A program made the translations under genes and the position numbers. A DNA stretch of 64,000 nt from positions 1-64,000 of the forward strand of contig CATLHM010000004.1 in assembly GCA_949949005.1 (NCBI GenBank). The letters run 5' to 3'. Numbering within the stretch: position 1 is the first letter of the stretch; each line of letters starts with the position of its first letter. The notes below the pieces were generated by a model, which did no database searches, was not told the DNA's origin, and was given only the letters and a program-made list of their open reading frames with translations. This document shows, piece after piece, positions 1 to 64,000 of this stretch. Origin of the DNA: an uncultured Lachnospiraceae bacterium. Its GTDB lineage: Bacteria > Bacillota > Clostridia > Lachnospirales > Lachnospiraceae.

Positions 1-185
1 GACTGCGGAGCATCAAATCCCATATGAAAATATCAGGACAATTCGAGAGCGAAAGGAGCGCAGGCGATTACGCAACGGTCAAAACATATGTGGAGACCTG
101 TAGAAAAAATGGAATTAACGAGATAGCTGCATTATCCCGTCTGTGTTCAGGAAATCCCTATACTGTGGACGAGATCTTTGCATAA
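1..185 (+). CDS. IS66-like transposase, C-terminal end (runs off left edge)
   Basis: An open frame enters from the left edge and stops at TAA 183-185. Its 60 visible residues include KSHMKISGQF, YVETCRKNGINE and an ending GNPYTVDEIFA, which resemble the C-terminal tail of IS66-family DDE transposases (K-x-K-x-SG-x-F followed by a TCRKNG-type helix). The catalytic core lies outside the window. A strong hairpin follows directly, then a histidine kinase gene that lacks its start, so this is probably the right end of an insertion. The family call rests on memory of motif patterns only. Confidence 0.55.
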   Translation, partial: LRSIKSHMKISGQFESERSAGDYATVKTYVETCRKNGINEIAALSRLCSGNPYTVDEIFA

Positions 186-201
186 TCTCCAACTGCAAAA
201 A

Positions 202-243
202 GCATGCCAAAAGCCAGAGGAAATCTCTGGCTTTTTGGCATGC
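202..243 (+). terminator. Perfect long hairpin after the IS66-like ORF
   Basis: An 18-19 bp near-perfect inverted repeat (gcatgccaaaagccagag / ctctggctttttggcatgc) with a loop of about 5 nt begins 16 nt after the transposase stop. There is no long U tract, but the stem is strong enough for a terminator or for a structure blocking read-out of the insertion sequence. Confidence 0.6.
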
Positions 244-300
244 AATAAAATCGGCTGTAAATAGTAACCTGATTCGGCAATCCAGAACCTGAGTGAGAGC

Positions 301-2712
301 TTGAACCTGATCAAGAGCACAATAGAGGCGATCCTGAATAAGGAGGCGGAATTCCAGAAGCTGATGGCCCAGGAGATGGCGATGGCAGAGGATCCGGAGG
401 TGCATCTGCGCTCTTATGGCAACAGCCAGACAATGGTAAAAGTCTCGATGATACGCGCAGGAGAAACAGAGGGTATTTCCGATAACGGCGAGGTATTTAC
501 GCAAAAGGAGCTGGACTTTTCCGCCGGACGACAGGTGGATGGAGTGGCAGTTTCCCAGTCTTATGTAAATTATATGGGCACATGGGCATACACTATGAAA
601 TGTCCTGTCATAAAGGACGGGGAGGAAGTGGCAATGCTTTATGTGGAATATATCTACGACTCCTTGGACAGATCTCTTCCGGCCGGATTTTATAATAAGA
701 AGGCCATGCTGTATATCATGGATGCGCAGACAGAGCGTCTTGTCCTTAAACCCAAGGGAATGGGACAGCGGGATGCAGGGCATCTGAATCTGAAAGATTT
801 TTACCGGGCCAATGATATTCACGATGAGGAGCTGATGGCCGAGGTAAATACCTGCCTGAAAGAAGGCAAAAATATCATGTTCAATCATGATATTCGGGGG
901 AAAAAGGCGCTGAACTATATGTGGTCCGTGAATGGGGGAAGCATCTATCTGATCGGATATGTGCCGATTGAGGCAATCCAGCAGGAAGGAACCACCGTGA
1001 ACCAGAATATTTTGATCGTGGTCATCGTGATGCTGACCGCGTTTTTCCTGTGCTGTCTTTTATATTATTTCAATCAGAGACAGCAGAGCAGGATCAGAAA
1101 GGAGCAGGAGGCCGAGAGGGAGATTTATAACAGGCAATTGGCACAGGCGCTTTCGGCCGCACAGGCGGCCAGCAATTCCAAGACTACCTTCCTTTCCAAT
1201 ATGTCCCATGATATTCGTACCCCGATGAATGCAGTGCTGGGTTTCACAACGCTGCTGGAGCGGGATGCGCAGGATCCGGATAAGGTAAGGGAATACACGA
1301 AAAAAATTATGGCCTCCGGACAGCATCTGCTGAGCCTGATCAATGACATTCTGGATGTCTCCAAGATCGAGAGCGGCAAGGTGGTGCTCTCGGTGGAGGA
1401 GTTTACCCTAAATGATCTGGTCTCTTCTGTGGATGCGATCATCCGCCCCATGGCAAAAGCCAGGGAACAGAAGTTTTTTGTGACAGTGACGGGTGTGCGG
1501 CATGAATATCTTCTGGGGGATGAGACGAGGATCAATCAAATACTGATCAATCTTCTTTCCAATGCGGTGAAATATACACCGGCAGGGGGCAATATCTGGT
1601 TTCGGATTATCGGGCGCGGGCAGCGTTCCAGCCAGTTTGAGCATATCAGGATTGAGGTGGAAGACGACGGATACGGCATGACGCCGGAATATCTGGAGAG
1701 GATCTTTGACGCCTTTACCAGGGCGGAGAACAGTACTACGAATAAGGTGCAGGGAACCGGGCTGGGAATGGCTATCACGAAAAATATCGTAGAGCTGATG
1801 GGCGGAACCATAGACGTTTCCAGCGAGGTGGATAAGGGAAGTATCTTCCGGGTAGATTTGGAATTTCGGATACCGGAGGGGCAGGCAGACCGACAGTTCT
1901 GGAAGGAAAGCGGGATTTCCAGGATGCTGGCATTGGGCGGCGGACAGAGCGGCGAGAGCATACAGGCGCTTATGGAGGATATGGATGTGACGGTGGATCT
2001 GGCGCAAAGCACCGGGGAAGCCATGAGGATGTTGCAGTCTTCTGACATTGGCGCTGAGGGGTACCAGCTTGTCCTTTTGGACTGTGATTTACCTGATATA
2101 GATGCAGTGGAGGCGGCCGGGAGGATCAGAGAGCTCCTGCCTGAGGCGCCGATCCTGTTTTTGAAGGAATATGAGGAAGGGGAAGAAGACCGGGCGCCTG
2201 GGATAGAGAAGGCCGGAATGATGTTTAAGCCCTTTTTTGTATCTGCGTTGAAAGAAAAGGTGAGGAAGATCCAGAACGCAGGAAAGGCGGATGAGGATGC
2301 TGAAAAGGCGCAGGAGGACAGCCTGAAAGGGATGAATTTCCTGGCGGCAGAGGATAACGAAATCAATGCGGAGATTCTGCGTGAAATTTTGTCCATGGAG
2401 AATGCTTCCTGCGAGATTGTGGAAAACGGGAAGCTGGCCGTGGAGCGGTTTGCGGCTTGTAGGGCAGGTGAATTCGACGCAATCCTGATGGACGTACAGA
2501 TGCCGGTGATGAACGGCTATGAGGCGACGAGGGCGATCCGGGCGTTGGAGCGCGAAGATGCGGGAGAGATACCGATTATAGCAATGACGGCCAATGCCTT
2601 TGCGGAGGATGAGAAGGAAGCGCTCAGGGCGGGCATGGACGTCCACCTGGCAAAGCCTGTGAATGTGGAATTATTAAAGCAGATTATACGGCAATATGTG
2701 ATAAAAAAGTAG
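301..2712 (+). pseudogene. Hybrid sensor histidine kinase/response regulator, 5'-truncated
   Basis: A multidomain phosphorelay kinase. A partial extracellular sensor region (residues about 1-230 from the TTG at 301) is followed by one membrane segment at about 236-257, the HisKA box MSHDIRTPMN with phospho-His near residue 303, HATPase N/G boxes (NLLSNAVKYTPAGG; EDDGYGM; GTGLGMAI), a degenerate receiver at about 545-655 and a canonical C-terminal receiver (EDNEIN, MDVQMPVMNGYEATR, AKPV). Family members begin with a cytoplasmic tail and a first transmembrane helix. Here the frame opens just after an in-frame TAA at 265-267, straight into what looks like mid-sensor helix, with no ribosome binding site at 301. 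I infer loss of the first TM helix and start through the upstream insertion. The gene is probably silent unless read from the IS. Confidence 0.75.
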
Positions 2713-2756
2713 CACAAAATCGGCCTGTGCCATAGGATAAAGAGGAGGAGCAGAAT

Positions 2757-4079
2757 ATGAGCAGAAACAGAAAAGGATATACCGTAAAGGCAGCAGCGCT
2801 CTGTATGGCATGTGCGGTAACGCTTGCAGCGGCGGCCTGCGGGGGAAAGGAAAACAGCAATAATCTGATTATAGAAGACGAGGAAACAGTAAGGGAAGTC
2901 GTTATGTTCAGCCCTATGGAGAAAACAGAGGCGGATACGGTCAACACCGCAAGGAGTGCGGCGGATAAAACGATTATTATGGCGGAAGAAAAGCTGGGCG
3001 TCAGTGTGAGTTATGTGACTTATACGGCCGAGGATTATCAGGATAAAACCTACGACGAAGTAACCCTGGACAGGGCGCGGAACAATATGGACGATATATA
3101 TCTGCTCAATCCGGACACCATCCAGGCATTGGGGGAGGAAGGAAGGCTGATGGATCTGTCGGGCCTTGCCGGGGCAGAGAACCTGAGAGATGTGGTAAAG
3201 ACAGCCAATGTCGTGGACGGGAAGCTGGTGGCAATCCCCCAGGAGGTGGTGGCCTACGGCCTGTTTATCAATCAGGATATGTTTGACCGGTACTCTCTTG
3301 AGCTGCCGCAGACGCCGGAGGAGTTTTTGGAATGCTGCCGTGTATTTAAGGAGAACGGGATCGAGACGCCGGTGGGGGCCAACCGATGGTGGCTGGAGAC
3401 CTTTGTTCTGGCCCAGGCCTATGCGGATCTGTACAACGGCGGAAATACGGAGGCAGAGATCGCAGCCCTAAACAGCGGAGAAAGCAAATACAGCGATTAT
3501 ATGCGCCCGGGCTTTGAATTTTTGCAGGAAATGATTGACCAGGGATATATTGATGCTAAAAAGGCATATGTCAGTGAGGCAATCGAGGGGGAAGGGGCGG
3601 ATTTCCTGGCGCAGAAGACCCCGATTGTAATGGCCTACTGGGGGGCGGCGAACACGGATACTGCCTATGGAAATCCGGATTTTGAACTGGTGGTCATAGG
3701 ATTCCCCAGCAGCAGGGGACAGATGCCGGTCATGCCCATGACAGGCTTCGGCGTGGGCGCAGAAGCCAGGCATGCGGAGGACGCCATGCGCACGCTGGAA
3801 GTGATGACCTGTGATGAAGCGCTGAAAGTGTACGCGGAAACCAATAAGGTGATCTCTCCCTCAAAAAATGTGGAAGTGGAATGTATTGAGGCACTTAAGC
3901 CGTTGAACGACAGGATTCAGGAGAATGTCTATGTCCTTGGGGCCAATGCCAGTATGAAAATGGAGCAGTGGGGCAATACCTGCCTTGTGGTGCGACAGCT
4001 TCTTGGCGGAGCTACGGTGGATGAGTGCATGGCAGAGCTTGACAGGCTGCAGGAGGAGAGTATTCGGTCGGACAGGTAG
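2757..4079 (+). CDS. Extracellular solute-binding lipoprotein (ABC transporter, carbohydrate type)
   Basis: A 440-aa secreted binding protein. The N-terminus has a Lys/Arg stretch, a hydrophobic core and the lipobox LAAAAC (lipidated Cys near residue 29), so it should be anchored on the outer face of the membrane. The rest has the composition of cluster-B/family-1 sugar-binding proteins. It lies 45 bp after the hybrid kinase with its own GAGGAG site, and no permease genes follow. In gut clostridia, orphan binding proteins beside hybrid kinases often act as ligand-presenting partners; that role is an inference here. A strong terminator follows. Confidence 0.75.
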   Translation: MSRNRKGYTVKAAALCMACAVTLAAAACGGKENSNNLIIEDEETVREVVMFSPMEKTEADTVNTARSAADKTIIMAEEKLGVSVSYVTYTAEDYQDKTYDEVTLDRARNNMDDIYLLNPDTIQALGEEGRLMDLSGLAGAENLRDVVKTANVVDGKLVAIPQEVVAYGLFINQDMFDRYSLELPQTPEEFLECCRVFKENGIETPVGANRWWLETFVLAQAYADLYNGGNTEAEIAALNSGESKYSDYMRPGFEFLQEMIDQGYIDAKKAYVSEAIEGEGADFLAQKTPIVMAYWGAANTDTAYGNPDFELVVIGFPSSRGQMPVMPMTGFGVGAEARHAEDAMRTLEVMTCDEALKVYAETNKVISPSKNVEVECIEALKPLNDRIQENVYVLGANASMKMEQWGNTCLVVRQLLGGATVDECMAELDRLQEESIRSDR

Positions 4080-4154
4080 ACGGATACGGACAGAGGAGAC
4101 GGCAGTGCGGACAGAGCAGGTCTAATTGGCGCATATTGATACAGGGTATGTAAA

Positions 4155-4188
4155 ACGGGAGGCAGATTTATGCCTCCCGTAGTTTTAT
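4155..4188 (+). terminator. Rho-independent terminator
   Basis: A 10-bp perfect stem (acgggaggca / tgcctcccgt) with a 6-nt loop, followed by agtttt and flanked by aaaa upstream. It ends the kinase/binding-protein unit. Confidence 0.85.
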
Positions 4189-4323
4189 AAGACCATCTTT
4201 TAATCTCTAAATTCCTCTGAGTGTTTCCTTTCACCGCAGCCTATACCGGAAATAGAAAGCAATTGGCATATGTCCAAACATCCTCGTCATAAACTGTAGC
4301 AATATTTATCATAGGTGTTTTTT

Positions 4324-5172
4324 ATGAACAAATACATAAAAAAAGTAAAGCAGATGTTCAGGATTTTTCCGCCAAGACAGGAGGGGCAGAGCGGGGAAGA
4401 GTATGCCAGGCAAAAGCTGATTACAGGAGTCAAATACGGCGTGTTCCTCCTGACGGCCTTTGCACTGCTTCGGGGAGTACTGGTGACTGCCGGCGCTGGT
4501 ATTACGGTGAGCAGCAGCGTAGACGGCCGGGAACTGCCGATTTACTGCGTGGAGACGCCGGAGAAAAGGATTGCCCTCAGCTTTGACGCGGCATGGGGGA
4601 ATGAAGACACCAGTAAAATTCTGGAAATCCTCCAGAAACAGGATGTGCATGTGACCTTCTTTATGACGGGGGGATGGGTGGAGAGCTATCCCGATGATGT
4701 AAAGGCGATTTTGGCGGCAGGCCACGACCTTGGCAATCACAGCGAGAATCACAAAAACATGAGCCAGCTCTCTGATTCGGAAAAAAAGGATGAGCTGATG
4801 AAAGTGCATACCAAAGTGCAGGAGCTGACAGGCTATGAGATGTTTCTTTTCCGCCCGCCTTACGGGGATTATGACAACGCTGTGGTGAATGTGGCGAAGG
4901 ACTGCGGGTATTATACAATTCAATGGGATGTGGATTCCCTTGACTGGAAAGACTATGGCGTAGATTCCATTATAAAGACCGTGACCCAGCACAAGCATCT
5001 TGGAAACGGCAGCATCATTCTTTGCCACAATGGGGCAAAATTCACAGCCCAGGCGCTGGACACTCTCATCGCTACCCTGAAAAATGAAGGATACACCTTT
5101 GTGCCGATTTCGGAGCTGATTTATAAGGACAATTATCATATGAATCATGAGGGACGGCAGATTAAAAATTGA
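4324..5172 (+). CDS. Polysaccharide deacetylase (NodB/PdaB-like)
   Basis: A carbohydrate esterase family 4 type enzyme, expected to deacetylate peptidoglycan or another amino-sugar polymer outside the membrane. After a short cytoplasmic stretch, a single N-terminal membrane segment (about residues 40-60) anchors it. The NodB domain shows the metal and catalytic motifs: SFDAAWGNEDT (motif 1, with the DxxWG variant seen in sporulation PdaB proteins), HSENH (His pair), RPPYGDYD, DVDSLDW and LCHNG. ATG 4324 is chosen over GTG 4315 because AGGTG at 4313-4317 sits 6 nt upstream. The PdaB-like motif 1 suits a spore-former, but a cell-wall housekeeping role is equally possible. Confidence 0.85.
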   Translation: MNKYIKKVKQMFRIFPPRQEGQSGEEYARQKLITGVKYGVFLLTAFALLRGVLVTAGAGITVSSSVDGRELPIYCVETPEKRIALSFDAAWGNEDTSKILEILQKQDVHVTFFMTGGWVESYPDDVKAILAAGHDLGNHSENHKNMSQLSDSEKKDELMKVHTKVQELTGYEMFLFRPPYGDYDNAVVNVAKDCGYYTIQWDVDSLDWKDYGVDSIIKTVTQHKHLGNGSIILCHNGAKFTAQALDTLIATLKNEGYTFVPISELIYKDNYHMNHEGRQIKN

Positions 5173-5307
5173 AATTAGGCTGTAACGAGTTCGAAATCTA
5201 CATAAAACGCGGATGAGGGAAAGATGCGTTTCTTGTGCAATGTGCATTGAAAAAAGCTAACGAAAATGCGAAAGGCATAAAACGTTCCGAATAAACAAAA
5301 TAAAGTC

Positions 5308-5336
5308 TTGACTTGCGTTGTGCGAGTTGATATAAT
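5308..5336 (+). promoter_or_regulatory. Sigma-A promoter of the PTS operon
   Basis: TTGACT (5308-5313), a 17-nt spacer and a perfect TATAAT (5331-5336). It lies about 30 nt upstream of the RAT antiterminator target. Confidence 0.85.
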
Positions 5337-5366
5337 CATAACAACAAGTAAAAACAGCCAGTATTT

Positions 5367-5395
5367 GGGTTGTTACTGAGTCAGCAGGCAAAACC
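5367..5395 (+). promoter_or_regulatory. RAT (ribonucleic antiterminator) site for a LicT/SacY-type protein
   Basis: The 29-nt element starting GGGTTGTTACTG and ending GCAGGCAAAACC matches the imperfect-hairpin RAT consensus bound by the CAT domain of BglG/LicT proteins. Its 3' end overlaps the left arm of the following terminator, so RAT folding and terminator folding exclude each other. The regulator gene starts about 90 nt downstream. Confidence 0.9.
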
Positions 5396-5445
5396 AAATT
5401 TTATAAGGCGGTCAGGGGGAGCGCTTTATAAAATTTGGTTTTTTG
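5390..5445 (+). terminator. Conditional leader terminator controlled by RAT
   Basis: AAAACCAAATTTTATAA pairs with TTATAAAATTTGGTTTT over about 17 bp, followed by TT. It sits between the promoter and the antiterminator gene. Transcription should stop here unless the CAT-domain protein stabilises the RAT. Confidence 0.9.
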
Positions 5446-5483
5446 CTGTGCCAAAAGGAAAATAAAAGAACGAGGAATGAAAA

Positions 5484-6323
5484 TTGCGTATCGAAAAGGT
5501 GATCAACAACAATATTATCTCCGCAAGGGATAATCAGGGTGTAGAGTTGGTTGTCATGGGGAGAGGCATTGGATTCGGCAAGAAGCCGAATAGTGAAATT
5601 GCAGAAGAAAAAATCGAGAAAATTTTCAGGCTGGAAAACATGGACGACAAGGAGCAATTTAAAGAACTGCTCGCTTCACTGCCTATTGAATTCATACGGA
5701 TTTCCACGGATATTATTTCTTATGCGCGGGAGAATCTGGGAATCAGCCTGAACCAGAATGTATATCTGACTTTGACGGATCATATCAGTTTTGCGGTGGA
5801 AAGACATCGGAAAGGTCAGAGCTTCAACAATGTGCTGTATGATGAAGTGAAACTGTTCTACCCGTTGGAGTATTCGGTCGGTTGTTATGCGTTGGAGCTG
5901 ATTGAAGAAAGGACGGGGTGCCGGCTGGAGGAAGATGAGTCTGCATCCATTGCGCTCCATCTGATTAACGGGGAGCTCAATACCGCAATGGGGACGACTT
6001 TTTTCATGATTAAGATGATGCGCGAGATGATGGAAATTATTGAACGGAATATTTCGGTTCCGAACGGAAGGAATTATCCCAGGGATCGGTTGATTTCCGA
6101 TTTGAAGCAGCTTGCCAACCGGTTGGTTTCGGAAAAGCCCATAAGAGGAAGGAGGGATAAAAAGCTGTATCAGTTCGTAGTGGATAATTATGCTCAGGAG
6201 TTTGATATTATCAATAACATTAACGGTTATATCGAAGGCGAATATAAGTGCAGCATGACGGAAGAAGAAAAGATTTACCTGACATTGAATATTAAGAGAA
6301 TGAAAGATTTATATTTATGCTAG
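5484..6323 (+). CDS. BglG/LicT-family transcription antiterminator
   Basis: A 279-aa RNA-binding antiterminator with an N-terminal CAT domain (about 1-55; KVINNNIISARDNQG and GRGIGFGKKP are typical) and two PTS-regulation domains. PRD1 (about 65-170) has TLTDHISFA and YPLEYSVG; PRD2 (about 175-279) ends EEKIYLTLNI. The conserved PRD histidines can be phosphorylated by HPr or the cognate EII. The start is TTG with GAGGA about 9 nt upstream; the nearby ATG 5477 is out of frame. It lies downstream of its own RAT/terminator, so it is autoregulated, and it precedes the genes of the whole PTS it presumably senses. Confidence 0.92.
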   Translation: MRIEKVINNNIISARDNQGVELVVMGRGIGFGKKPNSEIAEEKIEKIFRLENMDDKEQFKELLASLPIEFIRISTDIISYARENLGISLNQNVYLTLTDHISFAVERHRKGQSFNNVLYDEVKLFYPLEYSVGCYALELIEERTGCRLEEDESASIALHLINGELNTAMGTTFFMIKMMREMMEIIERNISVPNGRNYPRDRLISDLKQLANRLVSEKPIRGRRDKKLYQFVVDNYAQEFDIINNINGYIEGEYKCSMTEEEKIYLTLNIKRMKDLYLC

Positions 6324-6418
6324 CCGCATCCGGCAAAGCATGACTTGCAGTAAACGACAAAATCATTTGCCGTTCACTATAAAATGTTACGGGATGCAGG
6401 ACTGGAAGGGAGAAGCGG

Positions 6419-6907
6419 ATGAAATTTTTTCAAAATATGTTCGGAAAGGACAACGGCATAGACATTGGGGCACCGGTGGCAGGGAGGCTGATCAGCATCA
6501 CGGAAGTAAACGATCCGGCTTTCAGTGGGGAAATATTAGGGAAGGGCGTGGCTGTAATACCGTCCGGCATGCGGGTTTGCGCTCCTGTGGACGGTACGGT
6601 CAGCACAGTATTCCCTACCGGCCATGCGGCAGCCGTGACCAGTAAGGAGGGTGCGGAGGTTTTGATTCATGTAGGGCTTGACACGGTAAAGCTGGAGGGG
6701 AAACATTTTACCATCCATGCCAGTGAAGGGCAGGAGGTGAAGAAGGGAGATCTGCTTCTGGAAGCGGATATTGAGCAGATTAAAGCAGAGGGGTATGATA
6801 TTACCACACCCATAGTGATCTGTAATTCCGATGAGTTTTCCGAGTTCCATATGGCAGAGCTGGGCAATGTATCACAGGGTGACAATGTCCTGAGCCTGAA
6901 GAAATAA
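6419..6907 (+). CDS. crr: PTS glucose-type IIA component
   Basis: A 162-aa soluble IIA-Glc domain that relays phosphate from HPr to the IICB. The family landmarks are present: SGEILGKGVAV (N-terminal), FPTGHAA (first His) and VLIHVGLDTV (phosphorylated His), then the DLLLEAD segment and a C-terminal NCD-like strand. ATG is preceded by GGAAGGGAG. It is a stand-alone protein, whereas in many Firmicutes IIA is fused to IICB; the partner gene at the end of this run lacks a IIA domain. Confidence 0.93.
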   Translation: MKFFQNMFGKDNGIDIGAPVAGRLISITEVNDPAFSGEILGKGVAVIPSGMRVCAPVDGTVSTVFPTGHAAAVTSKEGAEVLIHVGLDTVKLEGKHFTIHASEGQEVKKGDLLLEADIEQIKAEGYDITTPIVICNSDEFSEFHMAELGNVSQGDNVLSLKK

Positions 6908-6998
6908 GTGCAATGTCAGCGGGGATGTTTATCCATGGGGCCGGGGACGGTGCATGGCAGAGGTATATACCGGCAGGACACAAAAAGGAGAATTGGGG

Positions 6999-8612
6999 AT
7001 GGAGAGATATACCGGAAAGAGTGTACTTAAAGGAATAGCGATAGGCAGGATATACTGGTACCGGAAACAGCAATATCAGGTAGTCAGGACAGAGGTTTCG
7101 GACAAAGAGGCAGAGAAGAAAAGATTTGCGGATGCGGTGGAGACGGCAAAGCAGCAGCTGGCAGCTCTTTATGAAGAGACGCTGACCCGTGTAGGCGAAG
7201 ACCATGCCATGATTTTCGACATACATAAAATGATGCTGGAGGACGACGATTATCTGGATGCGGTGAATGAGGTGCTGGAAGAGGGGCTTAATGCGGAGTA
7301 TGCCGTGGAGAGAGCCCAAAATCAGTTTGCAGAGATGTTTGCATCCATGGATGACGAATATATGAAAGCAAGGGCTTCGGACATCAAAGATATTTCCCAG
7401 AGGGTAATCCGGATTCTTGCAGGGGTGCCGGAAGACGGAATACTGGCTGACGAGCCGGTGATCGTGGCGGCGGACGACTTAACGCCCAGCGAGACGGTGA
7501 AAATGGATAAAAATAAAATTCTTGCATTTGTTACGGTACGCGGTTCCTCCAATTCCCATACCGCCATACTGGCCAGAAGCATGAATCTGCCCGCGCTGGT
7601 AAACACAGGGATGGAAGCCGGGGAAGAACTGAACGGAAAAATCGGCGTAGTGGACGGATTCCAGGGGGAATTTCTGGTGGAGCCGGAGCAGGAACTGTTG
7701 GATGAGATGATTCACCGCAAAAATCAATGGGTAGCTGACTTAGAGGCCTTAGAGCAGTTAAAAGGGAAAGACAATGTTACCAGCGACGGCAGGCGGATTG
7801 ACATTTTTGCCAATATTGGGAAAGTAGACGACGCAGACGGGGCTTTGGCTGCGGATGCGGGGGGGATCGGTTTGTTCCGGAGTGAGTTCCTATATCTCGG
7901 AAGAGAGAACTTCCCCACCGAAGAAGAGCAGTTCTTAAGTTATAAGGCAGTGTTGGAGAAGATGGGGGATAAAAAAGTCATAATCCGGACCCTGGACATT
8001 GGGGCGGATAAAAAGGTGGATTATTTCGCCCTGGAGGAAGAGGAAAATCCTGCTTTGGGATACCGTGCCATCCGCATCTGCCTGGATCGGCCGGAAATAT
8101 TTATCACACAGCTTCGGGCGCTGTTTCGGGCTTCTGCTTATGGCAATGAGGCAATTATGTTTCCGATGGTAGTCTCGGTGGCAGAAGTAAGGCGGATTAA
8201 AGAAATTGTAAATCAGGTAAAAGAAGAACTCCTGACGGAAGGGTATCCCATGAAGGATGTGGAGCTGGGCATTATGATTGAGACGCCGGCAGCGGCGCTG
8301 ATTTCCGATGAACTGGCCAGGGAAGTGGATTTCTTCAGCATCGGAACCAACGATTTGACCCAGTATACTTTGGCGGTAGACAGACAGAACCAGAAGCTGG
8401 AGAGTATATGCGACACGCATCACCCCGCGATTCTGAAGCTGATAGAACTTACGGTGAAAAATGCGCATAAGGAAGGTATCTGGGCCGGAATCTGCGGAGA
8501 ACTGGCGGCGGATACGGAGCTGACGGAAACTTTCTTAGCCATGGGAGTAGACGAACTGAGCGTTTCGGCTTCTTCCGTATTGAAAGTGCGTAAAGCGGTA
8601 AGGGATCTATGA
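6999..8612 (+). CDS. ptsI: PTS enzyme I (phosphoenolpyruvate-protein phosphotransferase)
   Basis: A 537-aa cytoplasmic enzyme that takes phosphate from PEP and passes it to HPr. The N-terminal HPr-binding and swivel region carries the phospho-His motif RGSSNSHTAILAR. The C-terminal PEP-utiliser TIM barrel has GIGLFRSEFLY, FPMVV, IMIETPAA, DFFSIGTNDLTQY and GICGELA. ATG 6999 with AAAAAGGAG upstream fits the family N-terminus better than the in-frame ATG 6954. It is inside the RAT-controlled run, although general PTS genes are usually a separate ptsHI operon. Confidence 0.95.
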   Translation: MERYTGKSVLKGIAIGRIYWYRKQQYQVVRTEVSDKEAEKKRFADAVETAKQQLAALYEETLTRVGEDHAMIFDIHKMMLEDDDYLDAVNEVLEEGLNAEYAVERAQNQFAEMFASMDDEYMKARASDIKDISQRVIRILAGVPEDGILADEPVIVAADDLTPSETVKMDKNKILAFVTVRGSSNSHTAILARSMNLPALVNTGMEAGEELNGKIGVVDGFQGEFLVEPEQELLDEMIHRKNQWVADLEALEQLKGKDNVTSDGRRIDIFANIGKVDDADGALAADAGGIGLFRSEFLYLGRENFPTEEEQFLSYKAVLEKMGDKKVIIRTLDIGADKKVDYFALEEEENPALGYRAIRICLDRPEIFITQLRALFRASAYGNEAIMFPMVVSVAEVRRIKEIVNQVKEELLTEGYPMKDVELGIMIETPAAALISDELAREVDFFSIGTNDLTQYTLAVDRQNQKLESICDTHHPAILKLIELTVKNAHKEGIWAGICGELAADTELTETFLAMGVDELSVSASSVLKVRKAVRDL

Positions 8613-8783
8613 AAGATCGGTTTGCAGGCCGTGTATCTGCCCGAGGATTTTGCAGACACAAATAGTGAATGACAAATTATTTTGCCATTTACCATACAGT
8701 GGATCTGCGGGGGAGAAGCCGTAAGGCGGCAAAGCCGGCCATTTTATAAAACAAACAAAATAATACAGACAGGGGGTGCAAAA

Positions 8784-9041
8784 GTGAAGGAATTTCGTTA
8801 CACAATTAACGATCCGGTAGGAATCCATGCAAGGCCGGCAGGGCTTTTGGTAAAAAAGGCAGCAGAGTTCCAGAGCAAGATGACGATAAACGGCAATGGA
8901 AAAAGTGCGGATGCCAAAAAGCTGATCAAGCTCATGGGCCTTGGCATAAAACAGGGAATGGAGATTACCTGCCAGATCGAAGGGGAGGATGAGGAAACTG
9001 CCTGCGAGGCAATGCTGAATTTTTTCAAAGAAAATTTATAA
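8784..9041 (+). CDS. ptsH: HPr phosphocarrier with Lys at the Ser46 position
   Basis: An 85-aa HPr with the active-site motif VGIHARPAG (phospho-His15). The helix that carries regulatory Ser46 in Firmicutes HPr reads KSADAKKLIKLMGLGIKQG. Counting from GTG, residue 46 is Lys and no Ser occupies the site. HPr kinase could not phosphorylate it there, so it should not act as a CcpA cofactor. The start is GTG with AGGGGGTG upstream. The 171-nt gap after ptsI shows no clear terminator. Confidence 0.92.
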   Translation: MKEFRYTINDPVGIHARPAGLLVKKAAEFQSKMTINGNGKSADAKKLIKLMGLGIKQGMEITCQIEGEDEETACEAMLNFFKENL

Positions 9042-9095
9042 CAGACGGTTCCGTTAGGAAACGGAATGAGAGAAAGGACCAGGGGGTAGATTTTT

Positions 9096-10565
9096 ATGAT
9101 GAAATATTTACAGAAATTAGGGAAAGCGTTGATGCTTCCCGTGGCATGTCTTCCGATATGCGGTATACTGATGGGCTTAGGTTATGCGCTTTGTAAACAG
9201 ACGATGCAGGGCGGCGAGATAACCGGATTTGTGAATCTGTTGGGATTTTTCCTGGTTAAGGCCGGTGGCGCTTTGATTGACAATATGGCATTGCTGTTTG
9301 TCATCGGTGTGGGCGTCGGGATGGCGGACGACCATGACGGTACCGCAGGGCTTGCGTCCCTGGCGGCATGGCTGATGATTACCAACCTGCTTTCGGTAGG
9401 CGTTGTTACCACATTGCTTCCTTCCGTAGCAGAGAACGCGGAGAAGACTCTGGCATTCTCAGCCATTGCGAACCCGTTTATCGGTATCCTGTCCGGTATT
9501 ATCGGTTCTACTTGCTACAATAAGTTCAAGAGCACCAAGCTTCCGGATTGGCTGTCATTCTTCAGCGGCAAGCGCTGCGTAACGATTATTTCTGGCGTGG
9601 TTTCCATCGTGGTTGCGGCTATTCTGCTGGTTGTATGGCCTATCGTTTACGGTGTACTGCTTGCAATCGGTAACGGAATCGTAAGCATGGACGCAGTAGG
9701 GGCAGGTATTTATGCTTTCCTGAACAGACTGTTAATCCCTACAGGCTTACATCATGCATTGAATAATGTATTCTGGTTTGATACGATTGGCCTTGGCGAT
9801 CTGAAGCACTTCTGGGCAGGGGATACCAGCGCGGACGTTACATGGAGCCTTGGTATGTATATGTCAGGTTTCTTCCCTTGTATGATGTTCGGTATTCCGG
9901 GAGCTGCATTGGCGATGATTCACACGGCAAAAGATAACAAAAAGAAAGTTGCCATCGGTTTAGTGGCTTCTTCCGCAGTCTGTGCATTTGTCTGCGGCGT
10001 AACAGAACCTTTTGAATTCGGCTTTATGTTCCTTGCACCGGTACTGTATCTGATTTATGCTTTATTATATGGTATATTTACTTTTATAACCACACTGCTT
10101 GGTTTCCGTGCAGGCTTCAGCTTCTCGGCAGGGGCAACAGACCTTGTTTTCTCGGCATCGCTTCCGGCGGCTCAGAATACATGGATGATCATTCCTCTTG
10201 GTTTGGCGGCATTTGCTGTATTCTATGTGGTATTCCGTTTTGCAATCGTGAAATTTGACCTGAAGACTCCGGGCAGGGAAGATGATGATCTGGAGGCAGA
10301 GAAGAAAGCGGTTCTTTCCAACAATGACTTTACGGAAGTAGCTTCCGTGATTCTGGAAGGGCTTGGCGGCAAAGCGAACATTGTTTCTCTTGACAACTGC
10401 ATCACAAGGCTTCGTCTTGAAATCAAGGATTATACACAGGTGGATGAGAAAAAGATTAAGTCGGCAGGTGTGGCAGGCGTTATGAGGCCCAGCAAGAATG
10501 CGGTACAGGTTATCGTTGGTACGAAGGTACAATTTGTAGCTGATGAAATGAAGAAAATGCTGTAA
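9096..10565 (+). CDS. PTS IICB permease, glucose/N-acetylglucosamine/maltose superfamily
   Basis: A 489-aa membrane transporter. The IIC domain (about 1-395) has about ten hydrophobic segments and the substrate-binding stretches TGLHHALNNVFWFD and CGVTEPFEFGFMF. A linker leads to a IIB domain (about 405-489) with the phospho-Cys in SLDNCITRLRL. There is no IIA domain; the separate IIA three genes upstream supplies it. The IIC signature fits glucose or GlcNAc transport; maltose or another glucoside cannot be excluded. It is the last gene before a strong hairpin. Confidence 0.9.
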   Translation: MMKYLQKLGKALMLPVACLPICGILMGLGYALCKQTMQGGEITGFVNLLGFFLVKAGGALIDNMALLFVIGVGVGMADDHDGTAGLASLAAWLMITNLLSVGVVTTLLPSVAENAEKTLAFSAIANPFIGILSGIIGSTCYNKFKSTKLPDWLSFFSGKRCVTIISGVVSIVVAAILLVVWPIVYGVLLAIGNGIVSMDAVGAGIYAFLNRLLIPTGLHHALNNVFWFDTIGLGDLKHFWAGDTSADVTWSLGMYMSGFFPCMMFGIPGAALAMIHTAKDNKKKVAIGLVASSAVCAFVCGVTEPFEFGFMFLAPVLYLIYALLYGIFTFITTLLGFRAGFSFSAGATDLVFSASLPAAQNTWMIIPLGLAAFAVFYVVFRFAIVKFDLKTPGREDDDLEAEKKAVLSNNDFTEVASVILEGLGGKANIVSLDNCITRLRLEIKDYTQVDEKKIKSAGVAGVMRPSKNAVQVIVGTKVQFVADEMKKML

Positions 10566-10584
10566 TAGACATACTGTGAAGGTC

Positions 10585-10612
10585 AAGGATCCGCTGCTTG
10601 CAGCGGATCCTT
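10585..10612 (+). terminator. Hairpin ending the PTS operon
   Basis: AAGGATCCGCTGC / GCAGCGGATCCTT forms a 12-13 bp perfect stem about 20 nt after the IICB stop. There is no clear U tract. Part of a REP-like motif (aacataaggg, 10617-10626) follows. Confidence 0.65.
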
Positions 10613-10629
10613 GATTAACATAAGGGCGT

Positions 10630-10680
10630 CTCACACCAGTCTTTTGTATGCCTTTGTTTTTCTGTACTTTCCTAAATTTT
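10630..10680. repeat. Direct repeat A, copy 1 (relic of nitrilase gene 3' end)
   Basis: This 51-bp stretch matches 11984-12034 at 49 of 51 positions. Copy 2 is the last 16 or so codons and stop of the nitrilase-family gene on the minus strand; this copy is detached from any gene body. The two copies bracket a 1.3-kb segment holding the DUF3791/DUF3990 genes. Confidence 0.9.
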
Positions 10681-10693
10681 ACAGAAAACTGTA

Positions 10694-10722
10694 TTGCCAG
10701 AATATATATTCTTTTTTATACT
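10694..10722 (+). promoter_or_regulatory. Promoter with palindromic operator for the DUF3791/DUF3990 genes
   Basis: TTGCCA (10694-10699), a 17-nt spacer and TATACT (10717-10722). The spacer holds a perfect 14-bp palindrome, AGAATATATATTCT (10699-10712), placed as an autoregulatory operator would be. The first gene starts 36 nt further on. Confidence 0.65.
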
Positions 10723-10757
10723 TATTATCAGAAAGCGCTTAAAAAGGAGGCTGTCTA

Positions 10758-10973
10758 GTGGATAAAGAATCCTTTTCGTTTGTCATATATATGATTCATG
10801 CCTGTGCTGACAAATGGGATATGATGCCATCGGAGGTTTATCAAAAACTTAAGAGTACCGGATGCATTGGGAGCTATCTGGTGCCGCATTATGATATCCT
10901 GCACACGCAGGCAACAGGGTATATTGTGGATGATATTAAGGAATATCTGAAAGTGCGAGGGGTAACAATATGA
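10758..10973 (+). CDS. DUF3791 family small protein (putative antitoxin)
   Basis: A 71-aa acidic-to-neutral helical protein with the DUF3791 pattern (an FVIYMIHACADKW helix, a YQKLKSTGC segment and the closing YDILHTQATGYIVDDIKEYL). GTG start with AAGGAGG 7 nt upstream. Its stop overlaps the next gene by 4 nt, indicating translational coupling. DUF3791 genes are commonly paired with DUF3990; the antitoxin role is inferred from pairing and size. Confidence 0.75.
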   Translation: MDKESFSFVIYMIHACADKWDMMPSEVYQKLKSTGCIGSYLVPHYDILHTQATGYIVDDIKEYLKVRGVTI

Positions 10974-11449
10974 TTGTATATCATGGTTCAACGGAAATAG
11001 TGGAAAAACCGGATGTAATTCATTCCTATAGGGCACTTGACTTTGGCGCTGGGTTTTATGTGACCACGGTAAGAGAACAGGCTTTGCGCTGGGCGAGGCG
11101 AAAAGCAGATATTTCGGGGAAAGATAGAGCTATTTTGAATTGTTATCAGATGAGTGATAATATTGGCGGGCTTATGATAAAGGTTTTTGACGAAGATTTA
11201 TTGGAATGGATTGACTTTGTATGCGAATGCAGGGATGGTAAGAAAGACTATCAGAAATATGATTTGATTTTAGGCAAGGTGGCAAATGACAAAGTATTTC
11301 GAGTGGTAGATATGTACCATACAGGAATCTGGGACAAAGAGCGTGCGCTTAAGGAGATCAAAGTTTACCCTTTTTATGATCAAATTGCTTTTATCAGTCA
11401 GAAAGCAATAAATCAGTTGCTGGTATTGGAATCCTTTGAGGAGGTATAA
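10970..11449 (+). CDS. DUF3990 family protein (putative ADP-ribosyltransferase-like toxin)
   Basis: A 159-aa protein. The N-terminal MIVYHGSTEIVEKPD, then LDFGAGFYVTT and EQALRWARRKA, is the DUF3990 signature. The H-G-S, G-x-G-F-Y-x-T and later acidic residues resemble NAD-binding ADP-ribosyltransferase folds such as RES/DarT-type proteins, so a toxin acting by NAD chemistry is plausible but not shown. It overlaps the DUF3791 gene upstream and is followed 2 nt later by another small ORF. Confidence 0.75.
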   Translation: MIVYHGSTEIVEKPDVIHSYRALDFGAGFYVTTVREQALRWARRKADISGKDRAILNCYQMSDNIGGLMIKVFDEDLLEWIDFVCECRDGKKDYQKYDLILGKVANDKVFRVVDMYHTGIWDKERALKEIKVYPFYDQIAFISQKAINQLLVLESFEEV

Positions 11450-11451
11450 GG

Positions 11452-11676
11452 ATGGACGGTGAAGTCATAGAAAAAGTGTACCAAGAAAGTCTGGAAGAGA
11501 GAATGATTGCTTATCTGGCGGAGACGAAAGGCATTTCCTTAGAATCGGCAATGGACATCTATTACCATAGCGTGCTGGCAGGAAAGATACACAACGGGGT
11601 AGAGGGTGTACAGTACCTTGATTATAAGGTACTTGTCCAGATATTGTGTGAGACAGAAAAAGAACTTTTTGTTTAG
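11452..11676 (+). CDS. Small protein, third gene of the DUF3791/DUF3990 module
   Basis: A 74-aa protein with a charged N-terminus and a helix-rich body (LAETKGISLESAMDIYYHS, YLDYKVLVQIL). It starts 2 nt after the DUF3990 stop, with AGGAGGTATAAGG upstream. The ISLESAMDIYY segment resembles the DUF3791 helix that reads 'xxEVYxxL' in the first gene, so it may be a second, divergent antitoxin-like partner. I do not recognise the family with certainty. Confidence 0.6.
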   Translation: MDGEVIEKVYQESLEERMIAYLAETKGISLESAMDIYYHSVLAGKIHNGVEGVQYLDYKVLVQILCETEKELFV

Positions 11677-11720
11677 GGAGTATTTTTTAGCCCCTTAGTT
11701 GGGCGGAGGCTGATACGGCG

Positions 11721-11870
11721 CTAATCATTGCACTCCCGTATTTCTAACAAATCTTCTATTCTGCAATCCAAATATTCACATAAACGAATAATCAGATTTG
11801 CGTCTATTCTTTGAAATTCGTCACGACAATAGCGGTTGAAATTTCCTCGTTGTAAGTCTAAATCCTGATT
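11721..11870 (-). pseudogene. Remnant of an XRE-family HTH regulator (C-terminal half)
   Basis: Minus-strand residues RGNFNRYCRDEFQRIDANL followed by IIRLCEYLDCRIEDLLEI match the recognition-helix and C-terminal part of small Cro/CI-type regulators (family pattern L-x-R-I-C-x-x-L-x-C-x-x-x-D-I-L). The preceding frame is not HTH-like and no start lies at the expected distance, so about 25 N-terminal residues are missing. It lies inside the segment bracketed by direct repeat A, next to its right end. Confidence 0.6.
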
Positions 11871-11873
11871 TTG

Positions 11874-11920
11874 ACAGGAAATCCGCAACTTTCTGAAAAA
11901 ATAAGGTGAGGATTTCCTGT
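11874..11920. repeat. 11-bp inverted repeat at the cassette edge
   Basis: ACAGGAAATCC (11874-11884) and GGATTTCCTGT (11910-11920) are perfect inverted copies with a 25-nt spacer. They lie between the HTH remnant and direct repeat A copy 2. This could be an operator, a hairpin or part of a recombination site. Confidence 0.5.
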
Positions 11921-11983
11921 TAATAGGCAGAGCTGTACTTGCGTTTTTCGTAGGCTGCAATTAGCCTGTCTCCAGCACCGTTC

Positions 11984-12034
11984 CTCACACCAGTCTTTTG
12001 TATGCCTTTGTTTTTCTGTACTTTCCCAAATCTT
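11984..12034. repeat. Direct repeat A, copy 2 (3' end of nitrilase gene)
   Basis: Matches 10630-10680 at 49/51 positions. It starts one base before the nitrilase stop codon (on the minus strand) and runs into the coding region, so this copy completes the gene. Confidence 0.9.
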
Positions 12035-12836
12035 CGCGCTCTCTGTAGGCTCTGATTTCATCCAGATCGAAAGTAACATAGTAGATCGTTTCTTCCAGTT
12101 CATTTCCTACAAAGATGGTATTATCCATCCCTTCTTTTGTCCATACCACAGGACTGAATGCACAGGAATTACCCATTCCCTGTGCCGGCGGATTCGCCAT
12201 CGCTATGCCAACCATATTTTCCATAGCCCGCACAGACAGTTCTTTTAATCTGGGCAGCATTCCGCCGCAGCAATTGGGATGCATAATAAGCTCTGCGCCG
12301 CCCAGCATCAGTTCCCTGGCGCTCTCCGGGTATTCTCTGTCATAACAAATCATACACCCTATCGTTATCCCGTCAAACCTGCATACAGGAAAAGAATCTC
12401 CGGATTCGAGATACCTTTCCCAATCAAAATCACAGGTATGTACTTTGGAATACTTTAAAATCACCTCTCCGTCCCTGTCGATGAGCCATGCGGTATTTTG
12501 CGGATATTTCTTTCCTTTGGAAAAACCGGTTATGACAACGCCAGTCTTTAGTTCGGCAGCGAGATTTTTTATCTGAACCAAATGTCCTTCCTCCTCGGTC
12601 AGGGCATTTTCGCACCATTTAATAAATTCGGGAGAATTTTCAATTTCCTGGACCGGCAGCAATTTCCTGCAAATATCCGGCGCATCATATGCGGTGAGAA
12701 AGCACTCCGGAAACAATACCAGATCTGCACCGTTTGTGGATGCTTCCCGGATCAGCTTTTTGGCTGTTATGGTATTCTGTTCAATGTCCGGCGTTTTTGC
12801 ATCATACTGAACAAGAGCTACTTTCAAGTTTTTCAT
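11985..12836 (-). CDS. Carbon-nitrogen hydrolase (nitrilase superfamily amidase)
   Basis: A 283-aa cytoplasmic amidase-type enzyme with the Glu-Lys-Cys triad: LVLFPECFLTAYD (Glu), KYSKVHTCDF (Lys) and GCMICYDREYPES (nucleophile Cys). The family hydrolyses nonpeptide C-N bonds such as omega-amides and N-carbamoyl compounds; the substrate cannot be read from the sequence. AAAGGAG precedes the ATG. Its last 16 codons are duplicated 1.35 kb away as direct repeat A, so the gene end was the target of a cassette insertion. Confidence 0.88.
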   Translation of the reverse strand: MKNLKVALVQYDAKTPDIEQNTITAKKLIREASTNGADLVLFPECFLTAYDAPDICRKLLPVQEIENSPEFIKWCENALTEEEGHLVQIKNLAAELKTGVVITGFSKGKKYPQNTAWLIDRDGEVILKYSKVHTCDFDWERYLESGDSFPVCRFDGITIGCMICYDREYPESARELMLGGAELIMHPNCCGGMLPRLKELSVRAMENMVGIAMANPPAQGMGNSCAFSPVVWTKEGMDNTIFVGNELEETIYYVTFDLDEIRAYREREDLGKYRKTKAYKRLV

Positions 12837-12981
12837 AAAAGCTCCTTTCGCCGCCCTTTGCTGGCGGCACAGACAGTAAGGGACTGTCCGGAAATAATTT
12901 GTGATATTGACGGATAGTTCCTGATAAAAATTTTAGGGATGTTCTTTTTTTCCATCATTATAATTTATTTTTGATACCTGT

Positions 12982-13036
12982 ACAATACCAAGGTAAAAAA
13001 TGCAGAGCATGATGGCGGAGTCCTGTTTGGTATTGT
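12982..13036. promoter_or_regulatory. Intergenic region with 9-bp inverted repeat
   Basis: The 329-bp gap between the divergent nitrilase and fkp genes (12837-13165) has no ORF I trust. ACAATACCA (12982-12990) and TGGTATTGT (13028-13036) are perfect inverted copies that could be an operator. I see no convincing -35/-10 pair for fkp. Confidence 0.35.
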
Positions 13037-13165
13037 GCCTACAAACCTATGAAAAGTACCCCATGTATATGGAAAAACAGCCAAAAATATGGTAAACTCA
13101 TGTAAAACAGTCCTGAAGCAAAAATACAGGTTATTTACGGTTCCGAAAAGAAGGGAAATTTCACA

Positions 13166-16100
13166 ATGCATCCAATATCATCCTTATTTTTATCCCAATC
13201 CTACCAGGACGCCTGGGCGGACTACAGCCGTTCTCTGGTGAGTCCTCAGTTCGTACATTGGGATTATGTTATTTTAACCGCATCAAATGAGCGGCAGGCA
13301 GAGGGTTTCCAGGCCCAGCTTAAGGAGCGCAGGCAGGCCGGGCTTCTGCCGCTGCAGACCCAGTTTGCCGTGATTCCGGATCCGGAGGGAAAGCGGGTGG
13401 GGAGCGGCGGCGCTACCCTGGGCGTTTTGAAGTACGTGGCGGAGCAGACGGGCAGGGCGGATTTTGCCGGGCTGCGGATTTTAGTGATCCACTCCGGCGG
13501 GGACAGCAAACGGGTGCCACAGTATTCCGCCCTGGGAAAGCTTTTTTCCCCGGTGCCTCATGAACTGCCAAACGGCCGGGCGTCTACGCTTTTTGATGAG
13601 TTTATGATCGCAATGGCCACGGTGCCATCCCGGGTGCGGGAGGGGATGCTGCTTCTGTCCGGGGATGTGCTTCTTCTTTTTAATCCGCTTTTGATCGACT
13701 ATTCGGGCAGGAACGGGGCGGCGATTTCCTTTAAAGAGCATGTGGAAACCGGAAGGGAACACGGTGTGTTTTTGCGGGGAGAGGACGGCAATGTAAAGAG
13801 ATTCATGCACAAGCAGACGGTGGAAGCATTGCGGCTTTGCGGGGCGGTGAATGAGCAGGATTGTGTGGATATTGATACGGGGGCGGTGATTTTTTCCAAA
13901 GAAATGCTCTCGGCTCTCTACGGTCTGATTTCCCGGGAGGGAAAGGTGCAGGAGGAGCTTTTTCGTGGTCTGGTCAATGAAAAGGTGCGGCTGTCCCTTT
14001 ACGGAGATTTCCTGTACCCGCTGGCCTCGGATTCCACTCTGGAGGATTTTTATAAGGAAAAACCGGAGGGGGATTTTTGTCCGGAGCTTCTGGCGGCCCG
14101 CAAAAAAGTATGGGAAGCCCTGCGGCCCTTTGACATGAAGCTTCTGCGGCTGGTGCCCGCCAAGTTCATCCATTTCGGAACCACGGCTGAAATCCTAAAG
14201 CTCATGAGCAGCGGGGTGAAGGACTATGAGGATCTGGGCTGGAGCAGGCATGTGGGAAGCAGCTACAATAACCAGGTGGCGGGCTATAACAGCGTTCTTT
14301 CCAGCCACGCTGTGTGCGGGCAGAACTGTTATCTGGAGGTCAGCTATGTCCACCACGGGGCGGAGCTCGGGGATAATGTGCTGCTCTCCTATATTGATGT
14401 GTATGACGAAAAAATTCCCTCAGACGTGGTGGTGCATGGCTTAAAGCAAAAAGACGGAAATTTTGTAGCCCGGATTTACGGGACACAGGACAATCCCAAG
14501 GCGGTTTTGAAAGCGGACAGGGGAGAGGGGGAACAGGCGGATCAATGTATCTTTTTGGGCCGTCCCCTGAGATGGCTTTTGGATCAAAACGGGATCTCGC
14601 AGGAGGAGCTGTGGGAGGAAGGGGAGGAGAAAACTCTTTGGAACGCAAGGCTTTATCCTGCCTGTCCCACCATAAAGGAAGCTCTTCGCGCCTCCTTAAA
14701 TTTGTATGCTATGAGCCGGGGAGAGGGGGAAGTTTCTCTGTGGCGCGGCCACAGGAGGAAGAGTCTTTGCTCCGGCTTTAACGAGGCGGATTCCCAGGCC
14801 CTGATTGCATGGGAGAAGCGTATGGGAGAGCTGGTGGAGATGGACAGGCTCTCCAAGCTGATTCAGGCCGAAAAACAGGCGGCGGAAGGGGAGAAGGTTC
14901 TGAAAGCCAAAGCCCTTTCCCCCATTCAGGAAGAGTGGTTTGAAAAGCATTTAAGCAGGGCGGATTTCAGCGAGAAAATCCGGCTGCATTATTATATCGG
15001 GACAGCCCTTGGAAGCTATGCCGGTGACAAGCAGATTGGGGCCTGCTTTCAGTGTATCGGGGAGGCGGTGTTGGGCGCTACTTTGAAGGATTTGCAGGTA
15101 AACGAGACCTGCCGTATTGTGATGGACCGGCACAGGGTTACGCTTCCTTTGCGGGTAAATTGGGGAGGCGGCTGGAGCGATACGCCGCCCTACTGCAATG
15201 AAAAAGGGGGCACCGTTTTGAATGCGGCCATACTCCTTGACGGAAAACGCCCGGTGGAGGTGATGCTGGAAAAGATTCGGGAGCTTAAGATCATTTTTGA
15301 CAGCCGGGATATGGACGTCCACGGGGAGTTTGATCAGATCGACCCTTTGCAGCAGACAGGGGATCCTTACGATCCCTTTGCCCTGCAAAAAGCGGCTCTT
15401 CTTGCCTGCGGGATCCTTCCCATGAAAGGGGGGAGCCTTAGGGAAATTCTCTCCCGCATGGGAGGCGGCTTTGTGATGCGCTCCGAAGTCACCGGTGTCC
15501 CTAAGGGAAGCGGCCTGGGCACCAGCAGTATTCTGGCGGCAGCCTGTGTGAAGGCTCTACTTGAGTTTACCGGTATCCCTCACAGTGAAGAGCAGCTTTA
15601 CAGTACGGTACTCTGTATGGAACAGATCATGTCCACAGGCGGCGGCTGGCAGGATCAGGTGGGAGGCATTACGGAGGGAATCAAGTATACCACCACCGCG
15701 CCCGGAATCAGGCAGGAGATCAAGGTACATCCTGTCCGGCTTCCCCAAAAGACCTGGGAGGAACTGAGGGAGCGGTTTGCCCTGATCTACACCGGACAGC
15801 GCAGGCTTGCGAGAAATCTGCTCCGGGATGTGGTGGGAAATTATATTGGCAACGAGCCCGATACGGTGTTTGCCTTAAACGAGATACAGAAGGTGGCGAC
15901 CCTGATGGCCTTTGAGCTTCGCCGGGGCCATGTGGACGATTTTGCAAAGCTCCTTAGTCAGCACTGGGAGCTGTCGAAAAAGATTGACAAAGGAAGCACC
16001 AACATTCTCATCGATCAGATTTTTGAAAGTATTTCGGACATGATCGACGGCCGTATGATCTGCGGCGCCGGGGGCGGCGGGTTTTTGCAGGTAGTGCTGA

Positions 16101-16192
16101 AAAAGGGAGTGGAGAAGGCAAGGCTTCATGAGAGGCTTAAGGAAGTGTTCCAGGACAGCGATATTGACGTGTGGGACAGCGAACTGGTGTGA
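13166..16192 (+). CDS. fkp: Bifunctional L-fucokinase / L-fucose-1-phosphate guanylyltransferase
   Basis: A 1008-aa fusion that would convert free L-fucose to GDP-L-fucose. The N-terminal pyrophosphorylase half shows GKRVGSGGATLGVL, IHSGGDSKRVPQYSALGKLF and a long beta-helix-like middle (HVGSSYNNQVAGYN, HHGAELGDNVLLSYIDV). The C-terminal GHMP kinase half starts LPLRVNWGGGWSDTPPY, has the ATP loop GVPKGSGLGTSSILAA and ends with CGAGGGGFLQVVL. Length and order match Bacteroides Fkp. ATG with AAGGGA upstream. It stands alone between divergent and convergent neighbours, so fucosyltransferases must lie elsewhere. Confidence 0.93.
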   Translation: MHPISSLFLSQSYQDAWADYSRSLVSPQFVHWDYVILTASNERQAEGFQAQLKERRQAGLLPLQTQFAVIPDPEGKRVGSGGATLGVLKYVAEQTGRADFAGLRILVIHSGGDSKRVPQYSALGKLFSPVPHELPNGRASTLFDEFMIAMATVPSRVREGMLLLSGDVLLLFNPLLIDYSGRNGAAISFKEHVETGREHGVFLRGEDGNVKRFMHKQTVEALRLCGAVNEQDCVDIDTGAVIFSKEMLSALYGLISREGKVQEELFRGLVNEKVRLSLYGDFLYPLASDSTLEDFYKEKPEGDFCPELLAARKKVWEALRPFDMKLLRLVPAKFIHFGTTAEILKLMSSGVKDYEDLGWSRHVGSSYNNQVAGYNSVLSSHAVCGQNCYLEVSYVHHGAELGDNVLLSYIDVYDEKIPSDVVVHGLKQKDGNFVARIYGTQDNPKAVLKADRGEGEQADQCIFLGRPLRWLLDQNGISQEELWEEGEEKTLWNARLYPACPTIKEALRASLNLYAMSRGEGEVSLWRGHRRKSLCSGFNEADSQALIAWEKRMGELVEMDRLSKLIQAEKQAAEGEKVLKAKALSPIQEEWFEKHLSRADFSEKIRLHYYIGTALGSYAGDKQIGACFQCIGEAVLGATLKDLQVNETCRIVMDRHRVTLPLRVNWGGGWSDTPPYCNEKGGTVLNAAILLDGKRPVEVMLEKIRELKIIFDSRDMDVHGEFDQIDPLQQTGDPYDPFALQKAALLACGILPMKGGSLREILSRMGGGFVMRSEVTGVPKGSGLGTSSILAAACVKALLEFTGIPHSEEQLYSTVLCMEQIMSTGGGWQDQVGGITEGIKYTTTAPGIRQEIKVHPVRLPQKTWEELRERFALIYTGQRRLARNLLRDVVGNYIGNEPDTVFALNEIQKVATLMAFELRRGHVDDFAKLLSQHWELSKKIDKGSTNILIDQIFESISDMIDGRMICGAGGGGFLQVVLKKGVEKARLHERLKEVFQDSDIDVWDSELV

Positions 16193-16242
16193 GAAAGGCT
16201 GAGACAGAATGAGACAGGCGGTGTGCCTGGGGGCGCATTGGA

Positions 16243-16278
16243 AAAGGCAGGCATGGATCCTATTCCGTGCCTGCCTTT
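16243..16278. terminator. Bidirectional terminator between fkp and MFS gene
   Basis: AAAGGCAGGCA / TGCCTGCCTTT, an 11-bp perfect stem with a 14-nt loop, between convergent genes. A run of A on the left and TTT on the right lets it serve both strands. Confidence 0.75.
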
Positions 16279-16302
16279 GGTTAAAACTTTTACATATTAC
16301 GT

Positions 16303-17598
16303 CTAATCTGTCTTGTCTTTATAGATATATCCCTTCAAAATCTTCCCAAACCCCAGACAGATGAGAGTTCCCGTAACTCCCAGAAGGAACATCATCATTG
16401 CGGCTCCCGAACCTTTGCCGCTGCCGAAAAGAGCGGTCAAAAGTCCGCCGGAGGCAGAGGCTGCCATAAGAGGTTCGCAGAATTTGTCAACCAAGAGCCC
16501 TCCCAAAAAGAATCCGATGGGGATGGTAAAAAACTGCAGAGTGTTCCGGCAGGAATACACACGCCCCTGCATGTCCGCAGGGATGGTTGAGCGCAGGATT
16601 ACATCCAGATTGGCGCTCATAATAGGCACCGGCATCCAGCCTATAATCTGTCCCAGACACCACCAAATGGGCGAACCTGTGAAAGCCAGCAGAAAATTTT
16701 CCGTACTCAGGGAAAACAGCATTGTGAGATAAATCACCCTGATACGGTTTTTGGGAGGCGGTAGCAGGATCGTAATAAGGCTGCCTGAGAGCATTGCAAT
16801 CCCCGCGCAGGAGGTAACAATCCCAAGGACGCCTTCGCCCCCGTTTTTCCGGGGGAGCACAAAAGCCGGGAGCACCGCGTCAAATGCGGAGGCTACCAGA
16901 TTTACGCTGGCCAGAAACAAAATCAGTACCAGAATCAGGCTGTGGGAGCGAAGATAGGACAGGCCTGCCTTTGCCTCCGTGAAAAAGTGAGTTCTCTTTG
17001 TATCCGCTTCTCTTTTTATTCCGGGAATCCTGACGAACAAAAACAGGGCCAGAAAGGCGGCCCCAAATGTCGCCAGATCTGTATAGATCACAGCCTCCAT
17101 TCCCGCAAAGGCAAATAGCGCCGTTGCCAGCACAGGATTCAAAATCGTCACCAGGGAATTGGAAAACGACCGTAAGCCGCTTGTCTTCTGATAATGCTTT
17201 TTGGGCGTGATCAGAGTCATGGCAACGTCGCTTGCAGGCTGCTGCAGGGTGTTCATCAGGCCGTTTACCGCGTTCAGTATATACATGTGCATTGGCACAA
17301 GACGGTCTGTTTTCAGTAAAACCAACACAAAGAGGCTGCAGCAGGCGGCGAAGGTGTCGCAGATCAGCATCACTTTCTTTTTGTCCCAACGGTCACTCAA
17401 AGTTCCGGCAAAGATGCTCATGATCACATAGGGCGCGTAGGAACAGATGGATAAGAGCGCCGTCTGCAATGCGGAACCGGTTTTCTGGTAGAGCCAGAGC
17501 GTTAAGGCGAAATTTGTCATGGCGCTTCCGAGCTGTGACAGGGACTGGGTACTCCAGAGAATCAGAAAGGTTTTTAATTCGTATATTGTTTTTTTCAT
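16303..17598 (-). CDS. MFS transporter, macrolide-efflux (Mef)-like
   Basis: A 431-aa protein with about 12 hydrophobic segments. FLILWSTQSLSQLGSAMTNF and the loop 2-3 motif GTLSDRWDKKKVM (MFS motif A variant) fit the MFS_3/MefA-like exporters, as does the N-terminal start on KTFLILW. Such proteins export macrolides or unknown metabolites; the substrate cannot be called. A ribosome site AAAGGAGCAAAG precedes the ATG. It is monocistronic. Confidence 0.8.
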   Translation of the reverse strand: MKKTIYELKTFLILWSTQSLSQLGSAMTNFALTLWLYQKTGSALQTALLSICSYAPYVIMSIFAGTLSDRWDKKKVMLICDTFAACCSLFVLVLLKTDRLVPMHMYILNAVNGLMNTLQQPASDVAMTLITPKKHYQKTSGLRSFSNSLVTILNPVLATALFAFAGMEAVIYTDLATFGAAFLALFLFVRIPGIKREADTKRTHFFTEAKAGLSYLRSHSLILVLILFLASVNLVASAFDAVLPAFVLPRKNGGEGVLGIVTSCAGIAMLSGSLITILLPPPKNRIRVIYLTMLFSLSTENFLLAFTGSPIWWCLGQIIGWMPVPIMSANLDVILRSTIPADMQGRVYSCRNTLQFFTIPIGFFLGGLLVDKFCEPLMAASASGGLLTALFGSGKGSGAAMMMFLLGVTGTLICLGFGKILKGYIYKDKTD

Positions 17599-17785
17599 GG
17601 CTTTGCTCCTTTTGTTATCAATATTTAACCGATTTAAATCTTACATTGATAAGTGCAAAGCCTGAGGACGATAAGCCTGTCATTGAAGGCGGTTCCTCCA
17701 TGCATGTGTCCTCAAACTCTGCATGGAGCCGTTGCAGTCATTAAGCGCATTTCTTTTTCCTTTCGAAAATTCATGTATAATGGTT

Positions 17786-18328
17786 TTAGAGCAGATCAGA
17801 GATCCTGAGAGTCAGGTCAGCATAGATGCAGACAGGAATCTCATCCTCAAAACTATATTGCGCTGATTTCTGATCGTGTTCAAAATCAAAGACGTTTACG
17901 GTGCGGGTCCGCGGATTTATAATCCAGTATTCCCGGACGCCTGCCGAACGGTATTTGAAGAGTTTTATGCCGTAGTCCATGGGTTCCGTGCTCGGCGAAA
18001 CGATCTCGATGATCCAGTCCGGGGCCCCGTTGCACCCTCTGTCATCCAGCTTATGCTTGTCGCAGATTACGGAAATGTCCGGTTCCACATAATTCCGGTC
18101 ATCCTTATTCAGGAAGACGGCAAAAGGAGCGGGGTACAGTTCACAGCCACCATGCTTCGCATCAATATAGTTTGTAATTGTCTGTGAAAGACGGCTGATC
18201 AGCTTTTGATGGATTCGGTTTGGCGGAGCCATGTCATAGATATGGCCGTCAATCAGCTCCGCCCTCTGACCATCCGGAAGGGCGTATATATCGTCGATCG
18301 TGTAAGTTTTTTCCTGGTGTAATGCCAT
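17786..18328 (-). CDS. Uma2-family (DUF820) restriction-endonuclease-fold protein
   Basis: A 180-aa protein with the Uma2 landmarks YTIDDIYALPDGQRAELIDG, the PD-(D/E)xK core VEPDISVIC...PDWIIEIVSPST and YWIINPRTRTV. The nuclease fold is established for the family; the biological role is unknown. The start is ATG 18328, since GAAAGGAG sits 5 nt upstream; the longer frame from 18346 has no site. It is monocistronic with no mobile genes beside it. Confidence 0.85.
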   Translation of the reverse strand: MALHQEKTYTIDDIYALPDGQRAELIDGHIYDMAPPNRIHQKLISRLSQTITNYIDAKHGGCELYPAPFAVFLNKDDRNYVEPDISVICDKHKLDDRGCNGAPDWIIEIVSPSTEPMDYGIKLFKYRSAGVREYWIINPRTRTVNVFDFEHDQKSAQYSFEDEIPVCIYADLTLRISDLL

Positions 18329-18500
18329 GGAAACTCCTTTCTGCACCGTAGGTGAAAGATATTCTTATTTTTCAGATGGAGAAAAGTACCTGCTTTAAAA
18401 AGATTTAGCAAATAGTGTATGGCATAGATGCGATGACTTTGCGATTGCCCTAATCAGGGTACTGGTGTGGCGGGTTTTCAATGTATATGCAAAGGGCATA

Positions 18501-18509
18501 TGGTATAAT
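18501..18509 (+). promoter_or_regulatory. Extended -10 promoter for the small membrane peptide
   Basis: TGGTATAAT is a perfect extended -10 element about 48 nt upstream of the peptide start. No good -35 is seen, which extended -10 promoters tolerate. Confidence 0.6.
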
Positions 18510-18556
18510 TTGTACGTTGTCATACCCAATCCGGCAACGGAAAGGGGGTGGACATA

Positions 18557-18652
18557 TTGGAGATACTGACTTCTTTTTTGGTCGCTGTTACGGCTGGTGT
18601 AGCTTGCCACTACATCATCAAGTGGTTAGACAGCGGTAATAATGACAACTAG
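18557..18652 (+). CDS. 31-aa hydrophobic peptide, type I toxin-like
   Basis: From TTG: a short polar start, one membrane-spanning helix (LTSFLVAVTAGVACHYIIKW) and a polar tail DSGNNDN. GGAAAGGGGG lies about 9 nt upstream; an in-frame GTG at 18548 overlaps that site. An extended -10 promoter and a strong terminator hug it on both sides, giving a transcript of under 200 nt. This layout is typical of type I toxin or small holin-like genes in Firmicutes. No antisense RNA could be proven. Confidence 0.6.
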   Translation: MEILTSFLVAVTAGVACHYIIKWLDSGNNDN

Positions 18653-18661
18653 CCCAAAAAG

Positions 18662-18691
18662 AAAACCCTCGGAATGCCGTCCGGGGGTTTT
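18662..18691 (+). terminator. Terminator of the small-peptide gene
   Basis: AAAACCCTCGGA / TCCGGGGGTTTT, 12 bp with one G-T wobble, about 10 nt after the stop. It has A-run and T-run flanks, so it can also end an antisense transcript. Confidence 0.85.
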
Positions 18692-18806
18692 CGCTTGTGA
18701 ACACATGGTTCTACTGACTTCTTATTGCCTACTGGCATTATAGCATATGCAGATAGGTTATGCAATATTCCCCGGAAGACTTTATACAATTAAGCAGTTT
18801 ATTCAA

Positions 18807-18837
18807 ATCCTCCCGCTTCGCGGGCCCCTCCTTACCA
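18807..18837. repeat. REP-like element 1, partial copy
   Basis: ATCCTCCCGCTTCGCGGG followed by CCCCTCCTTACCA. It has the same core as the copies at 18847-18888 and 24852-24893, with C/G substitutions that preserve the inner hairpin (CCCGCTTCGCGGG). Confidence 0.75.
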
Positions 18838-18846
18838 GGGGTGAAG

Positions 18847-18888
18847 TGATAAGGAATCCTCCCACTTGCGTGGGTCCCTCCTTACCAC
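18847..18888. repeat. REP-like element 1, full copy beside tRNA-Val
   Basis: A 42-43 bp palindromic unit: outer arms GTGATAAGG / CCTTACCAC and inner hairpin CCCACTTGCGTGGG. It ends 7 bp from the 3' end of the tRNA-Val gene on the minus strand. The copy at 24852-24893 has the same plan in reverse orientation. Confidence 0.8.
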
Positions 18889-18894
18889 AAAAAA

Positions 18895-18968
18895 TGGAAG
18901 CAATGGGGCTCGAACCCATGACCTCTCGCGTGTGAGGCGAACGCTCATCCCGGCTGAGCTATGCTTCC
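18895..18968 (-). tRNA. tRNA-Val(CAC)
   Basis: A minus-strand cloverleaf: acceptor GGAAGCA/TGCTTCC (7 bp perfect), D arm GCTC...GAGC, anticodon stem TTCGC/GCGAG with loop CTCACAC (anticodon CAC, Val codon GUG), T arm ATGGG-TTCGAGC-CCCAT, discriminator A. CCA is not encoded. Confidence 0.92.
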
Positions 18969-19029
18969 ATGTCTCTTATTATAGCAGGTTAGCGCGGGAA
19001 TGCAAGGAAAAAATTATCCAGGGCAAAAT

Positions 19030-19082
19030 TTGTCTGGATAATTTTGTCTGGACAATATTTGTCTGGACAATAGTTGTCCTAG
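19030..19082. repeat. Four tandem TTGTC(TG)GACAA-type palindromes upstream of the thiT promoter
   Basis: TTGTCTGGATAA at 19030, TTGTCTGGACAA at 19044 and 19059, and a decayed TTGTCCTAG at 19074 are spaced 14-15 bp apart and end just before the -35 box. TTGTC and GACAA are inverted copies, so each unit is a small palindrome. Confidence 0.75.
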
Positions 19083-19084
19083 TC

Positions 19085-19113
19085 TTGACAAATATCCCCA
19101 AAAGGTATATTTT
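19085..19113 (+). promoter_or_regulatory. Promoter of the TPP riboswitch/thiT transcript
   Basis: A perfect TTGACA (19085-19090), 17 nt, then TATTTT (19108-19113). The riboswitch aptamer starts about 40 nt downstream. Confidence 0.75.
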
Positions 19114-19149
19114 AAGTACTACAACAAAATACAAACACATAAATATCGC

Positions 19150-19240
19150 TAGGGGAGCATAAGCTGAGAGTGCCAAGGGGCCAAGGGCCCGGCTGACCCT
19201 CATTACCTGAACCGGATAATACCGGCGTAGGGAAGCTGAT
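19150..19240 (+). promoter_or_regulatory. TPP (THI-box) riboswitch
   Basis: It contains AGGGGAGC, the conserved GCTGAGA, GACCC, ACCTGAACCGGATAATACC and GGCGTAGGGA in canonical order, so the aptamer is complete. It precedes a ThiT gene and would repress it when thiamine pyrophosphate is abundant. Confidence 0.97.
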
Positions 19241-19245
19241 TTTTA

Positions 19246-19330
19246 TAAGTGCAGGATAGATAAGAGCAGCCTGCATTTATAATAATTGCTACAAAGGCAG
19301 TTTGTACAAAGAGTACAGGCCTTTGTTATG
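19246..19330 (+). terminator. Riboswitch expression platform hairpins
   Basis: Two hairpins follow the aptamer: ATAAGTGCAGG/CCTGCATTTAT, and ACAAAGGC...GTAC/GTAC...GCCTTTGT (about 19292-19327). The second ends shortly before the ribosome site (ACAAGGAGG) and is the likely conditional terminator, though its U run is short. Confidence 0.55.
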
Positions 19331-19365
19331 TCTTCCTCCTGTGATTAGAACAAGGAGGTTTTTTT

Positions 19366-20040
19366 ATGTCTGTTTTTGCAAGAGAAATCATTGATGAAGA
19401 ATGGGGAAATTATTTTGAACTGACCGGGGCCGGATACGGCGTACTGGTGGCGGTCATGGTGGCTGTTTTGCTGATCGGCTGCATGGTCAGTGGCGGGGAC
19501 GGGAAAAGGAAAATCAGTACCAGGGCGTTGGTGTTTTCGGCTATGGCTATGGCGCTTGCCATGGTGACCAGCATGGTCAAGCTGATTGATATGCCTATGG
19601 GGGGCTCTGTAACCCTGTGCAGTATGTTTTTTATCTGCCTGATCGGTTATATCTACGGCCTGCGCACGGGACTGATGGCGGCAATCGCCTACGGCTTTCT
19701 GCAGTTGGTGGTGGATCCCTATATCATCAGCATTCCCCAAATGTTTACCGATTACATTTTTGGTTTTGGGGCCCTGGGACTTTCCGGAATTTTTTCCGGC
19801 AAAAAGAACGGAATGCTGATCGGCTATCTGGAAGGTGCGCTGGGCAGATATTTCTTTACTTTTTTGTCGGGAATGATTTTCTTTGGGAGTAACGGCGCAG
19901 CCTATCACATGTCGGCCCCCGTTTACTCTCTGGTCTATAATGGGGCGTACTTAGTGCCGGAGGCTGTGATTACGGTGATCATCATATTGATGCCGCCTGT
20001 AAACAAAGCGCTTCTTAGGGTAAAAGCCATGGCAAACTGA
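19366..20040 (+). CDS. thiT: Thiamine ECF transporter S component ThiT
   Basis: A 224-aa integral membrane protein, the substrate-binding subunit of a group II ECF transporter that shares the EcfAA'T module encoded elsewhere. Hydrophobic helices include YGLRTGLMAAIAYGFLQLVV with the ThiT-typical VDPYI, and GALGRYFFTFLSGMIFFG. It is longer than usual ThiT (about 190 aa) by an N-terminal extension with an extra hydrophobic segment. ACAAGGAGG precedes the ATG. The upstream TPP riboswitch fixes the substrate call. Confidence 0.93.
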   Translation: MSVFAREIIDEEWGNYFELTGAGYGVLVAVMVAVLLIGCMVSGGDGKRKISTRALVFSAMAMALAMVTSMVKLIDMPMGGSVTLCSMFFICLIGYIYGLRTGLMAAIAYGFLQLVVDPYIISIPQMFTDYIFGFGALGLSGIFSGKKNGMLIGYLEGALGRYFFTFLSGMIFFGSNGAAYHMSAPVYSLVYNGAYLVPEAVITVIIILMPPVNKALLRVKAMAN

Positions 20041-20044
20041 GCAA

Positions 20045-20081
20045 AACCGCAGGCAGAGAAAAGAACTCTGCCCGCGGCTGC
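20045..20081 (+). terminator. Terminator after thiT
   Basis: CCGC-a-GGCAGAG / CTCTGCC-CGCGG stem with loop aaaagaa, followed by CTGCTTTTGC. It lies between convergent thiT and bile salt hydrolase genes. Confidence 0.75.
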
Positions 20082-20108
20082 TTTTGCTGTGCCCGGTGGG
20101 CACATGTT

Positions 20109-21086
20109 CTAATTCTGCCAGGCCACCTGCTGGCACCGGATTACAGGATAGATTTTTAAATTGCAGGAGTTTAGATTTTCCCGGTTCATATTGATTGCCG
20201 AGAGCTGGTTGTTTGCGTAGGACTTGTAGTAATAAATCCCCTTGGAGGCGTTGATACAGCAGGAATATAAAGTGATGTCGTATAAGCTGTCTTCTGTAAT
20301 CACGCTTCCCCGGGGCATAGCCACGCTGTCCAGAAGGTGGAAAAACTGAGAAACGCTTCCCTGCTCGTCAGAGGTGCAGACGGAGTTCAGGGTTAGGAAC
20401 CCCGCTTTCACGAAACGGGAGGCAGGCGAAAAATCGCCGGGCATGCCGACGCAGCCAAGGCCCCTGCCGAAGGGCTTTACGTGGGCTTTTTCACTGAAGC
20501 AGTTCTGGGGGCAGCGGGCGTCCAGATTCAGATATTGGCAGAGATTTGTGGTCTGGAAGGGAAAGCCGGGGTTATTGGTGAGGACGCCTACATAATCGTC
20601 ATACAGAAAAAGTCCTTCCCTGGTATTTTCCAGAACCACGGAAAAGTCCCGGTCGGCGATATGCCAGTGAAGAGGGGAGAGGGGGAGACGATCGCTGAAG
20701 GGAATGGCAATCAGATGGGTATTTTTTATAAGCTCTCTGACTTCCTTGATGCAGGAGCACTTCCCCAGGATCCAGTGAACAAGCTCAAAGGGGGAAACAT
20801 TCATCTTATCCGGGTCTTCCTTTGGGGAATAGTAGGCATTGTCCGGAAAATTCAGGCCTGCAATACAAAGCCCTTTTTCGTTTACAGCCTCTGCGTAGAG
20901 GGGGAAACCTTCCGAGAGGACGGCCATTCCCATCATGGCATAATGATGCTTTAAGGGGGCTGTTTTGCGAAAGAAAAGAGGAAAATTCCGCGGGGTTACA
21001 ACAATACTTCCGTTTAGCTCATATTCCAAATCCATATTGCGGCCAAAGTAAAAATCATTTGTCTTCATTGCGATACTGGTACACAT
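20109..21086 (-). CDS. Choloylglycine hydrolase (bile salt hydrolase type)
   Basis: A 325-aa Ntn-hydrolase. Met is followed by the nucleophile Cys2. Arg16 and Asp19 come in FGRNMD, and Asn residues in AGLNFPDNAYY and GVLTNNPGFPFQ match bile-salt-binding and catalytic positions. GLGCVGMPGDFSPASRF carries the conserved Arg. This set fits the bile salt hydrolase/penicillin V acylase family; AGLNFP and NNPGFPFQ favour bile salts. It would release taurine or glycine from conjugated bile acids in the cytoplasm. AAAGGAG precedes the ATG. No bile acid transporter is adjacent. Confidence 0.9.
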   Translation of the reverse strand: MCTSIAMKTNDFYFGRNMDLEYELNGSIVVTPRNFPLFFRKTAPLKHHYAMMGMAVLSEGFPLYAEAVNEKGLCIAGLNFPDNAYYSPKEDPDKMNVSPFELVHWILGKCSCIKEVRELIKNTHLIAIPFSDRLPLSPLHWHIADRDFSVVLENTREGLFLYDDYVGVLTNNPGFPFQTTNLCQYLNLDARCPQNCFSEKAHVKPFGRGLGCVGMPGDFSPASRFVKAGFLTLNSVCTSDEQGSVSQFFHLLDSVAMPRGSVITEDSLYDITLYSCCINASKGIYYYKSYANNQLSAINMNRENLNSCNLKIYPVIRCQQVAWQN

Positions 21087-21238
21087 AGGTAGCTCCTTTC
21101 GGTTGCTTTTTAAAACAAGTCAGGTTTTTTCCGGATTATTATGCCCGGAATCATCAAAAACCTTCCGAATTTTGTGTGATACCAGTATTATATGTTTTTG
21201 CAGCGATTTCTCTCCTGCCAGGACGGATGCCGGACATA

Positions 21239-21313
21239 TTTCGTAAAAAGATACATATTTCGCAAAAGTTACAGATTCCGTAAAAAGCTAGAGATTCCGT
21301 AAAAGGCTACACA
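21239..21313. repeat. Four 18-19 bp tandem repeats at the end of the HD gene
   Basis: Units begin TTTCGTAAAAAG, TTTCGCAAAAG, TTCCGTAAAAAG and TTCCGTAAAAGG at 21239, 21258, 21276 and 21295. The last unit overlaps the stop codon of the minus-strand HD-GYP-like gene, so the array probably grew by duplication of that gene's 3' end. Confidence 0.75.
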
Positions 21314-23154
21314 TTCCGGGATTCCTCCTGATAAATTTCGTAGTAAGCTTCCTTTCGCGCTTCCAAAAAGACACAGGAGAGCAGCTCTGTAATTTTTTTG
21401 TCCAACAGCCTTAAGGTCAAAAGGGGTGAGAAACGTCGGCCCTCCAAAGAAATGGCAGTATCCACCGCTTCCTCAAAGGTCATTTCCACACCGGTGAAAA
21501 GACGGTTGGTATACATTACGTTGTCAAACCAGTCCATCAGCCCGATCACGTCAACCATCTGCCTTGTGGAGCATTCCAGGCGATGGTAGGAGCCGGGATA
21601 CCCCCGGGAGCCATCATACCAGGAATGGTGTCCGTGGGCAATCGGTGCAAAACGGCAGGTGGAAGGGTGTTTGGCAAGGTGATTTTCGCCCACAATGGTA
21701 TGGAGATGGGCGATCTCGTATTCGTACTCGAACCATTGCCGTCCGGACTGGGAATACAGGCTGATAAAATTAAGTTTTCCCATATCGTGGTAGATACCGG
21801 ATTCCATGGCATAGTCCAGGATTGCCTGCCGTTTTTGGTCCGGATCACTGATCTGGCGGATGAAATCAATGTCTTCAAAGAAGTCGGGCTCCTCCTCGTA
21901 GAGGATCCGGCACAGGGCGGTGGCCGCCTTTCCAACTACATAGGAATGGATGTAGGTATCGGGGGCAAAACGGATCAGAAGCTTTAACATAAAATCCTTA
22001 TAGGAAACGCTTCCTTTGGTCTCCATAAAGGTGGTGGATAGCTGCCGCAGATAAAAAAACAGGGTTTCATTTCCCGAAGCCTGGGGAAAAACCTCCACAT
22101 AATCCAGAATCCTCTGGTAAAGATTTTCAATATAGGCCTTCCTCTCCGGAATTTTTTCGGGATACTCTGTCAGATACTGGCAGTAAAAGGCGGGAAGGGA
22201 AATAAGGCCATACATACTGTCCGCGGAAAAGTCCTGGGGATCCACGGCGTTCATCAAAGCCTCCATCTGGGTGAGAAGCTCATCCAGGCTATAAAGGCCG
22301 CAATAATAATGGATGGCGTGATAGGAAAAGGCAAAACGGATAGGAGGCCTTTCATTTTGGATTTCCGCCTCCTGGAGCCGCTGCTGGTAAACGATATAGG
22401 CCGACTCCATCACATCGGCAATATCCTGGGCAGTCATGGGATTGCCTTTGCTGTGGGAAATGTTGGCCGTCATTTGCTGGTGGGTCATATAGATAAAACG
22501 CTCCCAGGGAAGGTCAGGCTCTTTTTCCTGGTAATGGCGCTCCTGAAGGATCTGCAGCGTCTGTTTGGTCAGCCGGATTTTTTCAGTGGGGTGTTTGAAC
22601 TGCCCCAGAGAACGGTTGGCGAGAGAACGGAGAATATATCCCCGGGTCTGGGTATCCTCAATCTCGTCATAGTATTTCAGGTAGGCGGCTGCCTCGATAA
22701 AGCAAAGCCGCATCTGGGAGGTATATTTTTCTATATCCGCCAGCTCCAACCCCACCAGCGTGGCGCACAGATTGTTGCGTCCGATACCAAGCCAGTAAAG
22801 CTCTTCGATGATATGCCCCCGATCCCGTTTCATCCGGGCGTGGCTGAGCAGAGCCTGATGGATCTGGCAAAACAGCCCCACATCCAGCTCGTTGCGTCCG
22901 CTCAGCAGTCTGCCTGCAAAGTCCTGAAGTTCAGTCAGAACTTTATCTCCCGCTGCGAAAAGGTGATCCAGCAGGGGAAAAAGGTTGCTTCTAAGCAGCT
23001 CCATGTTGCGTCTGGAAAGCTGCTGTGCCCGCTCCCTGCTTTTTAGCAGCACGTTCAGATATTCTTCAAAGGAAAGACCCTGAGGCTTTTGCCTTGCGGT
23101 AAGCGTCGAAATTTCTTTTAAGTTGGCAATATATTCATCCTGATAAGGCTGCAT
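21307..23154 (-). CDS. HD-GYP-like domain protein
   Basis: A 615-aa cytoplasmic protein. A long helical N-terminal part of unknown type (about 1-400) precedes a C-terminal HD phosphohydrolase domain. The domain shows the metal-binding HD in YHDMGKLN, a following His-rich stretch, and HGHHSWYDGSRGYPG, which parallels the HHExxDGxGYP hallmark of HD-GYP cyclic-di-GMP phosphodiesterases. The usual Glu after HH is replaced (HHSWYDG), so activity is uncertain. Its start overlaps the end of the upstream hybrid kinase by 20 bp, making it the likely output of that kinase. Confidence 0.75.
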   Translation of the reverse strand: MQPYQDEYIANLKEISTLTARQKPQGLSFEEYLNVLLKSRERAQQLSRRNMELLRSNLFPLLDHLFAAGDKVLTELQDFAGRLLSGRNELDVGLFCQIHQALLSHARMKRDRGHIIEELYWLGIGRNNLCATLVGLELADIEKYTSQMRLCFIEAAAYLKYYDEIEDTQTRGYILRSLANRSLGQFKHPTEKIRLTKQTLQILQERHYQEKEPDLPWERFIYMTHQQMTANISHSKGNPMTAQDIADVMESAYIVYQQRLQEAEIQNERPPIRFAFSYHAIHYYCGLYSLDELLTQMEALMNAVDPQDFSADSMYGLISLPAFYCQYLTEYPEKIPERKAYIENLYQRILDYVEVFPQASGNETLFFYLRQLSTTFMETKGSVSYKDFMLKLLIRFAPDTYIHSYVVGKAATALCRILYEEEPDFFEDIDFIRQISDPDQKRQAILDYAMESGIYHDMGKLNFISLYSQSGRQWFEYEYEIAHLHTIVGENHLAKHPSTCRFAPIAHGHHSWYDGSRGYPGSYHRLECSTRQMVDVIGLMDWFDNVMYTNRLFTGVEMTFEEAVDTAISLEGRRFSPLLTLRLLDKKITELLSCVFLEARKEAYYEIYQEESRNV

Positions 23155-24856
23155 CCCTGCTCCTGTCCGTACTGCTGAAATATTTTTTCATGATTTCCTG
23201 AAGGTGTTCAAAATCTACGGGCTTTGATACATGCTCATTCATTCCGGCCTCCCGTGAACGACGTATATCCTCCACAAAGGCATTGGCAGTCATGGCTATG
23301 ATGGCGATGTCCCGGGCGTCCTTGCGATGGAGCTGGCGGATGCGCCTGGTGGCCTCGTAACCGTTCATGACCGGCATCTGCACATCCATGAAGATCAGGT
23401 CGAAATAGTCCTCCGGCGAGGCGGAAAATTTTTCCACGGCCTGGGCGCCGTTGCCTGCCACTTCCACCGAAACGCCTGTGAGGGACAAAAGCTCCATGGC
23501 AATTTCCTGATTTAATTCGTTATCTTCCACCAAAAGAACGCGGTACTGGCTGTAATCCGCATTCATCAGGCCGTCGTCCCTGTCCGTCTGGTTTTTGTCC
23601 AAAAGGCCTGCCAGGGTGTCCATAAGCCTGCTTTTGAACAGTGGACAGGGCACAAAGGCGTCTACCCCGGCCCTCTTGGCACGGAATTCTATCTGGGCCC
23701 AATCCTCCTCCGATACCAGCAGAATAGGAATGTCCTCTCCGGCAAGCTGACGGATATGGGAGGCCAGCTCCAGCACAGGCATATCGTTCAGCTCCTGCCC
23801 GATAAAGACGGCACAGGGCATATGATCCTCGTACTCCGCTTCTGTCAGCCATGTGACCGTCTCCATTCCGCTTTTCATCCGGAAGGGACGCAGATGGGAG
23901 GATTCCAGGCACTGTGTGATGGCAGCCGCCCGCTCGTCATGGCACTCCGCTACCAAAACCGCCTGGCCCTGGACAATGGCAGGAGCCTTTCTGGCGTTTT
24001 GGTTGACGGCTACAGGAAGCTCCACTTTGAAACAGCTTCCCTCACCCTGGACGCTGGTGACAGATATTTGTCCCTCCATGCGGTCTATGAGCTTTTTTAC
24101 GATAGCCATGCCAAGTCCTGTGCCCTCAATCTGGCTGGTGGATTCGTTGCGGACCCGCTCGAAGGGAAGGAATATCCGTTCCAGAAATTCCGGGCTCATA
24201 CCCATCCCGTCGTCCTCACAGGAAAAATCCAGCCATATGGATTTTTGACCAGATTTTTCTTCCTGCAAAAGACGCTGGCGAAAACATACCTTTATATGTC
24301 CCTGGGCCGGGGTATATTTCACCGCGTTTCCAATAATGTTGACCAGAATCTGCCGCAGGTGGAGCGGATCCCCGATCAGATTTTCCTCATAAATCTGCCC
24401 GATTTCCAATTGAAGGGTCTGATTTTTCTGAACAGCCTGGGGCCGTATGATCACAAAAATGTCGTGAACCAGATCAGGCAGGGAAAAGGCTTCTTCGTTT
24501 AAAGTAAGGCGGCCGCTGTCGATGCGGGACATATCCAGCACATCATTTACCAGACTCATCAGATGCGAGGAGGCTGTCTGTATTTTGAGAAGACAGTCAT
24601 GCACCCGGGGCTTCTCGTCAATATGGGACAGGGCGATAGAAGTCATGCCCATAATCGCGTTCATAGGCGTGCGGATATCATGGGACATATTGGACAAAAA
24701 GGAGCTCTTGGCCTCATTAGTAGCCTCCGCATTCTGCAAGGCCTCTTTCAGGGCAATATTTTCCTCTTCCAGCTCTGCAATCCGCGCCGCGGCATCCATT
24801 GTTTTTGTATCGCAATAATTTCCCATGATATATATAAACCTTTCCGTATTTGTCAT
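23135..24856 (-). CDS. Soluble hybrid histidine kinase/response regulator
   Basis: A 573-aa phosphorelay protein without membrane segments. A short coiled coil (about 20-50) leads to HisKA (NMSHDIRTPMNAIMG), HATPase (NIIGNAVKYTPAQG, EDDGMGM, GTGLGMAI), a degenerate receiver (about 300-420, no clear phospho-Asp) and a canonical C-terminal receiver (VEDNELN, MDVQMPVMNGYEATRRIR, SKPVD). The kinase core resembles the truncated one at 301-2712. ATG 24856 lies at the edge of a REP-like palindrome and has no ribosome site; an internal Met at 24826, with GGAAAGG about 12 nt upstream, is an alternative start. Confidence 0.85.
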   Translation of the reverse strand: MTNTERFIYIMGNYCDTKTMDAAARIAELEEENIALKEALQNAEATNEAKSSFLSNMSHDIRTPMNAIMGMTSIALSHIDEKPRVHDCLLKIQTASSHLMSLVNDVLDMSRIDSGRLTLNEEAFSLPDLVHDIFVIIRPQAVQKNQTLQLEIGQIYEENLIGDPLHLRQILVNIIGNAVKYTPAQGHIKVCFRQRLLQEEKSGQKSIWLDFSCEDDGMGMSPEFLERIFLPFERVRNESTSQIEGTGLGMAIVKKLIDRMEGQISVTSVQGEGSCFKVELPVAVNQNARKAPAIVQGQAVLVAECHDERAAAITQCLESSHLRPFRMKSGMETVTWLTEAEYEDHMPCAVFIGQELNDMPVLELASHIRQLAGEDIPILLVSEEDWAQIEFRAKRAGVDAFVPCPLFKSRLMDTLAGLLDKNQTDRDDGLMNADYSQYRVLLVEDNELNQEIAMELLSLTGVSVEVAGNGAQAVEKFSASPEDYFDLIFMDVQMPVMNGYEATRRIRQLHRKDARDIAIIAMTANAFVEDIRRSREAGMNEHVSKPVDFEHLQEIMKKYFSSTDRSRDAALSG

Positions 24857-24893
24857 AAGGAGGGACCCACGAAGTGGGAGGATACCTTATGAC
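24852..24893. repeat. REP-like element 1, copy at a kinase start
   Basis: GTCATAAGG / CCTTATGAC outer arms and CCCACGAAGTGGG inner hairpin, the reverse orientation of 18847-18888. It overlaps the annotated start of the minus-strand hybrid kinase, so it would fold in that mRNA's leader. Confidence 0.8.
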
Positions 24894-25048
24894 CTGCGCA
24901 TGCATCAGCATGCTACCTTTCTGTATTTGTCGCAAGGATCCGTATGTTTCCTATTATATCATACTCTTTTTGGGAAATGCAATCTGGTAAGTAGGTGTTA
25001 CGTTTTCATTCCGGTAGAGGCGGCCTCCCTGCACCTTATAAAAAACAA

Positions 25049-25552
25049 CTACGCGAATTTCCGCAGAGACATATTGGAATTATGATACTCCCTATCATTG
25101 GTCACATCCCTGCCCAGCCATGCCGGAGGAATAAATGCCATTGCCATTTCCTCATCAGGAAATTCCACCTCTGCCAAAATCAGCGGCGCGAAGGGCGGGT
25201 CAAAGAGATCAAGCTCAATTTTTAAATCAAAAGAGACGTCTGATCTCGCAGAGGGTGTGTAGCCCTGGGAAAAAGCAGGCTTTAATATAGGAAGCAGATA
25301 CCTCTTTTTGGAGATAATATTGCCGTCTGCCTTGGCGCGCAGATGGAAATAGGCGTCTCTATTTAAAGGAAGGTTATATTCCTCCCGGGCTAACAGCCCT
25401 TTTCCCTTGTAGGTCAGATAGTAGTCCTCGTCCTGCCTGCGGATGCGCACCACGGGATCGGTACACAGGTAGGCCTGTTCAATGTGCAGGCACTGATAAG
25501 AAGAAAGATTTTCGGGCAGCCTCTCTACCAGAAATTTACGTTCGATTTCCAT
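25049..25552 (-). CDS. CYTH-domain protein (triphosphate tunnel metalloenzyme)
   Basis: A 167-aa protein starting MEIERKFLV, the ExExK signature of CYTH enzymes, followed by the tunnel-lining charged strands VRIRRQDEDYYLTYKGKG and ISKKRYLLP and the acidic LAEVEFPDEE. Family members hydrolyse tripolyphosphate or thiamine triphosphate, or act as class IV cyclases; short bacterial ones are usually triphosphatases. Monocistronic, with AAAGGAATACC upstream. Confidence 0.88.
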   Translation of the reverse strand: MEIERKFLVERLPENLSSYQCLHIEQAYLCTDPVVRIRRQDEDYYLTYKGKGLLAREEYNLPLNRDAYFHLRAKADGNIISKKRYLLPILKPAFSQGYTPSARSDVSFDLKIELDLFDPPFAPLILAEVEFPDEEMAMAFIPPAWLGRDVTNDREYHNSNMSLRKFA

Positions 25553-25860
25553 AGTGATTGGTATTCCTTTCCTATTATTACGGTGTGGCGCGTGCAGGCC
25601 GTAGGCATCCCTTTCATTGCATGGGCCCTGCTTACGGCAAAATGTGCCATAGGAGATATGTGACAGTAATAGTATAACTTTTCTTAATAAAGTTTACAAA
25701 TCATTTATTGGTAATCCTGTGCAAATAATGGTAAAATAGTAATAGTTCAGGCAAGGCTGTGCTTTTGGAAAATGATTCCGGAATCGGCGGGCAAATGGCC
25801 TGGAAATATAAAAATAGAGGAAGCGAAAGCGGCATATCGTGGAAAGGGATGGAGATAACC

Positions 25861-26412
25861 ATGAATAAAGTTTGTGTATTTTTTGGCACTGGTTTTGAGG
25901 AAATAGAGGCGCTTACGGTGGTAGACATTTTGCGCAGGCAGGGAATCGAGACGAAAATGGTCTCTGTTATGGAGGAAAAAACCGTGATGGGTTCCCACCA
26001 GATTCCGGTGGTGACGGACTGTTTGATAAAGGACGTGGATTTTGAGCAGGAGGATGTTCTGATACTGCCCGGCGGGCTTGCGGGGACGAAAAACCTGGAA
26101 GCATGTGGGGCGCTGATGGAGCAGGTAGACGCTTTTGCGGCGGCAGGGAAAACAGTGTGCGCGATCTGCGCAGCTCCTTCCATTTTGGGGCACAGAGGGA
26201 TTTTGAAAGGAAAAAGGGCCATCGCCTATCCAGGGTTTGAGGAACAACTGGAAGGGGCCGAGATTGTTAAAGAGGCGGCGGTTCGGGACGGCAATATTAT
26301 TACAGGACGGGGAATGGGCTGTTCTATTGCCTTTGCGCTGGAGATTCTCGCTTATCTGACAGACAGGGAAGCGGCGGATGCCATGGCGGAGAAAATTGTG
26401 TACATGAAATAG
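25861..26412 (+). CDS. DJ-1/PfpI family protein
   Basis: A 183-aa class-I glutamine amidotransferase-like protein. GTGFEEIEA contains the conserved Glu, and TVCAICAAPSIL the nucleophile Cys on its elbow. The closing GRGMGCSIAFAL is typical of YajL/DJ-1 (ThiJ). The family includes chaperone or deglycase-like stress proteins; the function here is unknown. GGGATGGAG precedes the ATG. Confidence 0.88.
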   Translation: MNKVCVFFGTGFEEIEALTVVDILRRQGIETKMVSVMEEKTVMGSHQIPVVTDCLIKDVDFEQEDVLILPGGLAGTKNLEACGALMEQVDAFAAAGKTVCAICAAPSILGHRGILKGKRAIAYPGFEEQLEGAEIVKEAAVRDGNIITGRGMGCSIAFALEILAYLTDREAADAMAEKIVYMK

Positions 26413-26504
26413 TTGGAGAGAAGAGAAAGCTTGGATAGTTATTTCCAAACTTTCTGTAGATGCAGTACCGTAAGCAAGGCTTATGGCAGGCAGAGGGTAT
26501 AAAG

Positions 26505-26945
26505 ATGAATATATTATTTTTTTTGACACCGAAAAGCGAGGTGGCGCATGTCTGTGACACGGACACACTCCGGCAGGTATTGGAAAAAATGGAAAATCAC
26601 AGATATGCAGCAGTCCCTGTGATCCGGAAAAAGGACGGATGCTACATTGGCACCCTGACAGAGGGGGATATCCTCTGGTACATAAAAGAGCACGGAGATC
26701 TGTCCCTGCGCAAGGCGGAGGATATTCCCATGACGGCGGTGAAAAGGAACTTTGACAACGAGCCGGTGGATGTGGATGTCAATATGGAAGATTTGATGAA
26801 TAAAGCCATGAACCAGAATTTTGTTCCGGTAATCGACGACAGGAAGCGGTTCATCGGTATCATCACCCGAAAGGATCTGATCCAGTATCTCTGTAAAAAG
26901 CTGGTAACGATCCAGTTAGAGGCTGGCGGAATGAGTATCGGTTAG
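26505..26945 (+). CDS. Tandem CBS-domain protein
   Basis: A 146-aa protein made of two CBS motifs (about 12-70 and 80-140: YAAVPVIRKKDGCYIGTLT and FVPVIDDRKRFIGIITRKDL). Such stand-alone pairs bind adenine nucleotides and regulate partners. The start is ATG 26505 with AGAGGG upstream. The gene sits between DJ-1 and greA on the same strand, with about 80-90 bp on each side. Confidence 0.85.
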   Translation: MNILFFLTPKSEVAHVCDTDTLRQVLEKMENHRYAAVPVIRKKDGCYIGTLTEGDILWYIKEHGDLSLRKAEDIPMTAVKRNFDNEPVDVDVNMEDLMNKAMNQNFVPVIDDRKRFIGIITRKDLIQYLCKKLVTIQLEAGGMSIG

Positions 26946-27022
26946 CCTTTTGGGTGGCGGAGCCTTCTAAGGCGCAGCTATAGAAAAGCATACTGCAAGC
27001 AGCAGAGCGGAAATGGAGAGAA

Positions 27023-27526
27023 ATGTTTAATCAGTTGACGCAAAAAGATATCGAAGCCATGGAGGCAGAGATAGAGGAGCGGAAATTAGTGATTCGCCCT
27101 AAACTTTTGGAGGCGGTAAAGGAAGCCAGAGCCCAGGGGGATTTGAGCGAAAATTTTGAATATTATGCGGCCAAAAGAGAAAAGAATAAAAATGAAAGCC
27201 GGATTCGTTTCTTGGAGAGAATGATCAGGACTGCAGAGGTTATCTCCGACACCTCAGAGGAAGACGAGGCGGGCATGAACAAAACCGTGGAAGTGGAATT
27301 TGAGGAGGATGGCGATGTACAAAAATTTAAGATCGTAACCACCATGCGCGGCAATTCCTTAGAGGGCCTTGTGAGCGTGGAATCTCCCATCGGCAAAGCG
27401 CTTATGGGACACAAAGCGGGCGAGAGGGTTTATGTAGAGGTCAATGCGCAGTATGGCTACTATTTAAAAATTAGAAGTGTGGAAAGTGAAGAAAGCGGCC
27501 AGGAGGATAAGCTCAGAAGCTTTTGA
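27023..27526 (+). CDS. greA: Transcription elongation factor GreA
   Basis: A 167-aa protein. The N-terminal coiled coil carries the catalytic acidic tip (ARAQGDLSENFEYYAAKRE), and the C-terminal FKBP-like domain contains SVESPIGKALMGHKAGE. It binds the RNA polymerase secondary channel and stimulates cleavage of backtracked RNA. The tip has Phe in SENFEY where most GreA have Ala. Confidence 0.93.
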   Translation: MFNQLTQKDIEAMEAEIEERKLVIRPKLLEAVKEARAQGDLSENFEYYAAKREKNKNESRIRFLERMIRTAEVISDTSEEDEAGMNKTVEVEFEEDGDVQKFKIVTTMRGNSLEGLVSVESPIGKALMGHKAGERVYVEVNAQYGYYLKIRSVESEESGQEDKLRSF

Positions 27527-27636
27527 TTCCCATACGGAAAAACTTACCAAAATATTTTCGCCAACACCGTTAATACTATGATCAAGATAAGTGATAAAGA
27601 AACAGCTTTGAACGGAGAAAAATCGCAAAGATAAAT

Positions 27637-27676
27637 CTTCAGGATAAGCGAATTTCTGAAAGCGCTTATCTTGAAG
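27637..27676 (+). promoter_or_regulatory. Hairpin upstream of the spore protein gene
   Basis: CTTCAGGATAAGCG / CGCTTATCTTGAAG forms a 14-bp stem with one wobble and a 12-nt loop, 45 nt before the spore protein start. It may end transcription from greA or stabilise the spore protein mRNA. I could not identify a firm sigma-G promoter. Confidence 0.5.
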
Positions 27677-27720
27677 CATGACTGCAAGAGCAGTCAAATA
27701 AGATAACGGAGGTGAAAAAG

Positions 27721-27921
27721 ATGGCTAGCAGCAAATCTAATAGAGTAGAAGTTCCTGAAGCTAAGGCAGCTATGGATCGTTTCAAAACTGAGGTTGCTTC
27801 TGAGCTTGGTGTTAACTTGAAAGAGGGTTACAACGGCGATTTAACATCCAAGGAAGCTGGTTCTATCGGCGGCGAGATGGTTCGTAGAATGATCAAGAAG
27901 CAAGAAGAAGAGATGAAATAA
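27721..27921 (+). CDS. Alpha/beta-type small acid-soluble spore protein
   Basis: A 66-aa DNA-binding spore protein. The family signature is clear: MDRFKTEVASELGV (containing the GPR protease site region), then GYNGDLTSKEAGSIGGEMVRRMI. It coats forespore DNA and is digested on germination, so the organism very likely makes endospores. ATG 27721 follows GGAGGTG; the GTG at 27712 is inside that ribosome site. Confidence 0.95.
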   Translation: MASSKSNRVEVPEAKAAMDRFKTEVASELGVNLKEGYNGDLTSKEAGSIGGEMVRRMIKKQEEEMK

Positions 27922-27963
27922 CCATCTCTCGAGATGAAATAACATCTCTCAGGATGAAATAAG
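27915..27963. repeat. Short tandem repeats after the spore protein gene
   Basis: GAGATGAAATAACCATCTCTC, GAGATGAAATAACATCTCTC and a third partial AGGATGAAATAAG follow head to tail. The first contains the gene's last codons and stop, so the stop region was duplicated about 2.5 times. Confidence 0.75.
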
Positions 27964-27978
27964 AAACTAAAAAGAATG

Positions 27979-28010
27979 GCCCGTCTGCGGTATGCAGGCG
28001 GGCTGTTTTT
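27979..28010 (+). terminator. Terminator of the spore protein gene
   Basis: GCCCGTCTGC / GCAGGCGGGC with a 5-nt loop, followed by TGTTTTT. Confidence 0.9.
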
Positions 28011-28011
28011 G

Positions 28012-28048
28012 AACTTAAGGATGTCTGGCGAAGCCTGCATCCGTTGTT
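28012..28048. repeat. REP-like element 2, copy 1
   Basis: AACTTAAGGATGTCTGG, loop, CCTGCATCC-GTTGTT. It shares ends and layout with 37042-37079 and 41031-41068 and again lies just after a terminator. Confidence 0.65.
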
Positions 28049-28246
28049 TTGGATTAACGGCGCTACCCAGTATCCTTTGTTTAGAGATCTTTGGGATCTG
28101 GATGGAGGAGACTGGGCAGATAAAGATCATTTCAATTTAATTCGATAAACATAAAATTAATATTGACATAAAATCATAATATACATATAATTAAAATATG
28201 CAAAATAAAACGATATAAATAAACATGAAACCTGCAGGATTTGAAA

Positions 28247-28310
28247 GATGCAGAGATGCAGAGATGCAGAGATGCAGAGATGCAGAGATGCAGAGATGCA
28301 GAGATGCAGA
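28247..28310. repeat. Octamer microsatellite, eight copies of GATGCAGA
   Basis: Eight perfect copies of an 8-bp unit end directly at the ribosome site (GAAGGAGG, 28311-28318) of the next gene. A unit that is not a multiple of three makes slippage change leader length and the frame of any upstream start. Confidence 0.95.
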
Positions 28311-28322
28311 GAAGGAGGGAAA

Positions 28323-28676
28323 ATGGAGATACGTGATTTTTTTGAACAGAAAATTTCTGACTGTGAGCTTGCGCGGAAACGGCTGCAGGAGGAAGGATAC
28401 GGTGACGAAGCGGATTTTGAGAAGATAAAGGCGAATGTTTATGAGATTTTTAACACGGTATGGTCGGCAGCCATAAAGCAGTACGGGGCTGATCAGCCAG
28501 GAGCATGGGATTTCCTGAAGGAAAAGCTGGAACAGATACCCTCGTCCTGGGCGGCAGCCTATGAGAGGGCGAAGCAGCACGATGATGTCAAAGCCATGCA
28601 TATCGAGAGCATTAAGCTTTCTGTGGCAGAGGATATTAAAGAAAATATGGTTAAGACGGAGGAGGAACCAAAATGA
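28323..28676 (+). CDS. Hypothetical helical protein, partner of an ArsR/DUF2087 regulator
   Basis: A 117-aa charged, mostly helical protein that I do not recognise (MEIRDFFEQKISDCEL..., AWDFLKEKLEQIPSSW). The start is ATG 28323 after AAGGAGG; in-frame ATGs inside the octamer array would add an artefactual MQRCRDAE repeat. It overlaps the regulator downstream by 4 nt, so the two are coupled. The protein could be a sensor partner or target of the regulator. Confidence 0.7.
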   Translation: MEIRDFFEQKISDCELARKRLQEEGYGDEADFEKIKANVYEIFNTVWSAAIKQYGADQPGAWDFLKEKLEQIPSSWAAAYERAKQHDDVKAMHIESIKLSVAEDIKENMVKTEEEPK

Positions 28677-29230
28677 CAGAGAATGAAGCGATCATGCTTT
28701 TTAAGTGCCTTTCGGATAAATCCCGGCTGCATCTTCTCAAAGCGCTGGCCATGGAGGATATGTATGTGGAGCGCCTGGCAGAGCGCCTTGATCTGTCCGC
28801 CTCCACCGTATCTTTTCATTTGAAGAAGCTTACGGAGGCAGGGCTGGTGACATCCTACAAGACACAGTACTATACCATGTACTCGATTCAGACCGGCCTG
28901 CTCCAAACCAGTATTCTCGATCTGATCAAAGAAAAGCCGGACGACGCGGCCATCCAAGAGGAGCGGGAGGCGAAATACCGCAAACGGGTGGTGGACGCCT
29001 TTTTCAAATACGGAAAGCTGAAATCCATTCCCGCCCAGCGGAAAAAGGAGCGTATCATCCTGGAGGTTATTGTGGACGCCTTTGAGTTTGACAGGAAATA
29101 CACCGAGCGGGAGGTCAATATTATGATCGCTGATTTCTATGATGATTTCTGCACCCTCCGCCGGGATATGATTTCGGAAAATCTCCTGGAGCGGTCAGGG
29201 AACCTATATTGGCGGGTGAAAGGGGATTAA
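28673..29230 (+). CDS. ArsR-family regulator with C-terminal DUF2087
   Basis: A 185-aa protein. A winged HTH at about 5-85 (CLSDKSRLHLLKAL, LDLSASTVSFHLKKLTEAGLV) is followed by DUF2087 at about 100-180 (KLKSIPAQRKKERIILEVI, YTEREVNIMI, RRDMISENLLERSGNLYW). No ArsR metal-binding Cys motif is present, so metal sensing is unlikely. Its last codons are part of a direct repeat found again 1.5 kb downstream, and its stop region forms a palindromic terminator shared with a convergent gene relic. Confidence 0.88.
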   Translation: MTENEAIMLFKCLSDKSRLHLLKALAMEDMYVERLAERLDLSASTVSFHLKKLTEAGLVTSYKTQYYTMYSIQTGLLQTSILDLIKEKPDDAAIQEEREAKYRKRVVDAFFKYGKLKSIPAQRKKERIILEVIVDAFEFDRKYTEREVNIMIADFYDDFCTLRRDMISENLLERSGNLYWRVKGD

Positions 29231-29254
29231 TCCCCTTTTTCCAGGTGCTTTTTT
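29170..29254. repeat. Direct repeat B, copy 1 (3' end of the ArsR gene)
   Basis: About 85 bp shared with 30676-30759: GATTTCGGAAAA, five differing bases, then TGGAGCGGTCAGGG through the palindrome AAAGGGGATTAATCCCCTTT to CCAGGTGCTTTTTT. This copy completes the ArsR gene and, on the other strand, still encodes KKHLEKGD-stop, a relic of the ECF gene end. Confidence 0.9.
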
Positions 29255-29291
29255 AATACGCAAAAAATAACGCAAAAATGACATGATAAGA

Positions 29292-29348
29292 TTGACATCA
29301 GGGAAAGCCGTGATAAACTATACTTGTAAAAAAGATGCGTAAATACGC
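29292..29348 (+). promoter_or_regulatory. Promoter and palindrome upstream of the AAA ATPase gene
   Basis: TTGACA (29292-29297), 16 nt, TAAACT (29314-29319). A GCGTA-AA-TACGC palindrome (29337-29348) follows, and related TACGCAAAAA sequence occurs near 29257, giving possible operator sites inside the cassette. Confidence 0.55.
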
Positions 29349-29370
29349 AAAAATTTTTCGAGGTGATTAG

Positions 29371-30672
29371 ATGGAGCTGGAACGAAAAGAGTATATTCAA
29401 AAACTCATCAGGAAGAAAGATAATGGGAGAGTTAAAATAATCACGGGAATCCGCCGTTGTGGGAAGTCCTATCTGCTGTTTGAGCTGTTTACCAGATACC
29501 TTCGTGAAAATGGTGTTGCAGAGGATCAGATCATTGGCCTTGCCCTGGATGAATACAGAAACGCAAAATACAGAAACCCAATGGAGCTGGATCATTTCAT
29601 CCGGGAGCAGATACTGGACAAATCGAAAAGATACTATATCCTGATTGATGAGATACAGTTTGTGGCTGAAATCCAGAACCCGTATATTGATGACCCATCG
29701 GCGAAAATTACGTTTATAGATGTGGTTCTTGGACTTATGAAGATTAAGAATGTGGATGTGTATGTGACTGGAAGCAATTCAAAAATGTTATCGTCGGATA
29801 TTCTCACGCAATTCAGAGACCGAGGGGATGAAATACGTGTTTACCCTCTTTCCTTTGCGGAGTTTTATGAAGCTTATGAAGGAGATAGGCATGATGCGTG
29901 GGTGGATTATTATACCTATGGCGGGATGCCGGTAACAATGGCGCTGCTTTCGCATGAGGAGAAGAGTCAATACCTGAGGGATCTATTTACCAGGACATAT
30001 TTAAAGGATGTTGTTGAAAGGCATTCTATCCAGAACAATACGGAGATTCTGGCGGACTTGTTGAACATTGTCGCCTCCGCAGTAGGATCACTAACAAATC
30101 CTGCTAAATTGTCAAATACCTTTGACAGTGAAAAGCACATAAAAATATCATCTGCGACAATTGACAGGTATCTGGGCTATTTTTCAGAGGCGTTTCTGAT
30201 TTCTAAAGCGGAACGGTATGATGTCAAAGGGAAGAGATATATCAAAACTCCGGCGAAATATTACTTCACCGATGTAGGACTGAGAAATGCCAGACTTGGC
30301 TTTAGACAGCAGGAAGAAACGCACATCATGGAAAATGTTCTTTATTGTGATTTGCTAAGAAGGGGCTTTGATGTTGATGTCGGAGTAGTCGAATACAATT
30401 TCAAAAATAAGGAAGGGAAGAGTTCAAGATCACAATTAGAGATTGATTTTGTTGTGAATCGGGGCAATCAACGTTACTATATCCAATCGACGCTGTCCAT
30501 TTCCGATCCGCAGAAGCGTATCCAGGAGATTAAGCCCCTGACCAATATACCGGATTCATTCAGAAAAATCGTAGTGGTAGGGAATCGGATGAATCCATGG
30601 AAAGACGAAAACGGAATTCTATATATTGGAATAGAGCAGTTCTTACTGGATGAAAATGCTATTGATATGTGA
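29371..30672 (+). CDS. AAA ATPase with DUF4143 (AAA_14 type)
   Basis: A 433-aa protein with Walker A GIRRCGKS, Walker B YYILIDEIQ and sensor-1 VYVTGSNS, then the DUF4143 region with YYFTDVGLRNARLGF, HIMENVLYCDLLRRG and LEIDFVV...YYIQ, a PD-(D/E)xK-like nuclease core whose final Lys is not evident. These ATPases are abundant and highly mobile in gut Firmicutes and Bacteroidetes, and their function is unknown. The gene has its own promoter and is the only gene in a segment bracketed by direct repeat B. GAGGTGATT precedes the ATG. Confidence 0.88.
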   Translation: MELERKEYIQKLIRKKDNGRVKIITGIRRCGKSYLLFELFTRYLRENGVAEDQIIGLALDEYRNAKYRNPMELDHFIREQILDKSKRYYILIDEIQFVAEIQNPYIDDPSAKITFIDVVLGLMKIKNVDVYVTGSNSKMLSSDILTQFRDRGDEIRVYPLSFAEFYEAYEGDRHDAWVDYYTYGGMPVTMALLSHEEKSQYLRDLFTRTYLKDVVERHSIQNNTEILADLLNIVASAVGSLTNPAKLSNTFDSEKHIKISSATIDRYLGYFSEAFLISKAERYDVKGKRYIKTPAKYYFTDVGLRNARLGFRQQEETHIMENVLYCDLLRRGFDVDVGVVEYNFKNKEGKSSRSQLEIDFVVNRGNQRYYIQSTLSISDPQKRIQEIKPLTNIPDSFRKIVVVGNRMNPWKDENGILYIGIEQFLLDENAIDM

Positions 30673-30675
30673 TTA

Positions 30676-30759
30676 GATTTCGGAAAAAGTGCTGGAGCGG
30701 TCAGGGAACCTATATTGGCGGGTAAAAGGGGATTAATCCCCTTTTTCCAAGTATTTTTT
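30676..30759. repeat. Direct repeat B, copy 2 (3' end of ECF S gene plus ArsR relic)
   Basis: The match to 29170-29254 includes a non-functional LERSGNLYWRVKGD-stop relic of the ArsR end on the plus strand. On the minus strand this copy supplies the real end of the ECF S gene (KKYLEKGD-stop). Confidence 0.9.
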
Positions 30760-31332
30760 GAGAGGAATCCAGATCAGATAAGCCAGGAGGCTTCCAGTCA
30801 GGGCTGTGACGAGCTGGGTCAGAGAAAAGGTGATCCTTGCGGTGGCAAGCACTCCGGGCAGAGCCTCGGGCTTCGGAAGTCTTGTGGCGATGTTGCTTCC
30901 AAAGGAGGGAAGCAGGATGAGCACGATTACCGCCCCCATAAATGCGGCTTTCAGCACGGAGCCCAGGATCAAACCCTTGATCAGCCTTTGGGAAGCGCTG
31001 CCTTTGCTTGTGTTGCTTTTGCCGGAGTTGCCTTTTTTGGCATAGAAAAACTGCACGCATACCGCGAGGATAATATTTCCGCCCATAATAACAGGAAACA
31101 TGAGGGGAATGGCGGCCATAATGGGGGAGCCGGAAATAAAAAATGCGCTGACAGGGGCGATGACGCCGATCAAAATCCCGCTCCACAGCCCCACGGCCAG
31201 CACCGCAAGAATGATGGTGGTATTTACAATGGGGCCGGTAAGATATACCGAAAGATTTTTAAAGAACTGGCTGGCGATGCAGACGGCCAAAAGCAGCCCG
31301 GTCTGAACCAGCCCTCTGGTAGTGAATTTCAT
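30733..31332 (-). CDS. ECF transporter S component family protein
   Basis: A 199-aa integral membrane protein with about six hydrophobic segments. It starts MKFTTRGLVQTGLLLAVCIA and has MAAIPLMFPVIMGGNIILAV, matching small S-component-like proteins that bind a vitamin or cation and dock on a shared ECF module. The substrate is unclear. A Lys/Ser/Gly-rich loop (GNSGKSNTSKGSASQ) sits mid-protein. AAAGGAGG precedes the ATG. An HxlR regulator lies upstream on the same strand. Its 3' end overlaps direct repeat B. Confidence 0.75.
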   Translation of the reverse strand: MKFTTRGLVQTGLLLAVCIASQFFKNLSVYLTGPIVNTTIILAVLAVGLWSGILIGVIAPVSAFFISGSPIMAAIPLMFPVIMGGNIILAVCVQFFYAKKGNSGKSNTSKGSASQRLIKGLILGSVLKAAFMGAVIVLILLPSFGSNIATRLPKPEALPGVLATARITFSLTQLVTALTGSLLAYLIWIPLKKYLEKGD

Positions 31333-31491
31333 TGTGCTTAAGTCCTCCTTTGGATGAAAAATTTTTACCTTTTACAGTATAAGAGGAAAAGGGGAAAAAC
31401 GCAAGGAAGGATGGGCGAGTCACAAAGGGATTTTCAAAGGGGGCACTGGCTCTACGTCGTAGCTGGAAAACAACCTACTATTCTTTTCAAC

Positions 31492-31818
31492 CTACTGTGC
31501 AAGCTCCTGATACATGAGTCCCCATTTTCTCATTTCCTCAATCACAGGGCACAGGGATTCTCCTAGACCGCTCAGGGCATATTCCACTCTGGGTGGGACT
31601 TCGGCGTAGACAGTCCTTGTGATGATTCCGTCCGCCTCCATGGAACGCAGGGAGTCGGTCAAAACCTTCTGGCTGATGCCCTTCAAATCCCGTTGCAGCT
31701 CGTTGAACCGCCATGGGCGGGAGATCAGGTTGCGTATAATGAGAAGCTTCCATTTATTTCCAATCATGCTGACGGTGATGGCTACGGCGCATTCCGGTAA
31801 GTCTTCTTTTCTTCTCAT
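31492..31818 (-). CDS. HxlR-family transcriptional regulator
   Basis: A 108-aa winged-HTH protein: CAVAITVSMIGNKWKLLIIR, RPWRFNELQRDLKGISQKVLT and YAEVPPRVEYALSGLG are the HxlR hallmarks. One conserved Cys (CAVAIT) near the N-terminus is the redox or electrophile-sensing position in HypR/QorR-like members. The gene has its own promoter with a palindrome around the -10, so it is probably autoregulated. The likely target is itself and perhaps the ECF gene 160 bp downstream. Confidence 0.9.
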   Translation of the reverse strand: MRRKEDLPECAVAITVSMIGNKWKLLIIRNLISRPWRFNELQRDLKGISQKVLTDSLRSMEADGIITRTVYAEVPPRVEYALSGLGESLCPVIEEMRKWGLMYQELAQ

Positions 31819-31843
31819 AGGATGAACCTCCTTTGTAATAGTG

Positions 31844-31901
31844 ATACATTCAAAAATGTATGTAACACTTTGATTGTAGTGTTATATCCTGTATCTGTCA
31901 A
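31844..31901 (-). promoter_or_regulatory. HxlR promoter with two inverted-repeat operators
   Basis: Minus strand: TTGACA (complement of 31896-31901), 17-nt spacer, TACAAT (31873-31878). TAACAC...GTGTTA (31863-31884) flanks the -10, and ATACATT-caaa-AATGTAT (31844-31861) lies in the early leader. Confidence 0.75.
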
Positions 31902-32087
31902 TAGGGGACAGTCCGCAAGTATTATAAATATCTTTCCTTTTTCCAGCTTTTTTACCATTACAAGATGCAGCCCCTTCGGGTATAATCTAACAAAACCTTT
32001 ATACCTTATAACTCAGACTTCCCGAAATCGGTGTGGGAAGTTCGGGTGATAGCTCGGAAGAAATGGGGAGACGTTTGGGAGGGGCCC

Positions 32088-33608
32088 ATGAAAATACTGA
32101 TTGCGGATGATGAGGATTATACCAGGGAGGGGCTGGTGGATGCCGTTAACTGGGAGGAATACGGGATTGATGAGATTATGCAGGCGGTGAACGGGGCGGA
32201 GGCGGTGAGGATTGCCAGGTGGTTTTTGCCGGACATTATTCTGACGGATGTGCGGATGCCTCAGATGGACGGGATCGAGTTCGCAACAAAGGTTTTGGGG
32301 TGGAACCCGGACTGCCGGATCATTTTCATGAGCGGCTATATGGAGATCGAGTATCTAAGGAGCGCGATCCGGCTTGCCGCCATCGATTATATCGAAAAGC
32401 CCATCGATCTGCCTGTTTTGTGTGAGGCTCTTGCACGGGCGATGAGGGAGATCAGGGAAAAGTCCAGGACGGACACGGCGACCCGGGCGGGAAGGGAATT
32501 TCAGCAGCACAGGCTTTTTAATCTCCTGACCAGCAGGGAGAGGGAGAAAAAGGCGGTGGAGAATCTGGCGGCGGAGATGGATTTTCCGCTGAATCAGTGT
32601 ATGCACTGCATGATCCTTCAGATGCCGGGAAGGGTAGGCGGATGGGAGGAGCAGATGGAGCGGGCGGCACAGGCGGTTCGGTCCTCTTTCTGTGCGGTTA
32701 TAGGAACCTGTCAGAGACAAAAGCGCCAGTACGAGTTTATCCTCTCTTATGCGGAGAAGGATCGGTACCGCCTGTCCTCTTTTTATCAGAAGCTCCTTGG
32801 GGAATTTCCCCAGGTGAGGCTGGGAATCGGGATGGATACCAGTCATTACAAAAATGTTTACAACAGCTACCAAACGGCCTGTATGGCGATCAACTGCGCC
32901 TTTTATCAGGAGGGAGAGAGGTTCTTTCAGATTGATGAGGGGATTTTGCAGAAAAACTATATAGAACCGGGGATTTATGGAGAGTTTCTCCAGATTCTTT
33001 CCCAGCAGCCCCAGAACCTGGACCAGTGGTTTGAAGGGCTCTTTGACAGGCTGTATCAATATAAATATTATCAGAAAGAACAGGTCTATACGCTGATGAT
33101 CTCTTTCCTCACGGCGATCTATAAAAAATATCCGGAGATTTACGGGACGGATACGGGGATCTGGAAGGAGGAGCAGATTTCAGCCTGTGTGCGGGAGACG
33201 GACTTTCTCTGCGAGATCAGGGAGTTTGTCAGGCGGCTCTTAAGATGTCTGAAGGAAAAGCAGGAGGAACAGGCGGGATACGGGCGTATTATCCGGGGCG
33301 TGATGGATTATGTGGCGGAGCATTACGGGGAAGAGGATCTGAGCGTGGTACAGATTGCGGAACATCTTCACTTTTCCGCGGTTTACCTGAATGTATTGTT
33401 CAAGCAGGAAAGGAAGATGACCCTGAAGCAGTATTTAAGTTATTACCGGCTGGAGAGGGCGAAGCGGATGCTGGAACAGGATTATGACAAGATTACGGAG
33501 ATCGCAGAAAAATGCGGCTATGCCAATGCGAACTATTTTGCAAAGGTGTTCCGGGAGGCCACCGGTATGTCTCCGGCACAGTACCGCCGGCAGAAGGGCG
33601 GCCAGTGA
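32088..33608 (+). CDS. YesN-type response regulator with AraC HTH
   Basis: A 506-aa regulator. The receiver at 1-120 has ADDEDYTREGL, the phospho-Asp in DIILTDVRMPQMDG and a Lys in YIEKPID. A long middle region precedes a C-terminal double HTH of AraC type (VVQIAEHLHFSAVYLNVLFK, ITEIAEKCGYANANYFAKVF, GMSPAQYRR). The start is ATG 32088, where the receiver begins, with GGGAGGGG upstream. The next gene is its kinase (1-bp stop/start overlap). This pair type controls carbohydrate ABC operons such as the one downstream. Confidence 0.93.
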   Translation: MKILIADDEDYTREGLVDAVNWEEYGIDEIMQAVNGAEAVRIARWFLPDIILTDVRMPQMDGIEFATKVLGWNPDCRIIFMSGYMEIEYLRSAIRLAAIDYIEKPIDLPVLCEALARAMREIREKSRTDTATRAGREFQQHRLFNLLTSREREKKAVENLAAEMDFPLNQCMHCMILQMPGRVGGWEEQMERAAQAVRSSFCAVIGTCQRQKRQYEFILSYAEKDRYRLSSFYQKLLGEFPQVRLGIGMDTSHYKNVYNSYQTACMAINCAFYQEGERFFQIDEGILQKNYIEPGIYGEFLQILSQQPQNLDQWFEGLFDRLYQYKYYQKEQVYTLMISFLTAIYKKYPEIYGTDTGIWKEEQISACVRETDFLCEIREFVRRLLRCLKEKQEEQAGYGRIIRGVMDYVAEHYGEEDLSVVQIAEHLHFSAVYLNVLFKQERKMTLKQYLSYYRLERAKRMLEQDYDKITEIAEKCGYANANYFAKVFREATGMSPAQYRRQKGGQ

Positions 33609-35454
33609 TGAAGCGGGCGTTCAGGAACAGGGAGGAGCGTAAGAAGCCAGTGATGAAGCGGGAGGCCGGATGCAAGGCGGAGCTCAGGCGGCTCACGGCA
33701 TGGTACCGCAGGCTTTCCTTAAAGGGCAAGATCGTGCTTTTGGTGTATCTGGCAGGGGTGCTTCCCGTGGGGGTCATTCTGGTGATCTCCCTTTTGGAAA
33801 TGCAGGGACGTTCCAGGCAGCAGCAGCTTTATGCCCTGAATCAGGGGTATAGTCAGATGTGCCAGTCAATTGAGGACAAGATGACCCGCATTCAGAATAT
33901 ATCCACCTTGCTTGCGGTGAATGAGACCATCAATCTGAATCTGACGCTGGCGGACGGGGAGATCAGCATCGCCCAGCAGCTTGCGAATTTTGAGAGCATC
34001 AATTCCTATACCTATGGAATGGAGATGGCCTTTGAGTACGGCAATATTTTGTTTTATATAGACGATTCCTTTCCGGTGGTGAACAGCCACAGTGGGCGTT
34101 ATCGTCCCCTTGCGCTGGCACAGGAGATGGACTGGTACGGGATTCTGGAAAAAAACAACGGAAGGCCTACCTGGGTCAGCTTTCAGGAGGATATTTACGA
34201 CAAAGGGCATTCCTATGTGGCGATCACCCGCAAGCTGTGGGATCAGGAGGACTTCAGTAAGGATATAGGGGTACTGGCGGTGCGGATGGAGAGGGAAGCT
34301 CTTGAGGAGATGCTGATCGGCTCCGTACAGCAGCAGATCATTTTCCTGCAGACAAACCAGGGTCAGATTATTGCGGCCAATGTGCCGGAGGAAGAGCTGG
34401 CGGAGCTTCTGCGGGGCGGGGAGGCCAAAACGGGGCAGGGGATAAGGATTTTAGGGAAATCGCCGTCAATAACGTGAGGTATCTGGTAAGGAGCCAGCTG
34501 CTTGACAAGACGGATACCTATCTGGTTTCCATGGTGCCCTGGCGCGTTATGGAGGAAGAGCTTCTGGCAATGAACACGGGAACGGGCTTCCTTTATCTGC
34601 TGGTGTGCGCCGCAGTGTGGATTGCCTTTGTGCCCATCATCCGGTCCGTCACCGGGCGTATGCAGCTATTGCAAAACCAGATGATGCAGATCCAGGATGG
34701 GATTATCCGGAAACTGGATGTTGAGGAAGGCGATGAGGACGAGATCGGGCGTCTGATCACCCATTATAACGAAATGGTGGATAAGGTGGAGGAGTTGATG
34801 CGGGAGCAATATGTTCTGGGTCAGGAAAAGGCCGGAGCAGAGCTGCGTGCCCTGCAGTCTCAGATCAACCCTCATTTTCTCTATAATACGCTGGATATGA
34901 TCAACTGGATGGCGCAGAAGAACGAGATAGACAATATCCACAATATTGTCCAGGCCCTGTCCCATTTTTATCGGCTGATTCTCAGCAAGGGGAAGGATGT
35001 GGTCACCATTGCGGACGAGGTAAAGCTCTGCGGGGCTTATATGGAGATCCAGAAGCGCCGTTACCGGGGAAGAATCCGCTATACGGCGGAGGTGGAGGAG
35101 GAGGTCATGGACTGTCTCATTCCCAAGATCACCTTACAGCCTTTCTTGGAGAATGCGGTAATTCACGGGATCAATGAAAAGGAAAGCCCAAGGGGAGCAG
35201 TGTTTCTGAGCGGCTGGATGGAGGATGGGAGGATCACCTTAAGCGTTACGGACGACGGTGTGGGGATGCAGGAGCACGCTAAGGAGAACAGCGCCGGCGG
35301 GAGCCATTATGGGATGAAGAACATTGCAGAGAGATTAAAGCTTTTTTACGGGGAGGAGATTCCGCTGCAGGTGGAAAGCTCGCCGGGAGTGGGAACCTGT
35401 GTCATTATCAATATCCCTGTAAAGAAGCGGCAGGAGGGGGAAGTTTGGAAGTAA
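33608..35454 (+). pseudogene. YesM-type sensor histidine kinase, interrupted by a frameshift
   Basis: The first frame (33608-34477) has a TM helix (LLVYLAGVLPVGVILVISL) and most of a dCache-like sensor, then stops. A second frame (opening around 34441, GTG at 34474) continues the sensor (YLVRSQLLDKTDTYLVSMVPW), a second TM, HAMP, the His-kinase box QSQINPHFLYNTLDMINW and HATPase (LQPFLENAVIHG, DDGVGM). Joined, they give one normal YesM of about 610 aa, so a 1-nt loss near 34420-34455 has split the gene. Unless this is a read error, sensing is broken while the cognate regulator is intact. Confidence 0.85.
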
Positions 35455-36993
35455 ATGAGAAAATATCTGATTATTTTGATCTTGCTTGGCATCGTGGCCG
35501 CCTCCGTGGGCTGCGGCGGGGGACAGGTGCAGGAGCAGGCGCAGGGATCTGCTTCTGTGGTGAATTTCCGTGCCATCTATCTGGGAAACGCGCCCAGAGA
35601 AGGGCTCGAAGAACTGTATGAGAGCTTGGACGCTCTCACCGTCCGGGAGCTTGGATGCACTTTGAGGTTTGAATTTATACCATGGGGAAATGAGCGGGAG
35701 CAGCTCAATATTGCCATCGCGTCGGGAGAGTACGACTTTATTCCGGGCGGCGTGTTTTCCGATTATCGGACGCTGGTGGGAAAGAATGCTTTCCTTGATC
35801 TGAATGAATATCTCTATCTGACGCCGGAGCTGACAGAGCACTATGGAACCTACAGCCAGACGGCCCTTAAGGACTGTGAGATTCAGGGCGGGCTCTATGG
35901 TATCCCCCAATTTGATATGGGGGCGATTAAGAATGTGAATGAAGGATTTTTTTACCGGGAGGATTTAAGGAAGGAGTGGAATCTACCAGAGATCACGGAT
36001 CTGGACTCCATGGAGGCGTATCTGTACCGCGCCAAGCAGGAGGAGCGTTATCGGGATGAGCCCCTGATCACGGATAACCGGATCTGGCAGTCCCTGTGGC
36101 TGCTTCTCACGAAAGGGAAGTATCTGGAAATCAGCAGCATGCAGGAGATGCCCTTTGTGGTAGTTGCGGCCGGGGAACCGGACATCGTGCTGAACAGACT
36201 GGAGCAGCCGGAGTTTCTTACGGTGCTGGAATATATCGAGAGATGGCGCAGGGACGGGATATTGGAATCGGATCTTCTTGCCATGTCCGATAATGAGGGG
36301 GAGAGGGGCAAGAATATGATGCTGCAGGATCGAAAGCCCTGCGAGACCAATGTACCTGTCTGGTCTGCGCAGGCAGTCCATATCCCGGATCTGGCCAGAG
36401 AACATCCGCAGTGGGAATATGGTTTTTTCCCTTATGTTTCCGTGAATGAGGAATGGTATATCGGCACTCTGGCGGATGCCTCGGTAATATCCATATCCTC
36501 CAAGACCACGGAGCCGGAGATTGCCATAAGGCTTCTGGAAAAGATCCATACGGATCAGAGATATTATGATCTGCTTAAATACGGCGTGGAGGGAATCCAC
36601 TATCGGATGCAGGACGGGAAGATCAGCTATGAGCAGATCGACGGAAGCAGCAAATTTGGCTGGACGGTATGCACGGATCATCTGATGAACCGGGAGGAAG
36701 TCCCGGTGAGCAGCCAGTGGTACGAGGAGGTGGCGGTTTTGGTGGAGCAGTGGCGGGAGGAAATCAGCAGGGAAGCCAGACCCGATCCCCTTGAGGGCTT
36801 TTCCTTCTCAGCGGAAGGGGTCTATAAGGAGCTGGAGGCCATGGGGGAGGCCAGGCTGAAATACTTCCAGCCCCTGATCTGCGGTTATATGCAGGATCCG
36901 GCAGGGGAGCTGGAGCAGACGAAAGAAGCCCTTGCGGAGGCGGGGCTGGATACCTACATTGCCAGTATGCAGGAGCAGATTCGGGGCAGGTGA
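35455..36993 (+). CDS. Extracellular solute-binding lipoprotein (oligosaccharide ABC)
   Basis: A 512-aa secreted protein with signal peptide LIILILLGIVAASVGC (lipobox SVGC, Cys20). The mature part resembles LplA/YtcQ-type binding proteins (FREDLRKEWNLPEI-like FYREDLRK, GLYGIPQ). It follows the YesM stop with no gap and is followed by a terminator, so it belongs to the sensor operon rather than the permease operon. It may present ligand to the sensor. A second binding protein accompanies the permeases. Confidence 0.85.
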   Translation: MRKYLIILILLGIVAASVGCGGGQVQEQAQGSASVVNFRAIYLGNAPREGLEELYESLDALTVRELGCTLRFEFIPWGNEREQLNIAIASGEYDFIPGGVFSDYRTLVGKNAFLDLNEYLYLTPELTEHYGTYSQTALKDCEIQGGLYGIPQFDMGAIKNVNEGFFYREDLRKEWNLPEITDLDSMEAYLYRAKQEERYRDEPLITDNRIWQSLWLLLTKGKYLEISSMQEMPFVVVAAGEPDIVLNRLEQPEFLTVLEYIERWRRDGILESDLLAMSDNEGERGKNMMLQDRKPCETNVPVWSAQAVHIPDLAREHPQWEYGFFPYVSVNEEWYIGTLADASVISISSKTTEPEIAIRLLEKIHTDQRYYDLLKYGVEGIHYRMQDGKISYEQIDGSSKFGWTVCTDHLMNREEVPVSSQWYEEVAVLVEQWREEISREARPDPLEGFSFSAEGVYKELEAMGEARLKYFQPLICGYMQDPAGELEQTKEALAEAGLDTYIASMQEQIRGR

Positions 36994-37008
36994 AAATTTC
37001 TATAAACG

Positions 37009-37041
37009 GCGTTCACGAAAAAACGTGGGCGCTTTTTTTTT
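37009..37041 (+). terminator. Terminator of the YesNM/binding-protein operon
   Basis: GCGTTCACG / CGTGGGCGC (two G-T wobbles) with loop aaaaaa, then nine T residues. Confidence 0.92.
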
Positions 37042-37079
37042 AACATAAGGGCAGTTCGCAAAGCGTGCTGCCCGTTGTT
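37042..37079. repeat. REP-like element 2, copy 2
   Basis: AACATAAGG-GCAG, loop, CTGC-CCGTTGTT. It keeps the conserved ends with a different compensated inner stem (GGGCAG/CTGCCC). It starts right after the U run of a terminator. The rest of the gap to 37242 holds no ORF I trust. Confidence 0.7.
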
Positions 37080-37242
37080 ATGCGCAGGCCCGTGCATAAA
37101 GCGCTACAGCGCTTGGAATTTTGAAAATTACCCGAAATCCAGTTTTTTTTCTGTTGGTTTCCCTTTTTCGGAAGAATAAAATGGAAAAAAAAGACGCGGC
37201 AGAGGGCTTACGGGCTGTCGGCGGTAGAAGGGAGGTAAGGCA

Positions 37243-38211
37243 ATGAAGAAAGGCAAGACCACAGGGATGGGAGCTGATAGAAGCGGAGAGCGGCTTGGCC
37301 TAAAGGGCGGGCTCAGTGAGCTGTGGAAGAACAGACTGCTGTATCTGATGACGGTTCCGTCGATCATCTGGGTGGCGGTTTTCTGTTATTATCCCATGTA
37401 CGGGATTCTGATTGCATTCAAGAAGTTCAGCTACAAGGAGGGAATATGGGGGAGCCCCTGGGCGGGGTTGGAGAACTTCCGGTTCCTGTTTAACTACAAT
37501 GGAGTGGGGAGAATCTTTTTTAATACCATTTTTCTGAATGTGCTGTTCCTGATAAGTACTACGCTGCTCTCCATCGTGCTGGCGCTGGTGTTTGTGGAGA
37601 TCAAAAACAAGGTCTATAACAAGATCGTACAGACCATAGCGATCTTTCCCCACTTTGTATCCTGGACAGTGGTGGCTATGTTCATGAGCGGCATTATCGG
37701 CAGCAGCGGGATCATTACCAGATGGGTGATGGAGGCAGGCGGGGAGGATCCCCTGTTTTACAACACGCCGGGATGGTGGCCATTGATTCTGGTATTGCTG
37801 CGTATCTGGCAGGGGGCCGGCTATGGAACCATTGTCTATGTGGCGGCGATCACGGGCTTTGACCAAGAGATGTACGAGGCGGCAAAGGTGGACGGCGCCA
37901 CCAGGCTGCAGCAGATCACCAGGATCACCCTTCCGCTTCTTAAGACCACGGCGATCATGCTCACCATCATGGGGATCGGCAAGATATTCAACGGTGACTT
38001 CGGCATGATTTATGCGCTGGTAGGGGATAACGCAGGCCTGTATCCCACCACGGATGTAATTGATACCTTTGTATACCGGGCCCTGCGGCAGCTTAACAAT
38101 CTGGGCATGAGCACGGCGACCAGCTTATTCCAGTCCGTAGTGGGTCTGATCCTGGTATTTACCACCAATGCGGTGACGAAAAAAATCGAGCCGGATGCGG
38201 CAATCTTTTAA
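37243..38211 (+). CDS. Carbohydrate ABC transporter permease, LplB type
   Basis: A 322-aa membrane protein with six TM segments, the N-terminal signature LYLMTVPSIIWVAVFCYYPMYGI and the EAA loop (QEMYEAAKVDGATRLQQITRITLP) that contacts the ATPase. It forms a heterodimer with the next permease. GGGAGGTAAGG precedes the ATG. The ATPase (MsmX-like, shared) is not in the window. Confidence 0.92.
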   Translation: MKKGKTTGMGADRSGERLGLKGGLSELWKNRLLYLMTVPSIIWVAVFCYYPMYGILIAFKKFSYKEGIWGSPWAGLENFRFLFNYNGVGRIFFNTIFLNVLFLISTTLLSIVLALVFVEIKNKVYNKIVQTIAIFPHFVSWTVVAMFMSGIIGSSGIITRWVMEAGGEDPLFYNTPGWWPLILVLLRIWQGAGYGTIVYVAAITGFDQEMYEAAKVDGATRLQQITRITLPLLKTTAIMLTIMGIGKIFNGDFGMIYALVGDNAGLYPTTDVIDTFVYRALRQLNNLGMSTATSLFQSVVGLILVFTTNAVTKKIEPDAAIF

Positions 38212-38226
38212 CGGGGGTGAGATACA

Positions 38227-39135
38227 GTGAGCAAGATAAAAGTAACGGGTTCCCAGATCAAAAAGTCCAGGGGAGAAAAAATATTTGAGATCGTGGTATA
38301 TGCCATTGCCACAGTTTTTTGTATCTACTGTCTCTTCCCCTTTGCGATTATTCTTGGCAGCAGCTTTGAGACAGAGGCAAATTTCGCGACTTATGGGTTT
38401 CCGATTATACCCAAAGACTTTACCCTGACGGCGTACAAGCTGGTGCTGGGAGACGGGCAGATCTTCCGGGCCTATGGGGTCACCATCTTTACCACAGTGG
38501 CGGGGACGTTGTTTAGTATGTTCCTGACCATCACCATGGCTTACCCTTTGTCCCTGAAAAAGGTAAAGTTCAGGAATGTGATCACGTTCTTTGTCTATTT
38601 TACCATGTTGTTTGGAGGAGGGCTGGTGCCCACCTATTTACTGATCACCAAAAATCTGAATATGAAAAACAATATTTTTGTTCTGATCATCCCGGTGGCG
38701 TTCAGCGCCTGGAACATGTTCCTGATGAGGAATTTCTTCAACGGAATTCCCCATGAGCTGTCGGAATCGGCTTATATGGACGGGGCCAACGATTTCCAGA
38801 TTTTGTGGAAAATCATTCTCCCGGTGTCTGTTCCGGGCATCGCAACCCTGAGCCTGTTCTATGCTCTGGGTTACTGGAATCAGTGGTTCAACGCCATGCT
38901 CTACCTTGAGGACAACAGGCTTTTTCCTCTGCAATATCTGCTGATGCGGATGCTGCGGAACATGGATGCCATGAAGGAGATGGCCAGAACCACAGGGATG
39001 GCCTCGGGGGAGGTGCCTGCCAATTCCCTGCGGATGGCTACCACGGTGGTTGCCATAGGGCCCATTGTGCTGCTGTATCCTTATGTACAGAGGTTTTTTA
39101 CCAGCGGCCTTACCGTGGGGGCGATCAAGGGTTAG
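38227..39135 (+). CDS. Carbohydrate ABC transporter permease, YtcP/LplC type
   Basis: A 302-aa, six-TM permease: YCLFPFAIILGSSFETEANFATYGFPIIP near the start, the EAA loop LSESAYMDGANDFQILWKIILP and the closing RFFTSGLTVGAIKG, typical of YtcP/LplC partners of LplB. GTG or ATG choice does not change the call; GGGGGTGAGATACA lies upstream. It is 15 nt after the LplB-type gene. Confidence 0.92.
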   Translation: MSKIKVTGSQIKKSRGEKIFEIVVYAIATVFCIYCLFPFAIILGSSFETEANFATYGFPIIPKDFTLTAYKLVLGDGQIFRAYGVTIFTTVAGTLFSMFLTITMAYPLSLKKVKFRNVITFFVYFTMLFGGGLVPTYLLITKNLNMKNNIFVLIIPVAFSAWNMFLMRNFFNGIPHELSESAYMDGANDFQILWKIILPVSVPGIATLSLFYALGYWNQWFNAMLYLEDNRLFPLQYLLMRMLRNMDAMKEMARTTGMASGEVPANSLRMATTVVAIGPIVLLYPYVQRFFTSGLTVGAIKG

Positions 39136-39211
39136 CGACGTATGGGGCATTGCGAGACGGAATGTTTCGCGATTTCCAATAAATTTATTATCAGTAAGGA
39201 GGATATGAAAA

Positions 39212-40951
39212 ATGACCAGAAAAAATCTTTTTCGGAAGGTGATGGCTGCGGCTGTCACAGGAGCAATGGTTTTGTCCCTTTGCGCCTGTTCCGGTGGGGC
39301 AAAGGATGAGGGCGCCGGCGCAGATGCTGCGGACACGGCAGAGGAATCCGGACAGGAGGATGCCGGGGAGAATGCTGCTGCGGACGAAAGCTCCGGGGAG
39401 GCAGAGGGCGGCGATGGGGCGGCTCCTGCGGTGGAGTTGGAAGATACCACTATCAACATCCGTGTGATGAACGAGTTCCGCAACCTGGATAAGGTGCTGG
39501 CAAAGTATGAGGAGATGACGGCGGATGACCCTGTCATGAGCAAAATCCACCCGGAATTTACCTTTGTGGCAGGAGGAGATTACAAGGACAAGCTGAGTAT
39601 GGCCCTGGTTGCCCAGGAGGACTACGATCTCATGTTCTGCGGCGGCTGGCACGGCCTTTCCACATTTATCCAACAGGGAAACTTTGCGGATCTGACATCC
39701 TACTTTAACAATGATGCGTTTCCCGGACTTAAGGGCGCCTTTTCAGAGAACTTTGTGAATGCTATGACCTCCTATGTCCTGATGGAGGACGGCTCCTACA
39801 AGACGGGAATATTCGGCATTAACTTGGCTACCTCCTATGAGGACAGCAGGGGCTTTATGTATCGTGAGGATCTTCGGAAAAAATACGACTGCGATCCCAT
39901 CACGGACGAGGAAAGCCTGTTTGAATTCGTGAAGACTGTTGCGGAGAATGAGCCGGACATGATCGGCGTGAGCCTGTGGAATTTCTTCCGTATGGATTCC
40001 CCCTGGTATTCGGCAAAGCATGACAATGTGTACACACAGGACAATGTAAATGTGCTGGGGGACCAGACCTGGGTGTATGTGGGACTCAGTGAGGATAATA
40101 AGACGGTTTTAAACGCCGTGGTTGCAGGAGACTCTGAGGAAGAGTTTGCTAAAATGCCGGAAGGCTATCAGTATGATTTTATCACAGAGTATACCAAAGA
40201 GCGTACCAAATGGAATCCTTATTTAAGCCCTACCCGGGGGTCAACGGACGCGGTGGAAAAGGATGCGGCGATCACCTACTGTGCGCTTACGGAATATGAA
40301 GCCAAGGTCAAGGATGCCCTGGCGAATAACCCGGATGCGGAATTTGGTTATTATGTGATCGAGGATGCCCAGCGTAACCAGGAGCCGGGGGCAGTAGTCT
40401 GCGATATGGCAACCAACAACTGGCTGGTAGTTCCCGAGTGGTCGGAGAAGGTGGATGCCGTTATGTATTTCCTGGACTGGATGTTTGGAAGCCAGGAAGC
40501 TCATGATCTATTCCAGTATGGTATCGAGGGGGAAGACTGGGAGGCCATCGGTGAGGACGGCTATAAGCAGCTTGACCTTCCGGAGGAAGAGCAGTATGTG
40601 ATGCCCGGCTATTCCTTTACCTGGAATCCCGCTTATATCAGGAACAGTGAGTTTGTCATGAACGACGCCGAGCTGAAGAAGCGCTTTGATTATATCTATG
40701 ATGAGGCCACCTATCAGCTCAGTCCTCTCTCGGGATTTACCTTTAACACGGCAAACGTGGAGACCCAGGTGGCAAACGTGTCCGCCCTGTCAAACGAGCT
40801 TCAGCTCACGCTCTCCATGTATGATGCGGACGAGGCGGCAGAGAAGATCAACACCTGGCATGAGGAAGCATCGAAGGTTGGACTGGAAGAGATCCGCGCA
40901 GAGCTGATCGCACAGCTTCAGGCATTTTTGGATGCAAAAAATGCGGGTTGA
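39212..40951 (+). CDS. Extracellular solute-binding lipoprotein of the LplBC transporter
   Basis: A 579-aa protein: signal peptide ending in lipobox LSLCAC (lipidated Cys), then a low-complexity Ala/Gly/Glu/Asp linker of about 50 residues that spaces the binding domain from the membrane, then an LplA-like body (DYDLMFCGGWHG, GFMYREDLRKKYDCDPI, NNWLVVPEWSEKV). AAGGAGGAT precedes the ATG. It is the presumed receptor of the two permeases directly upstream; the substrate is probably a complex glycan fragment. Confidence 0.9.
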   Translation: MTRKNLFRKVMAAAVTGAMVLSLCACSGGAKDEGAGADAADTAEESGQEDAGENAAADESSGEAEGGDGAAPAVELEDTTINIRVMNEFRNLDKVLAKYEEMTADDPVMSKIHPEFTFVAGGDYKDKLSMALVAQEDYDLMFCGGWHGLSTFIQQGNFADLTSYFNNDAFPGLKGAFSENFVNAMTSYVLMEDGSYKTGIFGINLATSYEDSRGFMYREDLRKKYDCDPITDEESLFEFVKTVAENEPDMIGVSLWNFFRMDSPWYSAKHDNVYTQDNVNVLGDQTWVYVGLSEDNKTVLNAVVAGDSEEEFAKMPEGYQYDFITEYTKERTKWNPYLSPTRGSTDAVEKDAAITYCALTEYEAKVKDALANNPDAEFGYYVIEDAQRNQEPGAVVCDMATNNWLVVPEWSEKVDAVMYFLDWMFGSQEAHDLFQYGIEGEDWEAIGEDGYKQLDLPEEEQYVMPGYSFTWNPAYIRNSEFVMNDAELKKRFDYIYDEATYQLSPLSGFTFNTANVETQVANVSALSNELQLTLSMYDADEAAEKINTWHEEASKVGLEEIRAELIAQLQAFLDAKNAG

Positions 40952-40974
40952 TGTATGTAGCTGATTGGTAGAAA

Positions 40975-41026
40975 AAAGGGGATGTCGCACCAATGATTGA
41001 AAAACCAGAGAGGTGACAGCCCCTTT
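40975..41026 (+). terminator. Terminator after the LplBC operon
   Basis: AAAGGGG-a-TGTCgcACC / GGTGACA-g-CCCCTTT, a long interrupted stem with an A-rich loop, then ATTA. Confidence 0.65.
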
Positions 41027-41030
41027 ATTA

Positions 41031-41068
41031 AACATAAGGATGCCTGGAAAAGCCAGGCATCCGTTGTT
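41031..41068. repeat. REP-like element 2, copy 3
   Basis: AACATAAGGATGCCTGG, loop aaaag, CCAGGCATCCGTTGTT: a perfect 10-bp inner stem (GGATGCCTGG/CCAGGCATCC) with the conserved AACATAA and GTTGTT ends. It lies between a terminator and the YesL gene. Confidence 0.8.
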
Positions 41069-41105
41069 GACGGTGTGCCGTAAAAAAGCGGCGTATGGGG
41101 ATAAT

Positions 41106-41732
41106 ATGAGTATTTTCAATATGAACAGCCCGCTTATGAGGGGAATCAGAAAAATTGTGGAATTAATGTATCTGGGGCTGCTGTGGTTTCTGTGCAGCCT
41201 TCCGGTGGTCACGCTGGGAGCGGCAACAGCGGCCCTGTACGAGGTACTGCTTAAAGCCGTCAGGGATCAGGAGGGATACCTTACCGGAAGCTTCCTGCGG
41301 GCCTTTCGAGGCGGTCTTGGGCAGGGAATCCGGATCTGGCTGCCGGTGATGGCGGCGGGGATACTCTTTGCCGTGAACCTGTTTTATTACGCAGTGATAG
41401 GAAACAGGAGCTTTCCGATACAGACCGCTGTTTTTGCTCTCCTGCTGGGGGCTGTGGCCGTCTTGGCGTCCTATGTATTTCCGGTAATGGCAAAATTTGA
41501 GAATACTGCTACGGGCCATGTCCGTGTGGCGGCGGCTCTGGCGGTGAGAAACCCCGGATGGACCCTTGCCCTGCTGGCGATTCAAGTTCTGACGCTGTTT
41601 GTCATTTGGTTCTTTGTCTATTTTCCGCTGTTGTTTGTGATGGGATTCTCGGGATATGTGCAGGCGGTGATCTTTGAACATATCTTCGAGAGGGCGATCG
41701 GGCAGGGAATGATCAGGAAGGAGGGGCAGTAA
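41106..41732 (+). CDS. YesL family protein (DUF624)
   Basis: A 208-aa protein with about five TM segments and the family opening MNSPLMRGIRKIVELMYLGLLWFLCSLPVVTLGAATAALY. DUF624 proteins accompany YesMN/LplBC loci and their role is unknown. ATG 41106 follows a GGGG stretch. It comes after a terminator and a REP-like element, so it may be weakly or separately expressed. Confidence 0.88.
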   Translation: MSIFNMNSPLMRGIRKIVELMYLGLLWFLCSLPVVTLGAATAALYEVLLKAVRDQEGYLTGSFLRAFRGGLGQGIRIWLPVMAAGILFAVNLFYYAVIGNRSFPIQTAVFALLLGAVAVLASYVFPVMAKFENTATGHVRVAAALAVRNPGWTLALLAIQVLTLFVIWFFVYFPLLFVMGFSGYVQAVIFEHIFERAIGQGMIRKEGQ

Positions 41733-41808
41733 CAAAAAATGTATTGCATCAAGCGCCCTTTGACGGTATTCTTTTGATAGAAAAGATGCAGCGTGGAGGT
41801 TGGCTCTT

Positions 41809-42570
41809 ATGTTTCAGTTATTGCTGGTGATTATTTACCTTGCCTTTATCAGTCTGGGGCTTCCGGATTCCCTGTTAGGTTCCGCATGGCCCACCATGTA
41901 TCAGGAGTTTTCCGTGCCGGTTTCCTATGCGGGCGGGATTTCCATGATTATCGCTGTGGGGACGATCGTTTCCAGCCTGCAGAGTGACAGGCTGACCAAA
42001 AGATTCGGAACGGGGAAGGTTACGGCTGTCAGTGTGTTAATGACTGCCGTCTCGCTGTTTGGATTTTCCGTCAGCCATTCCTATGCTGCGTTGTGCCTGT
42101 GGGCCATTCCTTACGGGCTTGGCGCAGGAAGTGTGGACGCTTCTCTGAATAACTATGTGGCGCTTCACTATGCAAGCAGGCACATGAGCTGGCTCCACTG
42201 TATGTGGGGCGTCGGCGCCTCCCTCGGCCCGTATATCATGGGCTTTTCGCTCTCCCGCGGACAGAGCTGGAATATGGGTTATCGCTATATTGCCATCCTC
42301 CAGATTGCACTGACCGCTATCCTGATTTTCAGTCTGCCTTTATGGAAAAAACAGGGCACAGACGATACAGGGCAAACGGAGGGGGAGAGAAAGGCCAAGC
42401 CCCTTTCTCTGCGCCAGATTATCGGGATTTCGGGGGCAAAAGAAATTATGATTACCTTTTTCTGCTATTGCGCTCTGGAACAGACAACCGGCTTATGGGC
42501 AAGCAGTTATCTTGTGCTGCGCCGGGGATTGTCGGCAGAAACTGCCGCCGGATTTGCAAGCCTGTTTTAA
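41809..42570 (+). pseudogene. MFS transporter, 3'-truncated (N-terminal two-thirds)
   Basis: 253 residues covering about seven TM helices of a FucP/YfkF-like MFS sugar or drug transporter (LPDSLLGSAWPTMYQEF, MSWLHCMWGVGASLGP). Family members run to about 390-400 aa. Here the frame ends just after AAGFASLF, in the middle of a conserved segment, and the convergent kinase gene begins 18 bp later. The missing end suggests a deletion or replacement at 42570. Start ATG 41809 follows GTGGAGG. Confidence 0.75.
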
Positions 42571-42587
42571 AAGTGAATGGCCGCCGC

Positions 42588-43100
42588 TTACCCCAACAAT
42601 CCCTTAACAATGATCTCCGCACATTCCGCCGCGCTGTGCAGACTCGTATCTACCCTTAAACTGTACGCAATATCTTTTGCCATCAATTCCTGCTGCTCCT
42701 GCGATTGGCTTTCGTATCTGTCCCCACGGATCAAATTTCTTTTCCTGCACAGATCCAGGGGGCAGTATACTTCAACCAAATCCAGGGGATTGTCTTTCAG
42801 GATTTCCAACAACTGCAGATAATGCGGTGTGATCTCATCCCTTTCCACTAAGATTCCGTCGATCAGCACATTTTTACCCAGATCGGAATAAAGCCTCGCA
42901 GTATGATACATCATGATGATTACTTCGCTGAGATATTTCCAGTAGTTTTCACGCAAATATTTTTCTCCAACCATTTCCTGAAACAAATCATTGGCAACGA
43001 CATAAAAGAATACGTCGTCACGCTCCTGAATGGCTTCGACGATTGACGTTTTCCCTGCGCTGGTTACTCCGTTTAAAAAAATAATGCGTCCTTTTTCCAT
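42588..43100 (-). CDS. Chloramphenicol phosphotransferase-like P-loop kinase
   Basis: A 170-aa protein with P-loop FLNGVTSAGKTSI and a CPT-like layout (NVLIDGILVERDE, LDLVEVYCPLDLCRKR, RGDRYESQSQEQQ). The CPT family includes a chloramphenicol-inactivating kinase and many proteins of unknown substrate, so resistance should not be assumed. Its 3' end abuts the truncated MFS gene on the other strand. Confidence 0.82.
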   Translation of the reverse strand: MEKGRIIFLNGVTSAGKTSIVEAIQERDDVFFYVVANDLFQEMVGEKYLRENYWKYLSEVIIMMYHTARLYSDLGKNVLIDGILVERDEITPHYLQLLEILKDNPLDLVEVYCPLDLCRKRNLIRGDRYESQSQEQQELMAKDIAYSLRVDTSLHSAAECAEIIVKGLLG

Positions 43101-43222
43101 GTGGTTACCTCACAGATTCCTATTACTCCATATCTCTACCTTTCTTATTATACCACTCAAACGTAGCGTTTCCGAATTTTTTAGTGCCCCAAAACAGCGT
43201 ATTTGTCCAATTCTTACCAAAA

Positions 43223-43279
43223 AGTAACCTGGGTTACTCAAAAGTGCGTACTTGTGGGATTTCTGCCAACCCATATAAT
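43223..43279 (+). promoter_or_regulatory. Promoter and 16-bp palindrome upstream of the repeat peptide
   Basis: AGTAACC-TG-GGTTACT (43223-43238) is a perfect 7-2-7 inverted repeat, a good repressor or activator site. TTGTGG (43252-43257), 16 nt, TATAAT (43274-43279) follows. The peptide gene starts 107 nt downstream. The region is shared with the divergent CPT-like gene. Confidence 0.6.
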
Positions 43280-43385
43280 GAAAATTACAGAAGGCAATTG
43301 AAGAGGCAGTGAGTAAGCTTCCGGCTTCATAGCTGCTGAACAATTGTGTCTGCCAAAATCAATTGAATAAAGGAGGTACAGAGAA

Positions 43386-43727
43386 ATGGCATTAGCAAAC
43401 ATAGCCGGATGGAACGGGAATACGGCAGGAAGCGCCTGCGGGGCAGGGGACAAGGAAAAGCCCGCAGCCTGTGGTTCCGCCTGCGGAGCAGGAGACGAGA
43501 AGAAGCCTGCAGCCTGTGGCTCTGCCTGCGGAGCAGGGGACAAAGAAAAGCCCGCAGCCTGTGGTTCTGCCTGCGGAGCAGGGGACGAGAAGAAGCCTGC
43601 AGCCTGTGGTTCCGCTTGCGGGGCAGGAGACGAGAAGAAGCCCGCAGCCTGTGGTTCCGCTTGCGGGGCAGGAGACAAGGAGAAGCCTGCAGCCTGTGGC
43701 TCTGCCTGCGGAGCAGGGGAGAAATAA
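43386..43727 (+). CDS. Cys-rich tandem-repeat peptide precursor (ACGX-like RiPP)
   Basis: A 113-aa protein: a 14-residue leader-like start (MALANIAGWNGNTA), six 15-residue repeats of GSACGAGD(K/E)(E/K)KPAAC, and a final partial GSACGAGEK. Each unit carries two Cys in ACGA and ACGS contexts, 13 Cys in all; charges alternate KEK/EKK. The DNA array is a 45-bp minisatellite (43428-43726). AAAGGAGG precedes the ATG, a sign of strong translation. A radical SAM/SPASM gene follows, so this is the likely substrate of post-translational thioether-type or related modification. The final product is unknown. Confidence 0.85.
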   Translation: MALANIAGWNGNTAGSACGAGDKEKPAACGSACGAGDEKKPAACGSACGAGDKEKPAACGSACGAGDEKKPAACGSACGAGDEKKPAACGSACGAGDKEKPAACGSACGAGEK

Positions 43728-43761
43728 GCAATACTTCCCCTAAAGGCATGAAAAGTGGTGC

Positions 43762-43798
43762 GGGAAACGCCATAAACAAAAGGTTTAGGGCGTTTCCC
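43762..43798 (+). terminator. Hairpin between precursor and maturase
   Basis: GGGAAACGCC / GGCGTTTCCC, a 10-bp perfect stem with a 17-nt loop and no long U tract. This placement is common in peptide clusters, where it lets the precursor be made in excess over the enzymes. Confidence 0.6.
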
Positions 43799-43885
43799 AA
43801 ATAACAGGTTCCTTGTCGCCTGGAGGGTGTTTGAAAATAACAGTTATGCGACTGTTTCGATAAAAAAGTGGAAGGAGCTGGGAGG

Positions 43886-44944
43886 ATGAAGCCCTATTTT
43901 TCATTTCAATGGCATATTACAGACGAATGTGACCAGCGGTGCAAGCATTGTTACATTTATTCGGCGGGGAAGCACGACTGCCTGCAATCCATGGCATGGA
44001 TGCAGATCAGGGAAACCTTTTACAATTGCCTGGATTTCTGCAAGGTGTATGGGCGGACCCCCTATTTTTACATTACCGGAGGGGATCCGATCCTGCACCC
44101 AAACTTCTGGAAGCTTTTAAAGCTTTTGCAGGGGCACGGCATCAGGTTTAGCATCCTTGGGAATCCCTTTCATTTGAATGAGCAGGTGTGCCGGGAATTA
44201 AAAGAGTATGGCTGTGAGAAATATCAGCTTTCCCTGGATGGGCTCCGCCAGACCCACGACTGGTTTCGAAAACCCGGTTCCTTCGACTGTACGCTTGAAA
44301 AAATCCCATGTATCAATAAGGCGGGAATACGCAGCGTCATCATGACCACTGTTTCTAAGGCGAACTGTAAGGAGATGGCGGGAATCATTGACGCGGCAGT
44401 TGGGGCCGGGGTAAATGTCTTTGCCTTTGCCAGATATGTACCGGGCGGCGGTGAGCTGGACAGTGGCATGACGGCCCGGGAGTACAGGGAGGTTCTGGCT
44501 CTCTGTGATCAGAAATTCAAAGAATACGAGGCAAAGGGCTGCCAGACCTATTTTAATAAAAAGGATCATCTCTGGACGCTTTATGAATACGAAAACGGAG
44601 AGTTCCGGATTCCGGAGGATGCAAAGGAAGGGATGATTTACGGCGGCTGCAACTGCGGGAACTGCCATCTGACGATTCTGCCTTCCGGTGAAATCTACGC
44701 CTGCCGCAGGGTGGCGCAGAGCCGGGTGGGGAATGTTTTGGAGGATCGCATCGCAGATGTGTGGGTTACGGGCATGGAGCAATACCGCGAGTATGAAAAA
44801 TTCAGCAAATGCGCCAGGTGTAAGCTGCTTGCATGGTGCAGGGGCTGTCCTGCCGTGGCGAAGGGAACCTGTGGGGACTTCTATGGGGAGGATCCTCAGT
44901 GCTGGGCGACGGAGGAAAGCGGCCTGATCGCAAAGGCAAGGTGA
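43886..44944 (+). CDS. Radical SAM/SPASM peptide maturase (ACGX-type system)
   Basis: A 352-aa enzyme with the radical SAM motif CDQRCKHC (Cys15, 19, 22), ITGGDP (GGE-like SAM-binding motif) and a C-terminal SPASM region with Cys pairs in GGCNCGNCHLTILPSGEIYAC and CARCKLLAWCRGCP...C. It should bind three Fe-S clusters and modify the neighbouring Cys-repeat peptide. ATG 43886 has GAAGGAG 8 nt upstream; the frame from GTG 43868 would include this site. I recall a radical SAM family named for an 'ACGX' peptide system that fits; no search was possible. Confidence 0.88.
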   Translation: MKPYFSFQWHITDECDQRCKHCYIYSAGKHDCLQSMAWMQIRETFYNCLDFCKVYGRTPYFYITGGDPILHPNFWKLLKLLQGHGIRFSILGNPFHLNEQVCRELKEYGCEKYQLSLDGLRQTHDWFRKPGSFDCTLEKIPCINKAGIRSVIMTTVSKANCKEMAGIIDAAVGAGVNVFAFARYVPGGGELDSGMTAREYREVLALCDQKFKEYEAKGCQTYFNKKDHLWTLYEYENGEFRIPEDAKEGMIYGGCNCGNCHLTILPSGEIYACRRVAQSRVGNVLEDRIADVWVTGMEQYREYEKFSKCARCKLLAWCRGCPAVAKGTCGDFYGEDPQCWATEESGLIAKAR

Positions 44945-44999
44945 AGGCTTTATCGCTGCCAGATACATACCGAAAAAGCAGAATAAGGAGAATGATAGG

Positions 45000-45761
45000 A
45001 TGGATGTAAAAACCTGTTTAGAAAAGCTGGGCTATGTGGGAGTGTTGAATTTTGCCACGGTGGATGAGGACGGCGGCCCACAGGTTCGGAATATCAGCGC
45101 GGTTCACTATGAGGGAACGGATATTTACTTTCTGACGGCACGGGGGAAGTCCTTTGCCAGACAGCTCTACCGGGACGGCAGGGTGCAGATATCCGGCTAC
45201 ACCCGATACAAGGAAACGATCCGCATATCGGGAATCGCCCTGGAAGCGCCAGAGGAGGAGCAGCTCCAATGGCGGGATATTCTGTATCGGGAGCAGCCCT
45301 ATCTGGAAAATGTGTATCCGGGCGAAACCAAGAACATTGATACCATATTTGTCATCAAAAATTATACAATAGAGTATTTTTGTTTATCCACCAGACCCAT
45401 CACAAGGGAGTATTTCACGGTGGGCGACGGGATCTTGAAGCCGAAAGGATACCGGATTACAGAGGCCTGCATCGGCTGTGGAAAATGCGCCAGAGTCTGC
45501 CCGCAGAAAGCCGTGTACAAAGTCACGGATAAGGACGTAGGCAATGTTGAGGACGAAACCGTGTACAAAGCCCTGGACAAAGGTGAGGACAAACCCGGAG
45601 ACAAATCTGGGGGCAAATCCGGGGACAAATCTGGGGACAAGGCTACGGGGAAAGGCGGGAGCAGGGCAACCCCCAATTCCTACATCATACGGCAAAACAA
45701 TTGCCTGCAATGCGGAAACTGTTTCGAGAATTGCCCGGTGAAGGCGATCAGGAGACATTGA
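45000..45761 (+). CDS. Flavin split-barrel (PNPOx-like) fused to a 2[4Fe-4S] ferredoxin
   Basis: A 253-aa protein. Residues about 1-130 form a pyridoxamine-oxidase-like FMN-binding barrel (GVLNFATVDEDGGPQVRNIS, YFLTARGKSFARQL). Residues about 155-253 carry two complete clusters, CIGCGKCARVCP and CLQCGNCFENCP. Between the clusters lies an unusual 55-60 residue Lys/Asp/Gly-rich insert with GDKSG-type repeats. It probably supplies electrons to the radical SAM enzyme or to a flavin step in the peptide pathway (inference). AAGGAGAATGATAGG lies upstream. Confidence 0.88.
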   Translation: MDVKTCLEKLGYVGVLNFATVDEDGGPQVRNISAVHYEGTDIYFLTARGKSFARQLYRDGRVQISGYTRYKETIRISGIALEAPEEEQLQWRDILYREQPYLENVYPGETKNIDTIFVIKNYTIEYFCLSTRPITREYFTVGDGILKPKGYRITEACIGCGKCARVCPQKAVYKVTDKDVGNVEDETVYKALDKGEDKPGDKSGGKSGDKSGDKATGKGGSRATPNSYIIRQNNCLQCGNCFENCPVKAIRRH

Positions 45762-45788
45762 TTTAAGCAACAGAAAGGACGGTTTATT

Positions 45789-46352
45789 ATGGAATTAATG
45801 GAAGCAATCAAAGGCAGGCGTTCGGTTCGGAGATTTCAGGATACTCCGGTGCGGCGGGAAGTCGTTGAAAAAATACTGGAAGTGGTGGATTACTGCCCCA
45901 ATGCGGGGAACCGCAATTCTACGAGGGGGGTCGTGATGACTGATCGGGAAATGATTGATTATATCGGAAAAGCGCACATGAAGATAATACGGAATTTCAA
46001 CGCAGGCATTACCGCGCTGCCGACAGAGGAGGAGATCATGGCGTCGGAAAGCGCATTCCACAATGCGGGGACGGTGCTTGCCCTGTTCGGCCCGGAGAAC
46101 TTTTATTTTTCGTCGCCGGACGCTTATATCATGGCCCAGAACATTACGCTTGCGGCCTATGAGCAAGGTGTTTCCACCTGCATCGTGGGGGAGGTCTTAA
46201 ATTCCCTTGCCACTCAAAAGGGACAGGAGTATCAGAAGAGTATGGGCATACCTGCCGGTTTTGTGCCACAGGCCTATATCACCCTCGGGTATTGTGACGG
46301 GGACTACCCCAAACACCCTGGGCGGCATTATTCTGATTTTATTTATGTATGA
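45789..46352 (+). CDS. Nitroreductase family protein
   Basis: A 187-aa FMN-dependent oxidoreductase-like protein: MEAIKGRRSVRRFQDTPVRREVVEKIL at the N-terminus, CPNAGNRN (flavin-contact region) and a closing ITLGYCDGDYPKHPGR. It starts 28 nt after the ferredoxin fusion with AGAAAGGACGG upstream. In this context it may oxidise or reduce residues of the modified peptide, as nitroreductase-like dehydrogenases do in other peptide clusters; that is inference. Confidence 0.88.
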   Translation: MELMEAIKGRRSVRRFQDTPVRREVVEKILEVVDYCPNAGNRNSTRGVVMTDREMIDYIGKAHMKIIRNFNAGITALPTEEEIMASESAFHNAGTVLALFGPENFYFSSPDAYIMAQNITLAAYEQGVSTCIVGEVLNSLATQKGQEYQKSMGIPAGFVPQAYITLGYCDGDYPKHPGRHYSDFIYV

Positions 46353-46451
46353 GAGCCGCCTGCTGTAGAAAGCACTGTTCTTTGCATACTATTTTGTGTT
46401 GCTCTGTGTATCAAAATTCCAGGGCAATTTTGGTCAGTCCCGAAAACGCAC

Positions 46452-46480
46452 AAGCTCCGGTTCCGGAGCTTTCGCTTTTT
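46452..46480 (+). terminator. Terminator of the peptide cluster
   Basis: AAGCTCCGG-tt-CCGGAGCTT, 9-bp stem, followed by TCGCTTTTT. Confidence 0.88.
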
Positions 46481-46531
46481 GCCTATGAGGCGCTGGTATA
46501 AAAAAATAGAAGAAAAACAGCCCGGCTTTTA

Positions 46532-46560
46532 TTGCTCTGAGCCGCATATGGAATTATACT
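46532..46560 (+). promoter_or_regulatory. Promoter of the two-component genes
   Basis: TTGCTC (46532-46537), 17 nt, TATACT (46555-46560), 32 nt upstream of the regulator start. Confidence 0.7.
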
Positions 46561-46592
46561 ACTGATAGAAAAGCTAAAGGGCGTGGAGGGAC

Positions 46593-47258
46593 ATGGCGAA
46601 TATTTTAATTGTGGAAGATGAAAAGAAGATGCAGGAAATCATTGCCGAATATATGCGGAGGGGCGGCCACACCTGCTTTGTGGCGGATGACGGTGTGGAT
46701 GGGCTGATGGCGCTGAAAAACAATCCGATGGATCTGATGATACTGGATATTATGATGCCACATCTTGACGGTTTTTCCGTCTGCAAAATGGCAAGGGAGA
46801 TGAGCGGCCTTCCCATTATCATCCTGACAGCCAAGGGCGGAGAGGATGATAAGCTGAAAGGCTATGATTTGGGTGCGGATGATTATATGACGAAACCATT
46901 CAGCCCCAAAGTGCTGCTTGCCAAAGTGAATGCATTGCTGCGCCGTTCCTCTGCACTTCCGGCAGAGATCATAAACGCGGGAAAAATTTCTGTCATTCCC
47001 GCCTCACATAAAGTATTCCTGGACGGACAGGAGATTGTGCTGACCTACAAGGAATATGAATTGCTTCATTTCTTTATGGCCAATCCCGGACAGGTATTTA
47101 GCCGGGAGCAGTTGCTGAACCGGATTTGGGGATATGACTTTGAGGGAACAACCCGGACGGTGGACACCCATATCAAAACCCTGCGCCAAAAGTTAGGTGG
47201 GGAGGGGAAACACATTGTTACTCTGGTTCGCTCTGGCTATAAGTTCGAGGTGGTATGA
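46593..47258 (+). CDS. OmpR/PhoB-family response regulator
   Basis: A 221-aa regulator. The receiver has VEDEKKMQ, the phospho-Asp in LMILDIMMPHLDG and DYMTKPFSP; the C-terminal winged helix has LTYKEYELLHFFMANPGQVFSREQLL, RTVDTHIKTLRQKLG and VRSGYKFEV. GCGTGGAGGGAC precedes the ATG. It overlaps the kinase gene by 4 nt. The target is unknown; the adjacent peptide cluster is one candidate. Confidence 0.95.
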   Translation: MANILIVEDEKKMQEIIAEYMRRGGHTCFVADDGVDGLMALKNNPMDLMILDIMMPHLDGFSVCKMAREMSGLPIIILTAKGGEDDKLKGYDLGADDYMTKPFSPKVLLAKVNALLRRSSALPAEIINAGKISVIPASHKVFLDGQEIVLTYKEYELLHFFMANPGQVFSREQLLNRIWGYDFEGTTRTVDTHIKTLRQKLGGEGKHIVTLVRSGYKFEVV

Positions 47259-48355
47259 TGACAAAAGATTTTTTCACATTGCGGACTGTCCGCAGGAAAA
47301 TTATCCTGGTTTCCAAAATAGCTGGGGGTGTTCTGATCATTTCCTATGTCCTGTCAACCCATTTGCCTGTTAGTCCGCTGCTATCGGATTGGATTTGGCT
47401 GGGCTTTGTGGTTTTACTGGTGTTGGGGGTGGACTGCCTGATGGGGCGGTTCATATCGGATCCGATTTCAAATCTGAACCAGGCGGCACGCCAGATGGCA
47501 CAATTAGATTTTTCTTCTTCCTGTGAGATCCATACCAGAGATGAATTTGAGGAGTTATCCCAAAACCTCAATAGAATGTCCCAAAATATGCAACAGACCC
47601 TTTTGCAGCTAAAGGCGGCAAATCACCGGCTCGAAAGGGAGGTGGAGCAGGAGCGGCTTTTACTGGCGGAGAGAAAAGAGCTGGTGGACCGCCTCTCCCA
47701 TGAAATGAAAACGCCGCTGGGAGTGATCAGGGCCTATGCCGAGGGCTTACAGGATGAAGCCGACGAAGCCAAAAGGCAGAATTATTCTGAGGTCATCATA
47801 GGGGAGACCGAGCGCATGAGCAGCCTGATTACCACCCTGCTGGATTTATCCGCACTGGAAACCGGAGTGGAGCGTCTTTTTCCCCAGCGCTTTGACTTTG
47901 TTGAGTTTCTGGAAACCATTGCCGGAAGACTGCTGATTGACAGTCCGGACGCGGACTTTGAACTGCAATACGAATTACCGGAGAAAGCTGTCTATGTCAA
48001 TACCGACAAGGATCGGATGGAGCAGGTGCTGGACAATCTGATCCTTAACGCGAAACAAAATGTCCGGCCAGGAGGCATACTGAAAATTTCGCTGACAGAA
48101 AGAGAGGGCAGGCTGGATTTCTCTGTTTTCGATGAGGGAGAACCTATCCCGGGGGAGAGCCTGCCCAAAATCTGGACAAAGTTTTATCGAGACAAAAATT
48201 CCCGATATGGCGGTTCAGGATTAGGGCTTGCGATTGTAGCTCAGATTTTGTCCATGCAGCATTTGAACTATGGCGTCCAGAATAAAGAGGAAGGGGTGGA
48301 GTTTTATTTTTCCATTCCGGCTGACAACAAGCCAAAAACGCAGTATAATCTTTAA
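47255..48355 (+). CDS. Membrane sensor histidine kinase
   Basis: A 366-aa kinase with two N-terminal TM helices (about 16-36 and 47-66) separated by a very short outside loop, a HAMP-like linker, a coiled coil (about 105-145), the H box LVDRLSHEMKTPLGVIRAYAEGL, the N box LDNLILNAKQN and GSGLGLAI. The tiny extracellular loop resembles intramembrane-sensing kinases that detect envelope stress or antimicrobial peptides through partner transporters. No such transporter is adjacent. Confidence 0.93.
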   Translation: MMTKDFFTLRTVRRKIILVSKIAGGVLIISYVLSTHLPVSPLLSDWIWLGFVVLLVLGVDCLMGRFISDPISNLNQAARQMAQLDFSSSCEIHTRDEFEELSQNLNRMSQNMQQTLLQLKAANHRLEREVEQERLLLAERKELVDRLSHEMKTPLGVIRAYAEGLQDEADEAKRQNYSEVIIGETERMSSLITTLLDLSALETGVERLFPQRFDFVEFLETIAGRLLIDSPDADFELQYELPEKAVYVNTDKDRMEQVLDNLILNAKQNVRPGGILKISLTEREGRLDFSVFDEGEPIPGESLPKIWTKFYRDKNSRYGGSGLGLAIVAQILSMQHLNYGVQNKEEGVEFYFSIPADNKPKTQYNL

Positions 48356-48465
48356 CAAAGCACATAGCGCTGATTTTTGCTGTGTGTAAACGCAGAATCT
48401 TTCGGCAGGTATTGAAAATAGTACCACGGGCAGGGCCCGGGGAATACAGGGGGTGGATTATTATC

Positions 48466-49347
48466 ATGAAACTGGTCACACAGACAGATATTTTGGCGAA
48501 AACTTTTGGCGGGGAGGAATGCATCAGGATTTTGGCTAAAGCCGGGTTCGACGGAGCGGACTGGTCTTTTTTCGACATGGAAAGAGGAGAAGGAATCTGG
48601 TGCGGCGAAGGATGGAGGGAGTATGCCCTGAGCCTGAAGCAGACAGGGATGGAATGCGGCCTTGACTTTGTCCAGGCCCATGCTCCTTTTCCCTCATCTC
48701 TGGGGAAAGAGCCCTATGATACCGAAATCAAAAAATGGCTCCTCCGTTCTATGGAGGCGGCTTCCCTTATGGGAGTGAGGGATATTGTGGTTCATCCCGT
48801 GCAGCATCTGAACTATAGGGATTACCGGGAGAAGCTTTTTGAGGATAACCTGGCCTTTTACCGCAGCCTGATTCCCTACTGCGAGGAATTTCAAATCCGG
48901 GTCTGCGTGGAAAATATGTGGCAGTATGACGAGCGGCGGGGCTATATTGTGGACAGCGTCTGCGCCAGTCCGGAGGAGTTTAACGGTATGCTGGACGAGT
49001 TAGACAGCCCCTGGATTGTGGGGTGCCTTGATTTGGGGCACTGTGCGCTGGTGGGAAGGGAACCGGCGGATTTTATCCGCGCAATGGGCAAAAAGCGATT
49101 GCAGGCGCTTCACGTTCATGATGTGAATTATGTCAGCGACTGCCATACCATGCCGTTTATGGAAAGCCTGGACTGGGAAGCCATTACCCGGGCCCTTTCG
49201 GAGATTGGCTATGAGGGCGATTTTACCTTTGAGGCGGACAACTTCTTTATTAAAATGCCTAAGGAGCTGATGCCCCAGGCCAGTTGGATGATGGCGCAGA
49301 CAGGACGTTATCTGATCGGGCGTATCGAGCGTCACAAAGAACAATAA
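48466..49347 (+). CDS. Sugar phosphate isomerase/epimerase (xylose isomerase-like TIM barrel)
   Basis: A 293-aa protein with barrel strands ending in metal ligands: DIVVHPVQH, RVCVENMW, GCLDLGHCAL, LHVHDVNY (the HxHD/E motif) and FTFEADNF. The family interconverts sugars or inositols; the substrate cannot be assigned. ATG 48466 fits the family start; the longer frame begins inside the intergenic region. It is probably transcribed with or after the kinase. Confidence 0.85.
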   Translation: MKLVTQTDILAKTFGGEECIRILAKAGFDGADWSFFDMERGEGIWCGEGWREYALSLKQTGMECGLDFVQAHAPFPSSLGKEPYDTEIKKWLLRSMEAASLMGVRDIVVHPVQHLNYRDYREKLFEDNLAFYRSLIPYCEEFQIRVCVENMWQYDERRGYIVDSVCASPEEFNGMLDELDSPWIVGCLDLGHCALVGREPADFIRAMGKKRLQALHVHDVNYVSDCHTMPFMESLDWEAITRALSEIGYEGDFTFEADNFFIKMPKELMPQASWMMAQTGRYLIGRIERHKEQ

Positions 49348-49407
49348 AATAAGGCCAATAATACGGGAAAATATGCAAAATCCACTCTGGTATTTTCGAA
49401 AAGGTTA

Positions 49408-49416
49408 TGCTATAAT
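49408..49416 (+). promoter_or_regulatory. Extended -10 promoter upstream of tig
   Basis: TGCTATAAT is a perfect extended -10. A long leader of about 115 nt follows, containing a possible half REP-like element 2 (aacatagggatgg near 49470). Confidence 0.6.
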
Positions 49417-49539
49417 CTTAAAATGACTGCGAGCATGTCCGGAATTCACATGAATGTTGTCATTCTTTTAACATAGGGATGGCGCGATAGAGAGCGGTAT
49501 TCGTTTTAGAAAAGGACAGATTAAGGAGGATGTACCAGG

Positions 49540-50826
49540 ATGAGCGTACAGGTAGAGAAACTTGAAAAAAACATGGCAAAGCTGACGATCGAGGTTCCCG
49601 CTGACGAGGTGGAGAAGGCGCTTCAGAGCGCTTTTTTGAAGAATAAGAACAGAATAAATGTTCCCGGGTTTCGTAAGGGGAAGGTTCCCCGTCAGATGAT
49701 AGAGAAGATGTACGGGCCGGAAATCTTTTATGAGGACGCAGTAAATGAAATGCTTCCCGACGCCTACGAGAAGGCGATTGAGGAGTCCGGGGAGGATATC
49801 GTATCTTCTCCTGAGATCGATGTAGTGCAGATCAAAAAGGGCGAGCCCTTTATCTTCACGGCGGAGGTTGCCATCAAGCCGGAAGTGAATCTTGGCAAGT
49901 ATAAGGGGATCAAGCTGGAGAAGTTTGACCGCAGCGTAACCGATGAGGAAGTTGAGGAAGAGATCAACAGGGAAAGGGAGCGCAACGCAAGAAATATTGA
50001 AGTTACGGACAGGCCGGTGAAGGATGGGGATATGACGGTACTTGACTTTGAAGGCTTTGTGGATGGCGTGGCTTTTGAGGGCGGAAAGGGTGAGAACTAC
50101 AACCTGACGATTGGCTCCGGCGCGTTTATTCCCGGTTTTGAGGAGCAGCTGATCGGCGCTGAGATTGATCAGGAAGTGGAGGTCAACGTAACCTTCCCCG
50201 AGGACTATCAGGCCGAGGAGCTTAAGGGCAAGGCCGCTGTGTTCAAATGTACCGTAAAGGAGATCAAGGAAAAGGAGCTTCCTGAGCTGGATGATGAATT
50301 TGCATCGGAAGTTTCCGAATTTGATACGTTAGAGGAATATAAGGCGGACATTAAGGCTAAAATTACAGAGAGAAAAGAAAAGGAAGTCGACAACGCCAAG
50401 GAGGAGCAGGTGCTCGAGGCTATCGTCAATGATTCCGATATGGAGATTCCCGAGGCTATGCTGCGGACTCAGCAGAATCAGATGGTAGACGAGTTTGCCC
50501 AGAGAATCCAGATGCAGGGCCTTACCATTGATCAGTACTATCAGATGACCGGCAACTCCCGGGACAAAATGATCGAGCAGGTAAAGCCTCAGGCAGAGAG
50601 ACGGATCAAGACAAGACTGGTACTGGAGGCCATCGTTAAGGCTGAAAATATTGTGGCAACAGAAGAAGAGTTTGAAGAGGAATTAAAGGTAATCGGAGAG
50701 GCCTACCAGATCGAGCTGGATGAGGTAAGAGAAACCCTTCCCGAGAGCAGCATGAAGCAGATCAGGGAAGACCTTGCAGTGCGCAAGGCCGCTGAATTTG
50801 CAAGGGATAATGCGATTGAAGAGTAA
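49540..50826 (+). CDS. tig: Trigger factor, ribosome-associated chaperone and prolyl isomerase
   Basis: A 428-aa protein. The N-terminal ribosome-binding domain has [20 protein letters not shown] (signature GFRxGKxP). The PPIase domain at about 150-245 has [22 protein letters not shown] and [18 protein letters not shown], and the helical C-terminal arm completes it. AAGGAGG precedes the ATG. It leads the proteostasis block. Confidence 0.97.
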
Positions 50827-50832
50827 AAAGTG

Positions 50833-50918
50833 GGGCAGCAGGCAAAGAGGCTTGCGCTCTGCCCTTATGCTTAAATGAGATATTCCTGCAGAGGGAGGTG
50901 TTCCTTTTGCAGGAATAT
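50833..50918 (+). terminator. Two hairpins between tig and clpP
   Basis: GGGCAG...GGCAA / TTGC...CTGCCC (50833-50873) has no U run. Then ATATTCCTGCA / TGCAGGAATAT (50880-50918) is a perfect 11-bp inverted repeat with a 17-nt loop containing GGGAGG. They could attenuate or process the tig-clpP transcript. Confidence 0.5.
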
Positions 50919-50987
50919 CCGTATAACAGTTCAGTTTCAGGGATGATTTGCGCGGGCTTTAGAGCCTTGCCAAGAAGGAGGATTTGC

Positions 50988-51572
50988 ATGAGTTTAGTGC
51001 CTTATGTCATAGAGCAGACCAGCAGGGGCGAGCGCTCTTACGATATCTATTCAAGACTTTTGAAGGAGAGAATTATATTTTTGGGGGAAGAGGTAAATGA
51101 CGTTACGGCAAGCCTGATCGTAGCCCAGATGCTGTTTTTGGAGGCGGAGGATCCGGAGAAGGATATCCAGTTTTATATCAACAGCCCCGGCGGAAGCGTG
51201 ACGGCAGGTATGGCGATCTATGATACCATGCAGTACATCAAATGCGACGTATCCACCAATTGTATGGGTATGGCGGCCAGCATGGGAGCGTTTCTGCTGG
51301 CAGGAGGCGCCAAGGGCAAGAGGCTGGCCCTTCCCAATGCGGAGATCATGATCCATCAGCCCTCGGGCGGAAGCCAGGGGCAGGCCACGGAGATTGAGAT
51401 TGCCGCGAAGCATATTTTGCGCACGAAGGAAAAGCTGAATAAAATCCTTGCGGAAAATACCGGGAAGGATTATGATGTGATTGCCGCAGACACGGAGAGA
51501 GATAACTGGATGAGCGCCGAGGAGGCTTTGGAATACGGCCTGATCGACAGAATCTACCAGAAGCGGGTATAG
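50988..51572 (+). CDS. clpP: ATP-dependent Clp protease proteolytic subunit
   Basis: A 194-aa serine protease. It starts [25 protein letters not shown] and has [18 protein letters not shown], the catalytic Ser in [11 protein letters not shown], the His in [10 protein letters not shown] and a downstream Asp. It forms a tetradecameric chamber fed by ClpX or ClpC. ATG 50988 is preceded by AAGGAGGATTTGC; the longer frame carries an unlikely N-terminus. Confidence 0.97.
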
Positions 51573-51595
51573 GCAGGAAGTTAAGGGGAAAAGGA

Positions 51596-52855
51596 ATGGC
51601 AGGAAAATTTTCTGACAATATCAGATGTTCTTTTTGCAATAAGACCCAGGATCAGGTGAGGAAGATGATCGCCGGTCCGGCGGGGGTGTATATCTGCGAC
51701 GAGTGTGTGGAGATATGCGCCGATATTGTGGACGAGGGATATGAGGAAGAGGAAGAAGTAGAAGAAACGGAATTTGACATTAATTTGCTTAAGCCGGCGG
51801 AGATCAGGGACTTTCTGGACGATTATGTGATCGGACAGGACGAGGCCAAAAAGGTTCTGGCGGTGGCGGTTTACAATCACTATAAGAGGGTGACGGCTCC
51901 GCCGGATATGGATGATGTGGAGCTTCAAAAGAGCAACATCATCATGCTTGGGCCTACCGGTTCCGGAAAGACCTATCTGGCCCAGACATTGGCCAAGATC
52001 ATCAATGTGCCCTTTGCCATAGCGGACGCCACCACTCTCACAGAGGCCGGCTATGTGGGCGAGGATGTGGAGAACATTCTCTTAAAGCTCCTTCAGGCGG
52101 CAGACTATGATGTGGAGAGGGCCCAGTTCGGCATTATTTATATTGATGAGATAGATAAGATTACCAAGAAGAGTGAAAATGTCTCCATCACCAGGGACGT
52201 TTCCGGGGAGGGCGTACAGCAGGCGCTTCTCAAAATCGTGGAGGGAACCATTGCCAGCGTGCCGCCCCAGGGCGGAAGGAAGCACCCTCACCAGGAGCTG
52301 ATTCAGATCGACACATCGAATATCCTGTTTATCTGCGGCGGAGCCTTTGACGGTCTTGAAAAGATTATCGAGAACCGTTTAAACCGCAATTCCATAGGCT
52401 TTGACGCGGAGATTGCCATTAAGAGCAAACGGGAGATCAGCGACGTTCTCAAGGAGGTGACGCCTCAGGATCTGGTGAAGTTTGGACTGATACCGGAGTT
52501 TGTGGGGCGTGTGCCGATCACGGTCTCCCTTGAGGGATTGGATGAGAAGGCGCTGGTGAGAATTTTGACGGAGCCTAAGAGCGCGCTGGTGAAGCAGTAT
52601 CAAAAGCTCTTTGGATTTGACGATGTGGAGCTGACCTTTGAGAAGGATGCGGTGGAAACCATTGCAAAGCTTGCCTACGAGCGCAAGACCGGTGCAAGAG
52701 GGCTTCGCTCCATTATGGAAAAGGTGATGATGGACGCCATGTTTGAGATTCCGTCGGATGATACGATAGAAGAATGCGTGATCACGAAAGAAGCGGTAGA
52801 GGGAAACAGCGAGCCGTTGCTGATCCATCGGGAAGTGATGCGCAGAGCCAGATAA
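51596..52855 (+). CDS. clpX: ATP-dependent Clp protease ATP-binding subunit ClpX
   Basis: A 419-aa AAA+ unfoldase: N-terminal zinc finger (CSFCNKTQ...CDECVEIC), an acidic stretch (EEEEEVEET), Walker A GPTGSGKT, Walker [11 protein letters not shown], the pore motif GYVGEDVEN and the C-terminal sensor-2 GARGLRSI. It is 23 nt after clpP and so in the same operon. Confidence 0.97.
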
Positions 52856-52895
52856 GAAATATTTTAAATTTTTGTCGTTCACTAAAAAGAAAGAG

Positions 52896-52918
52896 ATGCC
52901 GCCGTAAGGCGGCATTTT
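52896..52918 (+). terminator. Terminator after clpX
   Basis: ATGCCGCC / GGCGGCAT with a 4-nt loop, then TTTT. Confidence 0.88.
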
Positions 52919-53054
52919 GCTACCGCAACGTCATTTCTAAAAGAAGCTTGGGAGAAACAGCGCTTGCCAAAAACACATTGCAGAATGGGCCGTTTATTGT
53001 TAGTATTAGGATGTAAAGAACAGTTCCTAAGGGATCATGACAAGAGGATAAGCG

Positions 53055-55409
53055 ATGAGTGAAATAAAGGAAGAGATGGGGCAGATGATTACGATGCCTG
53101 TGATCCCCCTGCGGGGATTGACAATTTTACCGGGGACGGTGATCCACTTTGATCTGAACAGGGAGAAGTCCGTGCAGGCTCTGGAATACGCTATGATGAG
53201 GGGAAGCAGGGTTTTTTTGGCGACCCAGAAGGATGTGGGGGTGGAAGAACCGGAGGAAGAGCATTTATGCCGGATGGGAACGGTTTCCGAGGTGAAGCAG
53301 GTGACAAGGCTTCCCAACAAAATCGTTCGGGTTCTAGTGGAAGGGATCTGCCGGGGTGAGCTTTGGGGAATAAACGGAGAGAATCCCAGCTTCCTGGAGG
53401 CATATGTGAAGCCCTTCGAGGGCGAAAACCAGGAAGAGATGCCGGATCAGGTGGAGAGAGAGGCAATGCTTCGGCAGCTTCGGGAGTATTTTACCGTTTT
53501 TTCAACCTACTATCCCAAGCTGGATAAGAACGCTCTTCAAAGATATGCCCAGATCAAAAATCCCGGAGAACTGATAGACCAGATCACCATGAACCTGCCT
53601 TTTTCTTTTGAAAAAAAGCAGCAGGTACTTGAGGCGGTAAATATAAGGGAGCGGTATGAGATTGTGTGCGGGCATCTTCTCAACGAGATAGAGATTGCCA
53701 AGGCCAGGGAGGAGCTTGCCTACCGGATGAAGGAGAGGGTGGACAAGAACCAGAGGGACTATCTGCTCAGGGAACAGCTCCATTATATCAGGGAAGAGTT
53801 AGGGGAGGAAGGTTCCTTCTCCGATGCGGATCAGTTTGAGCAGGCGTTAGGGGAGCTTTGTGCCTGCGAGGAAGTGAAGGCGAAGATCAAAAAGGAGATT
53901 TCCCGGTTTAAGAGCCTGTCGGTGAGCAGCTCTGAGGGAGCGGTGGAGCGGGCTTATATCGAGACCCTTCTGGAACTTCCCTGGGATAAGGCGTCCAAAG
54001 ACAATGAAAGTATGCAGCGGGCCAGAGAAATTCTGGAACGGGAACACTATGGCCTGGAACAGGTGAAGGAGAGGATTCTGGAATTTCTTGCGGTGCGGTG
54101 TCTGACCCGGAAAGGCGAGAGTCCCATCGTCTGCCTGGTAGGCCCTCCGGGAACGGGGAAGACTTCCATAGCCAGAAGCGTTGCAGAGGCTCTCGATAAG
54201 AAATACGTGCGGATCTGTCTGGGAGGCGTCCGGGACGAGGCGGAGATCAGGGGCCACAGGAAAACCTATGTGGGGGCCATGCCGGGACGGATCGCCGCAG
54301 GCCTTAAGCAGGCGGGGGTCAAAAATCCCCTGATGCTGCTGGATGAGATTGACAAGGTGAGCAACGATTATAAGGGAGATACTTTTTCCGCCCTTTTGGA
54401 GGTGCTGGATGGGGAGCAGAATGTAAGGTTTCGGGATCATTATGTGGAAATTCCCATGGATTTGTCGGAGGTGCTTTTTATCGCCACTGCCAATACCACC
54501 CAGACCATACCAAGGCCCCTTCTGGACCGTATGGAGATTATTGAAGTCAACAGCTATACGGAAAACGAAAAGTTCCATATAGCCAGGGAACATCTGATGA
54601 AAAAGCAGATGGCCAGAAACGGCATCACAAATAAGATGCTTTCCATACAGGACGGCGCCCTGAAAAATATTATCACTTATTATACAAGGGAAGCGGGAGT
54701 CAGGGAGTTGGAGCGGAAGATCGGGGATATCCTGCGCAAATCGGCCAGAGAGATTTTGGAGGCCAGGGAGGCAGGAGAGGAACCGGGAAAAATCAAGGTA
54801 ACGGCAGCCAACCTGGATAAATATCTGGGAAAAAGAAAATACAGCCTGGATAAAGCGAATAAGGAGCCCCAGGTGGGTATCGTGCGGGGGCTTGCCTGGA
54901 CCAGCGTGGGGGGCGATACCCTGCAGATCGAGGTCAACATGATGCCGGGGAAGGGTGAGGTGGAACTCACCGGGCAGATGGGAGACGTGATGAAGGAGTC
55001 TGCCATGATCGGCATCAGCTTTGTGCGCTCTGTGGGAGAGGAAAACCACATCTCGCCCAAGGTATTTAAGGAAAATGATTTCCATATCCATATCCCACAG
55101 GGAGCCGTTCCCAAGGACGGGCCCTCGGCGGGAATCACCATGGCGACCGCAATCTTTTCGGCGATTACCGGCAAACCGGTAAGGAGTGACCTTGCCATGA
55201 CAGGGGAAGTGACTCTGCGGGGCAGGGTGCTTCCCATTGGAGGATTAAAAGAAAAAATACTGGCAGCGCGGATGGCCGGGCTTAAGGAAGTATTGGTTCC
55301 TGCTGAAAACAAAAAGGATATCGAAGAGATTTCCCAGGAGATTAAGGAAGGGCTTTCGATTACTTATGTAAAGAACATGAAGGAAGTGTTGAAGCGGGCG
55401 CTGATTTAA
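53055..55409 (+). CDS. lon: ATP-dependent protease Lon
   Basis: A 784-aa LonA: the N-terminal substrate domain begins [20 protein letters not shown]; the AAA+ domain has [13 protein letters not shown] and MLLDEIDKV; the protease domain has the catalytic Ser in [10 protein letters not shown] and Lys in [10 protein letters not shown]. It degrades misfolded and regulatory proteins. It starts about 200 bp after clpX behind a terminator. Confidence 0.97.
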
Positions 55410-55490
55410 TGGACGCTTATATCCGCTGCTTTTGGCAGTTTATACTTTATACAGCGTTGCCGCAAGAAACGTGGCGGCATGGAGGTTAAA

Positions 55491-56180
55491 ATGGTTATTA
55501 AGAATGTCAGTCTTGAAACAGTGTGCGGCATTACCAGTAAGCTGCCCCAAAATATGCATAGGGAGTTTGCCTTTGCGGGCAAGAGCAATGTGGGGAAATC
55601 TTCTCTGATCAACGGGCTGATGAACCGGAAGTCCCTTGCAAGAACCAGCGCCCAGCCTGGAAAGACCCAGACTATCAATTACTATCATGTGAACGATCAG
55701 TTCTATCTGGTGGACTTGCCTGGATATGGCTATGCCAGGGCTAATTTGGAGATCAAGGATCAGTGGGGAAAGATGATCGAACGCTATCTCCACGGCTCCG
55801 GCCAGCTTCGGGCGGTTTTCCTTCTGGTAGACATCCGGCACAAGCCTTCCGAAAACGATAAGATCATGTATGAGTGGATCCTGCATCAGGGCTTTGAGCC
55901 AATCATTATTGCCACGAAGCTGGATAAGATTAACCGGAGCCAGATACAAAAGCAGGTAAAGCTGATCGAGCAGGGCCTGGATGTGGTGAAAGATACCATC
56001 ATCATCCCCTACTCGGCCCAAACCAAACAGGGGCGGGAAGAAATTTACAATCTTTTGGATTCCTTTCTGAAAGAAAGTTTTCTGAAAGAAAGTTTTCTGG
56101 AAGAAAATATTCTGAAAGAAAATATTCAGAAGGAAAGTTCTCTCAAAGAAAATTTTCCTCCAAATAAGGAAAGCACATAG
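55491..56180 (+). CDS. engB: Ribosome biogenesis GTPase EngB/YsxC with a repeat tail
   Basis: A 229-aa GTPase for 50S assembly: G1 FAGKSNVGKSSLING, G2 Thr in QPGKTQT, G3 DLPGYGYA and G4 TKLDK. ATG 55491 is preceded by GGAGGTTAAA. After about residue 190 an unusual C-terminal extension of about 35 residues repeats FLKES-like pentads (FLKES, FLKES, FLEEN, ILKEN, IQKES, SLKEN), encoded by a 15-bp tandem array. EngB proteins normally end near residue 195-200, so the tail is strain- or lineage-specific. Confidence 0.95.
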   Translation: MVIKNVSLETVCGITSKLPQNMHREFAFAGKSNVGKSSLINGLMNRKSLARTSAQPGKTQTINYYHVNDQFYLVDLPGYGYARANLEIKDQWGKMIERYLHGSGQLRAVFLLVDIRHKPSENDKIMYEWILHQGFEPIIIATKLDKINRSQIQKQVKLIEQGLDVVKDTIIIPYSAQTKQGREEIYNLLDSFLKESFLKESFLEENILKENIQKESSLKENFPPNKEST

Positions 56181-56229
56181 GAGAGATGGCCGGTTCAAGA
56201 GTTTACTGTAAAAAAGAGGTCATGACGGA

Positions 56230-57501
56230 ATGGAAAATAGAAGGACTTATTTAAAGGTTTTGGTAAATCTGGGGCTTATGCTGCTCCTTTTGTTGGTGTT
56301 TATTTTTGTGGTCCCCAGGCTTATTTTTGTTTTTATGCCCTTTGTGGTAGGCTGGGTGATTGCCCTGATTGCCAGCCCGCTGGTAAAATTTTTTGAAAAA
56401 ACATTGAAGATCAAGCGTAAGGCCGGTTCTGCCTTTGTGATTATCTCCGTGATTGCCCTGGTGGTTCTGGCCGGGTATCTGGTGGGAATGAAGCTGACCC
56501 AGGAGACGGCAAGCTTTATCGGTGAGCTGCCGGATATGTGGGAGAGCACTCTGCAGGATTTTACGGAAGTGGGGGAGAAGCTGGCAAATGCCAGCAGGTA
56601 TCTTCCCGAGACGGTACAGTCCACCTTTAAGGGGATTGCGGACAATGTGGAGGACTACATAGGTGATCTGATCGGGCGGCTGGGCACGCCCACCATTGAG
56701 GCCCTGGGGCGCTTTGCCATGAATCTTCCTTCTATTATTATTGGAATTATCATGAGTGTTTTGGCCGCCTATCTATTTATTGCGGATAAAGAGTATGTGC
56801 CAAACCTTCTTGCAAAAATCATGCCGGAGGCTATGATTGAGCGCTGGGATATGGTAAAAAGAGGGCTGCGGCATGCGGTGGGAGGTTACTTTAAGGCGCA
56901 GCTTAAAATTGAGTTCTGGATGTATCTTCTTCTTGGGTTTGGCTTTACGATTTTAAAGGTAAGATATGCATTCATCATTGCCATTGCCGTGGCGTTTTTG
57001 GACTTCCTTCCCTTTTTTGGGACGGGAACAGTGCTCCTGCCCTGGGCTGTGGTGAAGTTTTTAAGCAGCGATTATACCATGGTGATCGGCCTGCTCATTA
57101 TATGGGGAGTGGGGCAGCTTGCAAGACAGTTGATCCAGCCCAAGATCATGGGGGATTCCATGGGACTGGATCCGATTCCCACCCTGGTTCTGCTCTACCT
57201 TGGCTATAAGGTGGGAGGTGTCCTCGGCATGATCATTGCGGTTCCCATCGGGATCATCGTGCTGAATATGTATGAGGAGGGGGTTTTTGACACCACTCTG
57301 AACAGCCTGAAGGTTCTCTATGCCAGTATCAGCAATTTCAGGCATCTGAATGAGGAGGATATGAAGGCGGTATACATTTACAGGGAAGTGGAGAAAAAGC
57401 GCATAGAGGCAAGGAAAAAGCAGGCCGAGGAGAGAGAAGGGCGCAGTGATAAGCAGCAGGAAGAAAGCGCGGGGAAAGAGAAGGAAGAGAAAAAAGGGTG
57501 A
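56230..57501 (+). CDS. AI-2E family transporter (YtvI-like)
   Basis: A 423-aa membrane protein with about eight TM segments; FVVGWVIALIASPLVKFFEK near the N-terminus, FLPFFGTGTVLLPWAV and GLDPIPTLVLLYLGYKVGG are typical. Members export AI-2 or exchange ions; the YtvI branch is linked to sporulation, and the substrate here is unknown. The C-terminal 50 residues form a charged, probably cytoplasmic coil (KKRIEARKKQAEEREG). Confidence 0.88.
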   Translation: MENRRTYLKVLVNLGLMLLLLLVFIFVVPRLIFVFMPFVVGWVIALIASPLVKFFEKTLKIKRKAGSAFVIISVIALVVLAGYLVGMKLTQETASFIGELPDMWESTLQDFTEVGEKLANASRYLPETVQSTFKGIADNVEDYIGDLIGRLGTPTIEALGRFAMNLPSIIIGIIMSVLAAYLFIADKEYVPNLLAKIMPEAMIERWDMVKRGLRHAVGGYFKAQLKIEFWMYLLLGFGFTILKVRYAFIIAIAVAFLDFLPFFGTGTVLLPWAVVKFLSSDYTMVIGLLIIWGVGQLARQLIQPKIMGDSMGLDPIPTLVLLYLGYKVGGVLGMIIAVPIGIIVLNMYEEGVFDTTLNSLKVLYASISNFRHLNEEDMKAVYIYREVEKKRIEARKKQAEEREGRSDKQQEESAGKEKEEKKG

Positions 57502-57507
57502 AACAAA

Positions 57508-58491
57508 ATGAAAGTAGTCGTATATAATTGCAGAGAATTTGACGAGAAAGCGTTATTTGAGAGATACGGAAAAGAGCTGGGAATAGAGCTGGTATTGTGC
57601 CCGGACGCGCCGGATAAGGAAAATGCCGCCCTGGCTAAGGGGGCGGAGTGCATCGACATCATCACTTCCAGGATGCCGGAAGAGCTGCTGAAGGTTTTTG
57701 CAGACTATGGGGTAAAGTATGTGACCACCAGGACCATCGGCTACGACCACATTGACGTGAAGGCGGCAAAGGCGTTTGGCATGACGGTTGCCAACGCGCC
57801 CTACGGCCCCTGCGGCGTGGCGGATTATGCGGTGATGCTGATTCTCATGACGATCCGGAAGATGAAACGGATCATGGAGCGCACCAACATTCAGGATTAT
57901 TCTTTGAAGGGGATCCAGGGAAGGGAACTAAAGGATTTGACTGTGGGAGTCATTGGCACCGGCAGGATTGGCAGGACAGTGCTCCAAAACCTTTCCGGCT
58001 TTGGCTGTGGGAGGATCGCCTATGATCCTTATCCCAATCCGGAGGTGGAAAGATCAGGCGTGCCATATGTAACGCTGGATGAGATGTGGCAGAGGGCCGA
58101 TGTGATCTCCCTCCACGCGCCTCTCACCGATGAAAATTATCACATGATAAATGAGGAAGCCATTGCCCGGATGAAGGACGGCGTCATGATCGTGAACACG
58201 GCCCGGGGTGGGCTGATCGATTCCCAGGCGCTGATCTGCGGGATTGAAAGGGGAAAAATCGGCGGGGCAGGCCTTGATGTGGTGGAAAATGAATTTGGAC
58301 TGTATTATTATGACCATAAATCAGATATACTTAGTAATAGGGAGCTGGCTGTGCTGCGGGGATTTCCCAATGTGACCGTGAGCCATCACATGGCTTTTTA
58401 CACGGACGACTGTGTGGAAACGGTGGTCAGGGATTCGCTCCTTGGGTGTAAGTATTTTGTGGAGGGGAAGGAAAATCCCTGGCAGATTTGA
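57508..58491 (+). CDS. D-2-hydroxyacid dehydrogenase (D-lactate dehydrogenase-like)
   Basis: A 327-aa NAD enzyme. VGVIGTGRIGRTVLQNL is the dinucleotide-binding loop; the catalytic trio is Arg in NTARGGLID, Glu in VVENEFG and His in VSHHMAFYT. The Tyr/His-rich ends fit fermentative D-lactate dehydrogenase/VanH-type members. It begins 6 nt after the transporter gene. Confidence 0.92.
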   Translation: MKVVVYNCREFDEKALFERYGKELGIELVLCPDAPDKENAALAKGAECIDIITSRMPEELLKVFADYGVKYVTTRTIGYDHIDVKAAKAFGMTVANAPYGPCGVADYAVMLILMTIRKMKRIMERTNIQDYSLKGIQGRELKDLTVGVIGTGRIGRTVLQNLSGFGCGRIAYDPYPNPEVERSGVPYVTLDEMWQRADVISLHAPLTDENYHMINEEAIARMKDGVMIVNTARGGLIDSQALICGIERGKIGGAGLDVVENEFGLYYYDHKSDILSNRELAVLRGFPNVTVSHHMAFYTDDCVETVVRDSLLGCKYFVEGKENPWQI

Positions 58492-58640
58492 ATATGGGAA
58501 GGGCCGGTGGGATCGCCGGGAGGATTTTGGCAGGAAACGATGGAAAGGGCGGGAACGTCTTTACAGGAAGCTGTGGGAAAGAATGGTGGGAACGTTTCTA
58601 CAGAAAGCCATGGGAAAAGGTTCGGTTGGAGGATGAGCGG

Positions 58641-59381
58641 TTGCGGAATTTTAAGATGATACTGCAATATGAGGGCACCAGATATCAGGGGTGGCAGAGG
58701 CAGGTCAGCACAGAAAACACGATCCAGGGAAAACTGGAGGCACTGCTCTCCAAAATGGCAGGGGAGCCGGTAGAAGTCAATGGCTCCGGCAGGACGGACG
58801 CCGGGGTTCATGCCATGGGGCAGGTAGCCAATTTTCACGCGGATACTGACAAAAGGCCGGAAGAAATCATGGACTATATGAACTTTTACCTTCCGGAGGA
58901 TATCGCCGTGATTTCCCTTGCGGAGGCGCCGCAGCGGTTTCACAGCAGATTGAACGCAACAGGGAAGACTTATTGTTACCGGGTGCTCAACACAAAAATC
59001 CCTCATGTGTTTGAGAGGCGGTATGTCCATGTGGTGGAGGAAGCGCTGGATGTGGAGGCCATGAGAAAGGCGGCGGCATATTTGCTGGGAACCCATGATT
59101 TCAGAGCCTTTACCTCCAATAAGAGGAGTAAAAAATCAACCCTGCGCAGGATTGATGAGATTCGGATTGAGCAGGCAGGGGAGGAAGTACGTTTCTGGTA
59201 CAGCGGCAACGGTTTTTTGTACCATATGGTAAGGATTATGACGGGTACGCTGTTAGAGGTGGGGCTGCATAAAAGGGAGCCCGGGACGGCAGCGGAGATT
59301 CTGGCGTCCGGATGCCGGGAGGCGGCGGGAGAACTTGTCCCTGCAAAGGGACTTACGTTGATGGAGGTTCGTTATCAGTGA
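58641..59381 (+). CDS. truA: tRNA pseudouridine(38-40) synthase TruA
   Basis: A 246-aa enzyme: ILQYEGTRYQGWQRQ at the start, the catalytic Asp in GSGRTDAGVHAMGQV, KTYCYR and GNGFLYHMVRIM. TTG 58641 with GGAGG 8 nt upstream gives a normal N-terminus. The preceding 150 bp are open in frame but contain a 38-40 bp imperfect tandem repeat (about 58548-58620) and no family sequence. Confidence 0.95.
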   Translation: MRNFKMILQYEGTRYQGWQRQVSTENTIQGKLEALLSKMAGEPVEVNGSGRTDAGVHAMGQVANFHADTDKRPEEIMDYMNFYLPEDIAVISLAEAPQRFHSRLNATGKTYCYRVLNTKIPHVFERRYVHVVEEALDVEAMRKAAAYLLGTHDFRAFTSNKRSKKSTLRRIDEIRIEQAGEEVRFWYSGNGFLYHMVRIMTGTLLEVGLHKREPGTAAEILASGCREAAGELVPAKGLTLMEVRYQ

Positions 59382-59962
59382 AAGGCAGACAGTTTCAAAA
59401 GGGGACTCCCGAAAGGGAACCCTCCGGAAGGGAACCCTCCAGGAGGGAACTCTCCGGGAAGGAGTTTTCCTGCGGGGGAAATTTCCTCCGGAAACATGTC
59501 AGGCTTATCTTTTTTCTTTATTTGCTGGTAGTCATTAAGGTGATTATTTTTAAATACCCTCTGGATCAGCTCAGGGCCATCGCGGCCACCTGGGAAAAGG
59601 AGGTGATCCTGGAGGGGCTTGATACGGCTAATTTTACGTTGTTTAAAACCATACGTATGTATATAGATTATTCCTATAAGCTCAACAGCTTTGAAAACCT
59701 TGTGGGGAATATTGTGGTGTTTGTCCCTTTTGGTTTTTTACTGCCCTATGTGATGAAGTGGGGGAGAAATTTCCTGGTAATGCTCATCAATGCCTTTGTG
59801 TTTGTTCTGGGGATAGAGGTTTTTCAGCTCTTCAGCGCCTTTGGCGCCTTTGATGTGGATGATATCCTTCTGAACTGCTTTGGGGCTGTGCTGGGATATA
59901 TGGCTTATCACGCATATGAAACCGTAAAAAAATGGCGGCATAATAAGAAAAGGAGAGGTTGA
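59378..59962 (+). CDS. VanZ-family membrane protein with a repeat-rich N-terminus
   Basis: A 194-aa protein. After about 45 N-terminal residues come four TM segments with the VanZ landmarks NLVGNIVVFVPFGFLLP, LGIEVFQLF and FDVDDILLNCFGAVLGY. VanZ homologues affect glycopeptide tolerance or envelope traits; the function here is unknown. The N-terminal stretch repeats REPSG-like pentads (EREPSG, REPSR, RELSG, KEFS) from a 15-bp tandem array. The GTG overlaps the truA stop, with GGAGG 10 nt upstream. Confidence 0.88.
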   Translation: MKGRQFQKGTPEREPSGREPSRRELSGKEFSCGGNFLRKHVRLIFFLYLLVVIKVIIFKYPLDQLRAIAATWEKEVILEGLDTANFTLFKTIRMYIDYSYKLNSFENLVGNIVVFVPFGFLLPYVMKWGRNFLVMLINAFVFVLGIEVFQLFSAFGAFDVDDILLNCFGAVLGYMAYHAYETVKKWRHNKKRRG

Positions 59963-59963
59963 C

Positions 59964-60548
59964 ATGACAGAATTTTTAAGAGGACTTAAGGCAAATTATA
60001 CGGTATCGGCGGTGTTGTGCATGGTATTTGGACTGGTGCTTTTGATCTGGCCGGGGACTACCACCAGGATTGTATGTATGCTGCTGGGCAGTGTGCTGCT
60101 GGCCTACGGAGGCTTTCAGGTGGTGATCTGCCTGGTGAACAGAGAAAGGACGCTGCTCTCCCAGGGGATGCTGATTTTTGGCATCGTGGTTGCGGTGGTG
60201 GGGCTCTGGATTTTGCTCAGTCCGGAGATGATCATTATGGCAGTGCCGGTGATCATCGGGGTGGTGATTTTAATCCACGGGGTACACAATGTGATTCAGG
60301 CCGTGGGTTTGCAGAAGGAGAACTACAGCAAATGGTGGGTGGCTCTTCTGTTTGGGATACTCACAGTGGTTTTCGGCGGTGTGCTGGTGTACAATCCCTT
60401 TGGAGCGGTGGAGATGGTGGTCAGGATGATCGGTATTTTCCTGATCTACGATGGGGCATCGGATATGTGGATCCTTTCAAGGGTGTTTAAGGTGAAGCGG
60501 GATAAGGAAAGGATTATTGACGCGGAGTATGTGGATTTGGATGAGTGA
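59964..60548 (+). CDS. DUF308/HdeD-like membrane protein
   Basis: A 194-aa protein with six TM helices in three hairpins and repeated G-x-x-x-I/V-W/H-P patterns (GLVLLIWPGTTTR, GLWILLSPEMI, GGVLVYNPFGA). HdeD-like proteins are stress-related membrane proteins of unknown mechanism. It starts 1 nt after the VanZ stop with AGGAGAGG upstream, and ends in a charged tail KRDKERIIDAEYVDLDE. Confidence 0.85.
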   Translation: MTEFLRGLKANYTVSAVLCMVFGLVLLIWPGTTTRIVCMLLGSVLLAYGGFQVVICLVNRERTLLSQGMLIFGIVVAVVGLWILLSPEMIIMAVPVIIGVVILIHGVHNVIQAVGLQKENYSKWWVALLFGILTVVFGGVLVYNPFGAVEMVVRMIGIFLIYDGASDMWILSRVFKVKRDKERIIDAEYVDLDE

Positions 60549-60584
60549 GGTTAAAGGCCTGGCAGGGAGCTTGCGGATTCCGTT

Positions 60585-60833
60585 TTGGAGGTAAGTATCA
60601 GGGCAAACCGAAAGGTTGTGGAGGAATTGAGAGGAGATGGAACTATGTGCCAGGCGTTGTTGGAGATTATGGAACCGGAAATAAATAAAATCAGAGAACT
60701 TGAAATACGTAAAGGAAAGATAATGGGTACGGTCGATACCTTGCGGGAGTTAGGACAAAATGATGACGAAATTGAGGAAAATCTGATAAAAAAGTATCAT
60801 TTATCCAGGGAAGAAGCCCAGAGCTATTTGTAA
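60585..60833 (+). pseudogene. C-terminal fragment, Rpn-like nuclease/transposase family
   Basis: 82 residues without an N-terminal domain: MCQALLEIMEPEINKIRELE, GTVDTLRELGQNDDEIEENL and KKYHLSREEAQSYL. This resembles the helical tail of Rpn/PD-(D/E)xK 'recombination-promoting nuclease' proteins, and a more complete relative lies at the right edge of the window. ATG 60645 with GAGGAG upstream could still allow a 62-aa product. Most likely a decayed remnant. Confidence 0.5.
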
Positions 60834-60855
60834 TGTAAAAATATAATGTGAGTTA

Positions 60856-60900
60856 AAACCTTGTGGTTGTTTCGGCAGCCGCAGGGCTTTCTTTTTTTGG
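60856..60900 (+). terminator. Terminator upstream of acpP
   Basis: CCTTGTGGTTG / GGCAGCCGCAGGG pairs with several G-T wobbles, followed by CTTTCTTTTTTT. Confidence 0.65.
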
Positions 60901-60968
60901 CGCAAAAATTGATACATACAAAAATTAGAAAACATTTTAGAATATACTCCAAACAGGAGGGAAAACGT

Positions 60969-61190
60969 ATGAGAGAAAAGGTGATTGGCATTCTGAAAGA
61001 ATGTATGGATAAGGAGATAACGGAAATTACGGACGATATGGAACTGGTGGCGGACTTAGGGCTCAGTTCCCTGGATGTAGTGGATTCTGTGCTGGCCTTT
61101 GAAGATGAATTTGGGATTGAAATTTCTGATGATACGATTATGGAATTAAGAACTGTGGGGGACATTGTGAGATGTCTGGAAGGGAAGTAA
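60969..61190 (+). CDS. acpP: Acyl carrier protein
   Basis: A 73-aa acidic four-helix protein; the phosphopantetheine Ser is in DLGLSSLDVVDSVLAFEDEFG. ATG 60969 has GGAGGGAAAACGT upstream. It is away from fatty-acid synthesis genes, so it may be a second, specialised carrier. Its motif LSSLD differs slightly from the usual DSLD. Confidence 0.9.
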   Translation: MREKVIGILKECMDKEITEITDDMELVADLGLSSLDVVDSVLAFEDEFGIEISDDTIMELRTVGDIVRCLEGK

Positions 61191-61251
61191 AGAGAACGGA
61201 CTGGGTGTTTGAGGGGATAAAAAGATGGCTTCTGCCGTTCTGTCATGGATA

Positions 61252-61294
61252 TAACAAATTTGCTATTGATTTTTAATAACAAATTTGTTATAAT
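61252..61294 (+). promoter_or_regulatory. Promoter and paired operator of the HigBA-type module
   Basis: TTGATT (61266-61271), 17 nt, TATAAT (61289-61294, with extended TG). A perfect 14-bp palindrome TAACAAATTTGTTA (61277-61290) overlaps the -10, and an imperfect copy TAACAAATTTGCTA (61252-61265) lies 25 bp upstream. Confidence 0.85.
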
Positions 61295-61315
61295 TTATTG
61301 TCAGAGGGAAATATT

Positions 61316-61675
61316 ATGTATGAAATTGAATTTTATGAAGATAAAAGTGGGAAATCTGAAATAGTTGATTATCTTAAGGAATTAAATATTAAAGCTGCCA
61401 CAAGTAAAGAATGTCGAATCAATTTTAACAAAATAGTGGCGTATATGGATATGCTTGAAGAGTTAGGAACAAGAGTTGGGGAGCCGGTGACAAAACATCT
61501 GGATGGTGAAATCTGGGAGTTAAGGCCGTTGAAAAACAGGTTTCTTTATGCATATTATAAAGATAACAAGTTTATTATACTTCATTACTTTATTAAAAAG
61601 ACACAAAAAACGCCAAAGCGTGAAATAGAACAGGCTAAAAGAAATTTACAGGATTATTTGGAAAGGAATGAATAA
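61316..61675 (+). CDS. RelE/HigB-type toxin (Gp49-like)
   Basis: A 119-aa protein: YEIEFYEDKSGKSEIVDYLKEL, then the core LGTRVGEPVTKHLDGEIWELRP and RFLYAYYKDNKFIILHYFIKKTQKTP, the pattern of phage Gp49/HigB mRNA interferases with the closing basic/aromatic residues. ATG 61316 follows AGAGGG. The antitoxin gene starts 1 nt after its stop, giving toxin-first order as in HigBA. Confidence 0.92.
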   Translation: MYEIEFYEDKSGKSEIVDYLKELNIKAATSKECRINFNKIVAYMDMLEELGTRVGEPVTKHLDGEIWELRPLKNRFLYAYYKDNKFIILHYFIKKTQKTPKREIEQAKRNLQDYLERNE

Positions 61676-61676
61676 T

Positions 61677-61952
61677 ATGGCTACATGGAAAGAATTGAAA
61701 AGTGATTTATCTATCAACCAGGAAGATCAAAATGCTATTGAATTGGAAAAAGATCTGATTAGAACAATGGTATCTATCCGTGAGGAAAAGGGGCTTACGC
61801 AGTCTCAATTAGCTGAAATATGCCATGTCAAGCAACCAGTTATTGCGCGAATGGAAGCTTCTGTCCATTCACCACAGATCCACAGTCTTTTGAAGATTTT
61901 AGCTCCTCTGGGATATACTTTGCAGATTGTTCCTGTGGGCAAAAAAATATAG
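61677..61952 (+). CDS. HigA-type antitoxin (XRE HTH)
   Basis: A 91-aa protein with an HTH at about 30-80 (IREEKGLTQSQLAEICHVKQ, PVIARMEASVHSPQIHSLLKI) and the LGYTLQIVP ending. It neutralises the toxin and should bind the two palindromes upstream. ATG 61677 is preferred over 61668 because AAAGGA is then correctly spaced. Confidence 0.92.
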   Translation: MATWKELKSDLSINQEDQNAIELEKDLIRTMVSIREEKGLTQSQLAEICHVKQPVIARMEASVHSPQIHSLLKILAPLGYTLQIVPVGKKI

Positions 61953-62143
61953 TTATCTAAGAAATAGATGATTTGTCACAGACGTGAAATCAGAACTGAA
62001 GATGCCCAGATATGTTTGAAAATGGAATAGCACATCGCATTCTATTTTGCAAAGAGTTTAAGAATATTTCAGGAAATAAAAATGTACACGCTTGATAAAA
62101 TGTATATTTTTACTGTAATGGAGGTATAAAGGAGATAATTGAT

Positions 62144-62389
62144 ATGTTGATGGAACAGGCTACGGCTGTGAGAAGGGAGTGGAGCGCTGTCTGTGACAGT
62201 GTTATTCATGAAAAACCTAAATTTATCAAGCGAACGAGAGACAAAATGTGGTTTTCCAATTTGGATACCATGTCTGAGATTTTGCGGGCGTATCAATTTT
62301 CTGCAATAAAATATCGGGAAGATGATGGCTCAGTTACATTATCTCTTAATGAAATTGATCGGTTATTGTCAATCAGGCCATGCCCGTAA
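62144..62389 (+). CDS. Antitoxin-like protein, probably truncated at the C-terminus
   Basis: An 81-aa protein (MLMEQATAVRREWSAVCDSV, KFIKRTRDKMWFSNLDTM, SVTLSLNEIDRLLS) resembling Phd-like or prevent-host-death-type antitoxin proteins that in my recollection continue beyond LSLNEID for about 40 residues. Here the last codons (IRPCP) are made by the stem of a terminator, so the original 3' end was probably lost. AAAGGAG precedes the ATG. No toxin gene follows. The 190-bp gap before it contains no gene. Confidence 0.6.
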   Translation: MLMEQATAVRREWSAVCDSVIHEKPKFIKRTRDKMWFSNLDTMSEILRAYQFSAIKYREDDGSVTLSLNEIDRLLSIRPCP

Positions 62390-62419
62390 ACCTCTTTGCG
62401 GCCATGGCCTGATTTTTTA
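62372..62419. terminator. Bidirectional terminator
   Basis: ATCAGGCCATG / CATGGCCTGAT, an 11-bp perfect stem with a 20-nt loop, then TTTTTT on the plus side; it also ends the minus-strand genes to the right. Confidence 0.85.
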
Positions 62420-62430
62420 CAAGGAAATTC

Positions 62431-62685
62431 TTAATAAATAATTTTCCGTATAGAGTCTCCAGAGAGGCCGTATTCCTGCGCCAACGCATCCGGAGAGCTT
62501 CCGGCTTGATATTTGGATCGTATTTCCTCATTCCTTTTCTTGTAAAAGGCCCTGGCGCCGGAGGATTCTCCCCAGGGCTTTTTTTCACGGACATTCGGAA
62601 CGTAGAGAGTTTCCCCGGAGACGTATTGCTGCAGCTCCCTTAACAGATGGTCCGGCAGGATATCCTGTGCATTTTTATATTTCAT
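62431..62685 (-). CDS. CD3324-family (Mor-like HTH) small protein
   Basis: An 84-aa protein: MKYKNAQDILPDHLLRELQQY, then GETLYVPNVREKKPWGE, NEEIRSKYQAG and an HTH end DALAQEYGLSGDSIRKII. This is the usual layout of CD3324-type Mor transcription activator relatives. Its ATG lies just after the stop of the upstream gene, so the two are co-transcribed. The target is unknown. Confidence 0.85.
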   Translation of the reverse strand: MKYKNAQDILPDHLLRELQQYVSGETLYVPNVREKKPWGESSGARAFYKKRNEEIRSKYQAGSSPDALAQEYGLSGDSIRKIIY

Positions 62686-63084
62686 TCAGGAATTCCTCTT
62701 CACTTTGATACTCATGGATGATGCCGCCCCCCCCTTGGCGATCATATCTCGGATAAGCTTCTCCGCCTCTTTTGCCTTTTGGGCGATCAGGGAAAGGTTT
62801 TCGCAGTCGAAATATTTCATCAGTTCCACCTTTTTGGCTCCAAAATCCTGGCATACGTCGTTCAATTCACTTTGCAGGTAGATCCCCCACATGTATACCT
62901 TTACGGCGTCATTTTGCTGAACGTAATGGCGGATCCTCAGCCAGGTGTAGGACAGCTCGCCGTACCAGTCGGCCAGATCCTGATAATTATGCTCGGTGGG
63001 GATACTGCCGTTTTTCTCAGGCTCCTTTTCGGAAAGATAATCCTGCATAAGGCTGATCCACTGTGTTACAAAATCATAGCTCAT
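62686..63084 (-). CDS. Hypothetical protein, co-transcribed with the CD3324-type gene
   Basis: 132 residues from ATG 63084 (MSYDFVTQWISLMQDYLSEK). It is helical, with WYGELSYTWLRIRHYV and YFDCENLSLIAQKAKEAEKL. I do not recognise the family. The open frame continues to 63381 but that part overlaps the next gene and looks non-coding. Its stop is directly followed by the next ATG. The 250 bp upstream (63085-63337) hold no gene I trust. Confidence 0.55.
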   Translation of the reverse strand: MSYDFVTQWISLMQDYLSEKEPEKNGSIPTEHNYQDLADWYGELSYTWLRIRHYVQQNDAVKVYMWGIYLQSELNDVCQDFGAKKVELMKYFDCENLSLIAQKAKEAEKLIRDMIAKGGAASSMSIKVKRNS

Positions 63085-63337
63085 ATCAATACCTATACCT
63101 TTCCGCGGCCTGCCGCTTCTGATTCCATGAACACACGCTAAAAGGTCTTTTATCAGAAGAGGCAGGCGCCGTACTTGATTGGATTGTGACGGATATCTTC
63201 GAAGATAGCCCTTTCGGGACATTATTATTGTAGATGCAAAAAGTAAAAAGGCAATGCAGTAAATGATTCTGTAACGTTCTTTCCGCAGGGCCCTTTGTGA
63301 GAGTGTGCCAAAGAGAAAATAAGCAGACAGCGGATTT

Positions 63338-64000
63338 TTACACACCCGCTGAGAAGACCTCATAAATCTGCGCCACGTCATAGTTGCCGGTTTGCTGCTG
63401 CGCTGCTATCATTTTTTCAATTTCGGAAAGATCTTCTTCCAATTCCTCAGCTATCACTTCCGGCGTTTTTCCCTTTTGGAGTTTTTTGCATACGGCATTT
63501 ATTATGTATTTGTGCTCACCCTCTAACGCCATATCCACGAACGCCTTGCATAAGTCATATTTTGCCTCTATGATTTCCATAGTATCATTCTCCTCTCTGA
63601 TTTTAACCTTCGCCACAACCTCAAGCAGCTCCCGGGTTTCACTGTCCATTTGGCTGTAGGATTGTTTGTTTTCTTCCATGATCTTTTTCAGTTGATCCTT
63701 GTCCTGCCCGTACCGAACCACCTCAAATAGCTGGCGCAGCCCGGTGTGATATTCCTCAAAGGTATCATGCTCATGGCAGTCGTAAAGATTCAGCCTGTAA
63801 TTGGTGACAAAATCCTTCAGTTCATCGTCAATTTCCAGCAGGTCATACAGGCATCTTGCGCCATCCCAGGGATGTTTTGTTCCGCAGTACACTACCAGGG
63901 TGATAATTGGAATGAACTTTTCATCCTTTCTCATTCCCGAATAAAATTCATCTGTTCCAATCTTAAAATCCTTTTCCTTTTCATGGGCTGCTTTCTTTCG
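63338..64000 (-). CDS. Rpn-family recombination-promoting nuclease/putative transposase, partial
   Basis: The frame is open to the window edge (221 codons seen; residues HEKEKDFKIGTDEFYSGMRKDE precede the first internal Met), so the N-terminal nuclease domain lies outside. The visible part has FIPIITLVVYCGTKHPWDGARCLYDLL, a hallmark of PDDEXK_2/Rpn proteins, and a charged helical tail (ALEGEHKYIINAVCKKLQ, ELEEDLSEIEKMI). Members are YhgA-like and promote RecA-independent recombination in E. coli. Confidence 0.8.
   Translation of the reverse strand, partial: RKKAAHEKEKDFKIGTDEFYSGMRKDEKFIPIITLVVYCGTKHPWDGARCLYDLLEIDDELKDFVTNYRLNLYDCHEHDTFEEYHTGLRQLFEVVRYGQDKDQLKKIMEENKQSYSQMDSETRELLEVVAKVKIREENDTMEIIEAKYDLCKAFVDMALEGEHKYIINAVCKKLQKGKTPEVIAEELEEDLSEIEKMIAAQQQTGNYDVAQIYEVFSAGV

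Follow-up and report, generated by a model that had tools for sequence, protein, structure and literature searches.

SPASM maturases stand beside oxidoreductases in the mycofactocin and pyrroloquinoline quinone (PQQ) systems, and secretion is frequent among radical SAM peptides. Among maturases with a described chemistry, PapB crosslinks Cys-X3-Asp/Glu (PMC9413430) and SbtM makes a thiooxazole from Cys (PMC11002830). The HxlR/DUF24-type regulators HypR, YodB and CatR of Bacillus subtilis sense HOCl, quinones and diamide via an N-terminal Cys, and the nitroreductase YodC belongs to the regulons of this group (PMC6943732). In Staphylococcus and Streptococcus, an extended operon joins a class M sirtuin (SirTM) and a Zn-macrodomain protein to oxidoreductase genes and lipoyl-GcvH-L, with a link to redox (PMC4518038, PMC11490716); GcvH is the only reported SirTM target (PMC11490716). 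As far as our searches of the open-access literature show, the ACGX peptide and its maturase are known as family models only. No description of their function was found under the accessions TIGR04340 and TIGR04341, their names, or 'ACGX system' with radical SAM, in agreement with the initial annotation, which had called the function undescribed.

The ACGX locus described here lies in a contig of an uncultured Lachnospiraceae bacterium that has numerous relatives in the gut; the whole 64,000-nucleotide stretch analysed is called the window. Its relevant features are as follows.

31492..31818, minus strand: 108-aa regulator of the HxlR/DUF24 type, bearing a Cys near its N-terminus (LPEC); PF01638, 105.9 bits, cut-off 20.8
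31907..43200, no strand: 11.3 kb of other genes between HxlR and acgx (blastn against L147; open reading frames)
43223..43238, plus strand: inverted repeat AGTAACC-TG-GGTTACT, first half of the operator-like region (read from the sequence)
43240..43253, plus strand: operator-like box AAAAGTGCGTACTT at the -35 position (conservation upstream of acgx loci)
43274..43279, plus strand: -10 box TATAAT (read from the sequence; not called by the consensus scan)
43386..43727, plus strand: ACGX-repeat precursor peptide, 113 aa, leader MALANIAGW, 13 Cys (TIGR04341; repeat analysis; motif count)
43431..43724, plus strand: repeat array of six 45-bp units and a half unit (TRF; unit comparison)
43762..43798, plus strand: hairpin in the peptide-maturase spacer, lacking a T-run (fold of 43728-43885, z -4.1)
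43886..44944, plus strand: radical SAM/SPASM maturase, ACGX type (TIGR04340; alignments)
45000..45761, plus strand: PNPOx-like flavin domain fused to two 4Fe-4S ferredoxin motifs (PF01243, PF00037)
45789..46352, plus strand: nitroreductase-family flavin enzyme (PF00881, 83.6 bits)
46452..46471, plus strand: terminator-like hairpin followed by a T-run (terminator scan)

The first reading of 43386-44944 as an ACGX system was right. Both proteins lie above the curated cut-offs, the maturase scoring 574.5 bits with the model TIGR04340 (rSAM_ACGX; cut-off 400) and the adjacent peptide 96.7 bits with TIGR04341 (cut-off 28), so that in membership the cluster does not differ from the modelled system and its maturase does not fall into an unrelated subfamily. 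The maturase carries CX3CX2C at residues 15-22, and its radical SAM and SPASM-region Cys are conserved in alignments of relatives, from one of which L107 was left out because its maturase contains a stop. The maturase, the flavin-ferredoxin fusion and the nitroreductase all lie where they had first been read; in the fusion, a DKxGD-rich repeat linker (repeat at 45565-45640) separates the PNPOx domain from the ferredoxin motifs. Profile searches matched no gene of this four-gene unit to a protease or exporter family, as the initial annotation had also claimed. Where it had placed a terminator at the end of the cluster, a terminator-like stem with a T-run lies at 46452-46471; with three such sites in the region and 3.5 expected in shuffles, the scan alone is weak. 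A response regulator and kinase (46593-48355) were considered as part of the cluster and rejected, since they lie past this stem and were matched only at scattered places elsewhere.

Within the family of the window, the maturase was found above cut-off in 36 of 299 genomes. The comparison set comprised 82 related loci, and counts drawn from it are not independent, as the 80 best-scoring include many close MAGs. Commensals that can be cultured, such as Butyrivibrio and Ruminococcus bromii, are among the carriers, and the R. bromii locus L047 has a linked SirTM. A plasmid origin was rejected (no match in a plasmid collection at megablast sensitivity). In viral contigs, a pattern search gave 42 stretches, of which two code for relatives that are 51-52% identical.

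The precursor had been read as six 15-residue units with two Cys each. The six units stand (SACGAGD[KE][EK]KPAACG; TRF scores of 400-461 for the array), while the implied total of 12 Cys does not, a seventh half unit bringing it to 13. When every pair of the six units is compared, 58 codon differences are silent and 18 change the residue, a pattern that indicates selection at the level of the peptide. No in-frame TGA was found inside the precursor in its translation. A precursor is present at 74 of the 82 loci (70 by the first search and four by a looser one); five of the remaining eight have too little upstream room, leaving L083, L107 and L113 without. These precursors are Cys-rich and repeat-bearing, with a conserved leader. 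In 69 distinct peptides, residue +4 of Cys is Asp/Glu in 271 of 459 cases and Cys in 170, together 441, with 18 Cys breaking the rule, but the units share ancestry and these counts, too, are not independent. A-C-G is the most constant context (A at -1 in 448 and G at +1 in 455 of the 459). The window peptide itself contains 7 CX3[DE] and 6 CX3C motifs.

Between peptide and maturase, an attenuating hairpin had been proposed. A strong hairpin is indeed present, but it has no T-run, so that it is at most a putative attenuator. In 59 of 68 loci, the window being one of them, the spacer has a stronger fold than 30 base-shuffled copies of it at z < -2, and no Rfam family reached the gathering threshold in 43000-46600, hairpin included.

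The initial annotation had mentioned neither the upstream operator nor the HxlR regulator or the link to SirTM and the macrodomain, all of which became visible only with comparative data; in the literature searched, neither the operator nor the SirTM/macrodomain association of ACGX was found in print. Of the 70 loci that have 1.4 kb or more of upstream sequence, 63 carry a divergent HxlR-type regulator, and a Cys lies within the first 14 residues in 71 of 71 HxlR segments (tblastn). The window HxlR, the only one found in its genome (59% complete), shares 68 and 73% identity with two ACGX-linked queries and 88.8% with that of the congener L147, and is the ortholog of the divergent regulator of relatives. 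It lies 11.6 kb from the cluster, apparently split off by an insertion: in L147 the HxlR and acgx blocks are 66 bp apart (blastn; L147 8606-9005 corresponds to window 31906-31511 and L147 8155-8539 to 43630-43201). The genes at 31907-43200 encode a two-component regulator, solute-binding proteins, ABC permeases and an MFS protein (by ORF reading) and a CPT-like kinase (Pfam). As in the HypR/YodB/CatR regulons, an HxlR-type protein with an N-terminal Cys stands beside reductase-type genes; in contrast to them, it also adjoins a radical SAM peptide cluster.

The operator-like core GTGCGTACTT was present in 65 of 71 upstream regions, against 0.01 expected from base shuffles, and the longer box AAGTGCGTACTT in 46 of 71. 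Fifty-nine of the 71 also fit a loose GTTAC-n-GTAAC-like pattern, a count that carries no shuffle control. In 45 upstream regions a -10-like box follows the core at 20 or 21 nt (28 and 17, respectively). The operator 14-mer gave 32 matches in 29 of 299 genomes and its reversed control 11 in 10, so a real background exists. Of 19 non-ACGX sites, 17 were taken in (those in G192 and G171 were left out); an HxlR gene was found in 12 of the 17 fetched stretches and none in the other 5. Genes downstream of such sites, judged by eye, include reductase-type genes, a macrodomain-SirTM pair and a lone SirTM.

Neighbouring genes were counted by tblastn remapping in the 61 loci with more than 3.9 kb downstream. 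The PNPOx-ferredoxin gene was found in 39 and a quinone-oxidoreductase-like or nitroreductase gene in 52. The quinone-oxidoreductase-like and nitroreductase genes occur together in only 2 loci, in one of them with the nitroreductase upstream, and therefore look interchangeable. Inspection by eye of the 30 largest neighbour clusters revealed no conspicuous peptidase, no recognisable metal transporter or metal regulator, and few transporters of any kind (5 loci with an ABC ATPase, 4 with a MATE-type protein). This neighbourhood favours the initial suggestion that the product may stay intracellular.

SirTM was found in 37 of the 61 loci, the macrodomain in 34 and both in 33, leaving 24 with no adjacent SirTM. 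At the genome level SirTM is present in 32 of 36 ACGX genomes and in 117 of 263 others (p 2e-7), within 6 kb of ACGX in 20 of the 36. The best solved relative is 5a3a (222.7 bits), and in the sirtuins of relatives the catalytic HG is replaced by QG (QGDYG in 39 of 43 segments, HGDYG in none). The window's own unit contains neither gene, its SirTM lying on another contig and its macrodomain on a third; in a quick tree of 66 rows this SirTM groups with unlinked ones. The tree gave no single clade of ACGX-linked SirTMs: linkage has to change 13 times on it (against 19.8 times in shuffles), and strong branches force at least 3 of these changes. Twenty SirTM loci of ACGX-free genomes, taken from the top of a score list and not at random, include a macrodomain in 17, a nearby HxlR gene in 11 and the maturase in none. 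Since such units with HxlR occur where ACGX does not, ACGX is not their sole target.

Taken together, we consider it somewhat better than even (roughly 55%) that this is an intracellular redox-stress locus built around a radical-SAM-modified peptide that acts as a redox or thiol carrier, switched by HxlR and induced by thiol-reactive compounds. In the scheme we infer from family membership, gene order, operator conservation, motif spacing and co-occurrence, a Cys-bearing HxlR repressor would occupy the operator overlapping the -35 box until relieved by quinones, disulfides, hypochlorite-like or other electrophiles. The Cys-repeat peptide would then be produced in excess over its enzymes, as we propose because a conserved hairpin separates it from their genes, and the flavin-ferredoxin fusion would perhaps supply electrons to the maturase. 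Modification would fall on the repeated ACG units, with alternate CX3C Cys free or paired, and the product, retained in the cell, would work with the nitroreductase or, in other lineages, the quinone-reductase-like enzyme. In many relatives the SirTM/Zn-macrodomain pair would probably add ADP-ribose to, and remove it from, a component of the unit, the peptide being the best candidate.

That the peptide replaces lipoyl-GcvH-L as the substrate, with Asp or free Cys reversibly ADP-ribosylated and the carrier switched off and on under thiol stress, is a possibility we hold only tentatively. ACGX relatives resemble the Staphylococcus and Streptococcus operon in the adjacent SirTM and macrodomain genes, the oxidoreductase genes, the tie to redox and the presence in the unit of a gene for a small sulfur-bearing protein (PMC4518038, PMC11490716). 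They differ in that the candidate carrier is a Cys-repeat peptide and the regulator of HxlR type, and the window's own cluster differs in lacking the pair. No full-length GcvH was found in 20 genomes with ACGX and SirTM (weak partial hits in 9, of which 3 lay just over the cut-off at 22-25 bits), and GcvH-L and LplA had no Pfam match among the genes of the window unit.

By analogy with the PapA/PapB freyrasin system of ranthipeptides, the maturase product would most likely be Cys-X3-Asp/Glu thioethers, the acid at +4 being shared with ACGX peptides. The likeness ends at the extra CX3C motifs, the redox-stress context and the maturase itself, which reaches only 57.8 bits against the PapB model NF047865 (cut-off 340) and lies outside that family; Pfam found Radical_SAM and SPASM in it and no RRE, a domain that is easily missed. 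Several observations weigh against thioethers. The A-C-G context exceeds what the thioether rule needs, 18 of the 459 Cys depart from the +4 rule, and the maturase is nearer to SbtM (TIGR04082, 156.9 bits), which argues for another chemistry. An SbtM-like enzyme would oxidise each ACG Cys, with loss of 4 H, to a thiooxazole (PMC11002830), giving a peptide that binds metal and, in stress, serves as buffer or carrier for copper or some other soft metal. The SbtM model is second only to TIGR04340, all 34 relatives scanned match it with E no higher than 1e-20 (best E 6e-55), and the nearly invariant A-C-G would fit. We nevertheless regard this as rather unlikely: the score falls below the cut-off of 350 and the match covers positions 198-515 of 516, leaving out the N-terminal extension; the precursor has no Sec codon; no metal gene was recognised among the neighbours; and the acid at +4 is left unexplained.

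The remaining readings concern the fate of the peptide. The Cys-rich repeats and conserved leader, together with the habit of secretion among radical SAM peptides, would suit a ranthipeptide or bacteriocin-like signal cleaved by a housekeeping protease and released by a general exporter, which the charged, hydrophilic repeats, the redox regulator and reductases nearby, and the lack of a conspicuous peptidase and scarcity of transporters among the 30 largest neighbour clusters, make improbable. Equally doubtful is a role as raw material for a redox cofactor cut from it, as in the PQQ and mycofactocin systems, for use by the nitroreductase or quinone-reductase-like enzyme: 52 of 61 loci have such a partner, but the window unit lacks a peptidase, the precursor has many repeats and not one core, and the mycofactocin maturase model gave only 78.2 bits. 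With 13 thiols in 113 residues and a regulator from a thiol-stress-sensing family, an unmodified or lightly modified protein could act as a thiol sink or a buffer like metallothionein, with the maturase in a marginal part; that the peptide adjoins a maturase in 74 of 82 loci, and that this enzyme keeps its radical SAM and SPASM-region Cys, makes this very improbable.

With a maturase in 36 of 299 genomes of the window's family, the ACGX cluster is not rare. The HxlR-type regulator and operator-like box beside it offer a testable inducer and binding site, and the two candidate chemistries predict a change of -2 Da or -4 Da. In 37 of 61 loci SirTM shares its unit with the gene of a peptide rich in Cys and Asp, which supplies a concrete candidate for a SirTM target. 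If the SirTM-substrate reading is true, the ACGX peptide would be a RiPP that works inside the cell under the control of ADP-ribosylation.

The peptide-maturase locus in the window is a genuine member of an already known, functionally dark family, the ACGX system. Its features, preceded by the only HxlR-type regulator gene found in the window's 59% complete genome, are as follows.

31492-31818, minus strand: HxlR gene, 88.8% identical to its counterpart in the sole congener sampled
43386-43727: precursor peptide (TIGR04341, 96.7 bits; cut-off 28)
Between 43727 and 43886: peptide-maturase spacer with a strong hairpin
43886-44944: radical SAM/SPASM maturase (TIGR04340, 574.5 bits; cut-off 400)
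45000-45761: PNPOx-ferredoxin fusion
45789-46352: nitroreductase
46452-46471: terminator-like stem

The initial annotation had proposed an ACGX-type repeat precursor and an ACGX-type radical SAM maturase, and both proteins passed the corresponding family models. The precursor has 13 Cys and consists of six 15-residue units plus a half unit. Codon differences summed over unit pairs were mostly silent (58 silent versus 18 changing), which argues that the protein sequence of the peptide is being kept. In the PNPOx-ferredoxin, a 12/24-bp repeat at 45565-45640 encodes a DKxGD/KSGDKSGGK-rich linker that stands between both 4Fe-4S motifs; this insert is absent from the shorter relatives (about 208 aa) encoded in loci L062, L073 and L105. 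Searches of open-access literature found no paper on the ACGX system among the matches listed, though one may exist in subscription journals, and they yielded none joining a radical SAM enzyme with a macrodomain, sirtuin or HxlR, or a RiPP with ADP-ribosylation and radical SAM.

A maturase above the TIGR04340 cut-off was present in 36 of 299 genomes of the window's family (298 genera), and a pattern scan of GTDB species genomes gave at least 509 relatives confirmed by tblastn (E 1e-3 or better). The best 80 of these, together with two loci on contigs classed as viral, formed a set of 82 loci, labeled mostly as Lachnospiraceae, Oscillospiraceae and other Clostridia. They are non-independent samples, since a small number of animal-gut metagenome projects contributed many of them, and the few stray taxon labels may be binning errors. 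The viral contigs (L113 and L114; 504 kb and 24 kb) carry maturase relatives of 51-52% identity, and L114 also has a precursor. In L107 (7001-8056), one stop codon lies within the maturase frame, reflecting either a pseudogene or an assembly error.

Neighborhoods of the 82 loci were mapped by tblastn, with upstream counts restricted to the 70 loci whose upstream stretch reaches 1.4 kb or more, and downstream counts to the 61 with more than 3.9 kb downstream. A divergent HxlR-type regulator was found in 63 of the 70. Downstream, 22 of the 61 loci had a quinone-oxidoreductase-like gene and 31 a nitroreductase; 52 had either gene and just 2 had both, L058 being a case in which the nitroreductase sits upstream. 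Of the 61 loci, 39 carried the PNPOx-ferredoxin, 34 a macrodomain and 37 a sirtuin; macrodomain and sirtuin co-occurred in 33. By sequence search the sirtuin is of class M (SirTM): its closest solved structure is 5a3a (222.7 bits), and a QGDYG motif stands in 39 of 43 segments, HGDYG in none of the 43. The macrodomain is of the protein-ADP-ribose hydrolase type (NF003163, 371.4 bits in one representative, cut-off 272), its best solved relatives being 8rsi and 5kiv.

The congener (L147) has HxlR and acgx in divergent orientation; there the blocks matching the window lie 66 bp apart, and the unit runs acgx, radical SAM, PNPOx, nitroreductase, SirTM. In the window, 31907-43200 stands between these blocks, and the simplest reading is that an insertion of about 11.3 kb split HxlR from acgx. 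This segment includes a chloramphenicol phosphotransferase-like kinase gene (42588-43100, minus strand; PF07931, 92.9 bits, below the NCBIfam CPT cut-off). The L147 PNPOx frame (6470-7081) appears to stop ahead of the ferredoxin part. At 28246-28312 in the window, a perfect 8-bp tandem repeat of AGATGCAG (8.4 copies) lies at an ORF start and is a possible phase-variable site.

Of 71 upstream regions (the window's and those of 70 loci), 65 contain an operator-like box, GTGCGTACTT, against 0.01 expected from base shuffles; the longer AAGTGCGTACTT occurred in 46. The box occupies the -35 position, and in raw counts a -10-like box follows 20 nt past it in 28 regions and 21 nt in 17, while a loose GTTAC/GTAAC inverted repeat was seen in 59 of the 71. 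Across the 299 family genomes, exact AAAAGTGCGTACTT gave 32 sites in 29 genomes, against 11 sites in 10 genomes for the reversed control pattern. It occurred in 15 of the 36 ACGX genomes versus 14 of the 263 others, and comparing coordinates by reading places 13 of the 32 at ACGX clusters. The remaining sites provide the best evidence that the putative operator belongs to HxlR-type regulators: among the 17 stretches read, from 19 non-ACGX sites, 12 contained an HxlR gene and five had none found (L148, L149, L157, L161 and L165). Read by eye, genes downstream of these boxes include nitroreductase-, flavodoxin- and PNPOx-like genes, a SirTM by itself in L149 and one paired with a macrodomain in L151, but also an amidohydrolase-like gene and a radical SAM gene.

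By coordinates, 20 of the 36 ACGX genomes have a SirTM no more than 6 kb from the ACGX cluster on one contig. At E 1e-20, SirTM was detected in 32 of the 36 and in 117 of the 263 other genomes (p 2e-7 by Fisher test, shared ancestry ignored). In the SirTM tree, ACGX-linked members clustered, yet not as one clade; the link label changed 13 times versus 19.8 in shuffles, with at least 3 changes forced. Twenty high-scoring SirTM loci from ACGX-free genomes contained a macrodomain in 17 cases, an HxlR gene in 11 and a maturase in none, so an HxlR/macrodomain/SirTM unit exists without the peptide. In L175, L184, L186 and L188, from genomes without ACGX, such a unit joins HxlR, macrodomain and SirTM with a reductase-like gene of PNPOx or NAD(P)-binding type; reading the ACGX-free SirTM stretches by eye revealed neither GcvH-L nor LplA. 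Since the window genome has its SirTM on contig C11, grouping with unlinked SirTMs, and its macrodomain on C29, the link for the window itself rests on relatives.

GcvH-L, first described as a SirTM target in PMC4518038, is the only one named in PMC11490716, which calls others elusive. Of the 32 ACGX- and SirTM-bearing genomes, 20 were searched for GcvH and none gave a full-length match, while 10 of 14 control genomes passed the Pfam cut-off; weak partial matches occurred in 9 of the 20, three of which barely passed at 22-25 bits and covered about half of the model. In the known SirTM operon, SirTM and macrodomain are accompanied by flavin oxidoreductases and a carrier that bears sulfur. The ACGX unit has a single carrier-like component, the peptide rich in Cys and Asp. 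By this analogy, the peptide is the best candidate for a SirTM target.

Thioethers are the likeliest single form of the modification, at a probability of about 0.45. Among 459 Cys in 69 distinct precursors, the +4 residue is Asp/Glu for 271 and Cys for 170, and in the latter the second Cys has its own +4 Asp (157) or Glu (4); 18 break the pattern, some at truncated ORF ends. The thioether maturase PapB follows a Cys-X3-Asp/Glu rule (PMC9413430). By sequence scores, however, the maturase stands closer to the thiooxazole-forming SbtM (PMC11002830), and A-C-G is the most constant Cys context; thiooxazoles are a less likely product, and other chemistry takes up the remainder.

Computation establishes the family, gene order, conserved spacing, co-occurrence and conserved operator-like box, as well as a conserved N-terminal Cys in HxlR. 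The relatives HypR, YodB and CatR are described as sensing HOCl, quinones and diamide through such a Cys, with the nitroreductase YodC in their regulons (PMC6943732). Thiol stress would induce the ACGX cluster, whose peptide may act in the cytosol as a carrier, with PNPOx-ferredoxin perhaps supplying electrons and ADP-ribosylation possibly taking part. What is new here is that the ACGX locus appears to be wired into a stress regulon of the HxlR type and, among relatives, with SirTM and a Zn-macrodomain.
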